NCBI GenBank assembly: GCA_902619105.1
Contig: CACNCV010000004.1
Location: forward strand, 1 to 64,000
DNA: 64,000 bases
Origin: an uncultured Pelagibacteraceae bacterium
GTDB taxonomy: Bacteria > Pseudomonadota > Alphaproteobacteria > Pelagibacterales > AG-422-B15
Reading direction: 5' to 3'
Shown here in pieces: positions 1-64,000 of this stretch. Numbering within the stretch: position 1 is the first letter of the stretch; every line of letters starts with the position of its first letter. Both the position numbers and the translations under genes were made by a program. The notes under the pieces were generated by a model that searched no databases, was not told the origin of the DNA, and was given only the letters and a program-made list of their open reading frames with translations.

Positions 1-804
1 TTTACTTTGTGTATCGTATTGGTAATCAATTGATAATCCATCATTAATTATTGTAAGTTTATAATTTTTTAGTGACTCAGGTATTGTCTTAACTGTTTCA
101 TGTAAATCAATTGTTAGAGTTTTCTGCCCTAAACTTTTTATTAAATTGGATGTTTCATCAACTACTATCATTTCACCTTTATTAATGACCGCAACTCGAT
201 CAGCTATTGCTTCTGCTTCTTCTATATAATGAGTTGTCAAAATTATTGTAACACCTTTATCTCTTAAATTCTTAATGACTTCCCACATGTCTTTTCTTAA
301 TTCGACATCAACACCAGCTGTTGGCTCATCAAGAAATAAGACTGAAGGCTCATGAGAAAGAGCCTTAGCAATCAAGACTCGTCTCTTCATTCCACCAGAA
401 AGCTCATTAATTTTGGAGTCTTTTTTATCCCACAAACTTAAATCTTTTAGTATTTTTTCAATATGTTGAGGATCACGAGGCTTACCGTACAAGCCTCTCG
501 TATAGGATACATTGTTATAAACAATTTCAAATTGTTCTAAGGTCAGCTCCTGGGGTACAAGTCCAATTTGTGACCTAGTTTTTCTATAATCTTTAATAAT
601 ATCGTAGTTACCAACCTCAACTGTCCCAATACTTGGTGTTACAATTCCACAGATAATACTAATCAAAGTTGTTTTACCTGCACCATTAGGTCCAAGAAGT
701 GCAAATATTTCATTCTGTTTGATATCTAAATTAATATTATTGAGAGCCTGAAATTCATTACTGTAAGTTTTAGATAAATTTTTTACCGAGACGACATTTT
801 GCAT
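1..804 (-). CDS. ABC-2 type transporter ATP-binding protein (3' end cut by the window)
   Basis: The reverse strand reads open from an ATG at 804 to the window edge, giving 268 codons with no stop, so the C-terminus is missing. It is a cytoplasmic ABC ATPase that would power a membrane export complex. Walker [10 protein letters not shown] lies at residues 38-46, the signature LSGGMKRR near 138 and Walker [13 protein letters not shown] near 160, followed by the H-loop TTHYIEEAE. The single ATPase domain with the SGGMKRR signature fits the CcmA/YadG/NodI group that pairs with ABC-2 permeases. The permease would be expected just beyond the left edge. Substrate is unknown. Confidence 0.9.
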
Positions 805-909
805 CGGTCCCTTATACCAGCAAATTTTTGAAAATAAACACTTCTATCTTGTTTTGAACATATTTTTATCAAAATTGAGCCTTGCTTTTTAGCTACATTT
901 TTATCAAAC

Positions 910-1089
910 ATGAAAAAGTCGAAGATGAAACCTCAGTACATTAGAAGACAATCCTACAACGGTGAGTCGACTCTCGTGATTATTCCTTCAACCACAAAGC
1001 TTAAACTTTCTAGAACCCCTAAACTTTTATCAAGCTTTGTGATCGCGACAGGTTTTCTTGGCTTGATGTTTTTCTCCATTAGTGGCTAA
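910..1089 (+). CDS. Possible small membrane protein, 59 aa
   Basis: An ATG-initiated frame of 59 codons ends in TAA. The N-terminal 40 residues are basic (MKKSKMKPQYIRRQ at the start). The last 20 or so, from LLSSFVIATGFL onwards, are hydrophobic enough for one membrane segment, giving a positive-inside single-pass layout. There is no clear Shine-Dalgarno sequence, and I do not recognise the family. Base composition looks less AT-rich than the flanking gap, which slightly favours coding. It could also be a chance frame. No function is assigned. Confidence 0.4.
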   Translation: MKKSKMKPQYIRRQSYNGESTLVIIPSTTKLKLSRTPKLLSSFVIATGFLGLMFFSISG

Positions 1090-1127
1090 AATCCTTTCGG
1101 TGCGTTTGTACTGGTACCGAAAAGATT
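1090..1127. other. Imperfect inverted repeat (hairpin) after the small ORF
   Basis: AATCCTTTCGGT at 1090-1101 and ACCGAAAAGATT at 1116-1127 pair over 11 of 12 positions around a 14-nt loop. It begins at the end of the 59-aa frame. There is no T-run on the forward strand and only TTTT on the reverse strand, so it is at best a weak terminator or an mRNA-end stabiliser. Confidence 0.45.
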
Positions 1128-1213
1128 AAAAATTTACTTCATATCAGATAATATTTGTTGTCTCGTATTCATCTTTTATCTAGAATTTTAGAGAATAAAC
1201 AGGGGAAGAAATT

Positions 1214-2719
1214 ATGTCAGTTTTAGATCGTTTCAGTGAAATCAGTTCCAAAATTTATATGGATGGTAAATTTTATAAAAGTCAATCATCGGAATCTATT
1301 GATGTAATCGACCCAGCAACTGAAAACAAAATTGGAGAAATTCCTGAAACATCGCAATCTGAAATTGATGAAGTTGTATCTATTGCAAATAAAGCTCAAA
1401 AGGCCTGGAATCAAAAATCACCACTTGATCGAAGTCATGTTCTGCATGAGGTTGCAAACAAGATGGGTGAAATGGCTCCACTATTCGCTGAAGCACTGAC
1501 AAGAGAAATGGGAAAACCTTATAAAGAATCAATGGATGAAGTTCATTGGAGTATTCACAATATTCGTTTTTATGCAGAGATGGGCAGAGGTGAAACAGGA
1601 AAAGTTATAGGCTCTGCTGTTGAAGGACAGTTTCATTACACACTCAAACAACCTTTGGGTACATGCGTCTTAATCTTACCATTTAATTATCCAATGGTAT
1701 TACTTGCATGGGAAGCAAGTGCTGCTTTGGCTGCGGGGAATGCTGTCATCATCAAGCCTTCACAATACACATCTCTAACTACACTGTTATTTGCTGAAGC
1801 TTTCAAGGCTTTACCAGATGGATTGTTTCAAGTTGTAACAGGTGAAGCTGCAGCTGGAAAATCATTGGTTGAACATAAAGATACGCACATGGTTGCATTT
1901 ACAGGAAGCGTTCCAGTTGGGGTAAGCATTGCCTCTAAATGTGGTGAACTTATGAAAAGATCTTTAATTGAAAATTCAGGTAATGATCCTTTTATTGTTA
2001 TGCCTTCAGCTCCTATGGACATCACGGCTCGAGCTGCAGCGTTTTCTGCATATATGAATTGTGGACAAATATGCGTTTCAGCTGAAAGATTTTTTGTGCA
2101 TGAAAAAATTCATGATGAGTTTGTTGAAAAATTAATTGAAGAAACAAAAAAGATTAGAGTTGGTAATGGTCTTGATAAAGTTGATATGGGACCTATTGTT
2201 TCATCAAAAGAGAGAGACCGATACGAGAATGTTTTACACAAAGCTCTAGATGAAGGTGCAAAAGCCGTTGAGGGAGGAGGGCGACTAAGTCAGTTTAATA
2301 AAGGCTGGTTTGTTGCACCAACTGTGCTGGTTGATTGCAATGATGAAATGAGCATATTTAACAATGAAAGTTTTGGTCCAGTAGCGCCGATTTGTAAAGT
2401 ATCAAGTTTTGAAGAAGCAATGGAAAAAGCAAATAACTCTAATTATGGACTTGGCGCTAACATTTATACAAAAGATTTATCAGAGGGAATTCGTGCCTCA
2501 GAACAATTCCAGGCAGGGATGGTCTGGGTAAATGCACCTTTGCTTGATAATGATGCTGGCCCATTTGGTGGAACGAAGCTTTCTGGTATGGGTCGACAAT
2601 TAGGTGCGGAGGGATTGGAGACATTCAGAGATACCAAAACTGTGATGATCGATCCTGATTGTCAGCCACAAGATTTCTGGTGGTTTCCGTATTCTGACGA
2701 GGAAATGTATAAGAAATAA
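1214..2719 (+). CDS. Aldehyde dehydrogenase family protein (NAD(P)-dependent)
   Basis: A full-length 501-aa aldehyde dehydrogenase, oxidising an aldehyde to the acid with NAD(P) in the cytoplasm. The oxyanion Asn is N158 in PFNYP, the cofactor Lys is K181 in IIKPS, the general base is E253, and the nucleophile is C287 in NCGQICVSAER. The usual LELGG motif around the Glu reads IENSGN here, so the loop is altered although the Glu remains. The closest well-known relatives are succinate-semialdehyde-type dehydrogenases, but the substrate cannot be read from sequence. The start has GGGGAAG 7 nt upstream. A cytochrome c gene follows after 44 bp on the same strand and may be co-transcribed. Confidence 0.9.
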   Translation: MSVLDRFSEISSKIYMDGKFYKSQSSESIDVIDPATENKIGEIPETSQSEIDEVVSIANKAQKAWNQKSPLDRSHVLHEVANKMGEMAPLFAEALTREMGKPYKESMDEVHWSIHNIRFYAEMGRGETGKVIGSAVEGQFHYTLKQPLGTCVLILPFNYPMVLLAWEASAALAAGNAVIIKPSQYTSLTTLLFAEAFKALPDGLFQVVTGEAAAGKSLVEHKDTHMVAFTGSVPVGVSIASKCGELMKRSLIENSGNDPFIVMPSAPMDITARAAAFSAYMNCGQICVSAERFFVHEKIHDEFVEKLIEETKKIRVGNGLDKVDMGPIVSSKERDRYENVLHKALDEGAKAVEGGGRLSQFNKGWFVAPTVLVDCNDEMSIFNNESFGPVAPICKVSSFEEAMEKANNSNYGLGANIYTKDLSEGIRASEQFQAGMVWVNAPLLDNDAGPFGGTKLSGMGRQLGAEGLETFRDTKTVMIDPDCQPQDFWWFPYSDEEMYKK

Positions 2720-2763
2720 ATTGAAAATTTAAAAAGAATTTTTATTTAACTTAATACATTTTT

Positions 2764-3204
2764 ATGAGAACAGTTGTACTAATTATAGTTGCATTAATTA
2801 TTGCTTTTTTTCTATATCAGGCCTTTAGTAATCAAACGATAGAAGAAGAAGTTGCTCAAGCTCAAAAGCCAATTCATCCTGAAACTATAGTCGCTTATCA
2901 AAATAATTGTGCTTCTTGTCACGGGGTTAATTTACAGGGTCAAGAAGGTTGGCAAAATACTCTAGATGAAGATGGACATCGGCTAGCACCACCATTAAAT
3001 GGTACTGGTCACACGTGGCACCATTCACCAGAATATTTATTTCAAGTTATTAAATATGGCTTTCCAAGTTTCGATCCAAATTATGAGGGAAAGATGCTTG
3101 GCAATGATAGTTTAAGTGAAGATGAGGTTTGGCAGCTGATTACTTACATCAGACAAGAATGGCCAGTACAAATACAAGATGTCTATAACAGTAGATATGA
3201 GTAA
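2764..3204 (+). CDS. Membrane-anchored class I cytochrome c
   Basis: This 146-aa protein has an uncleaved-looking N-terminal membrane helix (residues 2-20) followed by a periplasmic monohaem cytochrome c domain. The haem site is C49-A-S-C52-H53, and M111 in GKMLGN is the likely second axial ligand. The C-terminal helix DEVWQLITYIRQEWP is typical of the fold. It would pass electrons in the periplasm. It lies 44 bp downstream of the aldehyde dehydrogenase, which suggests, but does not prove, an oxidation module. The partner oxidase or dehydrogenase is not visible here. It ends 6 bp before the convergent DUF3299 gene, with no terminator between them. Confidence 0.85.
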   Translation: MRTVVLIIVALIIAFFLYQAFSNQTIEEEVAQAQKPIHPETIVAYQNNCASCHGVNLQGQEGWQNTLDEDGHRLAPPLNGTGHTWHHSPEYLFQVIKYGFPSFDPNYEGKMLGNDSLSEDEVWQLITYIRQEWPVQIQDVYNSRYE

Positions 3205-3210
3205 ACGCTG

Positions 3211-3672
3211 TTACCAGTCAAAAAACCCATGAACACCAGTTTCTCCACGGTAATATTCAATATTACTTGCAGCCATCTCATAGCCGACAACTGCAAGGTC
3301 CTCGATATTTTGGGTTTCTATTTTCATTTTTCCAGTAACATAAACAGGTTCCCACCACGCTAAACCTTCCCATGGGTTTTCTGCTTCAACATAAACCAGT
3401 TGATTAGGTGCTGGAGGTGGAACATGAATGCATGCTCCAATATATGGAACCAACAGAAAGCTATTCACTCCCCGTCCAAATGTATCTAAAGGAAGAACAT
3501 ATCCTGGTATTTTAACTTCTTTATCAACCAAGCTTTTGTTGAATTTTACTTCTCCGGGACTAAAGACTGAAGTCCATGGAATCAAATCATCCCAGTCTAT
3601 TTCTTTGGGAACAGCATATGCGGCGGTTGTGATAAATAATAAAAGCAATATTAAATATTTTAATTTACTCAT
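3211..3672 (-). CDS. DUF3299 protein, last gene of the Zrg-like zinc operon
   Basis: A 153-aa exported protein: signal peptide at residues 1-20 (ending around AYA), then a DUF3299 domain recognised from EIDWDDLIP, GYVLPLD and the block FLLVPYIGACIHVPPPAPNQ. The Cys/His in that block are candidates for metal binding. Its ATG overlaps the stop of the permease gene by one base (TGATG), so it is translationally coupled. Its operon starts at a Zur box, which points to a periplasmic role in zinc handling. The order DUF2796, ATPase, permease, DUF3299 recalls the ZrgABCDE zinc uptake system of Vibrio cholerae. The biochemical role is not known to me. Confidence 0.82.
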   Translation of the reverse strand: MSKLKYLILLLLFITTAAYAVPKEIDWDDLIPWTSVFSPGEVKFNKSLVDKEVKIPGYVLPLDTFGRGVNSFLLVPYIGACIHVPPPAPNQLVYVEAENPWEGLAWWEPVYVTGKMKIETQNIEDLAVVGYEMAASNIEYYRGETGVHGFFDW

Positions 3673-4922
3673 CAGATTTTGATTGTCATTCCATCATTTA
3701 TTGAAAACCAGTACGCCCTAATTGCAGGCAATAAGCTGACTAGTATAGATGCAAAAATAAATGTCATAAAAACATACATATCTCGTAAAGATAACATTTC
3801 AACATTCACCAAAATACCATAATTATAATCGATCCAAGGTTGTAAGATAGATAATGAGAAGAATAATAAAATAACACTTAACAATATACTAAGCACTGAA
3901 ATAAAAATTGCCTCAAGCATCAAGAGCCCAACAACAGTTCTAGGTGATGCTCCCATGGCCCTCCAAATTGCCATTTCTCGTCTTCTTTCACTTAAACTTG
4001 AAAACATGATAGCTGTCATGCCAATCAATGTTGTAAATATGACAACAATTGATATCCCCAACAATAAATTTTCAACCACACCAACAACACGCCAGAGTTC
4101 CTGCAGCGCTGCACCAGGTAGAATCGCTGTCATTGCTTCTTCAGGGTACTCATTAATCCATCGTTGAAGATTAAAGATTGTTAATTTTGATTTCACTCCA
4201 ATGAGAGCGGCGGTAATATTTTCAGGAGTAAGATCCATTTTTCGGATTTCTTCAATGGGCGTTTCTTGCCCAGGAATTTTTGCTCCAGTAGACCAATCAA
4301 CATGTATTGCTTCAATTGCGGCCAAACTCACAATCACAGTATTGTCTACTGGCGTACCCGTTTTTTCTAATATTCCAGAAACTCTGAATGGTTGATCGTC
4401 ATGCTCTGAAAATGATTGAAGGCCATGTGCTACGATTAGTGGCGTGTCTATGGCATATCCTAGTTTTTCAGCTACTCCAGCACCCAACACTACGTCATAA
4501 AGATCTTCAAATAAGTATCCTTTATCAATATTAATTGATTGACCACCTCTATACTTATAACGAGCAAAGAAGTCTTTATTTGTTCCCATAACCCGAAAAC
4601 CTTTATGGCTGTCTCCAAGTGAAATTGGTACTGCCCAATCAACTTCTTCTTTGTTCACAACATCCAAGTAGCTTTCCCAGGTGATGTTATTGGTAGCATT
4701 GCCAATCCTAAATACAGAGTAGAGCATCAACTGAACTGAGCTTGCTCTTGCACCAATAATTAAGTCTGTTTGAGAAATTGTATCTGTAAAACTTGTGTAT
4801 GCAGATGTTCTTAATTTTTCTACACTCATATAAAGCATCAGAGAAAAAGAAATTGCAATAACGGTCATGCCTACAGTTACTAATCTTGCGTAGAGAGAGC
4901 TCAATGAAAGTTTTAACAACAT
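3672..4922 (-). CDS. FtsX/LolE-type ABC permease of the Zrg-like zinc operon
   Basis: This 416-aa inner-membrane protein has MacB/LolCDE topology: one N-terminal helix (about residues 10-30), a periplasmic domain of about 240 residues, then three C-terminal helices (around 280-310, 330-360 and 385-405). The cytoplasmic loop ERRREMAIWRAMGASPRTV is the usual coupling segment of FtsX-domain permeases. Such type VII systems transmit force to the periplasm rather than forming a classical import channel. It starts 2 bp after the ATPase stop and overlaps the DUF3299 gene by one base. The zinc role is inferred from the operon and its Zur box. Alternative: a lipoprotein-release permease. Confidence 0.85.
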   Translation of the reverse strand: MLLKLSLSSLYARLVTVGMTVIAISFSLMLYMSVEKLRTSAYTSFTDTISQTDLIIGARASSVQLMLYSVFRIGNATNNITWESYLDVVNKEEVDWAVPISLGDSHKGFRVMGTNKDFFARYKYRGGQSINIDKGYLFEDLYDVVLGAGVAEKLGYAIDTPLIVAHGLQSFSEHDDQPFRVSGILEKTGTPVDNTVIVSLAAIEAIHVDWSTGAKIPGQETPIEEIRKMDLTPENITAALIGVKSKLTIFNLQRWINEYPEEAMTAILPGAALQELWRVVGVVENLLLGISIVVIFTTLIGMTAIMFSSLSERRREMAIWRAMGASPRTVVGLLMLEAIFISVLSILLSVILLFFSLSILQPWIDYNYGILVNVEMLSLRDMYVFMTFIFASILVSLLPAIRAYWFSINDGMTIKI

Positions 4923-4924
4923 AT

Positions 4925-5611
4925 CTAATCTTCTCGGGTTAACACTTCATTGATATCTATTAATCGATCAAATCGTTCAGCAAGCGATCTATCATGAGAT
5001 ACCATAAGTAAAGTTGATTTGTTATTCGAAATCTGTTCAAACATGAGGTCTAAAAAAATTTGTTGTGCATCTGTATCTAGCGAAGATGTGGGTTCATCTG
5101 CAATAACTAAGGAAGGATTGCCTATCAATGCTCTTGCCACGGCTACTCTTTGTTGCTGCCCAACGCTAAGACTACTAGCTTTATATTGATTAATATCATC
5201 AGGTAATCTCAATTGTTTGCAAAGATTTAAGGCCGACTCTCTTTGATTAGTTACATTAGCAGATCTTACTTTTGAGAAATAAAGAGGCAGAACAATATTA
5301 TCTATAACATTTGCATATGGGAGCAGATTAAATTGCTGAAAAATAATACCTATATTATCTGCTCGATGCTCATCTTTAGTTTTAGAAGAAAGCTTATTTA
5401 TCGTACTTCCATTAATTGATATGCTTCCACTTAAAGGATTTAAAAATCCACAAATTAATGAAAGAAGAGTTGTCTTGCCTGAGCCACTCTCTCCCAATAA
5501 AAGAACCTTTTCACCTTTATTGATCTCGAAATTGGGGACAAATATTTTAAAGCTACTTTTTTTTGACCAATGAAATCTTACAGAGTCAATTTTAATAATA
5601 TTTTCATCCAA
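4925..5611 (-). CDS. LolD/MacB-type ABC ATPase of the Zrg-like zinc operon
   Basis: A 228-aa ABC ATPase with Walker A GESGSGKTT near residue 36, signature LSVGQQQR (usually LSGGQ, with the first Gly replaced by Val), Walker B LVIADEPTSSLD and H-loop MVSHD. It fits the LolD/MacB group that serves FtsX-type permeases, and its permease gene follows after 2 bp. The only in-frame start is TTG directly abutting the TAA of the upstream zrgA-like gene, so translation probably depends on coupling. It should energise the periplasmic zinc function of this operon. Confidence 0.85.
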   Translation of the reverse strand: MDENIIKIDSVRFHWSKKSSFKIFVPNFEINKGEKVLLLGESGSGKTTLLSLICGFLNPLSGSISINGSTINKLSSKTKDEHRADNIGIIFQQFNLLPYANVIDNIVLPLYFSKVRSANVTNQRESALNLCKQLRLPDDINQYKASSLSVGQQQRVAVARALIGNPSLVIADEPTSSLDTDAQQIFLDLMFEQISNNKSTLLMVSHDRSLAERFDRLIDINEVLTRED

Positions 5612-6277
5612 TTAGATTTTTCCTTTTAAGTCTATGAAAGGCTTATCTCCTTCCACTTCAAAACTCGTGGATCCAACTTCAGATACAAATTGTATTTCAA
5701 GCTCTCCAGAGTTAGGAAAAGTAGTAAAATATGGAAAGTCTATTCTGTCAATTTCTTTTACATTACCGCATGTAAATGAATAGTGAGCAACAAACTCATT
5801 ATGAGCTTCTTCTTCATGCTCATCATGATCATGCTCATCTTCGTGCTCATGCTCATCTTCGTGCTCATGCTCATCTTCATGATCATGTTCATCTTCATGA
5901 TCACGCTCATCTTCATGATCACGCTCATCTTCATGATCATGCTCATCTTCATGCTCATCTCCCTGATTTATGTCAATTTCAGCATCGACTAAATTACAAT
6001 TTCCACTGCTAGATAAAGTAAAGATGTTTTCAAAATCTTGAAATTTGGAAAGAGCTGTATTTACCAATGCTATATCACTATCACTTTTTGCTTCATACTC
6101 GAACCCAACAATATCTGCGCCAGGTATCATAAACTCTAGATTTATGGCACTGCCTTCTACAGCAATATTTAACTCACCGACCCCATGTTCATGCTTGTCA
6201 ACTTGCCTTGTTTCTTCTGCGGCTGCAACTGACATCATCGCAGACATTAATAGTGAATAGTAGATACTTTTTTTCAT
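5612..6277 (-). CDS. zrgA: ZrgA-like DUF2796 periplasmic zinc protein
   Basis: A 221-aa exported protein: signal peptide at residues 1-20 (cleavage near AAAEE), an N-terminal DUF2796 half recognised from HEHGVGELNIAVEG and LEFMIPGADIVGFE, an acidic His-rich tract of about 50 residues (106-157), and a beta-rich C-terminal half with CGNVKEIDRIDFPYF. This is the family called ZrgA in the V. cholerae zinc uptake system. The His/Asp/Glu tract would bind or buffer Zn(II) in the periplasm. It is the first gene of a four-gene operon, with AGGAG before the start and a Zur box 58 bp upstream, so zinc limitation should induce it. Confidence 0.87.
   Translation of the reverse strand: MKKSIYYSLLMSAMMSVAAAEETRQVDKHEHGVGELNIAVEGSAINLEFMIPGADIVGFEYEAKSDSDIALVNTALSKFQDFENIFTLSSSGNCNLVDAEIDINQGDEHEDEHDHEDERDHEDERDHEDEHDHEDEHEHEDEHEHEDEHDHDEHEEEAHNEFVAHYSFTCGNVKEIDRIDFPYFTTFPNSGELEIQFVSEVGSTSFEVEGDKPFIDLKGKI
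5808..5960 (-). repeat. In-gene tandem repeat coding the His/Asp/Glu tract of ZrgA
   Basis: About 150 bp of imperfect 18-nt units encode a repeated DEHDHE pattern. The units differ mainly at silent positions and at His/Arg or His/Glu switches, so the tract can probably change length by slippage. It explains the long open frames on the opposite strand, which are not genes. Confidence 0.85.
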
Positions 6278-6334
6278 TTTATCTCCTGAGAATTTTTTAA
6301 AAATCTTATTGAAAAAATATTTAGGTGTCTAGAA

Positions 6335-6380
6335 AAATGTTATTTTATAACATTTATATTTTAATGCTTCGTATTTTCAA
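6335..6380 (-). promoter_or_regulatory. Zur box and promoter of the zrgA operon
   Basis: Positions 6335-6355 form a perfect palindrome: arms AAATGTTAT and ATAACATTT around TTT. This closely matches the core of the E. coli Zur consensus (GAAATGTTATA-N-TATAACATTTC). On the reverse strand a promoter TTGAAA (6375-6380), 16-bp spacer, TATAAA (6353-6358) overlaps the box, so bound Zur-Zn would block RNA polymerase. The site lies between the stop of zur and zrgA. Confidence 0.85.
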
Positions 6381-6783
6381 TTTGTTTATTTTTACAAGAT
6401 TTACAAGTTCCAAAAAACTCTAAATTATATCCATCAAATACTGTTCCATCTTTATCTCTAAAATCTTTTAAATTTTTAAATAGTTTTGGATCATTGATTT
6501 CAGAGACAATTTCACAAGAATTACAAATAGAAAAAACAGTTTTATGGGGTGTGTCACAGTTTGAAATTTTACAAGCAACAAATGAATTTTGACTCTCAAC
6601 TCGATGAATTTTTCCAATTTCAATTAATTTGTCTAATGCTCTGTAAACTTGGGGAGGTGCATTAATTCCTTTTTTTTGAACATTAGATAAGATTGAATAT
6701 GCTTTAACAGGCTTTTTATTCTTCTGAATGAAGTCCAAAACAATTTTTTGATTTTTTGATAATGATTTACTCTTCTTATCCAT
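6361..6783 (-). CDS. zur: Zinc uptake regulator Zur (Fur family)
   Basis: A 140-aa Fur-family repressor: winged helix at about residues 1-75 (LSKNQKIVLDFIQ and the recognition stretch PPQVYRALDKLIEIGKIHRV), then the dimer/metal domain. Paired Cys motifs CNSC and CKSC form the structural zinc site, and C-x4-C-x3-H in the hinge fits a sensory zinc site. It is called Zur rather than Fur because it overlaps znuB by 8 bp and both nearby control regions carry Zur-type palindromes. It should repress znuA, znuCB-zur (autoregulation) and zrgA when zinc is sufficient. Confidence 0.93.
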   Translation of the reverse strand: MDKKSKSLSKNQKIVLDFIQKNKKPVKAYSILSNVQKKGINAPPQVYRALDKLIEIGKIHRVESQNSFVACKISNCDTPHKTVFSICNSCEIVSEINDPKLFKNLKDFRDKDGTVFDGYNLEFFGTCKSCKNKQIENTKH

Positions 6784-7573
6784 AGTTTCTTTTTTTGATT
6801 CCTATTAATGATAAGATAAATAAAATTAGCGCAACTACAACTATTGTTGGTCCCGAAGATGTGTTAATTTCAAATGAAGTATATAATCCAATAAACACTG
6901 ATAAAAGACCGCCAATAATTGATAAAATAACCATCTGTTTTGGATTATTAGATAAATTACGAGCCATTGTTGTAGGGATAATCAGCATTCCAGTAATTAG
7001 TAATAATCCAACCATTTTTATTGAAATCGCTATAAGTGCGGCTAGCAAAATCGTGAAAATTGCATTTACTCTCTCCGGATGCATGCCCTCGGCTTCAGCG
7101 AGCTCATAATTTACTGTTGAGGCAAACAACGGTTTCCAAATAAACCATAAAACTAAAAGAATAATGGCTCCACCAATCCAAATAGCAAGCAAGTCATTTA
7201 CATTTACTGAGAGTATATCTCCAAATAGAACTCCCATAATATCGAATCGAATAAAAGATAAAAATCCCAGTATTACCAATCCCACTGCTAATGAGGAATG
7301 AGATAACAAACCTAACAGAGCATCGCTTGGTAAGTTAGTCGTTTTCTGTAATCTTAATAACAGAAGAGCAATCATGGATGATACAGTAAAAATTGTAAGT
7401 GATATGTTTAGATCAAATGCAACAGACAACAAAACACCCAGTAGAGCTGAATGAGCTAACGTGTCACCAAAAAAAGATAAACGTCGCCACACAACAAAGC
7501 ATCCTAGTGGACCAGTAACAAGAGCAATTCCAATTCCTGCTATTAAAGCTCTGAATAAGAAATCATCAAACAT
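6776..7573 (-). CDS. znuB: Zinc ABC transporter permease ZnuB
   Basis: A 265-aa inner-membrane permease of the ABC-3 (ZnuB/TroC) family with about eight hydrophobic segments. The opening AGIGIALVTGPLGCFVVWRRLSFFGD and the helix pair holding EAEGMHPERVN and GLLLITGMLIIPTTMARN are family landmarks. It forms the channel for zinc delivered by ZnuA. The gene overlaps znuC by 8 bp and zur by 8 bp, so the three genes are translationally coupled in one transcript. Confidence 0.94.
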   Translation of the reverse strand: MFDDFLFRALIAGIGIALVTGPLGCFVVWRRLSFFGDTLAHSALLGVLLSVAFDLNISLTIFTVSSMIALLLLRLQKTTNLPSDALLGLLSHSSLAVGLVILGFLSFIRFDIMGVLFGDILSVNVNDLLAIWIGGAIILLVLWFIWKPLFASTVNYELAEAEGMHPERVNAIFTILLAALIAISIKMVGLLLITGMLIIPTTMARNLSNNPKQMVILSIIGGLLSVFIGLYTSFEINTSSGPTIVVVALILFILSLIGIKKRNYG

Positions 7574-8318
7574 TATTTTTTACTATGTCTCCATCAGCAG
7601 TGTGTACATGGTCGTGGTCATGTTCATATATTGATAATAGTTGTGATGATTTGTCACCAAATAATTCTTTGTAGTGTTTATCACGCGCCACATCTACAGG
7701 TGTCCCTGAGCAGCAAACATGACCATTTAGACAAACAACATAATCAGTAGCCGACATAACTACATGTAAATCATGAGAAATCAGAAGAATACCACAATTC
7801 AATGTTTCAGATATCTTCTTAATGAGTCCATACAAGGCAACTTCACCAGCAAAATCAACTCCCTGCACTGGTTCATCTAACACTAAGAGTTCAGGTTTTT
7901 TTGCAATAGCTCTAGCAAGTAGTACTCTTTGGAATTCACCCCCAGATAGGTCTCTGAGATTTCTCGATATTAAATGATCAACACCAGTTAAATTCAAAGC
8001 ATCATTTATCTCTTGAGGTTTTAAATCTTCTGTTAAAACCATAAAATCCAAAACCCTAATGGGTAAAGTCCAATCTATTGATACTTTCTGGGGGACATAT
8101 GAGATCTTTTTAGTGAACGTCTGAACATTTCCCTCAATTTTTTTATGAAGACCAAGGACAATTTTTGCTGTTGTTGATTTTCCTGAGCCGTTGGGACCAA
8201 TAATTGTAACTATTTTACCCCTATGAATTTCTAAATTAACATCCTTTACAAGCCATTTGCCGCTCTTCTGAATCCCTGCGTTAGTGATTTTTACAAGGAC
8301 GTTTGGATTATTGGTCAT
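7566..8318 (-). CDS. znuC: Zinc ABC transporter ATPase ZnuC
   Basis: A 250-aa ABC ATPase: Walker A GPNGSGKST near residue 41, signature LSGGEFQR, Walker B LLVLDEPVQGVD and H-loop LLISHDLHVV. The VPQKVSIDWTLPIRV block is typical of ZnuC/MntB ATPases. The C-terminus holds a His-rich YEHDHDHVHTADGD segment that may sense or bind zinc in the cytoplasm. It is the first gene of znuC-znuB-zur and diverges from znuA across a 70-bp region with one Zur box. Confidence 0.94.
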   Translation of the reverse strand: MTNNPNVLVKITNAGIQKSGKWLVKDVNLEIHRGKIVTIIGPNGSGKSTTAKIVLGLHKKIEGNVQTFTKKISYVPQKVSIDWTLPIRVLDFMVLTEDLKPQEINDALNLTGVDHLISRNLRDLSGGEFQRVLLARAIAKKPELLVLDEPVQGVDFAGEVALYGLIKKISETLNCGILLISHDLHVVMSATDYVVCLNGHVCCSGTPVDVARDKHYKELFGDKSSQLLSIYEHDHDHVHTADGDIVKNNV

Positions 8319-8325
8319 TAAAAAC

Positions 8326-8355
8326 TTGCTATTAAAAATTTGTTATATTATAACA
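8326..8355. promoter_or_regulatory. Zur box in the divergent znuA/znuC control region
   Basis: TGTTATATTATAACA at 8341-8355 is a perfect 15-bp palindrome and equals the core of the E. coli Zur consensus. On the forward strand TTGCTA (8326-8331), a 17-bp spacer and TATAAC (8349-8354) form a znuA promoter whose -10 lies inside the box. On the reverse strand a TATAAT also falls inside it. One bound Zur dimer would therefore silence both directions. Confidence 0.87.
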
Positions 8356-8388
8356 CTATACTCAATTATTAATGAAAGCAATTATACT

Positions 8389-9501
8389 ATGAAATTACAA
8401 CATAAATTTGGCCTATTACTATCATCTCTATCTTTATGCTCCTTTATTTCTTCTGCTGAGGCTGAACCAAAAGTTGTAACATCAATAAAACCAATACATT
8501 CACTTGTAAGTTATGTTATGGATGGTGTTGGACGTCCTGATCTGCTTGTTGACGGAAGCTCTTCTCCTCACACATTCCAATTGAAACCCTCACACGCTAC
8601 AATGCTACAAGAAGCAGATATCGTTTTTTGGATCGGAGAAGACTTAGAGTCGTTCTTGGAAACACCTCTTGACTCGATTGCTGCCAGTGCAAAAAGAGTA
8701 ACACTCATGGATTCTGATCAGATTGAGCTTCTAAAATTTAGAGAAAAAAATGTATTTGATGATCATCACGATGATCACGATGACCATGATGAACACGAAG
8801 ATCATGCTGATGAACACGAAGATCATGCTGATGGACACGATGATCATGACGAACACGACGAACATGACGAACATGACGAACACGACGAACATGATGAACA
8901 CAATGAACACGAAGGTCACGACGATCATGAAGAACACGCTGACGGACATAACGATCATGATGAACACGAAGGACATGATGATCACGGTCACCATCACGGT
9001 GAGCACGATATACATTTTTGGCTAGATCCAGAAATCGCAAAAACAATTGTAAGTATTGCTTCAGAAGAATTATCTGAAATTGATCCTGCCAATAAATCAA
9101 TTTATTCATCCAATGCTGCGAATGCTATTAATGACCTTGACCAGTTAATAGACAATACAAGATCAAAAATAAATAGTGATGCAAAATACATTGTGTTTCA
9201 TGATGCCTATCAATATTTTGAGCAGAGATTTGGTATTGAAGTAATTGGTGCTCTTACTGTAAATCCTGAGGTGTTGCCTGGTGCGAAGCAACTTGCAGAA
9301 ATAAGAGAAGTTATTGAGCATGAGAGTGTTAATTGTTTATTTTCAGAGCCTCAATTTAACCCAAGTATTGCAGAAACAATTGCAAGTGATACTGGTATAA
9401 AGTCTGCAGTTTTAGATCCATTAGGAGCTGAATTGGAGCCAGGAAAAGATCTTTATTTTGATCTAATAGGTGACATGGCATCTTCATTTGAAAATTGCTA
9501 A
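8389..9501 (+). CDS. znuA: Zinc ABC transporter substrate-binding protein ZnuA
   Basis: The frame stays open upstream to 8284, but that would cross the Zur box and promoter. The ATG at 8389 starts a proper signal peptide (MKLQHKFGLL to about SSAEA) and gives 370 aa. It is a periplasmic cluster A-I binding protein: H61 in SSPHTFQL is the first zinc ligand, further ligands lie in HFWLDP, in VFHDAYQYF and near the C-terminal DPLGAELEPG. Between the first two ligands is a His/Asp/Glu-rich loop of about 85 residues (124-208), far longer than in most ZnuA proteins. It captures zinc for ZnuBC and is Zur-repressed. Confidence 0.94.
   Translation: MKLQHKFGLLLSSLSLCSFISSAEAEPKVVTSIKPIHSLVSYVMDGVGRPDLLVDGSSSPHTFQLKPSHATMLQEADIVFWIGEDLESFLETPLDSIAASAKRVTLMDSDQIELLKFREKNVFDDHHDDHDDHDEHEDHADEHEDHADGHDDHDEHDEHDEHDEHDEHDEHNEHEGHDDHEEHADGHNDHDEHEGHDDHGHHHGEHDIHFWLDPEIAKTIVSIASEELSEIDPANKSIYSSNAANAINDLDQLIDNTRSKINSDAKYIVFHDAYQYFEQRFGIEVIGALTVNPEVLPGAKQLAEIREVIEHESVNCLFSEPQFNPSIAETIASDTGIKSAVLDPLGAELEPGKDLYFDLIGDMASSFENC
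8755..9014 (+). repeat. In-gene tandem repeat coding the His-rich loop of ZnuA
   Basis: About 260 bp built largely on 9-nt units (gaacacgac and variants) encode repeated DEH and DDH triplets with interspersed ADG and GHHHG. Length probably varies among relatives. Open frames on both strands here (for example 8731-9109 reverse) are by-products of the repeat. Confidence 0.85.
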
Positions 9502-9519
9502 TTCTACAAAATATTTTTC

Positions 9520-10167
9520 ATGAGCTTATTTAAAGCTGACAATCTAGAATCTTTAAAAGAATTCAAGGATACTGACTATAAATTAGGTATATTGGAGCGT
9601 GAACAACCTGAGGGTGCAGGTTCTTTCTTTCAAAAATTAATGAAAAATGACTTTGGAATTGAGGGCACTCTTAGTTCAATTAATTTGAAAGAAGATTTAA
9701 AAAATTTGGTCCAGGAAATAATTCCTAACCAGTTAAGTTCAACTGAGTTTTATAATTATTGGCTTGCAGATATGGAAACCGTTTGTAGAATATTCTTACT
9801 GATTGAAAAAACTGACACACTTTGCTTTTGGCTTGGGACAAAACGAGAGTGTAGACGTTATCATGTTGATAACGTACCAAGACGTCTTTTGGTCACTTAT
9901 GCTGGACAAGGTACAGAATGGATACAAAATCAGGATGCTGACCGTCTAGCCTATGAGGCAGGTGAACCAAATGAAAAGATCGTTAGAGATAAAAGTAAAT
10001 TACATTTCATTGATAAATGGAACATTGCAATATTTACCGGTGGTAGCAATGGTATACTTCATCGCACACCTGATTCTGCTCTAAATGGTCCTTCAATATT
10101 AATGAAACTTGATCATCCGGAGTATTTAAATTCTGTATATTCTTCAGAAGTTCTTAAATTAAATTAG
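9520..10167 (+). CDS. DUF1826 protein, zinc-regulon associated
   Basis: A 215-aa protein matching DUF1826: the blocks CRRYHVDNVPRRLLVTYAGQGTEW and, near the end, FTGGSNGILHRTP are its hallmark. No signal peptide or membrane segment is visible, so it is probably cytoplasmic. It begins 18 bp after znuA on the same strand with no terminator, so it should share the Zur-controlled transcript. DUF1826 genes are known to cluster with Zur and COG0523-type zinc GTPase genes, but the molecular role is not established. The conserved H-V-D and L-H-R-T-P residues resemble a metal-binding cupin-like site, which is my inference. Confidence 0.82.
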   Translation: MSLFKADNLESLKEFKDTDYKLGILEREQPEGAGSFFQKLMKNDFGIEGTLSSINLKEDLKNLVQEIIPNQLSSTEFYNYWLADMETVCRIFLLIEKTDTLCFWLGTKRECRRYHVDNVPRRLLVTYAGQGTEWIQNQDADRLAYEAGEPNEKIVRDKSKLHFIDKWNIAIFTGGSNGILHRTPDSALNGPSILMKLDHPEYLNSVYSSEVLKLN

Positions 10168-10168
10168 A

Positions 10169-10792
10169 TTAAATTAAATCAAACTTTTTTTTCTCAAAAT
10201 CATACGTCTCTATAGATCCAGATCCAATATCATTCCAAACCCCATAAAGCATAATTTCACCTGACTTTACTTCAGTATTTATAAAGGGATATTTACTTAA
10301 GTTCTCTAATGATACGATAATGCTTTCTTTCTCCATGTACTTAACTTTCTCATCGTTTCCTTCGCCTGAAATGTTATCGTATACTGGTTTTAGTAACTTA
10401 AGCCAATTAGAAATTGATGAGTTATCATCAAAATTATTTTCATAACACATATGATACCCATTCTTTATACCTCCACATCCTGAGTGCCCAATTATAATAA
10501 TATTTTTAATATTTAATGCCTTTACACCAAATTCGATAGCTGCAATTGTTCCGCTATGCTCCGTTAATTGACTATAGGGTGGCACTATATTAGCAATATT
10601 TCTATGAACTAGCATTTCACCAGCTTTTGATTTGAATATAGCATTCGGATCAACCCTTGAGTCTACGCACGATATGATCATGTATTTAGGTGACTGACCT
10701 TCTTTTGCAAGTCTTTCAAAGTGATCTTTTTCTTGCGCGAAAGAGCTTTCTTTCCAGTCTCTGTATTTATTGATTAGATCTTTTGGTAACAT
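10169..10792 (-). CDS. Beta-class carbonic anhydrase
   Basis: A 207-aa beta-carbonic anhydrase interconverting CO2 and bicarbonate in the cytoplasm. The zinc site is complete: C42 and D44/R46 in SCVDSRVDP, then H103 and C106 in IGHSGCGG. Length is normal. It starts 4 bp after the DUF3604 gene on the same strand and probably shares its transcript. It ends 1 bp from the convergent DUF1826 gene. As a zinc enzyme beside a zinc uptake locus the placement is notable, but I see no Zur box for its transcript. Confidence 0.93.
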   Translation of the reverse strand: MLPKDLINKYRDWKESSFAQEKDHFERLAKEGQSPKYMIISCVDSRVDPNAIFKSKAGEMLVHRNIANIVPPYSQLTEHSGTIAAIEFGVKALNIKNIIIIGHSGCGGIKNGYHMCYENNFDDNSSISNWLKLLKPVYDNISGEGNDEKVKYMEKESIIVSLENLSKYPFINTEVKSGEIMLYGVWNDIGSGSIETYDFEKKKFDLI

Positions 10793-10796
10793 TCAC

Positions 10797-12725
10797 TTAT
10801 TTATTTTTTATCCAAATAGGTGAAGACCATGCCATCTCACGCGTAATTTTTGGATAATTTTTAGCAGGTTTTTCATCAATTCTAATACTATCATAAGTTG
10901 ACCAACGACATGTAGGATTTTCGATAGCTCTTGCATAATAAAATGTATTTTGATCAGGTGTATACTCAGTATCAGTCCAAATTACTTCTAATCGATCAGA
11001 TCCATAGTTTTCATCGAAAGAACAATTTTCAAAATTTACACTTGCTTTAGTTTCCTTACATTTGTTGTTTCTATTATTTATTTCTCTATCATCACTACAA
11101 ATCACGTCGTAAACAACTTCATTTATTTTTCCATTCTCAGACCATCCTTTGATAATTTGAATTTTGTCTAAAGGTGCACTCAACGTGTCTCTCTCAGCAG
11201 TGATATAAAATTTAGGTTGCTGCATCGAACCATTCATTACTGTACTTCCCATTGGATGACCATTTTTATAAGACTCAGCTATTGGGTCTAATGAGTTTAG
11301 TAATTCTTCGGTACCATTGAAATTTAGAAAAAATCTTAATTTAATTCTCGTACCACTGGTCGCATACACTTCTTTTTTTTGCATTGCCTCAAACAATGTA
11401 TCTCTATTATTTTCCTCAGCCCAAATTGCGGCTAGTCCGCCTGGATTATTTACTAGTTGAGTTAAAAGTAAACCATCCTTCACTCTCACTTTAGATGGTC
11501 CAACAAAACTAGTGCGACCTCTGTAATCCCATTCCTCAGTATCCCCAGGATTTGAATTATGTGAGTCAGAACTACCAATCATACCAAAATCAAGTGGATT
11601 AAAGCCTATTTTATCTTCGAGGGTCAGTCCAATTTTTAGACCATCGCGCGCCATAGAAGTTTCCTGAATACAAAGAGTATCATTATCTTTTTTACACTTT
11701 GGATAAAACTGCTCAATATCGCATTCTTCATCTGTGCTTCCAAAAAATGTACTGCACTCAGAACTTCCTTTATCTTGAAAAATTTCAACTAACGGTTCGT
11801 TATCATTTCTGAGTTTCCAATCATCAATTGTATATTTATCATTGTCTATGGTGTGATTTGCAAACGCATATCCCCATGATCTATTACCGTTGTGCGGTAT
11901 TGTCATAAATTCACATGGATGATTGCAGTTTTCTATCAATTTTTTCCACAAATCAATGGCAGTATGTGCATCAAACAGCGAATAAGCTTTTTCTGGAACT
12001 GTATTATTTTTAAATATGACGTTCCTGTGATTGTATCCACCATCAGGTAACGTAGGTGAATATTCGTATGCAACGAAAGTTGTAAATTTTCCAGGCTCAT
12101 AATGAAGATCTGCAGCTTTTATAATTTTATCCCATGTTGATCTTACAAAACGCTTTTCTTTTTCCTTATCTCCTATTGCTTCGGACATGATACTGACCGG
12201 TGGTCGCGCAACAGAAGTATCACGCAGACCAATAAAAAAACGATAGCTAGGGGACTCCAGTCTTTCACATGTAAGTCGTGATTCATCAGTAATTTCTGGG
12301 TCAGCACAACTTTCTTGAAGTCCAAATGTTTCTGCGTGATCAGTAACAGCTGCAAAGTCAAGTGGTCTTGAAATTTGCATTGTTTCGCCAAACATATTCT
12401 GCATTGGTTCACCTTTTGCAAAATTATAAGTCTCTTCTAGGCCGTAACGATTTCCAAAAATATATGAGTCGAATGATAAACTGGAGTGAACATGAAGATC
12501 ACCAAAGTATACATTTTTATTTTTGCTTGGCTTTTTAAACTCAAATGGTTCAAAAATGGTTTGCTTGGTAATATTTTCTCTTTGCTCTTTTGCTTCTTCG
12601 GATAGTTTTTGAATATCTTCCTTTGACAGGACAGGTACATTGTATAAGTTGTATAAATAAAGAGAACCAATTAAAATCAAAAAACCTAATGTACTGAGTA
12701 GGATAATCCAATAAATTTTTCTCAT
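10797..12725 (-). CDS. DUF3604 protein (PHP-like, membrane-anchored)
   Basis: A 642-aa protein with one N-terminal membrane helix (residues 4-26) and a large domain outside it. GDLHVHSSLS (H78, H80) and AAVTDHAE are metal-site motifs like those of PHP-type phosphoesterases, and the length and blocks such as IGSSDSHNSNPGD fit DUF3604. Several Cys pairs in the C-terminal half may form disulfides, consistent with a periplasmic location. The substrate is unknown. It diverges from the Rieske oxygenase gene across 45 bp, and a carbonic anhydrase gene follows 4 bp downstream. Confidence 0.82.
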   Translation of the reverse strand: MRKIYWIILLSTLGFLILIGSLYLYNLYNVPVLSKEDIQKLSEEAKEQRENITKQTIFEPFEFKKPSKNKNVYFGDLHVHSSLSFDSYIFGNRYGLEETYNFAKGEPMQNMFGETMQISRPLDFAAVTDHAETFGLQESCADPEITDESRLTCERLESPSYRFFIGLRDTSVARPPVSIMSEAIGDKEKEKRFVRSTWDKIIKAADLHYEPGKFTTFVAYEYSPTLPDGGYNHRNVIFKNNTVPEKAYSLFDAHTAIDLWKKLIENCNHPCEFMTIPHNGNRSWGYAFANHTIDNDKYTIDDWKLRNDNEPLVEIFQDKGSSECSTFFGSTDEECDIEQFYPKCKKDNDTLCIQETSMARDGLKIGLTLEDKIGFNPLDFGMIGSSDSHNSNPGDTEEWDYRGRTSFVGPSKVRVKDGLLLTQLVNNPGGLAAIWAEENNRDTLFEAMQKKEVYATSGTRIKLRFFLNFNGTEELLNSLDPIAESYKNGHPMGSTVMNGSMQQPKFYITAERDTLSAPLDKIQIIKGWSENGKINEVVYDVICSDDREINNRNNKCKETKASVNFENCSFDENYGSDRLEVIWTDTEYTPDQNTFYYARAIENPTCRWSTYDSIRIDEKPAKNYPKITREMAWSSPIWIKNK

Positions 12726-12770
12726 AATATCTAGTCTTAGACAATATAAGGGTATAAAATTTTTACAAGC

Positions 12771-13913
12771 ATGTCAGAAGGATATATTTTAAAAAAAACT
12801 GAAAAATCTCTACCTTTAAATTGGTATTTCAATCAAAAGCAATTTGATAAAGAGATTTCAAAAGTTTTGTCTAAAGAATGGCTATACGTTTGCCACGTGG
12901 ATACTATTTCAAAACCTTTATCTTTTCACACAGTTGAAATTAGTAAATTTAATATACTTATTGTTCGTGATAAAGAAGGAGAAATAAATGCTTTTTATAA
13001 TTCATGTAGTCACCGAGGTTCAATTTTAAAAAAAGAAAAAAGTGGCAAACTAAAATCAAATTTACTAGTTTGCCCATATCATCAATGGTCATATAACGCT
13101 AGCAATGGAAATTTAGTTAGAACTACATCTATTATTGATCCTAAAAATTTTAGAAAAGATGAAAATTGTCTAACAAAAGTAAAAATTAAAGTTTGGAATG
13201 GGTTAGTTTTTATTAACATGAATAAAAACGCTAAATGGAATGCAAAAAAAGTATTTCCAGATTACAGTGATGCTTTTTCTCAATTGAATGTCAGTGACTA
13301 CCAAATTGGCCATACCTGGAAGAAAAAAATAAAGTGTAATTGGAAAATATTTTGGGAAAATTATAGTGAATGCTTACATTGTCCCAACCTTCATCCTGAA
13401 CTATCTGACCTAGTCCCTATTTATGGAAGAAGGTTAGTAGATATTAAAGATGATCCAAACTGGAAACGTTTTACTCATCATGATGATCCAAAGTACAAAG
13501 GTGGAATGAAAAAAGGTACTGAAACTTGGTCAATGAATGGAAGCGCACAAGGTCATCGAGTAGAGTACTTGGAAAATCAAACCGATTTTCCTGGTTACAT
13601 TTACATGACTACTTGGCCTTCTATGTTTTTAGCAATATTTACTGACCATATAAGAATGGTTCGTATTCTTCCTTTATCAGAGGAACTTACAGAAGTTACG
13701 GCAGAGTGGGTATTTAGAAAAGAAACTCTCAAAGATAAAAAATATTCAATGAAAAATGTTGTTGATTTTGCTGTATTAGTCATGAAACAAGATGCAGAAG
13801 CTTGCGAACTGAATCAAAAAGGCATACATAATCCAACAAGAAAAAATGGAACATTAATGCCTGAAGAGTATGAAATTAGAAGGTTTCACAGCTGGCTAAG
13901 AAAAAAACTATAA
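12771..13913 (+). CDS. Rieske non-haem iron ring-hydroxylating oxygenase, alpha subunit
   Basis: A 380-aa oxygenase: Rieske [2Fe-2S] ligands C79 and H81 in CSHRG, then C101 and H104 in CPYHQW, followed by a catalytic domain with NYSECLHCPNLHPELSD, which holds the bridging acidic residue and the two His of the mononuclear iron site. Such enzymes hydroxylate aromatic rings or demethylate quaternary amines using electrons from a separate reductase, which is not in this window. An M20 amidohydrolase and an M24 hydrolase follow closely, so the three may form a small catabolic operon for a nitrogen compound (inference). Substrate is undetermined. Confidence 0.87.
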   Translation: MSEGYILKKTEKSLPLNWYFNQKQFDKEISKVLSKEWLYVCHVDTISKPLSFHTVEISKFNILIVRDKEGEINAFYNSCSHRGSILKKEKSGKLKSNLLVCPYHQWSYNASNGNLVRTTSIIDPKNFRKDENCLTKVKIKVWNGLVFINMNKNAKWNAKKVFPDYSDAFSQLNVSDYQIGHTWKKKIKCNWKIFWENYSECLHCPNLHPELSDLVPIYGRRLVDIKDDPNWKRFTHHDDPKYKGGMKKGTETWSMNGSAQGHRVEYLENQTDFPGYIYMTTWPSMFLAIFTDHIRMVRILPLSEELTEVTAEWVFRKETLKDKKYSMKNVVDFAVLVMKQDAEACELNQKGIHNPTRKNGTLMPEEYEIRRFHSWLRKKL

Positions 13914-13923
13914 ATTATTCCAA

Positions 13924-15087
13924 ATGAATTCAGTTACACAAAATTATGAGAAGGAAATGCTTGAGTGGCGTCATGATTTTCATGCGCATCCTGAGCTAAA
14001 TTTTGACTTAGATATAACCTCATCAAAAGTTGCAGATATTTTAAAGAGTTTTGGACTGGAAGTACATGAAGGCATAGGTAAGACCGGAATTGTTGCTGTT
14101 CTCAAAAATGGAAACAGTAATAAAAGTATTGGTATTCGTGCAGATATGGATGCATTACCGGTAACAGAGGAAAATGACTGCACGTATAAGTCTAATCACG
14201 AAGGTAAAATGCATGCGTGTGGTCACGATGGTCATACAGCAATGGCTCTAGGTGCAGCTAAATATCTAAGTAATACAAAAAATTTTAACGGAACTGTTTA
14301 TTTTATTTTTCAACCTGATGAAGAAAAAACTCAGGGAGCTCAAGCAATGATAGATGATGGGCTGTTTGAAACGTTCCCAATGGATGAGGTATATGCTTTT
14401 CATAATTTGCCCGGTATGGAACTTGGAACCTTTGCAACAAGAGCAGGAACTATCACTGCAAGCGAAAGTTTATTTAAAATTGAATTAAGAGGTCAGGGAG
14501 GTCATTCAGCCTTGCCACACATGGGCGTTGATACTATTACAGTAGGTACTCAAATAATAACAGCTCTTCAATCAATTGTTTCGAAAAAAATTAATCCAGC
14601 TATGAATGGTGTTGTTTCAGTCACAAAATTTGAGTCTGATGGCAATGAAAATATACTGCCCGGTCATTCTATCATTTCAGGTGATGCACGTGCGTTGTCA
14701 CCAGAAGCCAATCAAATTATTGAACGCAGCATGAAAGATATTGTAGATGGAACGGCGAAAGCACATGGTGTCGATTATGATTTTAATTACCTCACAAGAA
14801 CAAACATGACAATTAATTCTAGAGATCAAGCAGCTTTTGCAAGTAAGGTTGCAGCTGACCTATTTGGAGAGGATAAAGTAGATGGAAATTGTGATCCAAA
14901 ATTATTTTCTGAGGATTTTGCCCAGATGCTAATGGTTAAGCCTGGATGCTATATTTTAATTGGAAATGGAACAGAAGGAACTCATGGACAATCTTTACAT
15001 TCTTCAAATTATGATTTTAACGACAAGCTTCTTGTCATTGGTTCATCATTTTGGTCTAAACTTGTTGAAGAAAGACTTAATGATTAA
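13924..15087 (+). CDS. M20 family amidohydrolase (hippurate hydrolase-like)
   Basis: A 387-aa metal-dependent amidase that removes an acyl group from an N-acyl amino acid or similar amide. Metal-site motifs are MHACGHDGHT (residues near 98-107) and the PDEEKTQGAQAMID block. The central dimerisation domain begins around ESLFKIELRGQGGHSALPH. It starts 10 bp after the Rieske gene, and its TAA overlaps the ATG of the M24 gene (TAATG), which indicates coupled expression. It is not related to the AstE-type deacetylase DoeB/EutE. Exact substrate unknown. Confidence 0.88.
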   Translation: MNSVTQNYEKEMLEWRHDFHAHPELNFDLDITSSKVADILKSFGLEVHEGIGKTGIVAVLKNGNSNKSIGIRADMDALPVTEENDCTYKSNHEGKMHACGHDGHTAMALGAAKYLSNTKNFNGTVYFIFQPDEEKTQGAQAMIDDGLFETFPMDEVYAFHNLPGMELGTFATRAGTITASESLFKIELRGQGGHSALPHMGVDTITVGTQIITALQSIVSKKINPAMNGVVSVTKFESDGNENILPGHSIISGDARALSPEANQIIERSMKDIVDGTAKAHGVDYDFNYLTRTNMTINSRDQAAFASKVAADLFGEDKVDGNCDPKLFSEDFAQMLMVKPGCYILIGNGTEGTHGQSLHSSNYDFNDKLLVIGSSFWSKLVEERLND

Positions 15088-16256
15088 TGATATTTTCTAA
15101 AAGTGAGTATATTGAAAGACTAAATAAAGTAAAAAAATCAATGCAAGAAAAGGGTATTGATTTATTAATCTCTCAAGATACAGCAAACATAAATTACCTT
15201 ACCGGTTATGATGCATGGTCTTTTTATTATGCTCAATGTGTAATTATACATATAGACTCAGAAGAACCTTTACTTTTCGTACGTGATCAAGATGCTGGAG
15301 GGGCATTCCTTCAAAACTGCTGGTCACAAGAAAATATAATTGTATACGCTGAAAAATATATACATACATGGCCAAATCATCCTTATGATTATTTGATTGA
15401 AATAATTAAAAATAAAAATTGGGACAAACTTTCAATTGGACTTGAAATGGACAGTCATTATTTCACGGCATTTTGTTATAAAAAATTATTAGATGGGCTT
15501 CCTGATGCCACGTTGAAAGATTGTGAGCGCCTTGTGAATTGGGTACGATTTGTGAAATCAGATGCTGAAATTGATCTAATGAAAAACGCCGCTTTAATTA
15601 CTGATAAATCAATGCAAACTGCAATTGATGTTATCAATCCAGGTGTTAGACAATGTGATGCAGTTGGAGAGATACAAAAAGCAATGTTTTATGGAACTCC
15701 AGAGTATGGAGGAGAATATTCAAGTATAGCAACTTTACTTCCAACTGGAGCTGGGACTTCTGCCTCACATCTAACGGCTACGCAGGAAAGATTTGTTAAG
15801 GGCGAAGCAACAATAATTGAAATTGCCGGTGTTTATAAAAGGTATCATGCACCACTTGCAAGAACAGTTCTGCTTGGAAAAGCAGAACAAAAAAAAATTG
15901 ACGCCATACATGCAACTAATGAGGCGCTAAATGAGGGTATATCAGCCATAAAGCCAGGCAATACAGCAGATGATGTTGCGCAAAAATTTTGGGCAGTATT
16001 AGATAAATACGATATCAAAAAGGAATCTCGGACTGGATACTCTATTGGAATTGGTTATCCACCTGATTGGGGTGAGCACACAATAAACATATCAAAAGGT
16101 GATCCAACTATTTTACAGCCAAATGTAACCTTTCATATGATTGCTGTTATGCAATTTGGTGATTGGGGAGTAGAGGCAAGTCACTCATTACGTGTTACAG
16201 AAAGTGGCTCAGAAAAGTTTTCAGATTTCTCAAGCGATTTATTCATAAAAGAGTAG
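15087..16256 (+). CDS. M24 family hydrolase lacking metal ligands (EutD/DoeA- or creatinase-like)
   Basis: A 389-aa pita-bread fold protein: N-terminal creatinase domain (DLLISQDTANINYLTGYDAWSFYY) and C-terminal M24 domain. The two Asp of metallo-aminopeptidases are replaced (IIEIAGVYKRYHAPLARTV where D-x-G and S-D-x-T-R would be), and the G-H-G-I-G His motif reads SIGIGYPPDWGEHT. It is therefore probably metal-free, like creatinase and the ectoine hydrolase EutD/DoeA, with which the GYPPDWGE stretch agrees. It would open a C-N bond in a small osmolyte-like compound. Ectoine cannot be asserted because no DoeB-type partner is present; an M20 amidase overlaps it instead. Confidence 0.82.
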   Translation: MIFSKSEYIERLNKVKKSMQEKGIDLLISQDTANINYLTGYDAWSFYYAQCVIIHIDSEEPLLFVRDQDAGGAFLQNCWSQENIIVYAEKYIHTWPNHPYDYLIEIIKNKNWDKLSIGLEMDSHYFTAFCYKKLLDGLPDATLKDCERLVNWVRFVKSDAEIDLMKNAALITDKSMQTAIDVINPGVRQCDAVGEIQKAMFYGTPEYGGEYSSIATLLPTGAGTSASHLTATQERFVKGEATIIEIAGVYKRYHAPLARTVLLGKAEQKKIDAIHATNEALNEGISAIKPGNTADDVAQKFWAVLDKYDIKKESRTGYSIGIGYPPDWGEHTINISKGDPTILQPNVTFHMIAVMQFGDWGVEASHSLRVTESGSEKFSDFSSDLFIKE

Positions 16257-16265
16257 CAGATAACT

Positions 16266-16288
16266 GGGAATGAGCGTCCCTTGTTTTT
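16266..16288 (+). terminator. Weak terminator-like hairpin after the M24 gene
   Basis: GGGA (16266-16269) and TCCC (16277-16280) form a 4-bp stem with a 7-nt loop followed by TTGTTTTT. It sits 10 bp past the stop of the M24 gene in an 85-bp gap. The short stem makes this tentative. Confidence 0.4.
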
Positions 16289-16341
16289 ACTAGAGAATCC
16301 ATTAAATATTGTATAAAGTAGCGCAATTCACGGAGTTAATT

Positions 16342-16530
16342 ATGGGTATTCATCACGATTATAAATCAAAACGTGGGGAGAGAGCGATGGCCAAGCAGCA
16401 GAAACGTGAGGCTAAGTTTTCTGATAACACGGATAAAAAAGAAGAAGAAAAGCTCATCAAAGAATTAAAAAAAGCAGGGTTAAATAAAGATGAAATCAAA
16501 CAATTCCTCGAAGGAAGAGCAAAAGGATAA
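16342..16530 (+). CDS. Small basic protein, 62 aa
   Basis: The frame is open from 16309, but the ATG at 16342 has GGAG 8 bp upstream and is the better start (62 aa, MGIHHDYKSKRGERAMAK). A third candidate, ATG 16387, also has a purine-rich GGGGAGAG ahead of it and would give 47 aa starting MAKQQKREAK. The product is highly charged with an alpha-helical C-terminal half ([21 protein letters not shown]), cytoplasmic, and of unknown function. Small proteins like this occur in alphaproteobacterial genomes. Its end overlaps the next small gene in another frame. Confidence 0.65.
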   Translation: MGIHHDYKSKRGERAMAKQQKREAKFSDNTDKKEEEKLIKELKKAGLNKDEIKQFLEGRAKG

Positions 16531-16624
16531 AAAGCTCGACAGCACAGAAAGGCTTGCTGAGGCACTAAGGCAAAATTTAAGAAAAAGAAAAGAGTTTCAA
16601 AGAAGGCAAAAGAAAGAAGATTAA
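16490..16624 (+). CDS. Small basic helical protein, 44 aa
   Basis: ATG at 16490 to TAA at 16622-16624, overlapping the preceding small gene by 41 bp and ending 1 bp before dcd. The core [20 protein letters not shown] resembles a short conserved alphaproteobacterial protein with an ALRxNLRRRK stretch that often lies beside cell-wall or nucleotide genes, as here near dcd and murA. That recall is from memory of such genomes, not a search. The protein is too short for usual gene callers. It is likely RNA- or ribosome-interacting given its charge, but no function is known. Confidence 0.6.
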
Positions 16625-16625
16625 T

Positions 16626-17180
16626 ATGACAATCATGTCGGATAACTGGATAAAGAAAAAAGCCTTGGAAGAAGGAATGATTGAACCGTTCGTTGATGGA
16701 CAAAAAAAAGAAGGCACAATTTCTTTTGGTCTTTCATCATATGGATACGATGCAAGAGTTTCAGAAGAATTTAAAATTTTTACCAATGTAGATTCTGCTT
16801 TAGTCGATCCAAAAAACTTTGATGATAAGGGGTTTGTAGATCGGCCAGGTAAAGAATGCATAATTCCACCTAACTCATTTGCATTAGCAAGAACCGTTGA
16901 GTATTTTAGAATTCCTCGCGATGTTCTTGTAGTTTGTTTAGGAAAATCAACTTATGCAAGATGTGGCATTATCGTAAATGTTACTCCTCTTGAACCAGAG
17001 TGGGAGGGTCACGTAACTTTAGAATTTTCTAACACAACTCCATTACCTGCAAAAATTTATGCTAATGAGGGAGCGTGCCAGTTTTTATTCTATAAGGGAG
17101 AAGCGCCACCAGAAGTTTCATATAAAGATCGTAAAGGTAAATATATGATGCAAACAGGGGTTACTTTACCTAAGCTTTAA
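16626..17180 (+). CDS. dcd: dCTP deaminase
   Basis: A 184-aa trimeric enzyme converting dCTP to dUTP and ammonia in the dTTP pathway. Family landmarks are [41 protein letters not shown] (with the catalytic Glu) and [16 protein letters not shown]. The length is normal for Dcd. An ATG at 16635 ([19 protein letters not shown]) is an equally possible start and fits relatives well. It is followed after 7 bp by murA. Confidence 0.95.
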
Positions 17181-17187
17181 ATCGTTC

Positions 17188-18450
17188 ATGCAAAAGATAT
17201 TGATAAATGGAGGAAACCTTCTCCAGGGTTCTGTTCCTGTCAGTGGATCAAAAAATGCATCTCTCCCAATAATGGCCGCAAGTATTCTTACTAATGAAAA
17301 TTTAGAACTCGAAAACGTACCTGATTTAGTTGATGTAAATACAATGTCAGCAGTTTTATCATCGCTTGGTGTCAATGTTACAAAAAAAGATGTTAATACA
17401 AATCGTCTTACACTTCGTTATTCAGACTCTGAAAGTACAATAGCGGAGTACGATTTAGTTAGAAAGATGAGGGCTAGTATATTAGTTCTTGGGCCATTAC
17501 TTGCGCGTAAAAGGCACGCTAGCGTATCTCTTCCAGGGGGGTGCGCAATAGGTGCTCGACCAGTAGATTTGCACATAGATGCATTAACAAAACTTGGCGC
17601 AGCGTTTGAATTAGATGGTGGATATATTAAATGTAGCGCTCCTAATGGCTTAAAAGGAAATAAAATTAATTTTTCAAAAGTATCAGTAGGAGCTACTGAA
17701 AACATAATTATGGCTGCATCGCTTGCTCAAGGAGAAAGTGAAATTAGAAATATCGCAGTTGAGCCTGAGGTTATAGATCTTATTGATTGTCTTAATAAGA
17801 TGGGCGCTAAAATCGAATTAGGAGAAAACAGAAATGTTCACATTCAAGGCGTTGACCAGCTCCAAGGTGCTGTCCACTCAATTATCCCTGATCGCATAGA
17901 AGCAATCACATATATAATTGGAGGAACTATAATTGGTAACGATCTCAAGATTACAAATCTGAACCTTGAGCATATCAGCAATGTATTGGAATTATTGAAT
18001 GAGCTATCTATTAATTACTCAATGGGTGAGAATAGCATTATTGTTAATCAATCCGAGATCTCTGATGGTATTGATATTAGCACAATGGAATATCCAGGGT
18101 TTCCAACTGATGTACAAGCACAAATGATGGTTTTATTATCTCTTGGAAAATCTAAATCACAAATAACTGAAAACATTTTTGAAAACAGATTCATGCATGT
18201 TCCAGAACTAAACCGTATGGGCGCTAATATTGAAACCAAAGGGAAAACAGCAGTTATTAATCCATGCAAAGGGTTTATTTCAGCTCAAGTCATGGCAACT
18301 GATTTACGGGCCTCGGTAAGTTTAATTTTAGCTGGATTGGTTGCTAAAGGTGAAACAACATTGAACCGAATTTATCATCTTGATCGAGGTTATGAGAAAA
18401 TAGAGAAAAAATTGCAAGCTTGTGGTGCAGATATTCGGAGAATAAATTAG
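17188..18450 (+). CDS. murA: UDP-N-acetylglucosamine 1-carboxyvinyltransferase MurA
   Basis: A 420-aa EPT-fold enzyme that transfers enolpyruvate from PEP to UDP-GlcNAc, the first committed step of peptidoglycan synthesis. The substrate-binding Lys is in SGSKNASLPIMAASIL (residues 20-34). The catalytic, fosfomycin-target Cys is C119 in LPGGCAIGARPVDLH. FPTDVQAQMMVL and the C-terminal DLRASVSLILAG are further MurA blocks. It is followed by DUF2948 and hisD, a known alphaproteobacterial order. Confidence 0.97.
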   Translation: MQKILINGGNLLQGSVPVSGSKNASLPIMAASILTNENLELENVPDLVDVNTMSAVLSSLGVNVTKKDVNTNRLTLRYSDSESTIAEYDLVRKMRASILVLGPLLARKRHASVSLPGGCAIGARPVDLHIDALTKLGAAFELDGGYIKCSAPNGLKGNKINFSKVSVGATENIIMAASLAQGESEIRNIAVEPEVIDLIDCLNKMGAKIELGENRNVHIQGVDQLQGAVHSIIPDRIEAITYIIGGTIIGNDLKITNLNLEHISNVLELLNELSINYSMGENSIIVNQSEISDGIDISTMEYPGFPTDVQAQMMVLLSLGKSKSQITENIFENRFMHVPELNRMGANIETKGKTAVINPCKGFISAQVMATDLRASVSLILAGLVAKGETTLNRIYHLDRGYEKIEKKLQACGADIRRIN

Positions 18451-18455
18451 GATAA

Positions 18456-18878
18456 ATGAATCTTAATGCAATTGATACTGACGAGCTAAAAATTATCTCA
18501 ACCATACTTCAAGACGGACTTATTGAAGTAAACGATATCAAATATTTGCCATCAATTAGGTCATTTTTTCTTATGATTACTAGATTTATGTGGGAGGAAA
18601 AAATAGTAAATAAAGTAGATCAAAGAATAAAAGCAGTACTAAGCTTTGAAGATGTTTTATCGGTTTACTCAAAAAATATAGATCAATTGAACAAAAATAA
18701 GACACTAGAACTCGTAACTTTTAATTATTATCCTAACAATTCTAAAAATATAGAAATTGAATTGCTTTTCAAAAATGATGCAATTATAAAGCTCGAAACT
18801 GAAATAATAAGATGCAAGTTAGAAGATCAGGGTGAACCCTGGAATATTGAAAAAATAGAGAATGACAAAAATAATTAA
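18456..18878 (+). CDS. DUF2948 protein
   Basis: A 140-aa protein identified as DUF2948 by its pattern (LQDGLIEVNDIKYLP near the start, FEDVLSVYSKNID in the middle, EIIRCKLEDQGEPW at the end) and by its fixed place between murA and hisD in alphaproteobacteria. No signal peptide or membrane helix. Function unknown. It starts 5 bp after murA and overlaps hisD by 17 bp. Confidence 0.85.
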   Translation: MNLNAIDTDELKIISTILQDGLIEVNDIKYLPSIRSFFLMITRFMWEEKIVNKVDQRIKAVLSFEDVLSVYSKNIDQLNKNKTLELVTFNYYPNNSKNIEIELLFKNDAIIKLETEIIRCKLEDQGEPWNIEKIENDKNN

Positions 18879-20157
18879 TTCTGTAGATCAAAATTTTGAG
18901 AATGATTTTAATAATCTTCTCACAATGAACAGATCAAGTGACTCGGACGTTACTCAGACTGTGGCAGCGATCATTGAAGATATTAGAAAAAACGGAGATG
19001 AAGCGCTTTTGAAATATACTCATCAATTTGATAAAAATAGCCTTGATATTAACAACATATTGCTTGAAGAAGATGAAATTGAAAGGCAATCACGTGACGT
19101 GCCGAGTGATCTTTGTGATGCGCTTAAAGTATCAATGGATCGTGTTCGCACTTATCATGAAAAGCAATTACCGAATGATTTAGTTTATGAAGACAATCTT
19201 AACTCAAAGTTAGGATATGTTTGGCGTCCAGTTGAGTCAGTGGGTGTTTATGTCCCAGGTGGTACTGCAAGTTATCCAAGTACAGTAATTATGAACACAA
19301 TACCAGCGGTTGTAGCCGGTGTTGAAGATATCACCATGGTTACACCAATGACTAATACCGCTATAAGTTCTTCAGTGTTATATGCCGCAAAAATTTGTGG
19401 AATAAAAAAAATATACTGTATAGGAGGTGCCCAGGCTGTTGCTGCTCTGGCATATGGAACCAAGACCATAAAACCTGTTAATAAAATTGTTGGACCAGGC
19501 AATATTTATGTTGCTGAAGCAAAAAGACAAGTTTCAGGTTTCATAGGCATCGATATGTTTGCCGGCCCATCAGAGGTAGTCATTATTGCTGATGAAAAAA
19601 ATGATCCAAAAATTGTTGCAGCCGACCTCATTGCTCAAGCTGAACATGACCAAAGCGCACAAAGTATACTTTTAACAACCGATCAGAAATTAGGAGATGC
19701 TGTAAATAAAGAAGTCGAGAACCAGATAGATTCCCTTCCTCGAAAGGATATAGCGGCTTCAAGCTGGGAAAATAATGGAAAGATAATTATCACTCAAAAT
19801 CTTGAAGAAGCTGTTTTATTATCTAATAAATTAGCACCAGAACACTTGGAATTATTAGTTGATAATCCGGAAGATATTCTTAAAAGAATAAAAAATGCTG
19901 GAGCAGTTTTTATGGGCCGTAACACACCTGAGGCACTTGGAGACTATTTAGCAGGTCCAAGCCATGTACTTCCCACTTCTAGAAGCGCTAAATTTTCTTC
20001 TGGACTATCTGTTTTTGATTTTCTCAAAAAAATATCACTTGTTGAATTTTCAAAAGAAGGTATTGAACAAGTTGGAGATAGTGCTATTAAAATCGCAGAT
20101 AATGAAGGTCTTGACGGGCATTCAAGATCAATAGAATATAGGCTTACAAAAAAATAA
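18862..20157 (+). CDS. hisD: Histidinol dehydrogenase
   Basis: A 431-aa zinc enzyme that oxidises L-histidinol to L-histidine in two NAD-dependent steps, the end of histidine synthesis. Landmarks: GVYVPGGTASYPSTVIMN, KIVGPGNIYVAEAKRQV, FAGPSEVVIIAD, AEHDQSAQSILL and the C-terminal GLDGHSRSIEYR. It begins inside the DUF2948 gene, with infA 3 bp downstream. It is physically separate from the hisS-hisZ-hisG group but within 3 kb of it. Confidence 0.96.
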   Translation: MTKIINSVDQNFENDFNNLLTMNRSSDSDVTQTVAAIIEDIRKNGDEALLKYTHQFDKNSLDINNILLEEDEIERQSRDVPSDLCDALKVSMDRVRTYHEKQLPNDLVYEDNLNSKLGYVWRPVESVGVYVPGGTASYPSTVIMNTIPAVVAGVEDITMVTPMTNTAISSSVLYAAKICGIKKIYCIGGAQAVAALAYGTKTIKPVNKIVGPGNIYVAEAKRQVSGFIGIDMFAGPSEVVIIADEKNDPKIVAADLIAQAEHDQSAQSILLTTDQKLGDAVNKEVENQIDSLPRKDIAASSWENNGKIIITQNLEEAVLLSNKLAPEHLELLVDNPEDILKRIKNAGAVFMGRNTPEALGDYLAGPSHVLPTSRSAKFSSGLSVFDFLKKISLVEFSKEGIEQVGDSAIKIADNEGLDGHSRSIEYRLTKK

Positions 20158-20160
20158 TTT

Positions 20161-20379
20161 ATGTCAAAAGAAGAAATACTAGAGTTCAAGGGTAAGGTTA
20201 CAGATTTACTTCCCAACGCAATGTTTAAGGTAGAGTTAGAAAATGGCCATGAAGTATTAGCACATACAGCAGGAAGAATGAGAAAAAATAGAATCAGAGT
20301 ACTTGCCGGGGATGAGGTTCTTGTTCAGGTTACACCTTACGATCTAACCAAAGGCAGAATAATATTTCGATATAAGTAG
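20161..20379 (+). CDS. infA: Translation initiation factor IF-1
   Basis: A 72-aa single S1/OB-fold protein that binds the ribosomal A site during initiation. Sequence blocks [38 protein letters not shown] and [12 protein letters not shown] are those of bacterial IF-1 at its standard length. It starts 3 bp after hisD and is followed by maf, as in other alphaproteobacteria. Confidence 0.97.
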
Positions 20380-20391
20380 TTTGAGATTATT

Positions 20392-20958
20392 TTGAAGCTA
20401 ATTCTAGGCAGCGCATCTCCACGAAGACTTGAGTTATTGGCAAAACTTAACATTAATCCAAGTGAGATAGTTTCCCCAAATATAGATGAGTCCATTAAAA
20501 GTAATGAGCTACCTCTTCAATATTGTAAACGTATAGCACATGAGAAACTAAAACATTTTCAAAATAAGTATAAAGACTCAGTAATTTTAACTGCTGATAC
20601 GATTGCCTATACTGGTAGAAAACTCATAGATAAAACAGATGACGAAAATATTGCTTATAAAAACTTACTTCGACTATCGGGAAAAAGACATAGAGTCAGC
20701 ACTTCCATTTGTATAAGAAATCTAGAAAATAGAATATTTAAAAAAACCGTTACGACAGTTGTTAGTTTTAAAGTATTAAGCGGTCAAGATATAGAAGATT
20801 ATATGAAAACTAATGACTGGCAAGGTGTTGCAGGGTCATATAAAATTCAAGGGATGGCAGAGTCTTTTATCAAATCCCTAAATGGATCTTACTCAAATGT
20901 AGTCGGTTTACCCTTATTTGAAGTCAAAAATCTCCTTATTTCAGCTGGATATAAATGA
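20392..20958 (+). CDS. maf: Maf family nucleotide pyrophosphatase
   Basis: A 188-aa Maf protein, a house-cleaning hydrolase of non-canonical or pyrimidine nucleoside triphosphates. The P-loop-like N-terminus LILGSASPRRLELLAKL, the metal-binding ILTADTIAYTGRKL and the middle block RLSGKRHRVSTS are characteristic. The start is TTG at 20392 because no ATG precedes the conserved N-terminus. Its last codon overlaps the next gene by 4 bp. Confidence 0.93.
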   Translation: MKLILGSASPRRLELLAKLNINPSEIVSPNIDESIKSNELPLQYCKRIAHEKLKHFQNKYKDSVILTADTIAYTGRKLIDKTDDENIAYKNLLRLSGKRHRVSTSICIRNLENRIFKKTVTTVVSFKVLSGQDIEDYMKTNDWQGVAGSYKIQGMAESFIKSLNGSYSNVVGLPLFEVKNLLISAGYK

Positions 20959-21311
20959 TTGAATTAATTTTTATTTATAATGCAAAAAGTGGTATCGGAA
21001 ATGCCTTTATAGATTGGGCGCATAAAATAATATCGCCAAAAACTTATGACTGCAACTTATGCTCAATTACATACAATAATTTAGGTAAAGAAATAAAGTG
21101 GAAAGAATTTCTTAATAATATAAATGCACATAGCCGATTTTACTATATTGATCATCTAAAAGAACTTGATTTTGTTGATGAGAAAACAGAGCTACCATGT
21201 GTTTTTATTAATGAGAAGGATGAATTTAAATTAATAATTAATTCCCATGAGATGAATTCATTTGATAATGTTGACCAATTAATCAGTAGATTAAAGGTTT
21301 TTCTGGATTAA
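20955..21311 (+). CDS. Hypothetical protein, 118 aa
   Basis: A soluble 118-aa protein coupled to maf by a 4-bp ATGA overlap. It begins with a hydrophobic strand (MIELIFIYNAKSG) and contains DCNLCSITYNN, a Cys-x2-Cys that could bind a metal or form a redox pair, then FYYIDHLKEL and PCVFIN. I have an impression of similar uncharacterised proteins elsewhere with the pattern of a strand, Cys-x2-Cys and a Thr/Tyr-rich stretch, some loosely labelled GTPase, but no P-loop is visible here. Function unknown. Confidence 0.75.
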   Translation: MIELIFIYNAKSGIGNAFIDWAHKIISPKTYDCNLCSITYNNLGKEIKWKEFLNNINAHSRFYYIDHLKELDFVDEKTELPCVFINEKDEFKLIINSHEMNSFDNVDQLISRLKVFLD

Positions 21312-21331
21312 CTGTATTCAGAATATTTTCT

Positions 21332-21360
21332 TTGCACGAATTAATGTTATAGAATAAAAG
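21332..21360 (+). promoter_or_regulatory. Candidate promoter for the tRNA pair
   Basis: TTGCAC (21332-21337), a 17-bp spacer and TAAAAG (21355-21360) place a transcription start about 14 bp before tRNA-Phe. The -10 is poor (4 of 6), so this is tentative. Confidence 0.35.
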
Positions 21361-21380
21361 ACTAGGATCACTAATTAAAT

Positions 21381-21456
21381 GGCTCGATAGCTCAGTTGGT
21401 AGAGCAAAGGACTGAAAATCCTTGTGTCGGTGGTTCAATTCCACCTCGAGCCACCA
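21381..21456 (+). tRNA. tRNA-Phe (GAA)
   Basis: A 76-nt cloverleaf: acceptor stem GGCTCGA/TCGAGCC, D-arm with AGTTGGTAGA, anticodon loop CTGAAAA with GAA, T-arm GGTGG-TTCAATT-CCACC, discriminator A, and an encoded CCA end. Five bases separate it from tRNA-His, so the two are probably one transcript. Confidence 0.97.
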
Positions 21457-21461
21457 CTTAT

Positions 21462-21538
21462 GCAGCTGTAGCTCAGTTGGTTAGAGCGCCTGGTTGTGGT
21501 TCAGGAGGTCGGTAGTTCGAATCTACCCAGCTGTACCA
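21462..21538 (+). tRNA. tRNA-His (GTG), alphaproteobacterial type without G(-1)
   Basis: A 77-nt cloverleaf with anticodon GTG and T-arm GGTAG-TTCGAAT-CTACC; CCA is encoded. Acceptor strands GCAGCTG and CAGCTGT pair with a G1-U72 wobble. The base before G1 is T, and the discriminator is A73. Most bacteria encode G(-1) opposite C73. Loss of that pair with U72/A73 is known from a group of Alphaproteobacteria whose HisRS co-evolved. The 3' 16 bases overlap the reverse-strand MFS gene. Confidence 0.96.
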
Positions 21539-22713
21539 GTAATTACTTTTTTTACAGGTAGAGTTAATACAATCAGAAACATAATTATCATCACAAACCC
21601 AAAAGCTAAGTAGAGTACACCAAATTCACCCGTTAAATTATAGCTTCTCGAAATCATGATCAGTGCAATAGGACCAACTGTAAAAGATACAATAAATTTA
21701 ATACCGTAGACTAGGCTTTGATATTTTTCAGGTGAAAATTTTGCAAGTAATAAATTTTCTGCAGGCAGTATACTTGAATTAAAAGCAACGATTGCAAGAC
21801 TTATTGCAATTAACCAGTAATTTGAAAGACTAACAATTAAGAGCAAGAGGAGTCCTTGGCCAACTATTCCAATTGAATAAATCAGCTTTTCAGAATATTT
21901 ATCTGTTAAAATACCTCCAACATAATTCATTAAACCACTTACAATATATATCGCGGCAACTATGTAGCCGATATCTGAAGTAGATAAATCAAGACTATCA
22001 GTAAGTCTGATATCAATTGCCTTTGGAAGACTTGTCTGAAGAATTTGATAAACAAAGCTTAAACATGTAATACTTAACAGCATAATAATTGCAATTTTTA
22101 GCATCTGATTTTTTTCAGGATTATCTTTAAACTGCTCTGAAGATATATTCTTTAATGATATTTTTCCTGATTTAAGATGATAGGTTAGACTTAGTCCAAC
22201 TACTAATGAGATCAATCCGGGCAGCATAAAGGCAGCTTGCCAATTAAATTGTTCAATTAATACACCCGCAAAAAAGGCACCTAATCCAATGCCTACTCCC
22301 CCAAAAATATTATTAAAGCCAAGCGCTTTACCAGTTTCCTTTGAAGTGTTAACAACCCATGAAATTCCAGCGGGGTGATAGATAGCGCAAAACAATCCAA
22401 GCAATGATAAACTGATAAATAAAGAAACTTTATTTCCGCTCAAGCCACATAATAATGAACTAATTCCCAAGCCAATGAACATAATTGCAATCATTCCAGA
22501 ACGACTCCATCTGTCACTGATCCATCCAGCAGGAAGGGCTCCCAAACCCACAAGTAAAGATCCTAAAAACCAAAGATTTAGTAATTCATCGTAGCTAAGC
22601 TTCCAGTCGTCTTCAATTGCTAGAACTATAACAAAATAGAATGCAGCAAACATATGCATTAGTAAGTGACCTAAGGCGGCATACGTGACTGTTAATTTGC
22701 TATCATTTTCCAT
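21523..22713 (-). CDS. MFS transporter
   Basis: A 396-aa major facilitator with 12 hydrophobic segments and the MFS loop-2/3 motif GWISDRWSRSG. The central cytoplasmic loop (about residues 185-205) is short. It resembles small-molecule exporters, but the substrate is not readable. The coding end runs 16 bp into the 3' end of tRNA-His on the opposite strand: codons for T-A-G and the TAG stop come from tRNA sequence. It diverges from the histidine leader and hisS. Confidence 0.87.
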   Translation of the reverse strand: MENDSKLTVTYAALGHLLMHMFAAFYFVIVLAIEDDWKLSYDELLNLWFLGSLLVGLGALPAGWISDRWSRSGMIAIMFIGLGISSLLCGLSGNKVSLFISLSLLGLFCAIYHPAGISWVVNTSKETGKALGFNNIFGGVGIGLGAFFAGVLIEQFNWQAAFMLPGLISLVVGLSLTYHLKSGKISLKNISSEQFKDNPEKNQMLKIAIIMLLSITCLSFVYQILQTSLPKAIDIRLTDSLDLSTSDIGYIVAAIYIVSGLMNYVGGILTDKYSEKLIYSIGIVGQGLLLLLIVSLSNYWLIAISLAIVAFNSSILPAENLLLAKFSPEKYQSLVYGIKFIVSFTVGPIALIMISRSYNLTGEFGVLYLAFGFVMIIMFLIVLTLPVKKVITGTAG

Positions 22714-22797
22714 AACTACTTTCGATAAAAATAGTGCAATTATTATAAACTTTAAGAAAAATTTAAAATTATTTGACTTTTATTAATAAATAAGGCA

Positions 22798-22884
22798 TTT
22801 CAGCTCCATGTTTAAATTTAAACATCATCACTATCATATCTAAGTTCGCTGAAAAAAACAATCAGCGGGCAATAACCCCTTTTT
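22798..22884 (+). promoter_or_regulatory. Candidate histidine transcription attenuator of hisS-hisZ-hisG
   Basis: Four RNA segments can form mutually exclusive pairs. Segment 1 UUUCAGC (22798-22804) pairs over 7 bp with segment 2 GCUGAAA (22848-22854). CGCUGA (22847-22852, segment 2) pairs over 6 bp with segment 3 UCAGCG (22862-22867), extendable by two U-G pairs. Segment 3 GGG (22867-22869) can pair with segment 4 CCC (22876-22879), followed at once by UUUUU, a weak terminator. A ribosome stalled on the leader His codons would leave segment 2 free to hold segment 3, giving read-through. One finishing at the leader stop would cover segment 2 and permit termination. The 3:4 stem is short, so it may act with U-run pausing. 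Confidence 0.65.
22808..22843 (+). CDS. hisL: Histidine leader peptide MFKFKHHHYHI
   Basis: ATG TTT AAA TTT AAA CAT CAT CAC TAT CAT ATC TAA: an 11-residue frame with four His in five codons, 89 bp before hisS. It resembles the enteric his leader peptide, which also has Phe-Lys ahead of the His run. No in-frame alternative start lies between it and the upstream stop at 22787. The ribosome binding site is weak (AAGG about 12 bases upstream). Its function would be to report charged tRNA-His through stalling. The first 18 bp also form a perfect palindrome, which is explained by the codon choice. Confidence 0.7.
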   Translation: MFKFKHHHYHI

Positions 22885-22932
22885 ATATTAAATAAACACA
22901 CTTTGTAGTATCTTACTTACAGTGGGAGTAAA

Positions 22933-24321
22933 ATGAGTAAAATTAAAAATAATCCAAAGGCAATTTTGCCGAAGGGTTTTAAAGACAGTGACATTGAAAT
23001 TTTAAATCTTAGAAAAAAAGTTTCTAAGATAATAGAGAAGGAATGTCTAAAGTATGGATTTATTGAATTAGATACATCCACAATTGAATATACTGAGAGC
23101 ATTGGTAAGTTTCTTCCTGATGTAGACAGGCCTAGTGGAGGTGTATTTTCATTTCAAGACGATGATGAGAAATGGCTATCACTGAGATATGACTTAACGG
23201 CCCCCTTAGCAAGATACGTAGCTCAAAATTATCAAGACCTCGTTAAGCCATTTAAACGTTATCAATCAGGACTAGTTTGGAGAAATGAAAAACCAGGACC
23301 AGGTAGATACAGAGAATTTTTTCAGTTTGATGCTGACGTAGTGGGAGTTGATTCAACACTAATTGATGCAGAGCTGTGTGTAATGGTATGTGATATTTTA
23401 ATTGAGCTTGGCCTAAATACGTCACAATTTGAAATAAAATTTTCAAATCGGGAAATTTGGACAGAACTTTTTTTGAACTTAGATGTTAAAGAGGACGATT
23501 TACCAAAAATTCTTAGAGCAGTAGATAAAAAAGATCGATTAGGTATAGAGGGCGTTAATGAGTTGCTTCAAAAAGGAAGAAAAGATGTATCTGGTGACTT
23601 CATGGAGGGCGTGGGCTTAAGCGAGACAGATGCTGATAAAATTATTTCTTTTATAACCAATTCAAACCAATCAAACGCCCAGATGGAAGAATTCAACTCC
23701 TATATAAAAAATTTCCCAGATTATCCAATTCGTTTTGACTCATCAGTTGTTCGCGGTCTCGACTATTACACTGGAATGATTTTTGAAGCAGAGCTTCTTG
23801 TTGATATTAAAAATGAGAAAGGCGAAAAAATTGTATTTGGATCAGTTGCTGGCGGTGGAAGATATGACAGACTTATTTCAAGATTTGGGAAAGAGGATGT
23901 TCCAGCTACTGGTATATCTATAGGTGTTGATAGATTAATTGTAGCGTTAAATCAATTAGACCTTTTAGATAATAAGAAAAATCCATTAGTGGTAATTGCA
24001 AATTTAGACAATCAAAATATGCCGGATTATATTTCAATGGCTAAAGAAATTAGAAATGAAGGTATTGCATGTGAAATATCATTTGGATCTAAAAATCTTG
24101 GAAAGCAATTAAAGTATTGCGATCGCAAAGGTGCGGATATTGTGATCATTGCTGGTGATGAAGAGTTAAAAAAGGGTGAAATATCAATTAAGGATTTAAA
24201 TAAAGGTAAAGAGGTTTCAAAAGATATTGTCGATAGAGACAAATGGAAAGAGGCAAAAGCTGGACAACAAACAATTAATCGCTCTGACCTGATGACAGCA
24301 TTAAATGAAATTTTGAATTAA
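22933..24321 (+). CDS. hisS: Histidyl-tRNA synthetase, alphaproteobacterial type
   Basis: A 462-aa class II synthetase charging tRNA-His. Motif 2 reads WRNEKPGPGRYREFFQFDAD, the GPGR form seen in alphaproteobacterial HisRS and different from the enteric RHERPQKGR form. RYDLTAPLARYVA, RGLDYYTGMIFE and the motif 3 region ATGISIGVDRL follow, then the anticodon-binding domain (about 360-462). Its divergent type fits the local tRNA-His lacking G(-1) and carrying U72/A73. GGGAG lies 5 bp before the start. hisZ follows after 6 bp. The leader at 22798-22884 probably controls the set. Confidence 0.96.
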   Translation: MSKIKNNPKAILPKGFKDSDIEILNLRKKVSKIIEKECLKYGFIELDTSTIEYTESIGKFLPDVDRPSGGVFSFQDDDEKWLSLRYDLTAPLARYVAQNYQDLVKPFKRYQSGLVWRNEKPGPGRYREFFQFDADVVGVDSTLIDAELCVMVCDILIELGLNTSQFEIKFSNREIWTELFLNLDVKEDDLPKILRAVDKKDRLGIEGVNELLQKGRKDVSGDFMEGVGLSETDADKIISFITNSNQSNAQMEEFNSYIKNFPDYPIRFDSSVVRGLDYYTGMIFEAELLVDIKNEKGEKIVFGSVAGGGRYDRLISRFGKEDVPATGISIGVDRLIVALNQLDLLDNKKNPLVVIANLDNQNMPDYISMAKEIRNEGIACEISFGSKNLGKQLKYCDRKGADIVIIAGDEELKKGEISIKDLNKGKEVSKDIVDRDKWKEAKAGQQTINRSDLMTALNEILN

Positions 24322-24327
24322 AATAAA

Positions 24328-25455
24328 ATGTCACTTCAAGAATTAAATATCAATTTAAAGAATTATTTTATTAAGTCTGGATTTAATTATATTGAACTTC
24401 CATTGCTGTTTGATGCGGATATATTTTTTGAAACTTCAGGTGAAGAAATTAGAAGAAAGATGTATTCGTTTACTGATACTTCAGGAAAAGAAAAATGTTT
24501 GAGACCAGACATGACTGTACCAACATGTCAAAATTTTATTGAAAGTAATAATAAATCCAGTGAGTCAAAGTTATGTTACAGCGGTCCTGTATTCAGATCA
24601 TCCAATGAGTTATCAAATAATTCCATTGAATTAAATCAGTCTGGTATTGAGATCATTTTTTCTGAAAAAAATTTAAATAATATACATGAGATGGATGCGT
24701 ACATTTTAAAGACAGCTGAAGATACAATGTGTCAATTAAATATTGATAACTATAAAATTAAAATTGGTAGCATTAAACTATTTAATCAGTTTATCAACAA
24801 ATTAGAGCTGCCAATTAGATGGAAACAGAGATTAGTAAGACATTTTTTTAGAAGAAAATATTTCGGGAGTTTACTTGATAGGTTGGGTGAAGGTGTAGGG
24901 TATGATAATGAAAAAAAGCATAGCATGCTTCAAGAAAAATTTAATATAGATGACGTATCTGACAAAGGCTTGACAGATTTAATTAATAAACAAAATGCTC
25001 GAGGATTAGGTGCTCGAACTGTTAAGGAAATAGTTGATCGATTTCAATTAAAAAGCCTTAATGTAATAAGTCAGAAAGATGGAAAAAAAATTGTTGATTT
25101 AATAAATAATTTTTTAAAATTAAGTTGTAACCTTTCGGAATTTCCATCACTGCTTCGCGAATTTACTAAATCAAATAATGTTTCTTCGTTTGAGAGTGAA
25201 GTAGAGGAAATGGAGAATTTTGTGAATGCTGTATCAGAAAAAAGTAATATAGAAAAATATTATTTTGATAATGACTTTGGTCATTCAATTGAATTCTATG
25301 ACGGCATGATGTTTGAAATTTATAATCCTGATAATCAAAGTGAATTAATTAGTGGAGGGCGGTATGATAAATTGCTTATAGATTTAGGCTCTAAATCGAA
25401 CTTATCAGCAGTAGGATTTGCAACTAATAATAACAATATAATTGAGCTGATTTAG
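24328..25455 (+). CDS. hisZ: ATP phosphoribosyltransferase regulatory subunit HisZ
   Basis: A 375-aa HisRS paralogue without tRNA-charging ability, which with short HisG forms the first enzyme of histidine synthesis and carries its feedback control. The class II core is visible (CLRPDMTVPTCQNF, FRSSNELSNNSIELNQSGIEI, GHSIEFYDGMMFEI, SGGRYDKLL), but the C-terminal anticodon-binding domain is absent. It lies between hisS and hisG with gaps of 6 and 2 bp. Confidence 0.92.
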   Translation: MSLQELNINLKNYFIKSGFNYIELPLLFDADIFFETSGEEIRRKMYSFTDTSGKEKCLRPDMTVPTCQNFIESNNKSSESKLCYSGPVFRSSNELSNNSIELNQSGIEIIFSEKNLNNIHEMDAYILKTAEDTMCQLNIDNYKIKIGSIKLFNQFINKLELPIRWKQRLVRHFFRRKYFGSLLDRLGEGVGYDNEKKHSMLQEKFNIDDVSDKGLTDLINKQNARGLGARTVKEIVDRFQLKSLNVISQKDGKKIVDLINNFLKLSCNLSEFPSLLREFTKSNNVSSFESEVEEMENFVNAVSEKSNIEKYYFDNDFGHSIEFYDGMMFEIYNPDNQSELISGGRYDKLLIDLGSKSNLSAVGFATNNNNIIELI

Positions 25456-25457
25456 GA

Positions 25458-26159
25458 ATGAATATACAAAATAAACTTCGGATTGCATTGCCAAGTAAAG
25501 GTAGATTGAGAACAGACATGGAGTCTTTGTTTGAAGAAAAAAAAATAATTTTTAGTAATCTTGAAAATGATAGAGAGTATATTGCAGCAATAGAGGGTCT
25601 TGATAATGCAATTGTTTATTTCTTAAGTGCTAAAGAAATTACAAATCGACTTGATGAAGGATCCATTCATGTTGGTTTAACTGGTGACGATTTAGTACAA
25701 GAAAAAATAACTAATTATAACCAGAAGGTTTCAAAAAAACTTAAGTTAAATTTTGGTAAAGCAAATTTAGTTGTTGCTATACCAGAAATATGGATTGACG
25801 TAATGACAATGGCCGACTTAGAAGAAATCTGCCATTTGCACAGAACTAAATTCTCTAAAAGACTAAGAGTTGCAACAAAGTATAAGAATTTAACAAATGA
25901 ATATTTTTCAAATTGTGGGGTTGTTGATTATAGGACTGTAGAAAGTGATGGATCAACCGAGAGCGCTCCATTCAATGGCTTTGCAGAAATAATTACTGAC
26001 ATCACATCATCAGGAGAAACATTAAGAGCTAATAATCTAAGAGTACTTGATGATGGACTTATACTAGAGTCGTCTGCAAACATTTTTACTTCAAATGTAG
26101 CTGAGTGGAATAAAAATTTAGAAAATACACTCAATTATTTTATAGATAGGATTTCATAA
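25458..26159 (+). CDS. hisG: ATP phosphoribosyltransferase catalytic subunit HisG, short form
   Basis: This 233-aa enzyme joins ATP and PRPP, the first step of histidine synthesis. LRIALPSKGRLRTDME, HVGLTGDDLVQEK, the ATKYKNLTNEYF block and the PRPP-binding ESDGSTESAPFNGFAEIITDITSSG-like region identify HisG. It lacks the C-terminal regulatory domain of long HisG, as expected with HisZ next to it. A strong bidirectional terminator begins 1 bp after its stop. Confidence 0.95.
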   Translation: MNIQNKLRIALPSKGRLRTDMESLFEEKKIIFSNLENDREYIAAIEGLDNAIVYFLSAKEITNRLDEGSIHVGLTGDDLVQEKITNYNQKVSKKLKLNFGKANLVVAIPEIWIDVMTMADLEEICHLHRTKFSKRLRVATKYKNLTNEYFSNCGVVDYRTVESDGSTESAPFNGFAEIITDITSSGETLRANNLRVLDDGLILESSANIFTSNVAEWNKNLENTLNYFIDRIS

Positions 26160-26160
26160 A

Positions 26161-26187
26161 AAAACCCGGCTAGGCCGGGTTTTTTTA
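26161..26187. terminator. Bidirectional rho-independent terminator between hisG and groEL
   Basis: AAAACCCGGC (26161-26170) and GCCGGGTTTT (26174-26183) form a perfect 10-bp stem with a 3-nt loop. T7 follows on the forward strand and a matching A-run precedes it, so it can stop both hisG and convergent groEL transcripts. It is the only strong terminator I see in the window. Confidence 0.95.
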
Positions 26188-26209
26188 GATTAGCTTTAAT
26201 GAGCTCAAC

Positions 26210-27874
<1,665 letters not shown>

Positions 27875-27881
27875 TTAATAT

Positions 27882-28196
27882 TTATTTTTTCTTTTTTGAT
27901 TTAGATTTTGTATCTATAACGCCCATGATGTCTGACTCTTTCATAATACAGAGTTCTTCACCATCAACCTTTACTTCTGTTCCAGACCACTTACCAAAAA
28001 GAACGATATCGCCAACCATTAGATCAAGCGGTGTTACTTTACCATCTTCACTTTTAGTTCCATTTCCGACGGCTACAATTTGGCCTTCTTGAGGTTTTTC
28101 CTGAGCAGTGTCTGGTATGATAATACCGCCTGCCGTTTTCTCTTCAGTATCCAGTCTTCTAACGAGTACACGATCGTGTAAAGGTCTAAAATTCAT
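27882..28196 (-). CDS. groES: Co-chaperonin GroES with a basic C-terminal tail
   Basis: A 104-aa co-chaperonin: [29 protein letters not shown], the mobile loop that docks on GroEL, and [33 protein letters not shown]. Typical GroES ends near that Ile; here about ten residues, [10 protein letters not shown], are added. AGGAGA precedes the start. Expression probably depends on the promoter at 28242-28270. Confidence 0.97.
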
Positions 28197-28241
28197 GTCT
28201 TAATCTCCTAAATATGTTTGCACAAAGCTTAATTACCTAGG

Positions 28242-28270
28242 CATATAGTGATCTAGGGCAAGTGTGTCAA
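28242..28270 (-). promoter_or_regulatory. groESL promoter, RpoH-like or housekeeping
   Basis: On the reverse strand CCCCTTGACA (TTGACA at 28265-28270), a 17-bp spacer and TATATG (28242-28247). CTTGAC plus ACTATAT also approaches the alphaproteobacterial heat-shock RpoH pattern (CTTGAC, about 17 bp, CYTATNT). I find no CIRCE inverted repeat (TTAGCACTC-N9-GAGTGCTAA), so HrcA control is unlikely. Confidence 0.65.
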
Positions 28271-28323
28271 GGGGTGGAAAAAATTTTGGAATTATTAAAA
28301 AAACGAGTATTTTCAATAATTTG

Positions 28324-29091
28324 CTATTGTTCTGATTCACCGCCATCAATTACGATGTTTTGACCAGTCATAAAAGATCCAGCTTCAGAAGCCAAATATA
28401 CTGCAGCGCCTGCAATTTCGTCAGGCATTCCTATCCTTTTTAAAGCTGCTTTGGCAGTCATAGATTTTAAAATACTCTCGTTCTCCCATAAAGCTCTGGC
28501 AAAATCAGTTTTTATTAAACCGGGTGAGATACAATTTGCACGAATATTATCTCTTCCATATTCCACTGATATATTTCTTGCCAACTGGGAATCCGCAGCT
28601 TTTGATATAGCATAAGCACCCAACATGCTGTTGCCGCGCAAACCTGCGATCGAGGAAATAATTATAATTGAACCATTTTTCATTTTGATCATATCTGGGA
28701 GTACCTCATTACAGAGCCAAAAATTACTTTGCACGTTTGACTTCATTATTTTTTCAAACGCCTCGTCAGGTATATTATTTGATGGTCCAAAATATGGATT
28801 GATTGCAGCATTACATACAAGAGTGGAAATATTGCCACAGAAGTCTAACGATTTTTTGTAAAGATTTTTTAATTGCTCTTTGTCCGAAATATTACATGAA
28901 ATTGCCGTTGCATGTCCCTCTCCAAATGTATCATTTATCTCTTTAGCGACTGCTTCACATGCATCAAGCTTTCGACTTGTGATAATGACTTTTGCACCAT
29001 GCTCTGCCATTCTGTAGGCTATAGCTTTGCCTATTCCTCTCGAAGATCCTGTGATTATAGCATTTTTACCTTTTAGGTTAAAAAGTGTCAT
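28324..29091 (-). CDS. SDR family oxidoreductase
   Basis: This 255-aa short-chain dehydrogenase has the Rossmann motif GSSRGIGKAIA (residues 15-25), a catalytic Ser in IIISSIAG and Y-x3-K in YAISKAA. The ending GSFMTGQNIVIDGG is the usual classical SDR C-terminus. It reduces or oxidises a carbonyl/alcohol with NAD(P). Substrate unknown; it could serve acyl or sugar metabolism. It stands alone, 64 bp divergent from the HAD gene. Confidence 0.9.
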   Translation of the reverse strand: MTLFNLKGKNAIITGSSRGIGKAIAYRMAEHGAKVIITSRKLDACEAVAKEINDTFGEGHATAISCNISDKEQLKNLYKKSLDFCGNISTLVCNAAINPYFGPSNNIPDEAFEKIMKSNVQSNFWLCNEVLPDMIKMKNGSIIIISSIAGLRGNSMLGAYAISKAADSQLARNISVEYGRDNIRANCISPGLIKTDFARALWENESILKSMTAKAALKRIGMPDEIAGAAVYLASEAGSFMTGQNIVIDGGESEQ

Positions 29092-29155
29092 TTAATAAAA
29101 TATCATAATAATTTATAAGAAGATTATAAATTTATAGGATAATTTCAATATAATT

Positions 29156-30010
29156 ATGGAAATTAAAAAAATCGTAAGTGCTACTGAATTTTCACTTTCT
29201 TATAGAATCATACTTTGTGATCTTTGGGGCGTTATTCATAATGGTGTTGAAGTATTCTCTAATGCAAAATCCTATCTTGAGGCAATGAAGGAAAATAATA
29301 TTGATGTTTATTTGATTTCTAATGCCCCGAGACCTGAAGCAGTAGTAAGAAATGGATTAATAAATAAACTTAATCTCAATCCTGAATTATTTAAAAAAAT
29401 TTATACTTCAGGCGATACAGGCACGCAGTACATAAATTCTAAAGTTCATGGACAATCATATTATCATTTGGGACCAGAAAAAGATTATGATTTGTTAGAA
29501 AATATTAATATCGAAAAAACTAATGACATAGAGTCCTCAGAATTTGTTGTCTGTACAGGCTTATATAATGACAACGATGAACACCCAGAAGACTATAAAA
29601 ATATTTTTGAGGATTTTCTTAAACAAAATTTAGAAATAGTATGTGTTAATCCAGATGAAATAGTCTACCGAGGTCAGGCTCGCATATATTGTGCAGGCGC
29701 TCTTGGAAAATATTACGAAAAACTAGGAGGTAAAGTAACTTACTACGGAAAACCTTATCCAGAAATATATGATTTTGTAATGACTGATTTATTGTCTAAA
29801 GATACAACAAATAAAAAAGAAATATTAGCTATAGGCGATAGCCTTAAAACAGATTGCTTAGGGGCACACAACTCGGATTTAGATTTTTTATTTATAAAAA
29901 ATGGTATTCATAAAACTGAAATTGCAAATGATGACGATTTAGTAAGAATATCAAAAGCTAATTTACCTGAAACTTGCAAAACTCTAATGTATACTGAAAT
30001 TTTAAATTAA
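29156..30010 (+). CDS. TIGR01459 family HAD hydrolase
   Basis: A 284-aa HAD-superfamily phosphatase. The nucleophile motif I is ILCDLWGVIHNG, with Trp after Asp-Leu as in the TIGR01459 class-IIA group, then motif II VYLISNAPR, a Lys in YYGKPYPEIY, and motif IV AIGDSLKTDCLGA. Members often sit next to ribF in alphaproteobacteria, and ribF follows 7 bp downstream here, suggesting a link to riboflavin or flavin phosphate metabolism (inference). Confidence 0.88.
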   Translation: MEIKKIVSATEFSLSYRIILCDLWGVIHNGVEVFSNAKSYLEAMKENNIDVYLISNAPRPEAVVRNGLINKLNLNPELFKKIYTSGDTGTQYINSKVHGQSYYHLGPEKDYDLLENINIEKTNDIESSEFVVCTGLYNDNDEHPEDYKNIFEDFLKQNLEIVCVNPDEIVYRGQARIYCAGALGKYYEKLGGKVTYYGKPYPEIYDFVMTDLLSKDTTNKKEILAIGDSLKTDCLGAHNSDLDFLFIKNGIHKTEIANDDDLVRISKANLPETCKTLMYTEILN

Positions 30011-30017
30011 TTAAAAA

Positions 30018-30977
30018 ATGAAAGTTTTTAAAAGTTTAAATAGAAGATCATTAAATTATACAAAGAATTCTGTATTAATTATTGGAAATCTTGATGGAGT
30101 TCATAAAGGGCACCAATCAATAATTAATTCAGCAAAAAAAATTGCAAATAAACAAAAAACAAAAATAGGTGTGTTACTTTTTGATCCGCATCCACGGAAA
30201 TATTTTAACAAAAATATTAAAAGTTTCTTATTAACAGAGTTGAACGAACGTCTCGAAATCTTAAAATCTTACGGTATCGATTATGCAATAATAATAAAAT
30301 TTAATAAAAGAATATCCTCTATGACACCTAATGACTTTTGTAAAAAAATATTACTTAGAGGAATATCAATGAAATATATTTTAGTTGGTAAAAATTTTAA
30401 ATTTGGTAATAAACGATCAGGCGACTATAAGTTTCTTCTTAATTTTGGTAAAGAAAATCAATTTTACGTAAACCCAGTGAAATTATTAAAAACACCAAAT
30501 CATCTTTTTAATAAAACAAAGATGAAAATATATTCGTCTACAAATATTAGAAAACTTATTTCAAACGGTAATGTAAAATTGGCAAAAAATTTTTTGGGAA
30601 ACAATTTTAGTATAACGTCAAAAGTTATAAAAGGAGATCAACGAGGCCGAAAAATTGGTGTTCCAACTGCTAATCTAAATATAAATGAATACGTGGCACC
30701 AAAATATGGAGTATATGCTATTGAAGCCTCATTCCTTAAAAATTCAAAGAAAAGAACTCTGAAAGGAATTGCGAATTTTGGTATCAGACCAACATTTCAT
30801 AAGAACACTGAAATTTTAGAAGTTCATCTATTTAGATTTAAATTGAATATTTATAATTCTTTGCTAAAAGTCGACTTTGTTGAATTTATAAGGCATGAAA
30901 AGAAATTTTCAGGAGTAGAGGCCTTAAAAAAACAACTAAAATCAGATATATCTAAAGCACAGAAAATTCTAAATTAA
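30018..30977 (+). CDS. ribF: Bifunctional riboflavin kinase/FAD synthetase
   Basis: This 319-aa protein makes FMN then FAD. The N-terminal adenylyltransferase has GNLDGVHKGHQSI (residues near 23-35) and VLLFDPHPRKYF; the C-terminal kinase begins around KGDQRGRKIGVPTANLNI and ends with the DFVEFIRHEKKFSGVEAL block. It is first of ribF-ileS-lspA-DUF3035, spaced by 5 bp from ileS. The protein is unusually rich in Lys/Asn, matching the AT-rich genome. Confidence 0.94.
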   Translation: MKVFKSLNRRSLNYTKNSVLIIGNLDGVHKGHQSIINSAKKIANKQKTKIGVLLFDPHPRKYFNKNIKSFLLTELNERLEILKSYGIDYAIIIKFNKRISSMTPNDFCKKILLRGISMKYILVGKNFKFGNKRSGDYKFLLNFGKENQFYVNPVKLLKTPNHLFNKTKMKIYSSTNIRKLISNGNVKLAKNFLGNNFSITSKVIKGDQRGRKIGVPTANLNINEYVAPKYGVYAIEASFLKNSKKRTLKGIANFGIRPTFHKNTEILEVHLFRFKLNIYNSLLKVDFVEFIRHEKKFSGVEALKKQLKSDISKAQKILN

Positions 30978-30982
30978 GCAAA

Positions 30983-33796
30983 ATGAACACTACAAATGAT
31001 AAAATAGACTTTAGTGAAACTCTATTTTTACCAAAGACATCTTTTGCTATGCGTGCTGGCCTGCCTGAGCAAGAGCCAAAAATTCTAGATGGATGGTCAA
31101 AGGATAATATTTATAAAAAATTAAGGGAAAAATCAAAAAGTAGAAAAAAATTCGTATTACATGATGGCCCTCCTTACGCTAACGGCCATTTACACATGGG
31201 GCACGCCCTGAATAAAATACTAAAAGACTTTGTTATAAGATCACAACAAATGCTTGGAAATGATAGTTCTTACATTCCTGGCTGGGATTGTCATGGCTTG
31301 CCAATTGAGTGGAAAATAGAAGAACAATATAGAGAACAGGGAAAGAATAAAGATGATGTCGATATTATAAAATTTAGAAAAGAATGCAGAGAATTTGCTG
31401 AAAAATGGATTGATATACAAAGAGAAGAATTTATTCGCTTAGGAATAAATGGAGATTGGTACTCTCCCTATACTACAATGTCATATGAGGCAGAGTCTAT
31501 AATTGTAAGAGAATTTTTTAAGTTTCTTGAGAACGAAAGTTTATATCGTGGGTCAAAGCCTGTTATGTGGTCAACTGTTGAAAAGACTGCATTAGCTGAA
31601 GCTGAGATTGAATATAAAGAACATAAATCAACAACTATCTGCGTGAAGTTCCCAGTAAAAGAGAGTTCAGATGCAAATTGTCAAGATGCATCCGTAATTA
31701 TATGGACTACAACTCCATGGACAATTCCAGGAAACAGAGCAATTGCTTACAGTAAATCAATAACGTATTCAATGTTTGAAGTAGTAAGTTTAGAAGAACA
31801 CAGTACTTTACAAGTTGGAGATAAAATTATAATTGCAGATGAACTTTTAGATAATGTAAAAGTTCAATGCAAAATTAGAGAATTAAAAAAAATATCAGAA
31901 GTAAAAAACTTAGACAAAATTATTTGTAATCACCCTTTTAAAAAATCTGGTTATGATTTTGAGGTAAGAATTTTTGATGCTGATTTTGTTACTTTGGAGC
32001 AAGGCACGGGTTTTGTTCATATAGCACCAGGCCATGGAGCTGATGACTATAATTTGGGTATTACAAATGGTATCGAAGTACCTGATACAGTAGATGAAAA
32101 TGGTGAATACTTTTCCCACGTACCCTTATTTAATGGTAAAAAGATTTTTAATGAAGATGGATCAGATGCCGATGCAAATGTAGCAGTTATCATTGAGCTA
32201 AAAAAGCATGAAAATTTAGCAGGTAAGGGTTCATTGCGTCATAGCTATCCTCATTCATGGAGATCAAAAGCTCCTGTCATCTTTAGAAATACTCCACAAT
32301 GGTTCATCAGTATGGAAAAAAATCAATTGAGAGAAAAAGCGTTGAACGAAATTGAAAAGGTTAAATGGTATCCAAAACAGGGAAAAAATAGAATTTATTC
32401 AATGATTGAAGAAAGACCTGATTGGGTAGTATCAAGACAACGGGCATGGGGCGTACCTTTATCTATCTTTTACAATATTAAAACAGGAAAGCCGCTGGTT
32501 GATAAAGAAATAAATGAAAAAATTATTAAACTTTATGAAAATGAAGGGTCAGATGCTTGGTTTAAATATTCAAAAGAAGAATTATTAGGTTCAAATTATA
32601 ATCCGGAAGAATATAAAAAAGTTAATGATATTTTAGATGTATGGTTTGACTCAGGCTGTACACATGCATTTGTTTTAGATGGAAAAAATGATCAAATCTG
32701 GCCAGCATCTATTTATCTTGAAGGAACAGATCAACACAGAGGTTGGTTTCATTCATCACTTTTAGAATCTTGTGGAACAAGAGGAGTTGCGCCTTATGAG
32801 TCTGTTTTAACTCATGGATTTATACTTCATGAAGATGGCTTAAAGATGAGTAAATCATCATCCAATACAGTATCGCCAGCAGAGGTCATTGAAAAGTCAG
32901 GTGCTGACATACTAAGGCTCTGGGTAGCAAGCAGTGATTACTCTGAGGATTTAAAGATCGGGCCTGAAATCATAAAAAGCAACATTGATAGCTATAGAAG
33001 ACTTCGCAATACACTTCGTTTTATTTTAGGTAATTTATCAGATTTTGACCAAGACGAGAAAGTATCTGTGGATGAACTTGATGAATTAGATTTATATATT
33101 TTATCAGAATTAGAGAGTTTAAAAAAAGAAGTTATCTCAAACTATAAAATATTTGAGTATCAAAAAGTTTTTTCTGCGATATTTAATTTTTGTACAAACG
33201 ACTTATCATCTTTCTATTTTGATGTAAGAAAAGATACTCTTTATTGTGATTCAAAAAATAACAAAGTAAGAAAATCTACTCGCACTGTTCTAGATATTTT
33301 ATTTCACGACTTATTAAGTTTGCTTGCACCAATACTTTGTTTTACCACTGAAGAAGCCTGGCAAAGTCGATTTGGATTTGAAAACAGCATACATGAAAAA
33401 GATTTTCCAAAATTAAATGATACTTTAATAAATAAAAATTTATCAACTAAATGGGCAGTGTATAAAAAATTAAGAAAGGTCATTAACGGAGCAATCGAAG
33501 TGAAGAGAAAAGAAAAAGTTCTTGGATCCAGCCTTGAAGCCTCTGTTAAACTTTACATATCAAAAGATGAAATCGAAAAGATTGACCAAAAAGTATTAGA
33601 AAATATTTCAATTATTAGTGAATTAGAAATTGTAAATGAAAAGCCCTCAAGTGACAGCTTTATATCTGAACTAGATAAAGACATCGGAGTGCATGTAAGT
33701 AAAACCGATGGTGAAAAATGTGAGCGCTGTTGGAAATATTTTTCTAATTTAAAAGGTAACGTTTGCGATAGATGTCAAGAAGTGCTTAGTAAATGA
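30983..33796 (+). CDS. ileS: Isoleucyl-tRNA synthetase
   Basis: A 937-aa class I synthetase. HIGH-type motif PPYANGHLHMGHALNK is at about residues 63-78, the CP1 editing domain contains WTTTPWTIPGNRA, the KMSKS motif is in LKMSKSSSNT, and the C-terminus has a four-Cys zinc knuckle CERCWKYF / CDRCQ. Normal length. Its TGA overlaps the lspA ATG (ATGA). Confidence 0.97.
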   Translation: MNTTNDKIDFSETLFLPKTSFAMRAGLPEQEPKILDGWSKDNIYKKLREKSKSRKKFVLHDGPPYANGHLHMGHALNKILKDFVIRSQQMLGNDSSYIPGWDCHGLPIEWKIEEQYREQGKNKDDVDIIKFRKECREFAEKWIDIQREEFIRLGINGDWYSPYTTMSYEAESIIVREFFKFLENESLYRGSKPVMWSTVEKTALAEAEIEYKEHKSTTICVKFPVKESSDANCQDASVIIWTTTPWTIPGNRAIAYSKSITYSMFEVVSLEEHSTLQVGDKIIIADELLDNVKVQCKIRELKKISEVKNLDKIICNHPFKKSGYDFEVRIFDADFVTLEQGTGFVHIAPGHGADDYNLGITNGIEVPDTVDENGEYFSHVPLFNGKKIFNEDGSDADANVAVIIELKKHENLAGKGSLRHSYPHSWRSKAPVIFRNTPQWFISMEKNQLREKALNEIEKVKWYPKQGKNRIYSMIEERPDWVVSRQRAWGVPLSIFYNIKTGKPLVDKEINEKIIKLYENEGSDAWFKYSKEELLGSNYNPEEYKKVNDILDVWFDSGCTHAFVLDGKNDQIWPASIYLEGTDQHRGWFHSSLLESCGTRGVAPYESVLTHGFILHEDGLKMSKSSSNTVSPAEVIEKSGADILRLWVASSDYSEDLKIGPEIIKSNIDSYRRLRNTLRFILGNLSDFDQDEKVSVDELDELDLYILSELESLKKEVISNYKIFEYQKVFSAIFNFCTNDLSSFYFDVRKDTLYCDSKNNKVRKSTRTVLDILFHDLLSLLAPILCFTTEEAWQSRFGFENSIHEKDFPKLNDTLINKNLSTKWAVYKKLRKVINGAIEVKRKEKVLGSSLEASVKLYISKDEIEKIDQKVLENISIISELEIVNEKPSSDSFISELDKDIGVHVSKTDGEKCERCWKYFSNLKGNVCDRCQEVLSK

Positions 33797-34308
33797 TACA
33801 AACCATTGGAAGATTTATATTTTTAATACTAGTTATTTTTGCAGCTGATCAACTCTCAAAGTTTTATGTAATCAATGTTTATAACATTGATGTATCAAAT
33901 CTCAGTTCACAATATTTAACATCAATAAATAAATATCTTAATTTTCACTTGATATGGAATAAGGGCTTTGCATTTGGAATATTTCAAAATGAAATTTCGA
34001 TGGTTAATTATATTTTTATGTTTGTTATGGCCATAATTGCTATAGCAGTATTTTTTTATGCAATAAGTATTAATAAAAAAATTTATTATTATGGATTTAG
34101 TTTAATTATAGGAGGAGCGTTGGGTAACTTGCTCGACAGATATCAATATTCTGCCGTATTAGACTTTATAGATTTACATTATAACAATTATCATTGGTAT
34201 GTATTCAATATAGCTGATATAAGTATCACGCTTGGCTGTATTTTGATTATTTTACTTGAGTTGTTCTCAAAAAAAGAAAATGATAAGACCGTTAAAAATG
34301 ATACGTAA
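33793..34308 (+). CDS. lspA: Lipoprotein signal peptidase LspA
   Basis: A 171-aa inner-membrane aspartic peptidase that cleaves prolipoproteins at the lipidated Cys. Four membrane segments are visible; the catalytic Asp pair is in GGALGNLLDRY and WYVFNIADISI, and the N-terminal FAADQLSKFYV motif is conserved. It overlaps ileS by 4 bp and the downstream DUF3035 lipoprotein gene by 11 bp, so enzyme and a client are co-expressed. Confidence 0.95.
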   Translation: MIQTIGRFIFLILVIFAADQLSKFYVINVYNIDVSNLSSQYLTSINKYLNFHLIWNKGFAFGIFQNEISMVNYIFMFVMAIIAIAVFFYAISINKKIYYYGFSLIIGGALGNLLDRYQYSAVLDFIDLHYNNYHWYVFNIADISITLGCILIILLELFSKKENDKTVKNDT

Positions 34309-34912
34309 TTATTTAATTATATTTTTTTTATTAATTTTTGCTGCTTGTACTAATAATACAGTCAGAGATTACACATCATTAAAGCAAAAAGCACTAGAGA
34401 TACCTCCTGATTTTGAACTAACCCCACCAGTTGTTGGTGAAGAGGAAGTAGAGGAGGCCGCGCCTACAGGTGAGTCAGCCGAAGATATTCAAGACATCAT
34501 TACACAAGACTCATCCACCAGCGTGCCTAGTAATGCCGATACATCATCCTTAGACGAATTTATTGATAATAATTTTGGAAACGAGGATCAAAATATAAAT
34601 AATTCGACTTTACCTGAGGATCCTATTAATGACGTAATTGAAGATCCACTTGTTGAAAGCAATGAATTAGACGTTGTAACAAATGACGATAGCATTTTAG
34701 ATACAACTGATAATATTGGTTTAAGCGAGGAAGAGTTTTTGGAAGGAATATCAAACACAGATGAAATTACAACACTTCCTGAAGAAGATCAGCTTAAACC
34801 CGAAATAATTGATGAAACAATGTATGATGATGCTCCTAGTTTTGATGAAAACGAAGATTTGAATGATCTTCTTAACAGGGTGGATGACTTACTTAACTCA
34901 TATTCAAATTAA
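34298..34912 (+). CDS. DUF3035-type lipoprotein
   Basis: The frame is open from 34256, but ATG 34298 gives a clean lipoprotein signal (MIRNYLIIFFLLIFAAC) with lipobox FAAC; ATG 34280 is a second choice. The mature protein of about 190 aa starts with TVRDYTSLKQKALEIPPDFELTPP, the DUF3035 signature, then becomes very acidic and low in complexity (repeated D/E/N/S/T). Following lspA is the usual place for DUF3035 in alphaproteobacteria, where it is linked to outer-membrane assembly (BamF-like). A role in the BAM complex is suggested only. Confidence 0.8.
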   Translation: MIRNYLIIFFLLIFAACTNNTVRDYTSLKQKALEIPPDFELTPPVVGEEEVEEAAPTGESAEDIQDIITQDSSTSVPSNADTSSLDEFIDNNFGNEDQNINNSTLPEDPINDVIEDPLVESNELDVVTNDDSILDTTDNIGLSEEEFLEGISNTDEITTLPEEDQLKPEIIDETMYDDAPSFDENEDLNDLLNRVDDLLNSYSN

Positions 34913-34923
34913 TTATTCTATAA

Positions 34924-35922
34924 ATGTTTAAGTTTTTTAGAGATCCTAAATGGTTTTTATGGGCATACATCGGTTCAGCTATTATCTTATCATCTCTGTG
35001 GGTTCAGGTTCAAATTGATGTAAAAATTAATGAATGGTTTGGTGAGTTTTACGACATGATACAGGAAGCATTGTCTGCTCCTAACGCCATTACAATTGAA
35101 GAATATTGGGCAAGTTTATTATCCTTTATAACACTAGCGGGAATGTATGTAGCAGTTGCAGTCCTTGTAAGTTATTTTACTAATCACTTTTTATTTAGAT
35201 GGAGAACTGCCATGGTTGAGTGGTATCATTCTGTCTATGATAAGGCGCGTAAGATTGAGGGCGCGTCACAAAGAGTTCAAGAGGATACCATAAAGTTTTC
35301 AAGAATTATGGAGTCTCTTGGTACAAGTTTGATTGAAGCTTTAATGATCCTGGTAGAATTTATGCCAATACTGTTTGGCTTGAGTATTGGAATTCCAATA
35401 TTTTTCTTTGGTGAATGGGAGTATGGTCTAGTCGTTGGTGCATTATTATGGTCTATAGGAGGAACATTATTTTTAATTGGACTTGGTTTAATTTTAAGGC
35501 TTGTTGGTATTGAATACGATTTACAAAAACAAGAAGCGGCATACAGAAAAATGTTAGTAATTGCTGAAGATGATGAAACAGTAAGACCAAAAACCCTTGA
35601 GGAATTATTTGATGATGTAAGGCAAATACATTTTTTAAGTTATATAAGATATCTATATTTCGATATTGGTCGTATTGCATTTTTACAGGCAAATGTTTTA
35701 TCAGCTTATGTATTTTTAGCCCCTGCAATTGTTGCTGGGGTAGTTACTCTTGGTGTAATGCAGCAAATAATCAGGGCATTTGGTAGAGTTGAGGGGTCAA
35801 TGCAATATCTTCTTAAAGCCTGGCCAACAATTATTGAACTTGCAAGTGTTTATAAAAGATTGAGAGAGTTTGAAAGACAAATAGATCAAGCAACCGTAAC
35901 AGCTGGTCAGGAAGTGCGATGA
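34924..35922 (+). CDS. SbmA/BacA-like transporter
   Basis: A 332-aa inner-membrane protein with about six to seven hydrophobic segments. The blocks LWVQVQIDVKINEWFGEFYDMIQ, FRWRTAMVEWYHSVYDKAR, GASQRVQEDTIKFSR and RAFGRVEGSMQYLLKAWPTIIELASVYKRL identify the SbmA/BacA family, which imports peptides (including antimicrobial peptides and B12-like cargo) driven by the proton gradient; no ABC domain is attached. Length is slightly shorter than the roughly 400 aa of E. coli SbmA. Its last 4 bp overlap pgi. Confidence 0.87.
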   Translation: MFKFFRDPKWFLWAYIGSAIILSSLWVQVQIDVKINEWFGEFYDMIQEALSAPNAITIEEYWASLLSFITLAGMYVAVAVLVSYFTNHFLFRWRTAMVEWYHSVYDKARKIEGASQRVQEDTIKFSRIMESLGTSLIEALMILVEFMPILFGLSIGIPIFFFGEWEYGLVVGALLWSIGGTLFLIGLGLILRLVGIEYDLQKQEAAYRKMLVIAEDDETVRPKTLEELFDDVRQIHFLSYIRYLYFDIGRIAFLQANVLSAYVFLAPAIVAGVVTLGVMQQIIRAFGRVEGSMQYLLKAWPTIIELASVYKRLREFERQIDQATVTAGQEVR

Positions 35923-36944
35923 TGAATTATCCATTTCTTGATTTTGATAAGCTTGAAAACTTATATTCCGAATCGTTAGGGATACTGGATCAAAGCTTTA
36001 ATAAAATTTTAGTAGTCGGTATCGGTGGCTCTTCTCAGGGATCAAAAGCAATTAATCATTTTTTAAATGAAAAACGTGTTCAATATGTTGATCATTTAAA
36101 TTCTGTTAAGATTAATGAATTGTTAAACAATACTCAACTAGATGAGACTGGTTTCATTTTCATATCAAAATCTGGACAAACATCAGAAACGTTAACCATC
36201 TTTGAATACATGATCAAAAAACTAGATGGAAATATTGATTTTTCAAAAAATTTCTATTCGTTTACAGAAAATGTGTCTTCTCCACTAAGAGACTTGTCTA
36301 TACAAAAATCAATAAAAACTATTGAACTAAGCAACGAAATTGGAGGCAGATTTTCAATTTTTAGTAATAATAGCCTTATCCCCAGTTTTTACTTTAATAA
36401 AGATCTGTGCAATGAGTTTTTAAATGGAGGAAGAAAAGCATTAGAAGATAAAGACCAAATAAAGAATATGGCTGAGGAAGATTTTAAAAGAATAAAAAAT
36501 GGAAAGAATATATTTGCTTATTTGATTTATGGTGATGAGCTTATTGAAATTGGTAATTGGCGAAAACAATTATATGCGGAGTCATTAGGAAAAATGGCCA
36601 AAGGTGTTTTACCTGTAGTATCTGAAATGCCAAAAGACCAGCACAGTCTTTTACAGCTATATCTAGATGGACCCAAAAATATTTTTTTTGAAATTATGGG
36701 TATGGAATACTCAAAAATGAATTTGATTAATATCACACTTTCAAATCATCTTGATGCCATGAGTAAATCGTTATCAAAGATAAATGAGAATACTAATAAA
36801 TATATTTTTAAAGATAAAGATATGAGTAAGATCGGCCATTTTTTTGGATCAGAAATGTTAAGAGTTATCTATCTTGCTGAATTATTAGAAGTTGACCCTT
36901 TTACTCAAGATGCAGTTGAACTTCAAAAAGGTTATTTAAACTAA
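35919..36944 (+). CDS. pgi: Short glucose-6-phosphate isomerase
   Basis: A 341-aa sugar isomerase (SIS folds) interconverting glucose-6-P and fructose-6-P. VVGIGGSSQGSKAI, FISKSGQTSETL, EIGGRFSIFS, LYAESLGKMAKG, the MPKDQHSLLQLYLDGP block with its catalytic His, and QDAVELQKGYL are PGI elements. It is much shorter than the 440-550 aa of ordinary PGI: the N-terminal helical region and several insertions are missing, but both SIS cores and active-site motifs are present, so I read it as a compact enzyme rather than a fragment. The start overlaps the SbmA-like gene (ATGA). Confidence 0.85.
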   Translation: MMNYPFLDFDKLENLYSESLGILDQSFNKILVVGIGGSSQGSKAINHFLNEKRVQYVDHLNSVKINELLNNTQLDETGFIFISKSGQTSETLTIFEYMIKKLDGNIDFSKNFYSFTENVSSPLRDLSIQKSIKTIELSNEIGGRFSIFSNNSLIPSFYFNKDLCNEFLNGGRKALEDKDQIKNMAEEDFKRIKNGKNIFAYLIYGDELIEIGNWRKQLYAESLGKMAKGVLPVVSEMPKDQHSLLQLYLDGPKNIFFEIMGMEYSKMNLINITLSNHLDAMSKSLSKINENTNKYIFKDKDMSKIGHFFGSEMLRVIYLAELLEVDPFTQDAVELQKGYLN

Positions 36945-37505
36945 TTTAAAAAAACTAAATTTTGAATTACCTAGTTCTTTTTCACGTAAAAGTACTATTT
37001 CTGAAAGTTCAAAATGTTTAGATTTTTTTTCTTCCTCTAAGATGATTATACTCTCTTTATCTAATAAATTTTTTTTGATAATATTTTTAATTGCTCTGAG
37101 TCCAAGATTTTTTCCATACGGTGGATCTATATAAGCAAGATTAAACTTTGTAGCTTCAGAATACTCTTCAAATGAACAAGCATTTTCAGATATAACAGCT
37201 ATCTTTTCCAAATACCCCAGCTTGTTTGCGCTTTTATAAATTATATCTATCATTTGTTGATTGTTCTCTACCATGGTTGCGTGTTTAGCACCACGTGACA
37301 AAGCTTCAAAGCTAAATGAACCAGTGCCAGCGAAAAGATCAATTACTTTTGCTTCTTCAAGACTAAAGTTAATTTTTACCAATTCTTTTCCATGCGTTAA
37401 AAGATTAAAAATAGTTTCCCTATTTTTGTCTGAAAGTGGTCTTACATCTTTACTTTTAAAGCTAAATATTGAATGACCTTTTCTTTCTCCGCTAATAATT
37501 CTCAT
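36936..37505 (-). CDS. rsmD: 16S rRNA (guanine966-N2)-methyltransferase RsmD
   Basis: A 189-aa SAM-dependent methyltransferase: MRIISGERKGHSI with the RPLSDKNRETIFNLL segment, the SAM motif VIDLFAGTGSFSFEALSRGA and the catalytic DPPYGK. It methylates G966 of 16S rRNA. The tail overlaps convergent pgi by 9 bp. It lies 1 bp downstream of the pseudouridine synthase gene. Confidence 0.95.
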   Translation of the reverse strand: MRIISGERKGHSIFSFKSKDVRPLSDKNRETIFNLLTHGKELVKINFSLEEAKVIDLFAGTGSFSFEALSRGAKHATMVENNQQMIDIIYKSANKLGYLEKIAVISENACSFEEYSEATKFNLAYIDPPYGKNLGLRAIKNIIKKNLLDKESIIILEEEKKSKHFELSEIVLLREKELGNSKFSFFKLV

Positions 37506-37506
37506 T

Positions 37507-38217
37507 TTAAGTAACTTTTTTTATTTCCCCTTTTTTCAAACTTCCAAGCTTAAATTCCCCATAAGTTATTCTAATTAATCTTGTGACTGTAATATTCAAA
37601 GAATCAAAAATATTTCTAATTTCTTTATTTTTACCTTCAGTAAGTGTCATTCTTATCCATGAGTAAGTATTTGTTTTGCTAATGAATGATGCTTTTATAG
37701 GTTTATATTTTACTTTTTTATACGTATAACCCCTTAATAGGGTATTAATAAATTTATTATCAATAAAGCCTTGTATTTTTACCTTATAAACCCTTTCAAA
37801 ATTATTTTTGGGTAATTCCATCTTTCTTTTGAAGCTACCGCTGTTAGTCAATAGTAATAGCCCCTCTGAGTTGTAATCAAGTCGTCCAATTGAAATTAAA
37901 TTATGATTTTTTTTAGGTATATATTCATAAATAGTTTTGCGATTTTTTGGATCTGATTTCGTTACCAAGCATCCTCTTGGTTTGTTGAAAATATATATAT
38001 CATTTAATTGCTGATCAGATTTTAGGTTAATAGGTTTATTGTCTATTTTTACAATACTGTTGATACTTATTTGAACTCCTTGTTTTGTCACCAATTCGTT
38101 ATCAACAACAACTCTTTGCTCATCGATGAGTTTATCTATTTCTCTTCTCGAAAAGTTAGTTGACTGTGCTAATAATTTATTAATTCTTACTAATTTTTGT
38201 TGTCTCAAAGTAGGCAT
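37507..38217 (-). CDS. RsuA/RluB-family pseudouridine synthase
   Basis: A 236-aa RNA pseudouridine synthase: an N-terminal S4 domain (VRINKLLAQSTNFSRREIDKLI) and a catalytic domain with the Asp motif ISIGRLDYNSEGLLLLTN, plus LTEGKNKEIRNIF. Probably RluB or RsuA type, acting on 23S or 16S rRNA; I cannot separate the two without alignment. It forms an rRNA modification pair with rsmD. Confidence 0.92.
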   Translation of the reverse strand: MPTLRQQKLVRINKLLAQSTNFSRREIDKLIDEQRVVVDNELVTKQGVQISINSIVKIDNKPINLKSDQQLNDIYIFNKPRGCLVTKSDPKNRKTIYEYIPKKNHNLISIGRLDYNSEGLLLLTNSGSFKRKMELPKNNFERVYKVKIQGFIDNKFINTLLRGYTYKKVKYKPIKASFISKTNTYSWIRMTLTEGKNKEIRNIFDSLNITVTRLIRITYGEFKLGSLKKGEIKKVT

Positions 38218-38249
38218 GAATTAGGATTGCTTATATTAATTAAATATTT

Positions 38250-38699
38250 ATGACACAAAATAAATTCATGGCAATGGCAATTGAGGAGGCAAAAAAAGGC
38301 TTAAAAATTGGAGAAATACCAATTGGATGCGTTATCACTAATAAGGAAGATAAAGTTTTAGCCCGGTCTCATAATTCAGTGGTTAGCAGAAAAGACCCGG
38401 TAGGTCATGCTGAACTAAACGCCATAAGAGAGGCGTGTGAAATGATTAACTCTGATAGATTGGTTGATTGTAATATTTACGTGACTTTAGAGCCATGTAT
38501 TATGTGTGCCAGCGCTATATCAAAAGCTAAGCTTAAGAGGTTGTATTATGGTGCAGATGATTTAAAATATGGCTCGATAAATGGTAACTTAAATTTTTTT
38601 ATATCAAAAAATTGCAATCATTTGCCAGAAATTTATGATAATATTTCAAAAACTGACTGTGAAAACTTAATAAATAATTTTTTTAAAGGTAAAAGATAA
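38250..38699 (+). CDS. tadA: tRNA adenosine(34) deaminase TadA
   Basis: A 149-aa zinc deaminase converting A34 to inosine in tRNA-Arg(ACG). Zinc/catalytic motifs are GHAELNAI (His and the proton-shuttling Glu) and EPCIMCASA (two Cys). It diverges from the pseudouridine synthase gene by 32 bp and touches the acyl-CoA dehydrogenase gene at its stop. Confidence 0.95.
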
Positions 38700-39904
38700 T
38701 GAATATATCGCCAAAAGCAAAAGAAACTACGGATAGATTGAATAATTTTATGGATAAGCACGTTTATCCAAACAACGAAACATATCATAGTCAGATCGAA
38801 AATTTTGGAGCTGACAGATGGCAGGTGGTGCCGGTGATTGAAGATCTTAAAAAGGAAGCAAAAAAAGAAGACCTTTGGAATTTATTTTTACCTGAAAGTG
38901 ACTATGGGCATGGCCTTACAAACGCAGAGTATGCACCAATGTGTGAAATCATGGGGAGAGCAATGTGGTCTGCGGAAGTTTTCAATTGTTCTGCTCCTGA
39001 TACCGGTAATATGGAAGTTTTAGTTCGATATGGAACAGATGAACAAAAAGAAAAGTACTTAAAGCCATTATTAGAAGGTGAAATACGCTCTGCTTTTGCC
39101 ATGACAGAGCCTGCAGTCGCTTCATCAGACGCAACAAATATTGAAAGTGAAATAAAAAAAGAAGGAAATCAATATGTCCTTAATGGAACAAAATGGTGGA
39201 CTTCTGGTGCAATGGATCCAAGGTGCCAATTTTTTATCTTCATGGGAAAAACAGACCCAGATAATCCTGACAGACATAAGCAACAATCCATGATACTGGT
39301 TGATAAGGACACACCGGGTATCAAAATAAAGAGACATTTGCCTGTTTTTGGTTTTGACGACGCCCCTCATGGACATGCTGAGGTTGAATTTAAAGACGTC
39401 AAAGTTCCTCCAGAAAATATGCTTTTAGGCGAAGGCAGAGGATTTGAAATTGCACAGGGTAGGTTGGGACCTGGACGAATTCACCATTGTATGAGAACTA
39501 TTGGCCTTGCTGAAGTTGCACTTGAAGCAATGTGTAAAAGACTAATGAGCAGAAAGGCTTTTGGCAAAGAAGTGGTAAGGCACTCTGTTTGGCAAGAGAG
39601 AATTGCTGATGCTAGAATTAATATTGAGATGACTAGACTACTAACATTAAAGGCCGCAACTATGATGGATGAAGTAGGAAACAAAGTTGCAAAAAATGAA
39701 ATAGCCATGATTAAAGTAGCTGCACCAAATATGGCATTAAAAATTATTGATGACGCAATTCAAGCGTTTGGAGGAGCTGGAGTAACAACAGACCCACACC
39801 TAGCACAAGCTTACGCAGGAATGAGAACTCTGCGACTAGCGGATGGGCCAGACGAAGTGCATAGACTTTCTATTGCAAGAAATGAATTAAAAAAATACTT
39901 ATAA
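38699..39904 (+). CDS. Acyl-CoA dehydrogenase family protein
   Basis: This 401-aa FAD enzyme introduces a double bond in an acyl-Co[18 protein letters not shown] and the [15 protein letters not shown] block match the flavin- and substrate-binding core; [16 protein letters not shown] and the C-terminal [35 protein letters not shown] complete the fold. This form, of about 400 aa with [11 protein letters not shown], resembles ACAD10/ACAD11-like enzymes, and an ACAD10-type kinase lies 1.4 kb downstream on the other strand. Confidence 0.9.
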
Positions 39905-39906
39905 TT

Positions 39907-40074
39907 TTGATAAAAAAGAAGAAAACCTACCAGAAAGATAATTACGGAAGATACGTTAAGTCACACGAATTTGATCGCTATTGGGATGAGTACCACAATC
40001 TGGAAGATATTTCGATGAAAGAGTCAATAAGACAAAGGAAAGAGCGAGAAAAAAATATAAAAAATTCTAAATAG
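39907..40074 (+). CDS. Possible small charged protein, 55 aa (TTG start)
   Basis: A frame of 55 codons opens with TTG 2 bp after the acyl-CoA dehydrogenase stop and ends in TAG at 40072. The product (MIKKKKTYQKDNYGRYVKSHEF onwards in sense) is rich in Lys, Arg, Asp and aromatic residues, with a helical basic end ESIRQRKEREKN. It overlaps the convergent PLP-enzyme gene by 8 bp. There is no ATG before codon 37. Plausible as a real small gene, since it fills an otherwise empty 160 bp in a packed genome, but unproven. Function unknown. Confidence 0.5.
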   Translation: MIKKKKTYQKDNYGRYVKSHEFDRYWDEYHNLEDISMKESIRQRKEREKNIKNSK

Positions 40075-41305
40075 TTTTGTCCAAAAACTCTATTAATTTT
40101 CTTACCTCTTCTATGCTATTGTAATGAACCATAGAAACTCTAACTACCCCATCATTTGGCTCAATGCCCAAACCCTGCAAACATCTCCAGGCATAAAATT
40201 CACCATTTCTAATGCCAATATTATTTCTTCCAGCCTCCTGGGCTACATGCAATGAGCTTTTATCTTTAACAGTGAATGATACAGTTGGCATACGATCACA
40301 TCTAGCATGTGTTTGTTTGCCAATCATTCTTATATTTTTTTTTATTTTGAGGAATTCAATGAGTTCTTTCATTAATACCTCTTCATGTTTGGATACCAAT
40401 TCAAAAACTTTTTTACCTTTGCGATGAAGATCTAAATTATTTTCGCCAAAATGATGATCATATAAAGTTTCGTAGTAATCAGTTATACCAGATAAACATC
40501 CAAGTTCCTCATGATTAGGACCACCTGGATTAAGTGTATATGGTACACTTCCTTCCAAGAATTCATGATTCAGATTTTTTGTTTCAAGTAATAAATCTCT
40601 CTTACCATATAACAGTGCTAAATGTGGTCCATAAGTTTTGTATAGGCTAAAACCATAGAAATCTATATCGAGATCTTTTAAATCCGCAATATCATGTGCC
40701 ATGTAAGCTACACCGTCTCCAACAACTTTGATATTATTCTGATGCGCCAATGTAATGATATCTTTTAGATTATTAATTGAAGCAACAACATTAGATGTGT
40801 GACAGACACAGATAAATTTAGTTTTTTCTGTTATGAGATTTTTTAATTCATCCAATTCTAGTTCAGCAGAGTCAGGGTTAAACTTCCATTCATTTATTTT
40901 GATACCGTGTTCTGATAATTTTCTCCATGCACCAATATTTGCTTCATGATCTTGATTTGTGACTATGATTTCATCCCCATCGTTAAGCCACGATCTCACA
41001 GCATTAGATAGTAAAAACATATTCATGGTTGTAGATGGTCCAATCATAAATTCATCATTATTGATATTTAGAAGTTCAGCAATTTTGCTTATGCTATTAT
41101 CCATTTCGTTACCTGCTTCAATCGACGGACCAAAGTCGCCATACGGCTGTACTTTTTTAGTCGTCATAAAATCATTTAACTTTTCAATAACCTGTTTTGG
41201 CACGTATGTGCCACCAGCATTCTCAAAAAATGCAAACTTTGAAGTTTTAGGGTTTTGAAAAACAGGGAATTGTTCTCTTACAAAATTTATATCCAGCTCT
41301 GTCAT
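40067..41305 (-). CDS. PLP-dependent aminotransferase class V, cysteine desulfurase-like
   Basis: A 412-aa fold type I PLP enzyme from ATG 41305, which lies 5 bp after the kinase stop; the frame extends to 41341 inside the kinase gene, less likely. FENAGGTYVPKQVI, the region IVTNQDHEANIGAW, the PLP Asp in VVGDGVAYMAH and the PLP Lys in YGFSLYKTYGPHLALLYG fit the cysteine-desulfurase-like family (TIGR01976). No clear catalytic Cys loop is visible, so sulfur transfer is uncertain. Another reaction such as kynureninase- or lyase-type chemistry is possible. Confidence 0.85.
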   Translation of the reverse strand: MTELDINFVREQFPVFQNPKTSKFAFFENAGGTYVPKQVIEKLNDFMTTKKVQPYGDFGPSIEAGNEMDNSISKIAELLNINNDEFMIGPSTTMNMFLLSNAVRSWLNDGDEIIVTNQDHEANIGAWRKLSEHGIKINEWKFNPDSAELELDELKNLITEKTKFICVCHTSNVVASINNLKDIITLAHQNNIKVVGDGVAYMAHDIADLKDLDIDFYGFSLYKTYGPHLALLYGKRDLLLETKNLNHEFLEGSVPYTLNPGGPNHEELGCLSGITDYYETLYDHHFGENNLDLHRKGKKVFELVSKHEEVLMKELIEFLKIKKNIRMIGKQTHARCDRMPTVSFTVKDKSSLHVAQEAGRNNIGIRNGEFYAWRCLQGLGIEPNDGVVRVSMVHYNSIEEVRKLIEFLDKTI

Positions 41306-41310
41306 ATTAA

Positions 41311-42378
41311 TTATTTTGCTGCCTCTTCCACAATACTCCATCCTAATTTTCCTAATATTGGAACAAAGCTCTCATAGTTTTTAGCTTCTGAACTTGAGGC
41401 TGTTCCATCTCTTACTCTACCAACAATTCCTTGCGCAATTCCAGCCAGGCGGAAAATGTTATATGCCATATAAAAATCCCAGTTTTCAATTTTACTTCTG
41501 CCTGTTTTTTTGTAATACATTTCAGCGTACTCATGTTCAGAGGGAATATTAAGCTCTTCTAAGTTTGATCCCATCATTCCGAGACCCTTCGCTGCAGCAG
41601 GCAGTCGCCATGACATCATGTGATAAGTAAAATCTGCTATAGGATTACCGAGTGTAGATAGCTCCCAATCCAGTATAGCCATAACTTTATTATTTTGTTT
41701 ATCAAATATCATATTATCAAGACGAAAGTCTCCATGTACAATTGTAGTTTCATTATCTTCAGGAATATTTATTGGCAACCATTCTATTAAATTATCCATT
41801 TCATTGATTTTTTGTGTTTCAGAGTCTTTATACTGTTTGGTCCAACGATGAATTTGTCTTGCCATGTAATTTTCGTGTTTTCCATAATCACTTAGCCCAA
41901 TTTTTTGAAAATCAACGTTATGAAGTTTTGCAATCGTATCATTCATAGATAAGTAAATTTCACGGCGTTGATTGTTATCTGAGTCTGGCAATAAAAGTTC
42001 CCAGTATATGTTTCCATCAACATGATCCATTAAAAAAAATTGTGTTCCAATGACGTTTTCATCTTCACAGAAACAATAAGTTTCAGGAACTGGCACATCA
42101 GTCTTGCCAAGTGCAGTGATGACTTTATATTCTCTATCTACGGCATGTGCAGATTTTAGTAATTTACCAGGAGGTTTACGCCTTAACACATAGTTTTTTG
42201 TTTTATCCTCAATCAAATAAGTAGGATTGGATTGCCCCCCTTTAAATTGCTTTATACTTAGAATATCAAACTCACTTCCAATTACTTTTTTTAAGTAATC
42301 ATTGAGATTACCACTATTAAAAACTAACTTTTCATCAACCTCCTTAGTGCCAGAAAATATTTCGTCACGAGTAGTCAT
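41311..42378 (-). CDS. Phosphotransferase family protein (APH, ACAD10-kinase-like)
   Basis: A 355-aa kinase-fold protein: a nucleotide-binding Lys in NYVLRRKPPGKLL, the catalytic loop IVHGDFRLDNMIFD and the metal Asp in AILDWELSTLGNPIADF. The RRKPPGKLL and WELSTLGNP forms are those of ACAD10/11-type kinases that phosphorylate 4-hydroxyacyl-CoAs before dehydrogenase action. The acyl-CoA dehydrogenase at 38699-39904 may be its partner (inference). Its start overlaps purD by 4 bp. Confidence 0.88.
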   Translation of the reverse strand: MTTRDEIFSGTKEVDEKLVFNSGNLNDYLKKVIGSEFDILSIKQFKGGQSNPTYLIEDKTKNYVLRRKPPGKLLKSAHAVDREYKVITALGKTDVPVPETYCFCEDENVIGTQFFLMDHVDGNIYWELLLPDSDNNQRREIYLSMNDTIAKLHNVDFQKIGLSDYGKHENYMARQIHRWTKQYKDSETQKINEMDNLIEWLPINIPEDNETTIVHGDFRLDNMIFDKQNNKVMAILDWELSTLGNPIADFTYHMMSWRLPAAAKGLGMMGSNLEELNIPSEHEYAEMYYKKTGRSKIENWDFYMAYNIFRLAGIAQGIVGRVRDGTASSSEAKNYESFVPILGKLGWSIVEEAAK

Positions 42379-43637
42379 TTAATTGCTTTTTTTCCTATAT
42401 CTCTTCTGTAATAACCATCTGGCCAATCCAGCTGACCGATGTAAGCATAAATCATATTTAGAGCATCTCTTAGATTTTTATTTTTTGCTGTTACGGAAAG
42501 AACTCTACCTCCGTTCGCTAGAAGGTTATTTCCATCATGTTTTGTTCCTGCATGGAATACTTGAAATAGATCATTACTCTCGAAATTTTCATAGCCAATA
42601 ATTTTTGTATTTTTTTTATAGTCGCCTGGATAACCTTTTGCTGCCACAACCACTGTAGCACTATTATCATCTTCCCATTCCAATTTAGTTTTACTTAGAC
42701 TGCCTTCCAAGCAATTTAGAATTAATCTAATTAAATCATTTTTCATTCTTAGCATTAACACCTGACACTCTGGATCACCAAATCTAATATTATATTCAAC
42801 CAATCGGGCATAACCATCTTTAATCATTAATCCAGCATAGAGAATACCTTTATAAGGATGTCCATTTTTTTTAAGAGCTTTTAGAGTGGGTGTAATAATT
42901 TCCCTGTCTACTTGTTCTTTTATTTTAGGTGTAAAAATTGGCGCAGGTGAATATGCCCCCATTCCTCCAGTGTTTGGCCCTGTATCATCTTCACCTATTC
43001 TTTTGTGATCTTGAGCACTTTCTAATGAAACAAAATCCTCACCATCACAACAAACAAAATAACTCGCTTCTTCACCATCCATAAATTCTTCAATAACTAC
43101 ATCCATATTTGCCCCAAACTTCTCGTCAAAAATGTCATTTATTGCTTGTTCTGCCATTCCCTTTGTGTCCGCAACAGTAACGCCTTTCCCAGCTGCTAGA
43201 CCATCAGCTTTAATTACAATAGGTAAAGGCTGTGCATTTAAATAGTTTATAGCTTCTTCTTTATTATTAAATCGAGCATAGTCAGCTGTTGGTATCCTAT
43301 TTTGTTTACAAAGATCTTTCATAAAACCTTTGGATCCTTCTAACTGCGATGCATACTTATCTGGTCCAAAGATTTTTATTTCTGTCTCTCTAAAAAAATC
43401 AACAATCCCTTCAACCAATGGCACTTCAGGGCCGACAATGACTAATTCTATCATTTTAATTTTACAGAAGTCGTATATTTTCTCAAAATCTGTTTGATCA
43501 ATTTGTTCACATTCAGCAAGTTGGCTTATTCCGTAGTTTCCAGGTATTGCATAAATAGATGAAACCAGAGAGCTCTTAGATATTAAGTAACATAACGCAT
43601 GCTCACGAGCCCCACTGCCAATCACTAAAATTTTCAT
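42375..43637 (-). CDS. purD: Phosphoribosylamine-glycine ligase PurD
   Basis: This 420-aa ATP-grasp ligase forms GAR in purine synthesis. MKILVIGSGAREHALCY, GSKGFMKDLC, LPIVIKADGLAAGKGVTVA and the metal-binding EYNIRFGDPECQVL are PurD blocks. Normal length. It diverges from xseA over 52 bp. Confidence 0.96.
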   Translation of the reverse strand: MKILVIGSGAREHALCYLISKSSLVSSIYAIPGNYGISQLAECEQIDQTDFEKIYDFCKIKMIELVIVGPEVPLVEGIVDFFRETEIKIFGPDKYASQLEGSKGFMKDLCKQNRIPTADYARFNNKEEAINYLNAQPLPIVIKADGLAAGKGVTVADTKGMAEQAINDIFDEKFGANMDVVIEEFMDGEEASYFVCCDGEDFVSLESAQDHKRIGEDDTGPNTGGMGAYSPAPIFTPKIKEQVDREIITPTLKALKKNGHPYKGILYAGLMIKDGYARLVEYNIRFGDPECQVLMLRMKNDLIRLILNCLEGSLSKTKLEWEDDNSATVVVAAKGYPGDYKKNTKIIGYENFESNDLFQVFHAGTKHDGNNLLANGGRVLSVTAKNKNLRDALNMIYAYIGQLDWPDGYYRRDIGKKAIK

Positions 43638-43689
43638 AAAGTATATTTTTGATTTTCTTGTTATATTAGCACATTAATATTTAAATTAA

Positions 43690-44994
43690 ATGGTAAGAGA
43701 GAACATCAAAGAATATACAGTTACTGAAATTTCAGCCTCAATTAAAGAGACCCTTGAGGATAACTTTGGCTATGTCAAAGTGCGTGGAGAAGTATCTGGT
43801 TTAAGCAAGCCAGCATCGGGCCATGTATATTTTAACCTTAAAGATGAAAATGCAATTATAAAAGCGATTGCATGGAGAAGCACTGTTGCAAAATTAAGCT
43901 TTATGCCAGATGAAGGCCTTGAAGTAATTTGCTCTGGGAGACTTACAACTGGTTATTCAGATAGATACCCAGGAAGATCCGACTATTCCATTATTATAGA
44001 CTCAATTGTACCAGCGGGAGAGGGTGCACTAATGGCATTGCTCGAACAAAGAAAGAAAAAATTAATGTCTGAAGGTATTTTTGATCAAGATCACAAAAAG
44101 CCTCTTCCATTGTATCCTGAAACAATTGGTATTATTACTTCACCAACAGGAGCAGTTATAAAAGATATTATTCATAGACTTGAAGATAGATTCCCGTGTG
44201 ATGTTATTCTTTGGCCAGTTCCTGTTCAAGGAGATGATGCCGCGCATTTAATAGCAGATGCTTTAAACGGGTTTAATAATTCTCTGAAAGGGAGCGAATT
44301 TAAAGTTCCAGATTTAATTATTGTAGCCCGAGGTGGAGGGAGCATAGAAGATCTCTGGGCATTTAATGAGGAAATTGTTGTAAGAGCTGTATTCGCCAGT
44401 GAAATACCTGTTTTATCTGCTGTTGGACATGAAACAGATACAACACTTATTGATTTTGTGTCTGATCTCAGAGCGCCAACTCCAACTGCAGCAGCAGAGT
44501 TGTGTACACCTAATAAAGATGAGCTTTTAATCAATTTAAAAGACCTTCAAAAAGACCTTCGTGATACAATTAATAGTAATTTAGAAAATAAATTAAGTTC
44601 ATTTAAAAATCTAAGTGATAAGTTGCCAGTCTCTTTGAAACTATTTATAAAAAGCCTGTTATCAGAATTTAAAGAAATTACTCAGTCACTTAACTATCGT
44701 ATTTTAGAGGAACAAGTAAATAATTTTCAACAAAAACTGATTTCAAAATTTGATAAATTAAATAGTTCTACAAACTTATTTTTAGAAAATATGCGCAATC
44801 AAATTAATTATAATGAAAAGTTATTAGAAAGTATGAGCTATAAGTCAGTCTTAAATCGAGGATACTCTGTTACAAAAAACTTAAAAAATAGAGTTATAAA
44901 ATCTAAAAAAGATATAGAAAACGATACAAAGATAATTATTGAAACAAGCTTTGCAAAAATTTCTGCTGAAGTGAAGGAAATTAAAGATGAATAA
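43690..44994 (+). CDS. xseA: Exodeoxyribonuclease VII large subunit
   Basis: A 434-aa nuclease subunit: OB-fold N-terminus (FGYVKVRGEVSGLSKPASGH), then the catalytic domain with TSPTGAVIKDI, ARGGGSIEDLWAFNEE and VGHETDTTLIDFVSDLRAPTPTAAAE, then a coiled-coil region rich in Leu/Lys. With XseB it degrades single-stranded DNA; xseB is not in the window. Its end overlaps DUF2093 by 8 bp. Confidence 0.95.
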   Translation: MVRENIKEYTVTEISASIKETLEDNFGYVKVRGEVSGLSKPASGHVYFNLKDENAIIKAIAWRSTVAKLSFMPDEGLEVICSGRLTTGYSDRYPGRSDYSIIIDSIVPAGEGALMALLEQRKKKLMSEGIFDQDHKKPLPLYPETIGIITSPTGAVIKDIIHRLEDRFPCDVILWPVPVQGDDAAHLIADALNGFNNSLKGSEFKVPDLIIVARGGGSIEDLWAFNEEIVVRAVFASEIPVLSAVGHETDTTLIDFVSDLRAPTPTAAAELCTPNKDELLINLKDLQKDLRDTINSNLENKLSSFKNLSDKLPVSLKLFIKSLLSEFKEITQSLNYRILEEQVNNFQQKLISKFDKLNSSTNLFLENMRNQINYNEKLLESMSYKSVLNRGYSVTKNLKNRVIKSKKDIENDTKIIIETSFAKISAEVKEIKDE

Positions 44995-45196
44995 TTTTGG
45001 GACAAAAGCTGAAATTGTTCTTAATCATGGTCATTTTCAAGTTAAGACACCCGGTGATTTTGTGGAATGTTCAATAACGGGAGAAAAAATTACACTTGAA
45101 AATCTTAAGTATTGGAACGTAGAGCTTCAAGAAGTCTATGCATCTCCTGAAGTTGCACTTAACAGATATAAAGAGCTTAATGGTCTTAATAAATAG
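44987..45196 (+). CDS. DUF2093 protein
   Basis: A 69-aa protein recognised as DUF2093 by AEIVLNHGHFQVKTPGDFVECSITG and by its constant position after xseA in alphaproteobacteria. Function unknown, small and cytoplasmic. It overlaps xseA and the M23 gene on either side. Confidence 0.88.
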   Translation: MNNFGTKAEIVLNHGHFQVKTPGDFVECSITGEKITLENLKYWNVELQEVYASPEVALNRYKELNGLNK

Positions 45197-45983
45197 AGTT
45201 TTTCTTCTTTTATTTTGTTTTAACGTATGTGCGTTTTCATCTGAACTTTCTAAAAGTTTCCCACAAGGAAGTCTTGTTATAGGTCAAAATAATGAAGCAA
45301 ATGAGATCTTTGTTGATGGAGAGCCGATTAAAATCAGTCATGATGGATACTATGTTTTCCCAATATCTCGAGAGCAGATAGAACCAATAAATGTTACGTA
45401 CAGCAACAGTGATGGTATTTTCTTAATCCACCAAATATCTATCGAAAAAAAAGATTATGATATTCAAAGAATTGATGGCTTACCTGAACAGATGGTTACG
45501 CCTCTTGATGATAATATCATAAAGCGAATTATTGCTGAAAATGAAGTAATAACAGAAGCGAAGAAATTAGACATGGATTTGACATATTTTAAGGAAGAAT
45601 TTATTCAACCAACAACTGGCATTATCAGTGGAGTTTTTGGCAGCCAAAGAATTCTTAATGGTAAAGCAAAAAGCCCACATAGGGGTATTGATATTGCTGC
45701 TGATGAAGGAACACCAGTAATGTCTTGTAATGAAGGAATAGTTATTCATGCTGAGAGCGATTTATATTATACCGGAGGCACAATAATCATTGATCATGGT
45801 CATGGAGTAAAATCTATTTATGCCCATTTGTCCTCAGTAAATGTTGCAGTGAACCAAAAAGTTAGCAAAAAAGATATAATAGGCAAAGTAGGATCAACAG
45901 GCAGGTCAACAGGACCACATCTACATTGGGGTGTGATGGTTTTTAATACTTACGTTGATCCACTATTACTACTAGAAAATTAA
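45180..45983 (+). CDS. M23 family metallopeptidase
   Basis: From ATG 45180 (267 aa; earlier frame start 45138 lies inside DUF2093) the protein has a signal peptide (MVLINRVFLLLFCFNVCAFS) and a periplasmic LytM/M23 domain. Zinc ligands are H and D in SPHRGIDIAADEG and His in GPHLHWGV, with the accessory SIYAHLS. The motifs are intact, so it should cut peptidoglycan cross-links. It could serve cell separation or envelope growth. Confidence 0.92.
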   Translation: MVLINRVFLLLFCFNVCAFSSELSKSFPQGSLVIGQNNEANEIFVDGEPIKISHDGYYVFPISREQIEPINVTYSNSDGIFLIHQISIEKKDYDIQRIDGLPEQMVTPLDDNIIKRIIAENEVITEAKKLDMDLTYFKEEFIQPTTGIISGVFGSQRILNGKAKSPHRGIDIAADEGTPVMSCNEGIVIHAESDLYYTGGTIIIDHGHGVKSIYAHLSSVNVAVNQKVSKKDIIGKVGSTGRSTGPHLHWGVMVFNTYVDPLLLLEN

Positions 45984-45990
45984 ACAAAAA

Positions 45991-46869
45991 TCAGTCCAGT
46001 TTCCACCTATTATGAAACCAGAAATATTGTTCTGGGTATTTCTTAATCATACTTTCATAATAAGCAATAATTATCTCCGATATTTTCTTAACGTTATCTG
46101 AAGTATCTTCATAATCACTGGCATGTATTGATTGATGAATTTCAAATTCATATTTTCCATCATTCTTTCTTACTGGCCATCCTAGAAATATTTTACACCT
46201 AGATTTTAGGGCCAGTTGAGCGGGTAGAGAAGAAAACTTCATTTTCTTTCCAAAGAAATTAAGATTAATACCTGACGATAATTGAAGGTCAGCTAACAGA
46301 GCAATTGACTCACCATTTTTAAAATTATTAAGTAATTGTTTTGTACCTATTCTATTTTTACTCAAGCATCTAAGGCTATATTTATCTCTAAGATCCTTTA
46401 AAACGTAATTTATTAGAGGATTGTTAGGTTCTCTAACAATCGCAGATGTTCGATGCATTGTCTTTCTTATCGACATTCCTGGTATTTCCCAATTTGAATT
46501 ATGAGCTGATATGATAATTGATCTCTCGCTACCTGAGAAGGCTTCTCTATAATGGTCATTTTCAATTACATTAATTTTATCTTTTAATATTTTTTTGAGA
46601 TGTGAATATTCAGCAACCGTATACCCCAAATTTTCCCATACTTTTTCTGCGGTTGATTTAATCCATTTTTCATCTTGATCCTTAAAAGCAATTCTTAAAT
46701 TTTTTTTAACTAATTTGTTAATAGAAAATAAGGGGCCTAAGCTTGTTGTTATGCTTACACCTAGTTTTCTTGCTACAGAAAGAGGTAGTAATTTGAATAT
46801 AAAATAGAATATAGCAAATAGAATAAATTCAGATGGATATCTAATATACTTTTTTATAAAAATCTTCAT
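45991..46869 (-). CDS. lpxL: LpxL/HtrB-type lauroyl acyltransferase
   Basis: From ATG 46869 (292 aa; a TTG at 46878 overlapping lpxK is the alternative). N-terminal membrane helix, then the catalytic H-x4-E motif in IISAHNSNWEIPG and SIALLADLQLSSGINLNFFG with the Asp-Gln pattern of late lipid A acyltransferases. It would add a secondary acyl chain to Kdo-lipid A. It is the last gene of the envelope run msbA-DUF374-waaA-lpxK-lpxL. Confidence 0.88.
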   Translation of the reverse strand: MKIFIKKYIRYPSEFILFAIFYFIFKLLPLSVARKLGVSITTSLGPLFSINKLVKKNLRIAFKDQDEKWIKSTAEKVWENLGYTVAEYSHLKKILKDKINVIENDHYREAFSGSERSIIISAHNSNWEIPGMSIRKTMHRTSAIVREPNNPLINYVLKDLRDKYSLRCLSKNRIGTKQLLNNFKNGESIALLADLQLSSGINLNFFGKKMKFSSLPAQLALKSRCKIFLGWPVRKNDGKYEFEIHQSIHASDYEDTSDNVKKISEIIIAYYESMIKKYPEQYFWFHNRWKLD

Positions 46870-46874
46870 ACGTA

Positions 46875-47846
46875 TCAATTAACCATTTTGTGGATGAATT
46901 CGTCTATGTTGGAGAATTTTATCTTCACTTTTAAACATTCAATTCCTTTTCTTTTTTCTTCAGGAATTCTTACAAAATCTTTTTCAGTAGTAATGAGGAA
47001 AAGGTTATTATCTGAAGCCATTTTTTTGAGATGGTCTAGTTCATCTTCTGTAAAAAAATGATGATCAGGAAATTCAACTGTTTTAGGTACATTACAACTA
47101 TTATTGATGAGAGTATCAAAGAAGCTTTGATTGTTACCAATACCACTAAAAGCCAAATATTTTTTATTTTTGTCGATATATAATGGTTCAATAGAAGCGG
47201 TGAGAGTATCAATTTTTATATCATTATACATACTTTTTATTTTTGTTTTATCATCACCAACAATAATTAAAAATTGAGCTCTTTTTAATGCGGGCTTGAT
47301 TAATTCTCTTAATGGTCCAGCCGGTAAACATAACCTGTTTCCAAAACCACGCTCCCCATTAACCATCAAAATATTTTTATCTTTAAAAAGAGACTTATCT
47401 TGGAAACCATCATCAAGTAAAATAAAATCAGGGCTGATATCATTTAAAATTTTATTTACAGCTAACATTCGATTTGTTGAAATATAAGTGGGTACATGAT
47501 TTGAAAAAAGCATTGCCTCATCGCCTACTAAAGTTGCAGAGTCATTTGGTGATACTTTTTTAAATGTATGTTTTTTACCACCGTATCCTTTTAATAATAC
47601 ACAAATATTTTTTTCTTTATTTTTTAAATACTTAACAATTTCTAAAAGAGTTGAGGTCTTTCCAGTGCCACCTACATTTATATTACCAACACATAAAATT
47701 GGAACACCAATTTTGAGCTCAGTTTTAAATATTCTGAATAAATAAAAAATTAAAATGTATATTAAAGATATTGGAAAAAGTATGTAGGAGACCAATCTAT
47801 AAAAAATTTTGTTGGAATACCATATATTCAATATTATTTTTTCCAT
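46875..47846 (-). CDS. lpxK: Tetraacyldisaccharide 4'-kinase LpxK
   Basis: A 323-aa membrane-associated kinase from ATG 47846 (an in-frame TTG at 47852 precedes it). It phosphorylates the lipid A disaccharide. The P-loop GNINVGGTGKTSTLLEIVKYL, LLDDGFQDKSLFKD and the GNRLCLPAGPLREL stretch are diagnostic. One N-terminal membrane helix. It follows waaA after 6 bp. Confidence 0.94.
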   Translation of the reverse strand: MEKIILNIWYSNKIFYRLVSYILFPISLIYILIFYLFRIFKTELKIGVPILCVGNINVGGTGKTSTLLEIVKYLKNKEKNICVLLKGYGGKKHTFKKVSPNDSATLVGDEAMLFSNHVPTYISTNRMLAVNKILNDISPDFILLDDGFQDKSLFKDKNILMVNGERGFGNRLCLPAGPLRELIKPALKRAQFLIIVGDDKTKIKSMYNDIKIDTLTASIEPLYIDKNKKYLAFSGIGNNQSFFDTLINNSCNVPKTVEFPDHHFFTEDELDHLKKMASDNNLFLITTEKDFVRIPEEKRKGIECLKVKIKFSNIDEFIHKMVN

Positions 47847-47852
47847 GTTCAA

Positions 47853-49100
47853 TTATAAATATTGGTAAATAACTTTCAGTACTTTACTTACTGTATCATC
47901 ACCCTCTTTTTTTAGTCTATTTATATTAATATCCTTATTTACAGATTTTGGTTTAGCTAATGCTTCTTTAACGTAATGTTCTAGCTGGCGTTCATTTTCT
48001 ACCTGTTGAGTAAATTTTAATTGATTAAGAACGTCGTAAACATCTATGAAATTATCAATATTTTTGCCATGGTATATTTTTTTACCTAAATAAGCAGCTT
48101 CTATGGGATTTTGTCCTCCATGTGGCACTAAACTACCACCAATAAAAACGATGTTTGCTAAACTGTAAAATATATTTAATTCTCCAATAGTATCAGCAAG
48201 ATATAAATACGTTCGATCATTGATCTTTTGCTTCTTTGATCTGATTGATAAGCCAAGTCCTTTAGATGAAGAAAAAAACGATTTTCTAGTTACGTGTCTT
48301 GGCACAATAATTGTCAGAAGATCTTTAACCGTTTTTTTTAAATTAAGTGTAATATTTTTAATTATTTCTTCCTCTCCAGGATGTGTACTAGCCGCAAGAA
48401 ATATTTTACGTTTTTTTGTGAGGGATCTTAGTTTTTTTAATTCATCTGATATTATCTCATCAGGTTTATAAGCAAATTTAAGATTGCCTGTATTGATGGT
48501 ATTTTTAATGCCTAATTTTTCATAAAAAAAAGCACTATCACTATTTTGTGTACAGCATGCAGAAAAATTAGAAAAAAGTCTTTTTGACAGTCCACTTAGC
48601 ATTGACCATCTCTTAAAACTTTTAATAGTCATTCTTCCGTTAACAATTAAAGAATTAATATTTCTTTTTTTTAACTCAGTTAAAAAGTTAGGCCATATCT
48701 CTGACTCGACAAATACAGCTAGAGATGGGTTCCAGTGATTAAGAAATTTATTTACATAAGATGGAATATCAAATGGAATATATTGATGAATAATTTTTTT
48801 CGATAATTTACTTTTGAGAATATTTGCTGAAGTAAGAGTGCCTGTCGTAAGAATTATTTGATCAATAGATTTATCAGAGTTTAATTTACTTAATAAAGGT
48901 AATATTGATAAGCTCTCACCAATACTAGCAGCATGGAACCATATAACCTTACCTTTTTTTCTCTCAATATCACTTGTTCCATATCTTTCTGTTATTCGTG
49001 CTCTATCTTCTTTACCTTTTGAAATTCTAATAAGAATATAAAAAGCTATAAATGGTCTTATGAATTTGGTAATTAACTTATAAATGTAATAAGGTAGCAT
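47853..49100 (-). CDS. waaA: Kdo transferase WaaA
   Basis: A 415-aa GT-B glycosyltransferase transferring Kdo to lipid IVA. The N-terminal anchor is followed by VIWFHAASIGESLSILPLL with the catalytic Glu, IFLAASTHPGEEEII, and the sugar-nucleotide region FIGGSLVPHGGQNPIEAAYLG. Normal length. Its ATG overlaps the DUF374 gene by 1 bp. Confidence 0.95.
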   Translation of the reverse strand: MLPYYIYKLITKFIRPFIAFYILIRISKGKEDRARITERYGTSDIERKKGKVIWFHAASIGESLSILPLLSKLNSDKSIDQIILTTGTLTSANILKSKLSKKIIHQYIPFDIPSYVNKFLNHWNPSLAVFVESEIWPNFLTELKKRNINSLIVNGRMTIKSFKRWSMLSGLSKRLFSNFSACCTQNSDSAFFYEKLGIKNTINTGNLKFAYKPDEIISDELKKLRSLTKKRKIFLAASTHPGEEEIIKNITLNLKKTVKDLLTIIVPRHVTRKSFFSSSKGLGLSIRSKKQKINDRTYLYLADTIGELNIFYSLANIVFIGGSLVPHGGQNPIEAAYLGKKIYHGKNIDNFIDVYDVLNQLKFTQQVENERQLEHYVKEALAKPKSVNKDININRLKKEGDDTVSKVLKVIYQYL

Positions 49101-49780
49101 TATTTATTGTTTCTATTTGCTCTTTTAGTTAAACTATACATTGTACTTTCTAATTTACTCTTAATCTGATTAATATTTTTTTCATTTTTTAAAGCTGGAA
49201 GTGGTTCGCCCCAAATAATTGTTATTTGGTTAAATGGTTTTGGTATAATAAATTTATCCCAAGTATTTAGTACCCATTTTTTTTTAAAACCTATTCCAAC
49301 AGGAAGAATTGGCGAATTACTGAGACGAGAGATATTTAAAATACCATCACTAACCTTATGGCGTGGTCCTTTCGGTCCGTCAGGTGAAATACCGATTGAG
49401 ATGCCTTTTTTTAATGATCTTATCATTTGGCGCGCCGATAAAAGCCCCCCTTTATTCTTAGTTTTTTCAGCTTTATGAGTTGAACCTCTAATAGCTTTAA
49501 ACCCAAGGTTTGATATGAGTTTAGCAATTATATCACCGTCTCTATGTTTAGAAATTAATACTTTTATTTCTAATTCACTTTGCCATGTAAGTGGGCACAT
49601 TAAAAGTTGATCATGCCAAAATGCATAAATAAAGGACTCATTTTTTTTGAATAATGACTCAATATTTTTTCGATTCTTTAGATTTATAGTGGATGTTTTA
49701 TATACAAATAATACGTACATTGATCCCAGAAAGGATACTAATAATTGGGTAAGTTTAAATCCAGCAATGTATTTTATCAT
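49100..49780 (-). CDS. DUF374 lysophospholipid acyltransferase family protein
   Basis: A 226-aa acyltransferase-fold protein: membrane helix at the N-terminus, IYAFWHDQLLMCPL, the conserved LISKHRDGDIIAKLISNLGFKAIRGS and GISIGISPDGPKGPRHKV. DUF374 genes lie between msbA and waaA in many alphaproteobacteria, as here, and are thought to act on lipid A or its carrier. The exact reaction is not established. Confidence 0.9.
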   Translation of the reverse strand: MIKYIAGFKLTQLLVSFLGSMYVLFVYKTSTINLKNRKNIESLFKKNESFIYAFWHDQLLMCPLTWQSELEIKVLISKHRDGDIIAKLISNLGFKAIRGSTHKAEKTKNKGGLLSARQMIRSLKKGISIGISPDGPKGPRHKVSDGILNISRLSNSPILPVGIGFKKKWVLNTWDKFIIPKPFNQITIIWGEPLPALKNEKNINQIKSKLESTMYSLTKRANRNNK

Positions 49781-49786
49781 TAGACT

Positions 49787-51517
49787 TTAAAATTCACGCT
49801 CATAGAGCTTTTTATAAACCCCATCTTTATTTAATAATTCTTCATGAGTACCAACCTCGGCAACATTACCCGAGTCCAACACAATTATTTGATCTGAATT
49901 TATAATCGTACTGAGTCTATGAGCAATTACAAGAGTAGTTCTATTTTTCATTAAAATACTTATTGCATTCTGAACAAGGTGTTCAGACTCTGTATCCAAA
50001 CTTGATGTTGCCTCATCAAGTAAAAGTATGGGTGCATTTTTAAGAAAGGCCCTTGCAATTGAAATTCTTTGTTTTTGACCACCTGATAGACTGTAACCTT
50101 TTTCACCTACTACAGTATTGTATTTATCTGGAAGCTCATTTATGAAATCATGTGCCGCAGCTGCTTTTGCAGCTTCAATGACTTCATTGTTAGTCGAATC
50201 AGGTTTGCCATATAGAATATTATCTCTTATAGACATATCAAATAATATGGGTTCTTGACTGACTAATGCGATAGAGGATCTAACTGAGTCAATCGTTAGT
50301 TCTTTAATATCTTGATTATCGATTTTAACATTCCCTGTATCAGGGTCATAAAATCTTGGTATAAGATTTAGAATTGATGATTTACCTGATCCACTTGGGC
50401 CAACTAACGCAGTCGTTTTACCATGCGGTATATTTAAATTAATTTCTTTTAATGCAGAGTTTTTTTGCCCTTCGTAGGATAAAGTTACGTTTTCAAAAGA
50501 TATTTCTGATTTGCTAAGAGACAGCTCTGGTGCGTTAGAAGCTTCATTAATATAGCTTTTTTGGTCGAGTAATCCAAACACTCTAATTGCTGCTGCAAAA
50601 CCCTCCTGTAAGGTAGCATTAATTTGAGCAAGCCGTCTTAGAGGCTGAAAGGCGAGCATCATTGCTCCTAGAAAAGAAACGAATTCATTTAATGCCAACT
50701 CACCTTGAAGACCCCTTAAGCCAGCATAATATAAAGCCCCAGCAATTCCAAAACCTGCAAGAAATTCAGCAAAAGGTGAAGCTGCACCTCGAGCATTTGC
50801 ACCTTTTAGTATTTTTGTCATTCTTCTAAACACCGAGTCGCTAAGTTTTTTTATTTCTTCATCTTCTTGTTGGTAGGCCTTAACAATACGAGTACCGTCT
50901 AAATTTTCGGACAGAATTGCAGCAAGTGTACCAGTTTCTTCTTGGCTTTCAGTCGAAGCCTTTTTTATTCTTTTGCCGAGTCGCCTTGTAAGAATACCTA
51001 CAAGAGGAAAGGCTATTATTGAAATAGTTGCCAATTGCCAATCTTGATAATACATGACACCTAAAAGACAAATAAGTGTAAGCAAATCTTTCACACCATT
51101 TGCCAGACTACTACTTACAGAGTCCTGTAATAAAGTGACATCATATAAGAAATTAGAAATTATTTTAGCTGAGTGAATTTTATGTAACCATGCCAGATCA
51201 GCATTAATAATCTTTTTAAATAATTTAATTTGTGTATCAGCAATTATATTTTGCGCTACCCCATTTAGTAATACGATTTGTATATAAGTCGCTATGCTTT
51301 TAATCAATAATGTTAGAATTATAGCAATTGGAATTAACAGAAGCATTGACTCATCTTTATCAAGAAATATTTTGTCAATTGCAGGATCAAGTAACCATGC
51401 AGTGGCACCCGTAGAAAGAGCAATAATAATCATAAAGAAAAGAGAACTAAAAAGTTTTAGGGCGTAGGGTCTAATGCTATCCCTAAACAACCTATTTAGT
51501 ATTTGTGATCCAGTCAT
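49787..51517 (-). CDS. msbA: Lipid A flippase/export ABC transporter MsbA
   Basis: This 576-aa half transporter has six membrane helices (residues about 20-310) and a C-terminal ATPase: Walker A GPSGSGKSS, signature LSGGQKQRISIARAFL, Walker B ILLLDEATSSLD, H-loop IAHRLST. Its place heading the DUF374-waaA-lpxK-lpxL run supports lipid A flipping as the role. Starts with ATG at 51517. Confidence 0.92.
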   Translation of the reverse strand: MTGSQILNRLFRDSIRPYALKLFSSLFFMIIIALSTGATAWLLDPAIDKIFLDKDESMLLLIPIAIILTLLIKSIATYIQIVLLNGVAQNIIADTQIKLFKKIINADLAWLHKIHSAKIISNFLYDVTLLQDSVSSSLANGVKDLLTLICLLGVMYYQDWQLATISIIAFPLVGILTRRLGKRIKKASTESQEETGTLAAILSENLDGTRIVKAYQQEDEEIKKLSDSVFRRMTKILKGANARGAASPFAEFLAGFGIAGALYYAGLRGLQGELALNEFVSFLGAMMLAFQPLRRLAQINATLQEGFAAAIRVFGLLDQKSYINEASNAPELSLSKSEISFENVTLSYEGQKNSALKEINLNIPHGKTTALVGPSGSGKSSILNLIPRFYDPDTGNVKIDNQDIKELTIDSVRSSIALVSQEPILFDMSIRDNILYGKPDSTNNEVIEAAKAAAAHDFINELPDKYNTVVGEKGYSLSGGQKQRISIARAFLKNAPILLLDEATSSLDTESEHLVQNAISILMKNRTTLVIAHRLSTIINSDQIIVLDSGNVAEVGTHEELLNKDGVYKKLYEREF

Positions 51518-51582
51518 GAAGACGTATTCATAATACTATTATCAAAAATTTAAATCTAAATATTGATAAATGGCTTAAATTC

Positions 51583-52914
51583 TTACTTTCCTGCTAGGGT
51601 CATACTCTCAATAAGCACCGTTGGAGCATTGGTACGATATTTAAACTCTAGATCGTTTGCAGCTGATAAATTCATGAAAATTTCTTTTAAATTTGAGGCG
51701 ATAGTTACTTCACTAACAGCGTGTGTGATCTCACCTTTTTCAATAAGCATCCCACTTGCTCCCATGCTATAATCACCAGTGACTAAATTTACTCCCATAC
51801 CGATTAATTCAGTTGCGTAAAATCCATAATTAATTGATGACAAAATATCATCATAACTTTTTAAACCATTTGTCATATATAAATTAGATGTAGATACACC
51901 AGGGGGAGAACCAACTGATCTTGATGCATTTCCAGTAGTCTTAAGCCCTAATTTTTTTGCAGTTGATGTATTTAAGATCCAGGTATTGAGTTTACCGTTT
52001 GAAACTAATTCTCTTTTCTCAACTTTTACACCTTCACCATCAAATGGCTTAGATCCAAGCCCCCTATTAATTGCAGGATCATCAATAATTGTTACATCTT
52101 TATTAAATATTTGTTTTCCCAAACTATCTTTTAAAAAACTTGTACCTCTAGCAATTGATGTTCCCGATATTGAACTTGCTAGATAACCAAGTAGATCATT
52201 ACTAATTCTCTTGTCAAAAACAACAGGCAATTTTGTTGAACTGATTTTTTTTGCATTAAGTCTCTTGAGAGTTTTTTCTGCAGCCGTTAAACCAATCTCC
52301 TTTGCACTTGGTAAATCACTAATATGTCTTTTCACAGCATATTCGTAATCCCTTTCCATGTCTTGGCCCTGCCCTGCAAGAACTGAGCAAGATACAGAAC
52401 TGCTTGATGATTGATATCCCCCTTGGAAGCCATTACTTGTTGCAAGAAAGAACTCTCCTTTAGAAGAAGAAGCACCAGCGCCTTCAGAGTTTGTAATTCC
52501 TTTGACTGACAAAGCAGCATCTTCACACTCTTTAACAGCTTCAATTAATGTTTCGGTATTTACTTCTTCTTTCTCGAACAAATCTAGATCTGGTGCATCA
52601 TGTTCAAACAAGGAACTATCTCCAAGTACAGCAGTATCATCAATTGGTGCTAATTTAGCCATTTCAACACATTTTGTAACAAGTTTATCAACATTATCAG
52701 TCTCAATGTCCGAAGATGAAACAAAAGCCTGGCGTTGGTCAACTAATGCTCTAATACCGATTGTTTTTTCGTTAGACTCATCTAGATCCTCTATTTTCTG
52801 AAATCTACAACTAATTGACTTACCATGAGACTTAGCAAGCACAACGTCACAATCAGATGCTCCAGCTTTGAGAGTTAAATCTATTATATTTTGAGCTGTT
52901 TCTTCAAAATTCAT
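51583..52914 (-). CDS. pmbA: TldE/PmbA-like peptidase partner protein
   Basis: A 443-aa protein of the TldD/PmbA family. The absence of a visible HExxxH zinc motif and the ends IGIRALVDQRQAFVSSSDI, NASRSVGSPPGVSTSNLYM and VTGDYSMGASGMLIEKGEI identify the PmbA (TldE) side, which works with TldD in microcin or antitoxin processing. TldD itself is not in the window. It is 3 bp after ubiA. Confidence 0.92.
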   Translation of the reverse strand: MNFEETAQNIIDLTLKAGASDCDVVLAKSHGKSISCRFQKIEDLDESNEKTIGIRALVDQRQAFVSSSDIETDNVDKLVTKCVEMAKLAPIDDTAVLGDSSLFEHDAPDLDLFEKEEVNTETLIEAVKECEDAALSVKGITNSEGAGASSSKGEFFLATSNGFQGGYQSSSSSVSCSVLAGQGQDMERDYEYAVKRHISDLPSAKEIGLTAAEKTLKRLNAKKISSTKLPVVFDKRISNDLLGYLASSISGTSIARGTSFLKDSLGKQIFNKDVTIIDDPAINRGLGSKPFDGEGVKVEKRELVSNGKLNTWILNTSTAKKLGLKTTGNASRSVGSPPGVSTSNLYMTNGLKSYDDILSSINYGFYATELIGMGVNLVTGDYSMGASGMLIEKGEITHAVSEVTIASNLKEIFMNLSAANDLEFKYRTNAPTVLIESMTLAGK

Positions 52915-52916
52915 AA

Positions 52917-53768
52917 TTATAAAATACCTATAAATAGGGTTAGAGCAACTATCAATCCTAAGTATTGATTACTTTTAAAAATTCTTAAACATTTACTTTT
53001 ATTATCTACATCTAGTCTTTTTATTTGGTAAAACAAATGAGCAACAACAAAGATCAGTGAAATAAAAAAGTAGATATTCTGATCATGCAATAGTCCGAAT
53101 AAAATCAAACACAATGCCATCAAACTATAGAAAATGATGATCCACTGCTTCGTATTATCACCAAACAAAATTGCAGTAGATTTTATTCCGATATTTAAGT
53201 CATCCTCTCGATCCTGGTGTGCATATATTGTGTCATAGCCCAAAGTCCAAAAAATACCAGCAAGATACAATAACATAATTTGAGTATTTAATTGATTTTC
53301 AACAGTGGCATATCCGATCAAACAGCCAATGTTAAATGTGACTCCTAAGAAAAGCTGCGGCCAATAAGTTATTCTTTTCATTAAAGGATAAAAAATAAAC
53401 AACACAAAAGAAATTAAACCAATGATAATGGCGAGCAAATTTAGAGATAGCAATATGGTGAGACCAATTAAATTAAGTATTGAAAAAATTATGAAAGCTT
53501 CAAAAGAAGAAATTGTACCGCTAGCGAGTGGTCTTTGAGATGTTCTTGATACATGTTTGTCTAGATCTTTATCAAAAAAATCATTAATAATACATCCAGC
53601 CGATCTCATAACAATTGATCCGATTGCAAATATAAAAAATAAGTAAATATTGCTCCATAAGTGCTGGTAGGAATTTGAGGCAGCAAGCACGCCCCAAAAA
53701 CACGGCAGCATTAGTAGAAAAAAACCAACGGGCTGCTCTAGACGCAATAATTGTGAATATTTTTTCAA
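52917..53768 (-). CDS. ubiA: 4-hydroxybenzoate polyprenyltransferase UbiA
   Basis: A 283-aa inner-membrane prenyltransferase of ubiquinone synthesis with about eight helices. The two Asp-rich motifs are IINDFFDKDLDKHV and YDTIYAHQDREDD. The start is TTG at 53768; the N-terminal LLRLEQPVGFFLLMLPCFW is as expected. It diverges from rsmE by 41 bp. Confidence 0.94.
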   Translation of the reverse strand: MKKYSQLLRLEQPVGFFLLMLPCFWGVLAASNSYQHLWSNIYLFFIFAIGSIVMRSAGCIINDFFDKDLDKHVSRTSQRPLASGTISSFEAFIIFSILNLIGLTILLSLNLLAIIIGLISFVLFIFYPLMKRITYWPQLFLGVTFNIGCLIGYATVENQLNTQIMLLYLAGIFWTLGYDTIYAHQDREDDLNIGIKSTAILFGDNTKQWIIIFYSLMALCLILFGLLHDQNIYFFISLIFVVAHLFYQIKRLDVDNKSKCLRIFKSNQYLGLIVALTLFIGIL

Positions 53769-53809
53769 CTTATCTTTATAAAATAAATAATGATATAACC
53801 AATATATAT

Positions 53810-54529
53810 ATGAAAAAAATTAAAAACAGAATTTTTGTGGATAAAAAAATAAATTCGAATGATCAAATTATTCTTGATGCTGACCAGATACACTATTTGA
53901 AGAGTGTCCTGAGAACAAAAAAAAATGATTATGTTTCTGTTTTCAATCGTGAACTACTTTTTTTGACTAGAGTCATTGATATTACAAAAAAAACATGTGA
54001 ATTAGAAATAATTGATCATGAAAAAATCAAAAGTGAAAATCATAATATAACTCTATTTTTTTCCCCGATAAAACGGACACCTTTAGAAATCATGATACAA
54101 AAGTGCTCAGAAATTGGAATTTCAATTTTTCAACCAGTAATTATGGATAGAACTAATATTAAGAATATCAATTTTGAAAGACTGAATCTTATTGCTATTG
54201 AAGCGTGTGAGCAGTCTAATCGAAATAAAATACCAGAAATTAATAAACCTATATCATTTGCTTCAATGATTAATGACAACTCTCTAGCAGATTATTTATA
54301 TTGCTCGCTCGATAACAATAAGGAAAATATAAAAAATATAAAACTGACCAAAAACGAGACTGTTGGTATAATCATAGGACCTGAAGGAGATTTTTCAGCT
54401 AAAGAGTATGAAAGTTTGAAATCAAAGGAAAAATCTATTGGCGTTACACTTGGACCAAATATTTTAAAATCAGAAACTGCTGCAATTACCTCTACTTCAA
54501 TTATTATGGACAAAATTTATAATGCTTAG
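53810..54529 (+). CDS. rsmE: 16S rRNA (uracil1498-N3)-methyltransferase RsmE
   Basis: A 239-aa SPOUT-class methyltransferase. The frame extends to 53675 into ubiA on the other strand, but ATG 53810 fits the family N-terminus (MKKIKNRIFVDKKI). The knot region GIIIGPEGDFSAKEYESLKS and VTLGPNILKSETAAITS is diagnostic. It overlaps gshA by 8 bp. Confidence 0.94.
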   Translation: MKKIKNRIFVDKKINSNDQIILDADQIHYLKSVLRTKKNDYVSVFNRELLFLTRVIDITKKTCELEIIDHEKIKSENHNITLFFSPIKRTPLEIMIQKCSEIGISIFQPVIMDRTNIKNINFERLNLIAIEACEQSNRNKIPEINKPISFASMINDNSLADYLYCSLDNNKENIKNIKLTKNETVGIIIGPEGDFSAKEYESLKSKEKSIGVTLGPNILKSETAAITSTSIIMDKIYNA

Positions 54530-55856
54530 CAAGAGTGATCTAATAAAATATTTTGAAAACGGTATTAAGAACACCTCTGAAATTAAAATAGGTACGGAGC
54601 ATGAAAAATTTATTTACCACAAAAGTGATCTAAGTTTAGTTCCCTATAGCGGCGATGTAAGTATTAACTCAATTTTTGAAGACTTTATCCAGGATGGTTG
54701 GAGACCGGTAATAGAGAACGAAAATATTATTGCACTCAATAAAGATAGGGCAAGTATAACTCTTGAACCCGGCGGTCAATTTGAATTATCAGGAGCACCT
54801 CTAAAAACGATCCACGACACTTGTAAGGAAATAAATAATCACCTCGCTTTCACAAAAAAACTAGAAGAAAAATATAAAATTGGTTTTTTAGGACTGGGCT
54901 TCTTTCCAATTGGTGAGTTAAAAGATGTGCCAATGGTTCCAAAGAAAAGATATTCAGAGATTATGACTCCTTATATGAAATCAATTTCTGAATTAGGCCT
55001 AGAAATGATGTATCAATCAGCAACAGTTCAAGCTAATTTCGATTATATATCAGAAAGTGATATGCAAAGAAAAATTAATGTATCTGCATTCATTCAGCCA
55101 ATTGTGACAGGCTTATTTTCAAACTCACCATTTAAAAATTCAAAGCTTTCTGGTTTTGAAACTTACAGAGGATATGTTTGGACAAAAACTGATCCAAACA
55201 GAACTGGTATTCCAAAGTTTTTGACTGAAAAAACTTTGAGCTTTGAGGAATACGTTGATTATGCCTTGCAAGTTCCTGTATATTCAATCATTAGAAATAA
55301 TAATTACCACAATTGTACAAAGTATACATTCCAAGATCTTTTGGATGGAAAAAATAATCAATTTGCGCCTGATGATATTTTAATTGAAGATTGGATAAAT
55401 CATATCTCTACTATCTTTACTGAAGTAAGGTTAAAAACTTTTATTGAGATGAGAGGTGCTGATGCAGGAAGTTATAATACACTCTGCGCTTTACCAGCTT
55501 TTTGGACAGGCATTTTATATCAAGAAGATGCATTAGAAGAAACTTTCAAAATGATTAGTGAATTTAAATATGACGATTTAATTGAATTTAGGGGTCATGT
55601 TTTATCAAATGGACTCAATTCTTTATATAAGAACAAAACTGGTTGGGAATTAGCAGGGAAACTTTTGAATATCTCATTTGAGGGACTCAAGAGGCGAGGT
55701 AAGAAAAATTTATACGGAGATGATGAAACCGTTCACTTAGATTATTTATTTGAAGTAATCGATAAAAAAGAAACTGCATCAGAAAAAGCTAAAAAACAAT
55801 ATTTTCAAAAAGATAAATTGAACATACAGAAGCTTTTTGAAGGCGAGTCTTTTTAA
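54522..55856 (+). CDS. gshA: Glutamate-cysteine ligase, alphaproteobacterial/plant type
   Basis: A 444-aa enzyme making gamma-glutamylcysteine for glutathione. KIGTEHEKFIY, RASITLEPGGQFELSGAP, GLGFFPIGELKDVPMVPKKRY and TFIEMRGADAGSYNTLCALPAFW are hallmarks of the class shared by alphaproteobacteria and plants rather than the enteric type. The gene overlaps rsmE by 8 bp and the convergent MscS gene by 4 bp. Confidence 0.94.
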   Translation: MLSKSDLIKYFENGIKNTSEIKIGTEHEKFIYHKSDLSLVPYSGDVSINSIFEDFIQDGWRPVIENENIIALNKDRASITLEPGGQFELSGAPLKTIHDTCKEINNHLAFTKKLEEKYKIGFLGLGFFPIGELKDVPMVPKKRYSEIMTPYMKSISELGLEMMYQSATVQANFDYISESDMQRKINVSAFIQPIVTGLFSNSPFKNSKLSGFETYRGYVWTKTDPNRTGIPKFLTEKTLSFEEYVDYALQVPVYSIIRNNNYHNCTKYTFQDLLDGKNNQFAPDDILIEDWINHISTIFTEVRLKTFIEMRGADAGSYNTLCALPAFWTGILYQEDALEETFKMISEFKYDDLIEFRGHVLSNGLNSLYKNKTGWELAGKLLNISFEGLKRRGKKNLYGDDETVHLDYLFEVIDKKETASEKAKKQYFQKDKLNIQKLFEGESF

Positions 55857-56935
55857 TTTTTTTCGATATAAATTGATTGAGAAGGAAAAGCGAAGCCAGC
55901 ACCATTTTTTTCAACAATTTCTTTTATTTCTAAAGCTAATTTTTCCTTGATCTCTAACCATTCCCCCCAATTTGTAGTTGTTGCAAAACAGTAAATTAAC
56001 AAATCAATTGAGCTATCTGAAAACTTTTCAATTCTTACAAACAATGGCTGTTCAGAAGATTTAACAAAATTACCATCGTTAGTGATGTAGTCATCTATTT
56101 CATCTCTAATTTTTCGCAACTGGTCACGAGTTGTTCTATATTCTAAGCCGATATTCCAATATATACGTCTACTTTTCATATTGCTGAAATTTGTGACGGC
56201 ATTTTCAGCAAAATTAAAATTTGGAACCATAACGGGTGAAGAGTCGAATCTTCTAACTAATGTGGACCGAAAACCTATTTTTTCTACTACCCCTTCAACA
56301 ATATTTTCAACTTTAATCCAATCTCCATTTTGAAATCGTTTCTCTAATAAAATTAAAATACCTGATATCAGATTTTTAAATAAATCTTGCGCACCCAAAG
56401 CTACAGCTACACTGAGAAGTCCAAGTCCAGCAAGAATTGGTCCAACCTTTATTCCCCATATTTCTAAAACTGCTGCTGCTCCAATTACAAATATGAAGAA
56501 TTTTAGAATTCTTACCCCCCAATCGATAAGATCATTAGTTAGCAATTCACCCAATTTGTGAACAAATGATGAAATAGGATCAATAATTTTGTATAAAAAC
56601 CAAAATATTTGAATTGTGATGAGTGAACGATTTAAATTTGCAGCAAACAGTTCAAGAGTTGTATTTAAATTTAAATATTGAGTGCTTATATATACGCCAA
56701 TTACTAAAGGAAAAAATCTGAGAGGGCCGTCAAAGGCCTCAAGCATAGTATCGTCAATCTTAGTCTTAGATTTTTTTACAACAACTTTTAATCTACCAAT
56801 CACAATTTTCGAAAAAACTGATCTTAAAATTGTAAATATTAAAAGAATTACTATTGCGACTAAAATATTGTTCAGATCAATGCCAAAAACTCCTTGGTTC
56901 CATACAGATGACACTAAATTTAAAAAATTTTCCAT
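55853..56935 (-). CDS. MscS-type mechanosensitive ion channel
   Basis: This 360-aa channel has four to five N-terminal helices then the pore helix and beta domain LAGLGLLSVAVALGAQDLFKNLISG and RFQNGDWIKVENIVEGVVEKIG. It releases solutes on osmotic downshift. The C-terminal domain is complete. Its frame ends inside gshA by 4 bp. Confidence 0.93.
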   Translation of the reverse strand: MENFLNLVSSVWNQGVFGIDLNNILVAIVILLIFTILRSVFSKIVIGRLKVVVKKSKTKIDDTMLEAFDGPLRFFPLVIGVYISTQYLNLNTTLELFAANLNRSLITIQIFWFLYKIIDPISSFVHKLGELLTNDLIDWGVRILKFFIFVIGAAAVLEIWGIKVGPILAGLGLLSVAVALGAQDLFKNLISGILILLEKRFQNGDWIKVENIVEGVVEKIGFRSTLVRRFDSSPVMVPNFNFAENAVTNFSNMKSRRIYWNIGLEYRTTRDQLRKIRDEIDDYITNDGNFVKSSEQPLFVRIEKFSDSSIDLLIYCFATTTNWGEWLEIKEKLALEIKEIVEKNGAGFAFPSQSIYIEKN

Positions 56936-56977
56936 TGGCTAAACATACCTTATTTGTTTTGTTAAGAACAGATTTAG

Positions 56978-57841
56978 TTAGGTGAGAAAATTATTAATTT
57001 CACTTGCAACATCCTCAGTTTTTTCAAGTGGGAGCATGTGCGATGTATCATCAATAAAACAAATTTCAGTTTGAGGATTTAATTTTTTTATTCTGTTTTG
57101 GCTTGTCTCATTACAGACAACGCTATTAGGTGTAAGTATAATCTTAATTGGAATATTAATTTTCTTTAAATCGAACCAAACCTCGTGCGAGGTAAGTTTA
57201 AAGCAAGCCGATTCCCAGCGTGGGTCACATTTTAAAACGTATTTATTTTGGTCATTTTTTTTAAGTCCATATTGCACATAGTCCGTTATTATTTCTTTAC
57301 TGATATTTTTAAAAAGAGGCTTACTTGAAAAATATTTATGAGCTTCAGCTTCGCTATTCCACAAATTACGTCTAATCAAAGCATTCTTTGAAAGAGGACT
57401 TGCTAAATGAGCAAGATTAACAATCTGCAAAAGCTTGTATGAAATGATATAACGCAATGGCAATATGACTGGATCTATAAGAATAAGTTTCTTTACTAAT
57501 TTAGGTTTTGAGAGAGCGAGCAGCAAACTTGCAGTACCCCCCATTGAATGCCCAGATAAAGTCACTGGCTCATTATGTTTTTTAACTAATTGCTCTAAAT
57601 CATCTCTGAAAGTATACCATGATTTTAGTTTATTAGAGTCTGCCATCAAATCGGTTTCGCCATGACCACGCATATCATATGTTATAACCTCGTACGAGTT
57701 ATCAATTTTATTTAAGAGATCAGTATATGCCTGCCCACAGAAACCATTAGCATGAGAAAAATATAGTATATCGTTTGTTTTTTTTGATCTCCTGTACGTT
57801 ACGATATTACCAGTGTCAATTTTGACATTTTCTTTAATCAT
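56978..57841 (-). CDS. Alpha/beta hydrolase
   Basis: From ATG 57841 (287 aa), 4 bp after the DUF4396 stop; the frame continues upstream to 57916, overlapping that gene. Nucleophile elbow LSGHSMGGTASLLL (Ser), an oxyanion-side SHANGFCG stretch and a C-terminal catalytic His in DDTSHMLPLEKTEDV indicate an esterase or hydrolase. Substrate unknown. Confidence 0.88.
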   Translation of the reverse strand: MIKENVKIDTGNIVTYRRSKKTNDILYFSHANGFCGQAYTDLLNKIDNSYEVITYDMRGHGETDLMADSNKLKSWYTFRDDLEQLVKKHNEPVTLSGHSMGGTASLLLALSKPKLVKKLILIDPVILPLRYIISYKLLQIVNLAHLASPLSKNALIRRNLWNSEAEAHKYFSSKPLFKNISKEIITDYVQYGLKKNDQNKYVLKCDPRWESACFKLTSHEVWFDLKKINIPIKIILTPNSVVCNETSQNRIKKLNPQTEICFIDDTSHMLPLEKTEDVASEINNFLT

Positions 57842-57845
57842 TATT

Positions 57846-58271
57846 TTAATGACATGACTCGTTATATTTTTTGAGTCTGTAATAATTATATGGAAGCGGG
57901 GTAATGAAACCCGCAAGCAGCATAAAAGGAATTATTGTAATAGTAAGAACTCCGCCAGCAAATATTAAATCTGTAGCATTCATAGCTATTTCCATGCTAA
58001 CCATGCTGATAAAACTCATTTTAAATGCAATACTAATTGCTTCAGCAAAAACAAAAGTTCTCATTAGAATAATGGTTTCTAATATAATGCTTGTAATCAA
58101 GCCATTAAGTATTGCGAGCAACATCACCACATATATAGATAATGAGTGATCAATGATTTGAAAGTAATAAATTGTTCCAAAGTCACCAATACTGCAACCT
58201 ATCAAACACCACATTGTATTATAGCTTGCTTTTTGCCAAGTATGTTTACACGTCCAGCTAATATCAAACAT
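57846..58271 (-). CDS. DUF4396 membrane protein
   Basis: A 141-aa inner-membrane protein with four hydrophobic segments. FDISWTCKHTWQKASYNTMWCLIGCSIGDFGTI and the second-half KMSFISMVSMEIAMNATDL block match DUF4396. Two Cys (in MWCLIGC) lie in or near a helix, possibly metal-linked. Function unknown. It overlaps the DUF1289 gene by 8 bp. Confidence 0.8.
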   Translation of the reverse strand: MFDISWTCKHTWQKASYNTMWCLIGCSIGDFGTIYYFQIIDHSLSIYVVMLLAILNGLITSIILETIILMRTFVFAEAISIAFKMSFISMVSMEIAMNATDLIFAGGVLTITIIPFMLLAGFITPLPYNYYRLKKYNESCH

Positions 58272-58479
58272 GATTTTTTAAAAATTCTTTTTTTCTTTCT
58301 TGAGTGTCTTCTATTACTAACTGCTTTTCAGAGTTGCTCATTTTTACCCAATTAGTTATTTCAAACTGCTCCCTAAAACAACCAATGCAAACATTCCCAT
58401 CCATGAAGTCTTTCTTATATTTACAAATTTTTACACATGGACTACCGATATATTCAGTGTTTTCTTTAAATTGGGCCAT
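58264..58479 (-). CDS. DUF1289 protein
   Basis: A 71-aa protein with four conserved Cys in CVKICKYKKDFMDGNVCIGCFR followed by EITNW and M-S-x-S-E, the DUF1289 signature, likely a small metal (Zn or Fe-S) binding domain. Function unknown. It is divergent from rpoZ across 77 bp. Confidence 0.9.
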   Translation of the reverse strand: MAQFKENTEYIGSPCVKICKYKKDFMDGNVCIGCFREQFEITNWVKMSNSEKQLVIEDTQERKKEFLKNHV

Positions 58480-58556
58480 TTGCTTAATAAATTAAACTTT
58501 CAGCTTGATTTATTTATATATTTCAATAAAAAGCAACATCAATTCCAAATATTCTT

Positions 58557-59213
58557 ATGGCACGAATTACTGTTGAAGATTGTATAAAGTTGGTAAATAA
58601 CCAATACGATTTAGTCATATTAGCCAAAGAAAGAGCTGTTCAATTAGGTAGAGGAGCTACTCCAGCTGTTGATCCTGAAAATGATAAAAAACCTGTTATT
58701 GCTCTTCGAGAAATTGGAGAGTCAAAAATAACTGCTGAAGAGTTAAAGGAAAGTATTGTTTCGAAGCTTAGACAAATACCTGATTATGAAGAAGAGGAAG
58801 AATTGGAAGAAGTTGATAATGATACTTTCAGACAAATGTATCAAGGTGGTTTATCAAAGTCAGAAATGGAAAAATCGGCTACGAGAAAATTTACTGCTCG
58901 TTCACCAAGAGTAGAGTCTAGAGCAAAGCCAATTGAAGAAGTTATTCAACCACAACCATCCTCTGATGAAATAGTTCCAAGCGATGATGAACTTGAAAAA
59001 ATTGAACAAGAAAATTCTGAAATTGATATGATGAATGATGTAGAAAGTTCAGAGTCAGCAGAAGAGCCTACATCACCAAGTGAATCCATGAATGTATCTG
59101 AGGTTGAGGAAACTGAAGTAAACAGCATTGAAAGAGAAGAGGTTTTAGAAAGTATCGATATAGCTTCTGAAACTGAGACAGTAACTCAAGAAGAAAACGA
59201 TACAAAAGATTAG
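58557..59213 (+). CDS. rpoZ: RNA polymerase omega subunit with long acidic tail
   Basis: A 218-aa protein: residues 1-75 are a standard omega subunit (MARITVEDCIKLVNNQYDLVILAKERA and GATPAVDPENDKKPVIALREIGESKI), which helps assemble RNA polymerase. The rest, about 140 residues, is an acidic Glu/Asp/Ser-rich extension (EEEEELEEVDND then SDDELEKIEQENSE). Usual bacterial omega is 70-130 aa. The tail is predicted disordered. There is no stop or frameshift between the parts. Confidence 0.92.
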   Translation: MARITVEDCIKLVNNQYDLVILAKERAVQLGRGATPAVDPENDKKPVIALREIGESKITAEELKESIVSKLRQIPDYEEEEELEEVDNDTFRQMYQGGLSKSEMEKSATRKFTARSPRVESRAKPIEEVIQPQPSSDEIVPSDDELEKIEQENSEIDMMNDVESSESAEEPTSPSESMNVSEVEETEVNSIEREEVLESIDIASETETVTQEENDTKD

Positions 59214-59221
59214 TAGCTATC

Positions 59222-60352
59222 ATGAATTTTGATTTTTCAGATGATCAAAAACTCCTACGTGATCAAGCTAGAAAATTTTTATTCGATAAGTGTGATCGTA
59301 AATCAGTAAGAACAATTCTTGATGACGATCAACTGCATTATCATAAAGAACTATGGTCACAAATATCTGAAATGGGTTGGACTGGAACTGCAATTCCAGA
59401 GGAATATGGTGGACTTGGTCTCGGTATGTTGGAACTATGCGTCATAGCAGAAGAATTGGGAAGATCTCTAGCACCCACACCATTCTCATCCTCAATATAT
59501 TTATTTGCAGAATTTATTAAAAACTATGGATCTGAAGATCAAAAGAAAAAATTCTTACCTTTGATTGCATCAGGAGAAAAAATAGGCACGTTTGCCCTAT
59601 CCGAAACAAATGGGACGCCAAAACCATCAAATGTAAAAACAGAATATTCATCAGAAAAAATTAATGGCTACAAATCACCTGTAAGTGATGGAGAGACAGC
59701 CGATTATCTAATAATTGCTGCCAACAGCGATAATAAAGGAAATAGAAATTCACTTTCATTATACATAGTTGATTTACATCAAGATGGAGTAAGCAAAACA
59801 AGCCTTGAAACAATTGATCCAACGCGACCTGCGTGCAGTATTAAATTTGAAAATGTAAAAGCCGAAATGCTCGGTGAGCAAGGTATGGCATGGGATATGA
59901 CAGAAAACATATTCAACAGAGCGGCAGTTTTGTATTCTTTTGAGCAAGTTGGAGGAGCGCAGGTTTCTCTGGATGAAGCAAAAAAGTATTCAATGGAAAG
60001 ATTTGCTTTTGGAAGACAAATTGGTTCATTTCAGGCTTTAAAGCATAAAATGGCAGATATGTATGTTAAAATTGAATTAGCTAGATCAAATGCATACTAT
60101 GGGGCATGGGCTTTGAGCACTGACTCCAATGAATTACCAGTTGCGGCAGCTGGCGCAAGAGTTAGCGCCTCTGATGCCTTCAATTATGCTGCAAAAGAGA
60201 ATATTCAGATTCATGGAGGAGTTGGCTTTACCTGGGATTATGATTGCCACTTGTTTTATCGTAGATCAAAACTACTTTCTTTAAATATTGGCAGTACAAG
60301 ACAATGGAAAGAAAATTTAATTTCAAATCTTGAGAAAAGGAATATAGTTTAG
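59222..60352 (+). CDS. Acyl-CoA dehydrogenase family protein (small subunit-like)
   Basis: A 376-aa FAD enzyme with FDFSDDQKLLRDQARKFL, IPEEYGGLGLGMLELCVIAEELGRSLAPTP and the C-terminal ENIQIHGGVGFTWDYDCHLFYRRSK. It lacks some usual active-site features in the middle compared with the next gene, and the two are adjacent and spaced by 2 bp, so they may form a heteromeric dehydrogenase as in steroid side-chain oxidation (inference). It starts 8 bp after rpoZ. Confidence 0.88.
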   Translation: MNFDFSDDQKLLRDQARKFLFDKCDRKSVRTILDDDQLHYHKELWSQISEMGWTGTAIPEEYGGLGLGMLELCVIAEELGRSLAPTPFSSSIYLFAEFIKNYGSEDQKKKFLPLIASGEKIGTFALSETNGTPKPSNVKTEYSSEKINGYKSPVSDGETADYLIIAANSDNKGNRNSLSLYIVDLHQDGVSKTSLETIDPTRPACSIKFENVKAEMLGEQGMAWDMTENIFNRAAVLYSFEQVGGAQVSLDEAKKYSMERFAFGRQIGSFQALKHKMADMYVKIELARSNAYYGAWALSTDSNELPVAAAGARVSASDAFNYAAKENIQIHGGVGFTWDYDCHLFYRRSKLLSLNIGSTRQWKENLISNLEKRNIV

Positions 60353-60354
60353 TT

Positions 60355-61638
60355 ATGGACTTTAATGATTCACAGCAGGAAGCTGCATTTAGAAAAGAAG
60401 CAAGGGATTTTCTTGAGGCAAATGCAGAAAAAAGATCAATAATTTCTGATAAGCCTAATGATAAAAGCCCTCAGATTGCTGTTGCAGGAGCTCCTGAAAC
60501 AGTAAAGGGTGGTAAAGAAGCAGCTCAGGAGGCTTTAGAGCGAGCTAAAGTATGGCAAAAGAAAAAAGCTGAAGCAGGGTTTGCTGCTATTTTATGGCCA
60601 AAAGAGTTTGGTGGATATGGTGGATCGCCTATACAGCAAGTTATCTATTCTCAAGAGGAACATGATTATTTAGTTCCTTCTGGCTATTTTGAAATTGGAA
60701 TTGGTATGCTTGGCCCGACAATGATGGTATGGGGAAAAGATGAAGATAAAAAAAGATATTTACCTAAAATGATTACAGGTGAAGAAATATGGTGCCAGCT
60801 TTTTTCAGAACCTTCAGCAGGATCAGATTTAGCTGGAATTAAAATGAAAGCTGAAAAAGATGGCGATGAGTGGGTTTTAAATGGTCAAAAAGTTTGGACA
60901 TCTGGTGCACACTTTGCAGATTATGGAATGATAGTTGCAAGATCTGATCCATCTGCCTTAAAACATAGAGGCCTTACTTATTTTTATTTAGATATGAAGA
61001 CACCTGGTATCGAAGTTAGGCCAATCAAGCAGATTTCAGGCACATCAAATTTTAATGAAGTATTCTTCAACGATGTAAGAATACCTGATAGCCAAAGATT
61101 AGGTGGAGAAGGTGAGGGCTGGAAAGTTGCGCTTACTACTCTCATGAATGAAAGACTTGCTGTTGGAGATCCTCCTGGACTTGACTTCGATCAAATATTT
61201 GAAGCAACGAAGGAATTAGAAGTGGAGGATGGTCTTGCAATTAAGAACAGTGAAGTAAGACAAAAAATGGCTGACTGGTATGTTCAATCTCGTGGTTTGC
61301 AATACACAAAATTTAGAAGTATTACTGCTTTGTCAAAAGGCCAAACCCCTGGCCCAGAGCTATCAATAAGCAAACTTGTTACAGCATCAAAAATGCAAGA
61401 TGTTTCAGCCTACGCACTTGAATTAATGGATTCAGCAGGCATGGTTCATCATGATCAAAACCCTGTATTAAAGAACTTATTTCAAAATGGATACTTTTTC
61501 TCTGCGGCAATGAGAATTGCTGGTGGTACAGATGAAGTTCTTCGAAATATCATTGCAGAGCGAGTTCTTGGGTTACCACAAGATGAAAGAGCGGATAAAA
61601 AAGTTCCATTTAACGAACTTCCTTCTGGCAAAAACTAA
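60355..61638 (+). CDS. Acyl-CoA dehydrogenase family protein (large subunit-like)
   Basis: A 427-aa FAD enzyme with an N-terminal extension of about 45 residues, a core with LFSEPSAGSDLAGIKMKAEKDG, NGQKVWTSGAHFADYG and the C-terminal RIAGGTDEVLRNIIAERVLGLP. The Arg in MNERLAVG and the substrate-side region are conserved. Probably the partner of the preceding gene. Substrate, fatty or sterol/aromatic acyl-CoA, is undetermined. Confidence 0.9.
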   Translation: MDFNDSQQEAAFRKEARDFLEANAEKRSIISDKPNDKSPQIAVAGAPETVKGGKEAAQEALERAKVWQKKKAEAGFAAILWPKEFGGYGGSPIQQVIYSQEEHDYLVPSGYFEIGIGMLGPTMMVWGKDEDKKRYLPKMITGEEIWCQLFSEPSAGSDLAGIKMKAEKDGDEWVLNGQKVWTSGAHFADYGMIVARSDPSALKHRGLTYFYLDMKTPGIEVRPIKQISGTSNFNEVFFNDVRIPDSQRLGGEGEGWKVALTTLMNERLAVGDPPGLDFDQIFEATKELEVEDGLAIKNSEVRQKMADWYVQSRGLQYTKFRSITALSKGQTPGPELSISKLVTASKMQDVSAYALELMDSAGMVHHDQNPVLKNLFQNGYFFSAAMRIAGGTDEVLRNIIAERVLGLPQDERADKKVPFNELPSGKN

Positions 61639-61645
61639 GCTCTAA

Positions 61646-62497
61646 GTGTTTACAACGATATTTAGCAATGTTGCCTCTGGCGACTTGCTATTTTCTGTAA
61701 TGTTATTGGTAAGCACTGGTATTTTTGCTGGATTTATTGCAGGACTTTTTGGAATTGGTGGAGGTGTAGTTGTTGTGCCTGCTCTATACTATATCTACAC
61801 ACTAGCAGAAGTAGATGAGAGCATAAGGATGCATTTAGCTGTTGGAACTTCTCTTGCAAATATTGTACCAATTTCAATTATATCAGCCATAAATCATCAC
61901 AGAAGAGGTTCAGTAAATTTAGATTTTTTAAAATTTATTTTTTTGTCGTTATTGATCGGAGTGATTTTTGGTTCGATAGCAGTATCATTTCTTGAAGGCA
62001 GCAGCCTAATACTAATTTATTCTATAATTTTATTTTTTGTTGCTCTTCAATTTTTCTTTTGGAAAGATGAATGGAGATTTGCAGATAAATTTCCAAACAA
62101 TTTAAAAGGTCATGGCTATGGATCAACAATTGGTTTTTTATCCGTAATAATAGGTGTTGGTGGCGGCTCAATAAGTATACCTATCTTAAAACTTTATAAC
62201 TTCGATATACACCGTGCAATTGGAACTGCTGCTGGTATTGGAACAATAATTGCTGTTCCTGGTACAATTGGTTTCATCATAGCGGGAATTCAAAACAATG
62301 TATCCTTACCTCTTACTTATGGATACGTAAGTTTTGTAGGTTTAATTTTAATAACGCCCATGACAATTATTGGCGCCCCTTTAGGAGTAAGATTTGCCCA
62401 TTATCTTTCCAAAGGTAAATTAAGCTTTATTTTTGGTTTATTTATTTTATTTATGTCCATTCGCTTCTTTATTGAATGGACATCACTAACATCATAG
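61646..62497 (+). CDS. TauE/SafE family sulfite-type permease (TSUP)
   Basis: A 283-aa inner-membrane protein with about eight helices and the duplicated TSUP motif: IAGLFGIGGGVVVVPALY in the first half and VIIGVGGGSISIPIL in the second. It starts with GTG at 61646. Such proteins export or import sulfite, sulfoacetate and related organosulfur anions. It overlaps the convergent phosphomutase gene by 6 bp. Confidence 0.9.
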   Translation: MFTTIFSNVASGDLLFSVMLLVSTGIFAGFIAGLFGIGGGVVVVPALYYIYTLAEVDESIRMHLAVGTSLANIVPISIISAINHHRRGSVNLDFLKFIFLSLLIGVIFGSIAVSFLEGSSLILIYSIILFFVALQFFFWKDEWRFADKFPNNLKGHGYGSTIGFLSVIIGVGGGSISIPILKLYNFDIHRAIGTAAGIGTIIAVPGTIGFIIAGIQNNVSLPLTYGYVSFVGLILITPMTIIGAPLGVRFAHYLSKGKLSFIFGLFILFMSIRFFIEWTSLTS

Positions 62498-64000
62498 TTT
62501 TTGGTCAAATTCTCCAACTTTACCAGTTTCATTTAAAAGTGTGTTTATGTATTTAAAAATCATTTCAACTTCTTCATTTGAATCAAGGCTCTCAATAACT
62601 ATAACCAAAGACGGCTTATTTGACGATGCTCTGATTAATCCCCATGAACCATTGGATAAACTAAACCTGATACCATTTACCGTATTTGTTTCAACAATTT
62701 CACAATCGGTAACTTTTGTTTTATTTTTTTGGTCTTGAATTATTTTTTCTGTTATTTCATCAACGACCGCATATTTTTCCTCATCCTTGCAGAAAGGCGC
62801 CATAGTTGGAGATTGATAGGAAGTATTCAACTTTGAATATAGTTCCGACATACTTTTATCTTTATGGTGATCTAAATATTCAATCACCATAGAAGCTGAT
62901 CTCAAACCATCATCAAAGCCCAGTCCTAGAGGTTTACTAATGAAAAAATGACCACTTTTTTCAAAACCACATAAAGCATTTATTTCATTAATTCGCCTTT
63001 TCATATGTGAGTGACCAGTCTTCCACATATCAACAGTACAATTATTTTTTTTCAAAATTTCATTATTAAAAAATAATCCAGTCGATTTTACATCAATAAC
63101 AAACTTGGAGTTAGCATGTTTCTCAGATAAATATTCTGCTAACATTAAACCTATCTTATCAGAAAATATTTCATTCCCTTTATCATCAACAACTCCCAAC
63201 CGATCGCCATCACCGTCAAAAGCAAATCCAACATCCGCATCGTTTTCTTTTACGTTTTTTGACAGATCATTTAGCATAATTAAGTCTTCCGGATTAGGAT
63301 TATAATTTGGAAAATTAAAGTCCAGATCACAATGCAGCTCAACCACCTCACAACCAAGACTTCTTAATAATTCAGGAGCGAATGCCCCAGCAGTTCCATT
63401 GCCACATGCAATTACAACCTTTATCTTTTTATTAATTGATTGATTATTTTTAAGATATTCTAGGTATATTTCGCGTACACTTGATCTAAATTCATAATTC
63501 CCATTTTCTTCTGCCTTAAAATCATTTGAATTATCAACAATACCTTTTATTTCTTTTACTTCATCAGGACCAAATGAAAGTGACTTTTCAATCCCACATT
63601 TTATACCAGTCCAGCCATTTTCATTATGGCTTGCCGTGATCATTGCAAGACTATCAGTGTTCAAGTAATGCTGCGCGTAATAAACCATTGGCGATAGTGC
63701 TAAACCTATATCGATAACATTTAACCCGCTTGTGATAAGTCCTTTTGCTACGTGATATTTAACTTCACTGCTGTACGATCTATAATCATGACCTACAACA
63801 ATTGAGGATCCCCCTCCTTTTTTTTGGGAAATATATTTTCCTAGACTAAAACCAAATATTTCAAGACCTTTTTTATTGATTTCATCTGGATAAAGCCAAC
63901 GGACGTCATACTCTCTAAATCCATTTGGAGATATTAAGTGAGTTTCTAATTCTTCATGAAAATTAAATGTAAGAGGCTTTTGATTATCAAAAATATCCAT
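62492..64000 (-). CDS. Phosphomannomutase/phosphoglucomutase
   Basis: A 502-aa alpha-D-phosphohexomutase whose ATG is the last codon in the window. LITASHNENGWTG holds the phosphoserine, FAFDGDGDRLGVVDD is the metal loop, and GFEKSGHFFISK the sugar-binding loop. It interconverts mannose/glucose 6- and 1-phosphates for envelope sugars. A start further upstream cannot be excluded because the sequence ends here. The C-terminus overlaps the TSUP gene by 6 bp. Confidence 0.9.
   Translation of the reverse strand: MDIFDNQKPLTFNFHEELETHLISPNGFREYDVRWLYPDEINKKGLEIFGFSLGKYISQKKGGGSSIVVGHDYRSYSSEVKYHVAKGLITSGLNVIDIGLALSPMVYYAQHYLNTDSLAMITASHNENGWTGIKCGIEKSLSFGPDEVKEIKGIVDNSNDFKAEENGNYEFRSSVREIYLEYLKNNQSINKKIKVVIACGNGTAGAFAPELLRSLGCEVVELHCDLDFNFPNYNPNPEDLIMLNDLSKNVKENDADVGFAFDGDGDRLGVVDDKGNEIFSDKIGLMLAEYLSEKHANSKFVIDVKSTGLFFNNEILKKNNCTVDMWKTGHSHMKRRINEINALCGFEKSGHFFISKPLGLGFDDGLRSASMVIEYLDHHKDKSMSELYSKLNTSYQSPTMAPFCKDEEKYAVVDEITEKIIQDQKNKTKVTDCEIVETNTVNGIRFSLSNGSWGLIRASSNKPSLVIVIESLDSNEEVEMIFKYINTLLNETGKVGEFDQKL

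Follow-up and report, generated by a model that had tools for sequence, protein, structure and literature searches.

The question raised by this locus is whether a short reading frame rich in histidine codons, situated ahead of the hisS-hisZ-hisG operon, encodes a regulatory leader peptide and, if so, how its translation could control the genes behind it. The frame lies in a stretch of 64,000 nt from a member of SAR11, hereafter the window, and an earlier note on the same DNA had described it as a histidine attenuator of the enteric type. The description of the frame itself was accurate: it comprises 11 codons (ATG TTT AAA TTT AAA CAT CAT CAC TAT CAT ATC TAA), encodes MFKFKHHHYHI, carries four His codons in five positions, and ends 89 nt before the hisS ATG (Table 1). 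The A73 and the missing G-1 of the tRNA-His are, according to the accessible part of PMC3937112, known for most SAR11. In the window, the tRNA-His gene stands beside a tRNA-Phe gene (21381-21538 for the pair), and an MFS-type gene is located between tRNA-His and the leader. Among the 1141 short ATG-initiated frames of the window, the leader was the only one with four His in five codons. Twenty shuffled windows contained two frames of this kind, which corresponds to approximately 0.1 expected per window; the frame by itself is therefore only suggestive, and the proof lies in its conservation.

Table 1. Features of the hisS locus (positions are those of the window)
Feature	Position	Strand	Remarks
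hisD	18862		
tRNA-His(GTG)	21462..21538	+	A73, no G-1 (from sequence)
Predicted leader promoter	22773..22801	+	TTGACT 22773-22778; conserved GGCATTTC 22794-22801 as -10 region
Leader ORF	22808..22843	+	
Conserved 9-bp hairpin	22844..22870	+	22844-22852 paired with 22862-22870; first base directly after leader stop
ACCCC-U5	22875..22884	+	CCCC begins five nt past the hairpin
TAGTAT	22906..22911	+	possible -10 of a hypothetical internal hisS promoter; by eye
GGGAG, Shine-Dalgarno-like, of hisS	22924..22928	+	
hisS, histidyl-tRNA synthetase	22933..24321	+	TIGR00442 372 bits (cut-off 287)
hisZ-like, ATP phosphoribosyltransferase regulatory subunit	24328..25455	+	best in family, below curated cut-offs: NF008953 282 bits (cut-off 384), TIGR00443 157 bits (cut-off 272)
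hisG	25458..26159	+	TIGR00070 165 bits (cut-off 76); 233 aa, from which presumably the short form
Terminator-like site, operon end	26157..26187	+	14 pairs and T-run; yardstick for an ordinary intrinsic terminator of the genome

The hisS loci were compared in two families of the same order, namely the family of the window (f1; SAR11, AG-422-B15 type), which we take to be SAR11 clade II, and a sister family (f2), presumably Pelagibacteraceae proper. A hisS match was obtained in 45 of 53 f1 genomes, one of which (G038) contained only a C-terminal piece and was left out. The leader was found in all 44 f1 genomes with full-length hisS, both by direct reading of the loci and with a covariance model. 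The model (R1) was built from part of f1, so its matches within this family confirm the presence of the element without being independent; in the search of the order, it matched 44 of 397 genomes, every one in f1, and a search of the class gave 1/190, namely the window itself. The length of the f1 leader was constant at 11 codons, and the frame was kept. Alignment of the regions upstream of hisS in the relatives demonstrated that codon 10 was His in all 29 distinct f1 leader sequences, codons 6 and 7 in 28 each, and codon 8 in 25, with codons 2-5 and 9 being variable. Judged by this conservation, the leader peptide is real, and the view that a His-codon leader precedes hisS-hisZ-hisG holds throughout the f1 genomes compared.

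Conservation was also observed for the RNA behind the frame. The 6-bp pairing pointed out earlier (CGCTGA 22847-22852 with TCAGCG 22862-22867) extends to a hairpin of 9 bp, and its stem bases covary in the f1 alignment. Over 19 distinct sequences, 100% of the cells were paired, a value reached by none of 500 shuffles. Two-sided changes affected four pairs (8 of 500 shuffles as high) and 23 cells; the number of two-sided cells and the covariation score were each reached by 0 of 500 shuffles, and the number of further pair types in the 19 sequences did not exceed that of the shuffles. In the window, the hairpin was better than all 200 shuffles (z -3.69). When 17 f1 sequences were folded jointly with RNAalifold from the leader to hisS, the 9-bp stem was the sole structure. 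A separate inverted repeat was noticed near the hisS start in L042-L045, L025, and L038-L041, with letters changing between lineages (e.g., GUAUCA..UGAUAC, AGUACU..AGUACU, and AGUAUC..GAUACU); it is weak in the clade of the window and absent from the RNAalifold consensus.

The ACCCC tract was invariant over the 19 aligned f1 sequences and was followed by U-rich sequence, and neither the alignment nor RNAalifold revealed an RNA partner for it in f1. No U-tract directly follows the stem of the f1 hairpins. In the window, the tail AAUAACCC does not provide the immediate U-tract that, together with a GC stem, defines an intrinsic terminator, and the hairpin was not among the 13 terminator-like sites detected in 14000-33999; the same genome does have an ordinary terminator-like site after hisG. 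The motif ACCCCYTWTWTW was tried as a general terminator of the genome, with an outcome that says little either way: it had five matches, the window element itself was unmatched, and the three forward matches look like coding sequence. Within 18000-30000, no match to the Rfam His_leader model was obtained even with E values up to 1, and five f2 loci gave none at the gathering score, and no covariance-model match to a T-box riboswitch was obtained in either set.

In f2, hisS was sought in 40 genomes (G053-G063 and every tenth from G070 to G350). Matches were obtained in 36 of them, in G280 only through a short hisZ-like match, which left 35 hisS loci. Every locus contained a short ATG-initiated ORF with at least two His codons, a hairpin at this ORF, and then tRNA-His; the loci are related, and the 35 are therefore not 35 independent events. 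The f2 leaders were 19-33 codons long. Their hairpins, which were sought only near the last His codon, abutted a His codon in all 35 cases, starting at 0 (21 loci), -1 (6 loci), or -2 nt (8 loci) relative to its end, and the stop codon lay 6-31 nt past the hairpin start. In f2, the distance between His codon and hairpin is held, and that between stop and hairpin is not. Taken singly, these hairpins surpassed their shuffles only moderately, with between 0 and 15 of 100 shuffles matching them, and the hairpin types did not align in register. At least five U within the 8 nt after the hairpin were present in 17 of the 35 loci; the remaining 18 had no immediate U-tract.

The gap between the CCA of tRNA-His and the hisS ATG was 3-5 nt in 34 f2 loci and 7 nt in one. 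A box of the TATAAA, GATAAA, GATAAT, or TATAAG type ended 10-15 nt before tRNA-His in all 35; among shuffled 32-mers, 30% held a box anywhere and only 5.6% at 10-14 nt, which makes an internal promoter plausible; the TAGTAT before hisS in the window may be compared with this box. Several f2 loci likewise have a tRNA-Phe gene ahead of the leader, and the simplest reading of both families would be one ancestral order of tRNA-Phe, leader, tRNA-His, and hisS. The tRNA-His bodies of f2 diverge, with simple global alignment scores of 0.51-0.56 of the window's in L095, L096, L098-L100, L103, and L105, and the ends GC...GUACCA are kept despite this divergence. ARAGORN reported no tRNA-His in 6 of 30 f2 upstream stretches (in L101, the start was misplaced). 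In these genomes with divergent tRNA-His, HisS is 41-46% identical to that of the window, which poses the question of co-divergence or replacement of the tRNA-synthetase pair.

The region upstream of the leader pointed to a promoter at a fixed distance. In all 45 f1 loci, which represent 44 genomes with two of the loci being the window itself, TTGAC preceded the leader ATG, by 35 nt in 25 of them and by 36 nt in the other 20. A GGCATTT-like block was located 7-8 nt upstream of the ATG. A Shine-Dalgarno-like motif within 15 nt of the start was detected for the leader in only 1 of the 45 loci, whereas it preceded hisS in 31. From the fixed distance, the 5' end of the RNA is predicted to be at or near the leader ATG (~22808), and the leader would thus be leaderless. 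Of 30 f2 leaders, 25 had TTG and ATG 34-37 nt apart; L081 and L084 were spaced otherwise, and the TTG pattern was not matched in L089, L091, and L101. Shine-Dalgarno-like motifs were present in 3 of these 30 leaders, which is slightly against a leaderless start.

We consider it very probable that some leader control sensing His-tRNA exists at these loci. As for its mechanism, the sequences suggest that the ribosome itself masks the hairpin, a reading to which we assign a probability of about 0.5: a stall at the hairpin-proximal His codon would open an "off" hairpin and thereby raise transcription of hisS-hisZ-hisG, together with tRNA-His where this gene follows the leader. The RNA would start at or next to the leader ATG, and the ribosome would therefore load at its 5' end before RNA polymerase has moved far away. 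Pausing and termination would be favored by the hairpin; termination would be intrinsic in some clades, and Rho may assist it in the family of the window. If charged tRNA-His is short, whether histidine, synthetase, or tRNA is lacking, the ribosome would wait at the His codon nearest to the hairpin, cover part or all of the 5' arm, and hold the hairpin open, so that transcription continues into the operon. If charged tRNA is ample, the ribosome would clear the site, the hairpin would form, and the share of read-through would drop; an internal promoter may give a basal level.

The f2 loci are informative as to the target of such control. The neighbor of the leader is a tRNA gene there; translation initiation of that gene therefore cannot be the target, which is most simply transcription. 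Masking at the proximal His codon would explain why the hairpin is held at a constant spacing from this codon but not from the stop. A ribosome reaches approximately 16 nt from the first base of the P-site. With this reach, a ribosome at codon 10 of the f1 leader would occupy the RNA to ~22848 and thus part of the 5' arm; in f2, one waiting at the proximal His codon would shield all of the arm. Several points count against masking, beginning with the missing immediate U-tract of the f1 hairpins and of the 18 f2 hairpins. In f1, the hairpin would stay accessible during a stall at the first three His codons and would be covered once the ribosome stood at the stop; both fit the opposite logic. 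In addition, the invariant ACCCC is left unexplained by the model, and internal -10-like boxes may bypass the element.

The opposite logic is that of an antiterminator, in which the hairpin would be the "on" structure, formed when the ribosome stalls at the initial His codons; once it has reached the stop, it would mask the 5' arm, and a Rho-dependent or unrecognised terminator further on would end transcription. The start of the f1 hairpin on the base after the stop agrees with this reading, since the 2:3 stem of trp attenuators likewise begins roughly after the stop. The lack of a U-tract after the f1 hairpin and the C-rich, unpaired ACCCC point in the same direction, and Rho dependence has been proposed, in the accessible text of PMC1262725, for leaders without other attenuator elements. 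However, the His codon always abuts the hairpin in f2 at variable distances of the stop, and an antiterminator needs no such abutment. Folding with the 5' arm masked was compared in 13 f1 sequences. In L001, L018, and L024, the rest folded at -4.0 kcal/mol; in ten more distant sequences (L025, L030, L033, L038, L039, and L041-L045), values of -3.3 kcal/mol (once) and -1.9 to 0 kcal/mol (nine times, four of them at 0) were obtained, so that no stable competing structure was found in the latter. We regard an antiterminator as possible, although rather unlikely.

A post-transcriptional role, in which translation of the leader and the hairpin govern cleavage, stability, or tRNA maturation and not transcription, appears improbable. 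The close junction of tRNA-His and hisS in f2 and the poor U-tracts of the hairpins are consistent with it, but f1 retains both leader and hairpin without an intervening tRNA gene. As an observation on the same junction (L081-L110 and L175-L179), the translation of hisS in f2 may depend on 3' processing of tRNA-His.

The enteric scheme of the earlier note, in which pairing 2:3 alternates with 1:2 and with a GGG:CCC-U5 terminator (3:4), is very unlikely to apply. All three complementary sets do occur in the letters of the window and of close relatives such as L018; the hairpin alone exceeds chance expectation, and the other two are unsupported. Pairing 1:2 (TTTCAGC 22798-22804 with GCTGAAA 22848-22854) is complete in L001 and L018, and L024 retains the GGG together with a 5-nt remnant of it. 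In the ten more distant f1 sequences, neither the first pairing nor the GGG is present: for segment 1 there are only other matches of 4-6 nt (6 in L039), and the GGG is missing from all ten. The 3:4 stem of the window (GGG 22867-22869 with CCC within 22876-22879, followed by T5 at 22880-22884) had a folding energy of -4.0 kcal/mol and a z of -0.72, with 45 of 200 shuffles equally good. The predicted -10 region overlaps the start of segment 1; since the transcript is predicted to begin near the leader ATG, this segment probably lies in promoter DNA. What the loci share with classical attenuators is the short upstream ORF with cognate codons, predicted to be translated, which is present in 44 of 44 f1 and 35 of 35 f2 loci; mutually exclusive antiterminator and terminator stems were not found in f1, where a single stem is conserved. 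Finally, a functional, non-regulatory His-rich peptide (e.g., metal-binding) encoded by the small ORF is hardly credible: the frame is conserved, but codons 2-5 and 9 vary in f1, the length is 11 codons there and 19-33 in f2, and what stays constant is the location ahead of hisS together with the adjoining hairpin.

Outside the order, 178 of 181 genomes had a hisS match, and none of the 28 best-scoring loci, from other Alphaproteobacteria, had a convincing His leader. ORFs with at least three His in L149, L151, L154, and L173 were judged not to be leader-like, with TTG/GTG starts or scattered His. In the genome of the window itself, with a crude choice of starts, pheS showed no Phe leader, and neither trpE nor a second trpE-like gene showed a Trp leader; no ilvB-type match was obtained, and the leuA-like gene scored below the family cut-off. 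By eye, a tRNA-like sequence ends ~10 nt before a trpE-like ORF of this genome (L182), which represents another close tRNA-gene junction.

SAR11 bacteria rank with the most numerous cells on Earth, and to our knowledge few of their regulators have been described. Here HisRS, the entry step of histidine synthesis and, in one family, also tRNA-His seem to be jointly under a minimal switch coupled to translation. We tentatively propose that one leader peptide across the SAR11 order may control a tRNA gene, its synthetase, and the first enzyme of the pathway, acting as a charged tRNA-His homeostat that relies on one hairpin, masked by the ribosome, on a leaderless RNA. Since such a leader would respond to the absolute amount of charged tRNA, it could also compensate when the tRNA itself is scarce, which a T-box could not. 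If the proposal is true, processing of the tRNA 3' end in f2 would set free a hisS mRNA with almost no leader and thereby couple synthetase output to that of the tRNA. In the literature searched, which covered few subscription papers, no leader peptide was found ahead of a tRNA-synthetase pair, nor one ahead of hisS in SAR11. An earlier survey of Pelagibacter RNAs contained, in its accessible part, a table of candidate intergenic regions from which those containing tRNA or rRNA had been removed, so a leader beside a tRNA would probably have escaped it (PMC2704228). A leader before a tRNA-synthetase pair thus appears to be a new variant, synthetase leaders themselves being known. With this element, both the control of a tRNA gene by a leader and a leader switch pared down to one hairpin could be put to the test.

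Several known systems resemble the proposed control in part. In pyrBI attenuation of E. coli, the ribosome directly masks the termination hairpin and no antiterminator is needed; the proposed SAR11 model shares this masking, whereas pyrBI senses UTP via polymerase pausing and not charged tRNA. The leader of the enteric his operon, which we take to be Rfam His_leader (RF00514), likewise combines a His-rich short ORF, an adjoining hairpin, and downstream his genes; in contrast, the SAR11 element has one hairpin, no antiterminator/terminator switch was found in it, hisS comes first, and it is predicted to be leaderless. His leader peptides have been described in Bacilli before hisS* and hisZ (PMC2965389) and, like the SAR11 leader, place a His-codon ORF before a hisS-family gene. 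They differ in belonging to another phylum and in having come from a screen for premature intrinsic terminators, and the accessible text of that study mentions no tRNA gene in between. Leader peptides on pheST, trpS, and leuS also place a synthetase operon under its own cognate codons, and the suggestion in the earlier note that such an arrangement is unusual was therefore too strong; as presented in the available portion of PMC1262725, these are classical attenuators, whereas in SAR11 no terminator switch was recognised and a tRNA gene can join the unit. Similar in its start is trpL of Sinorhizobium meliloti, an alphaproteobacterial leader ORF whose ATG is the 5' end of the RNA, as predicted for SAR11; it differs, according to the accessible text of PMC7298713, in responding to Trp and in forming two mutually exclusive structures.
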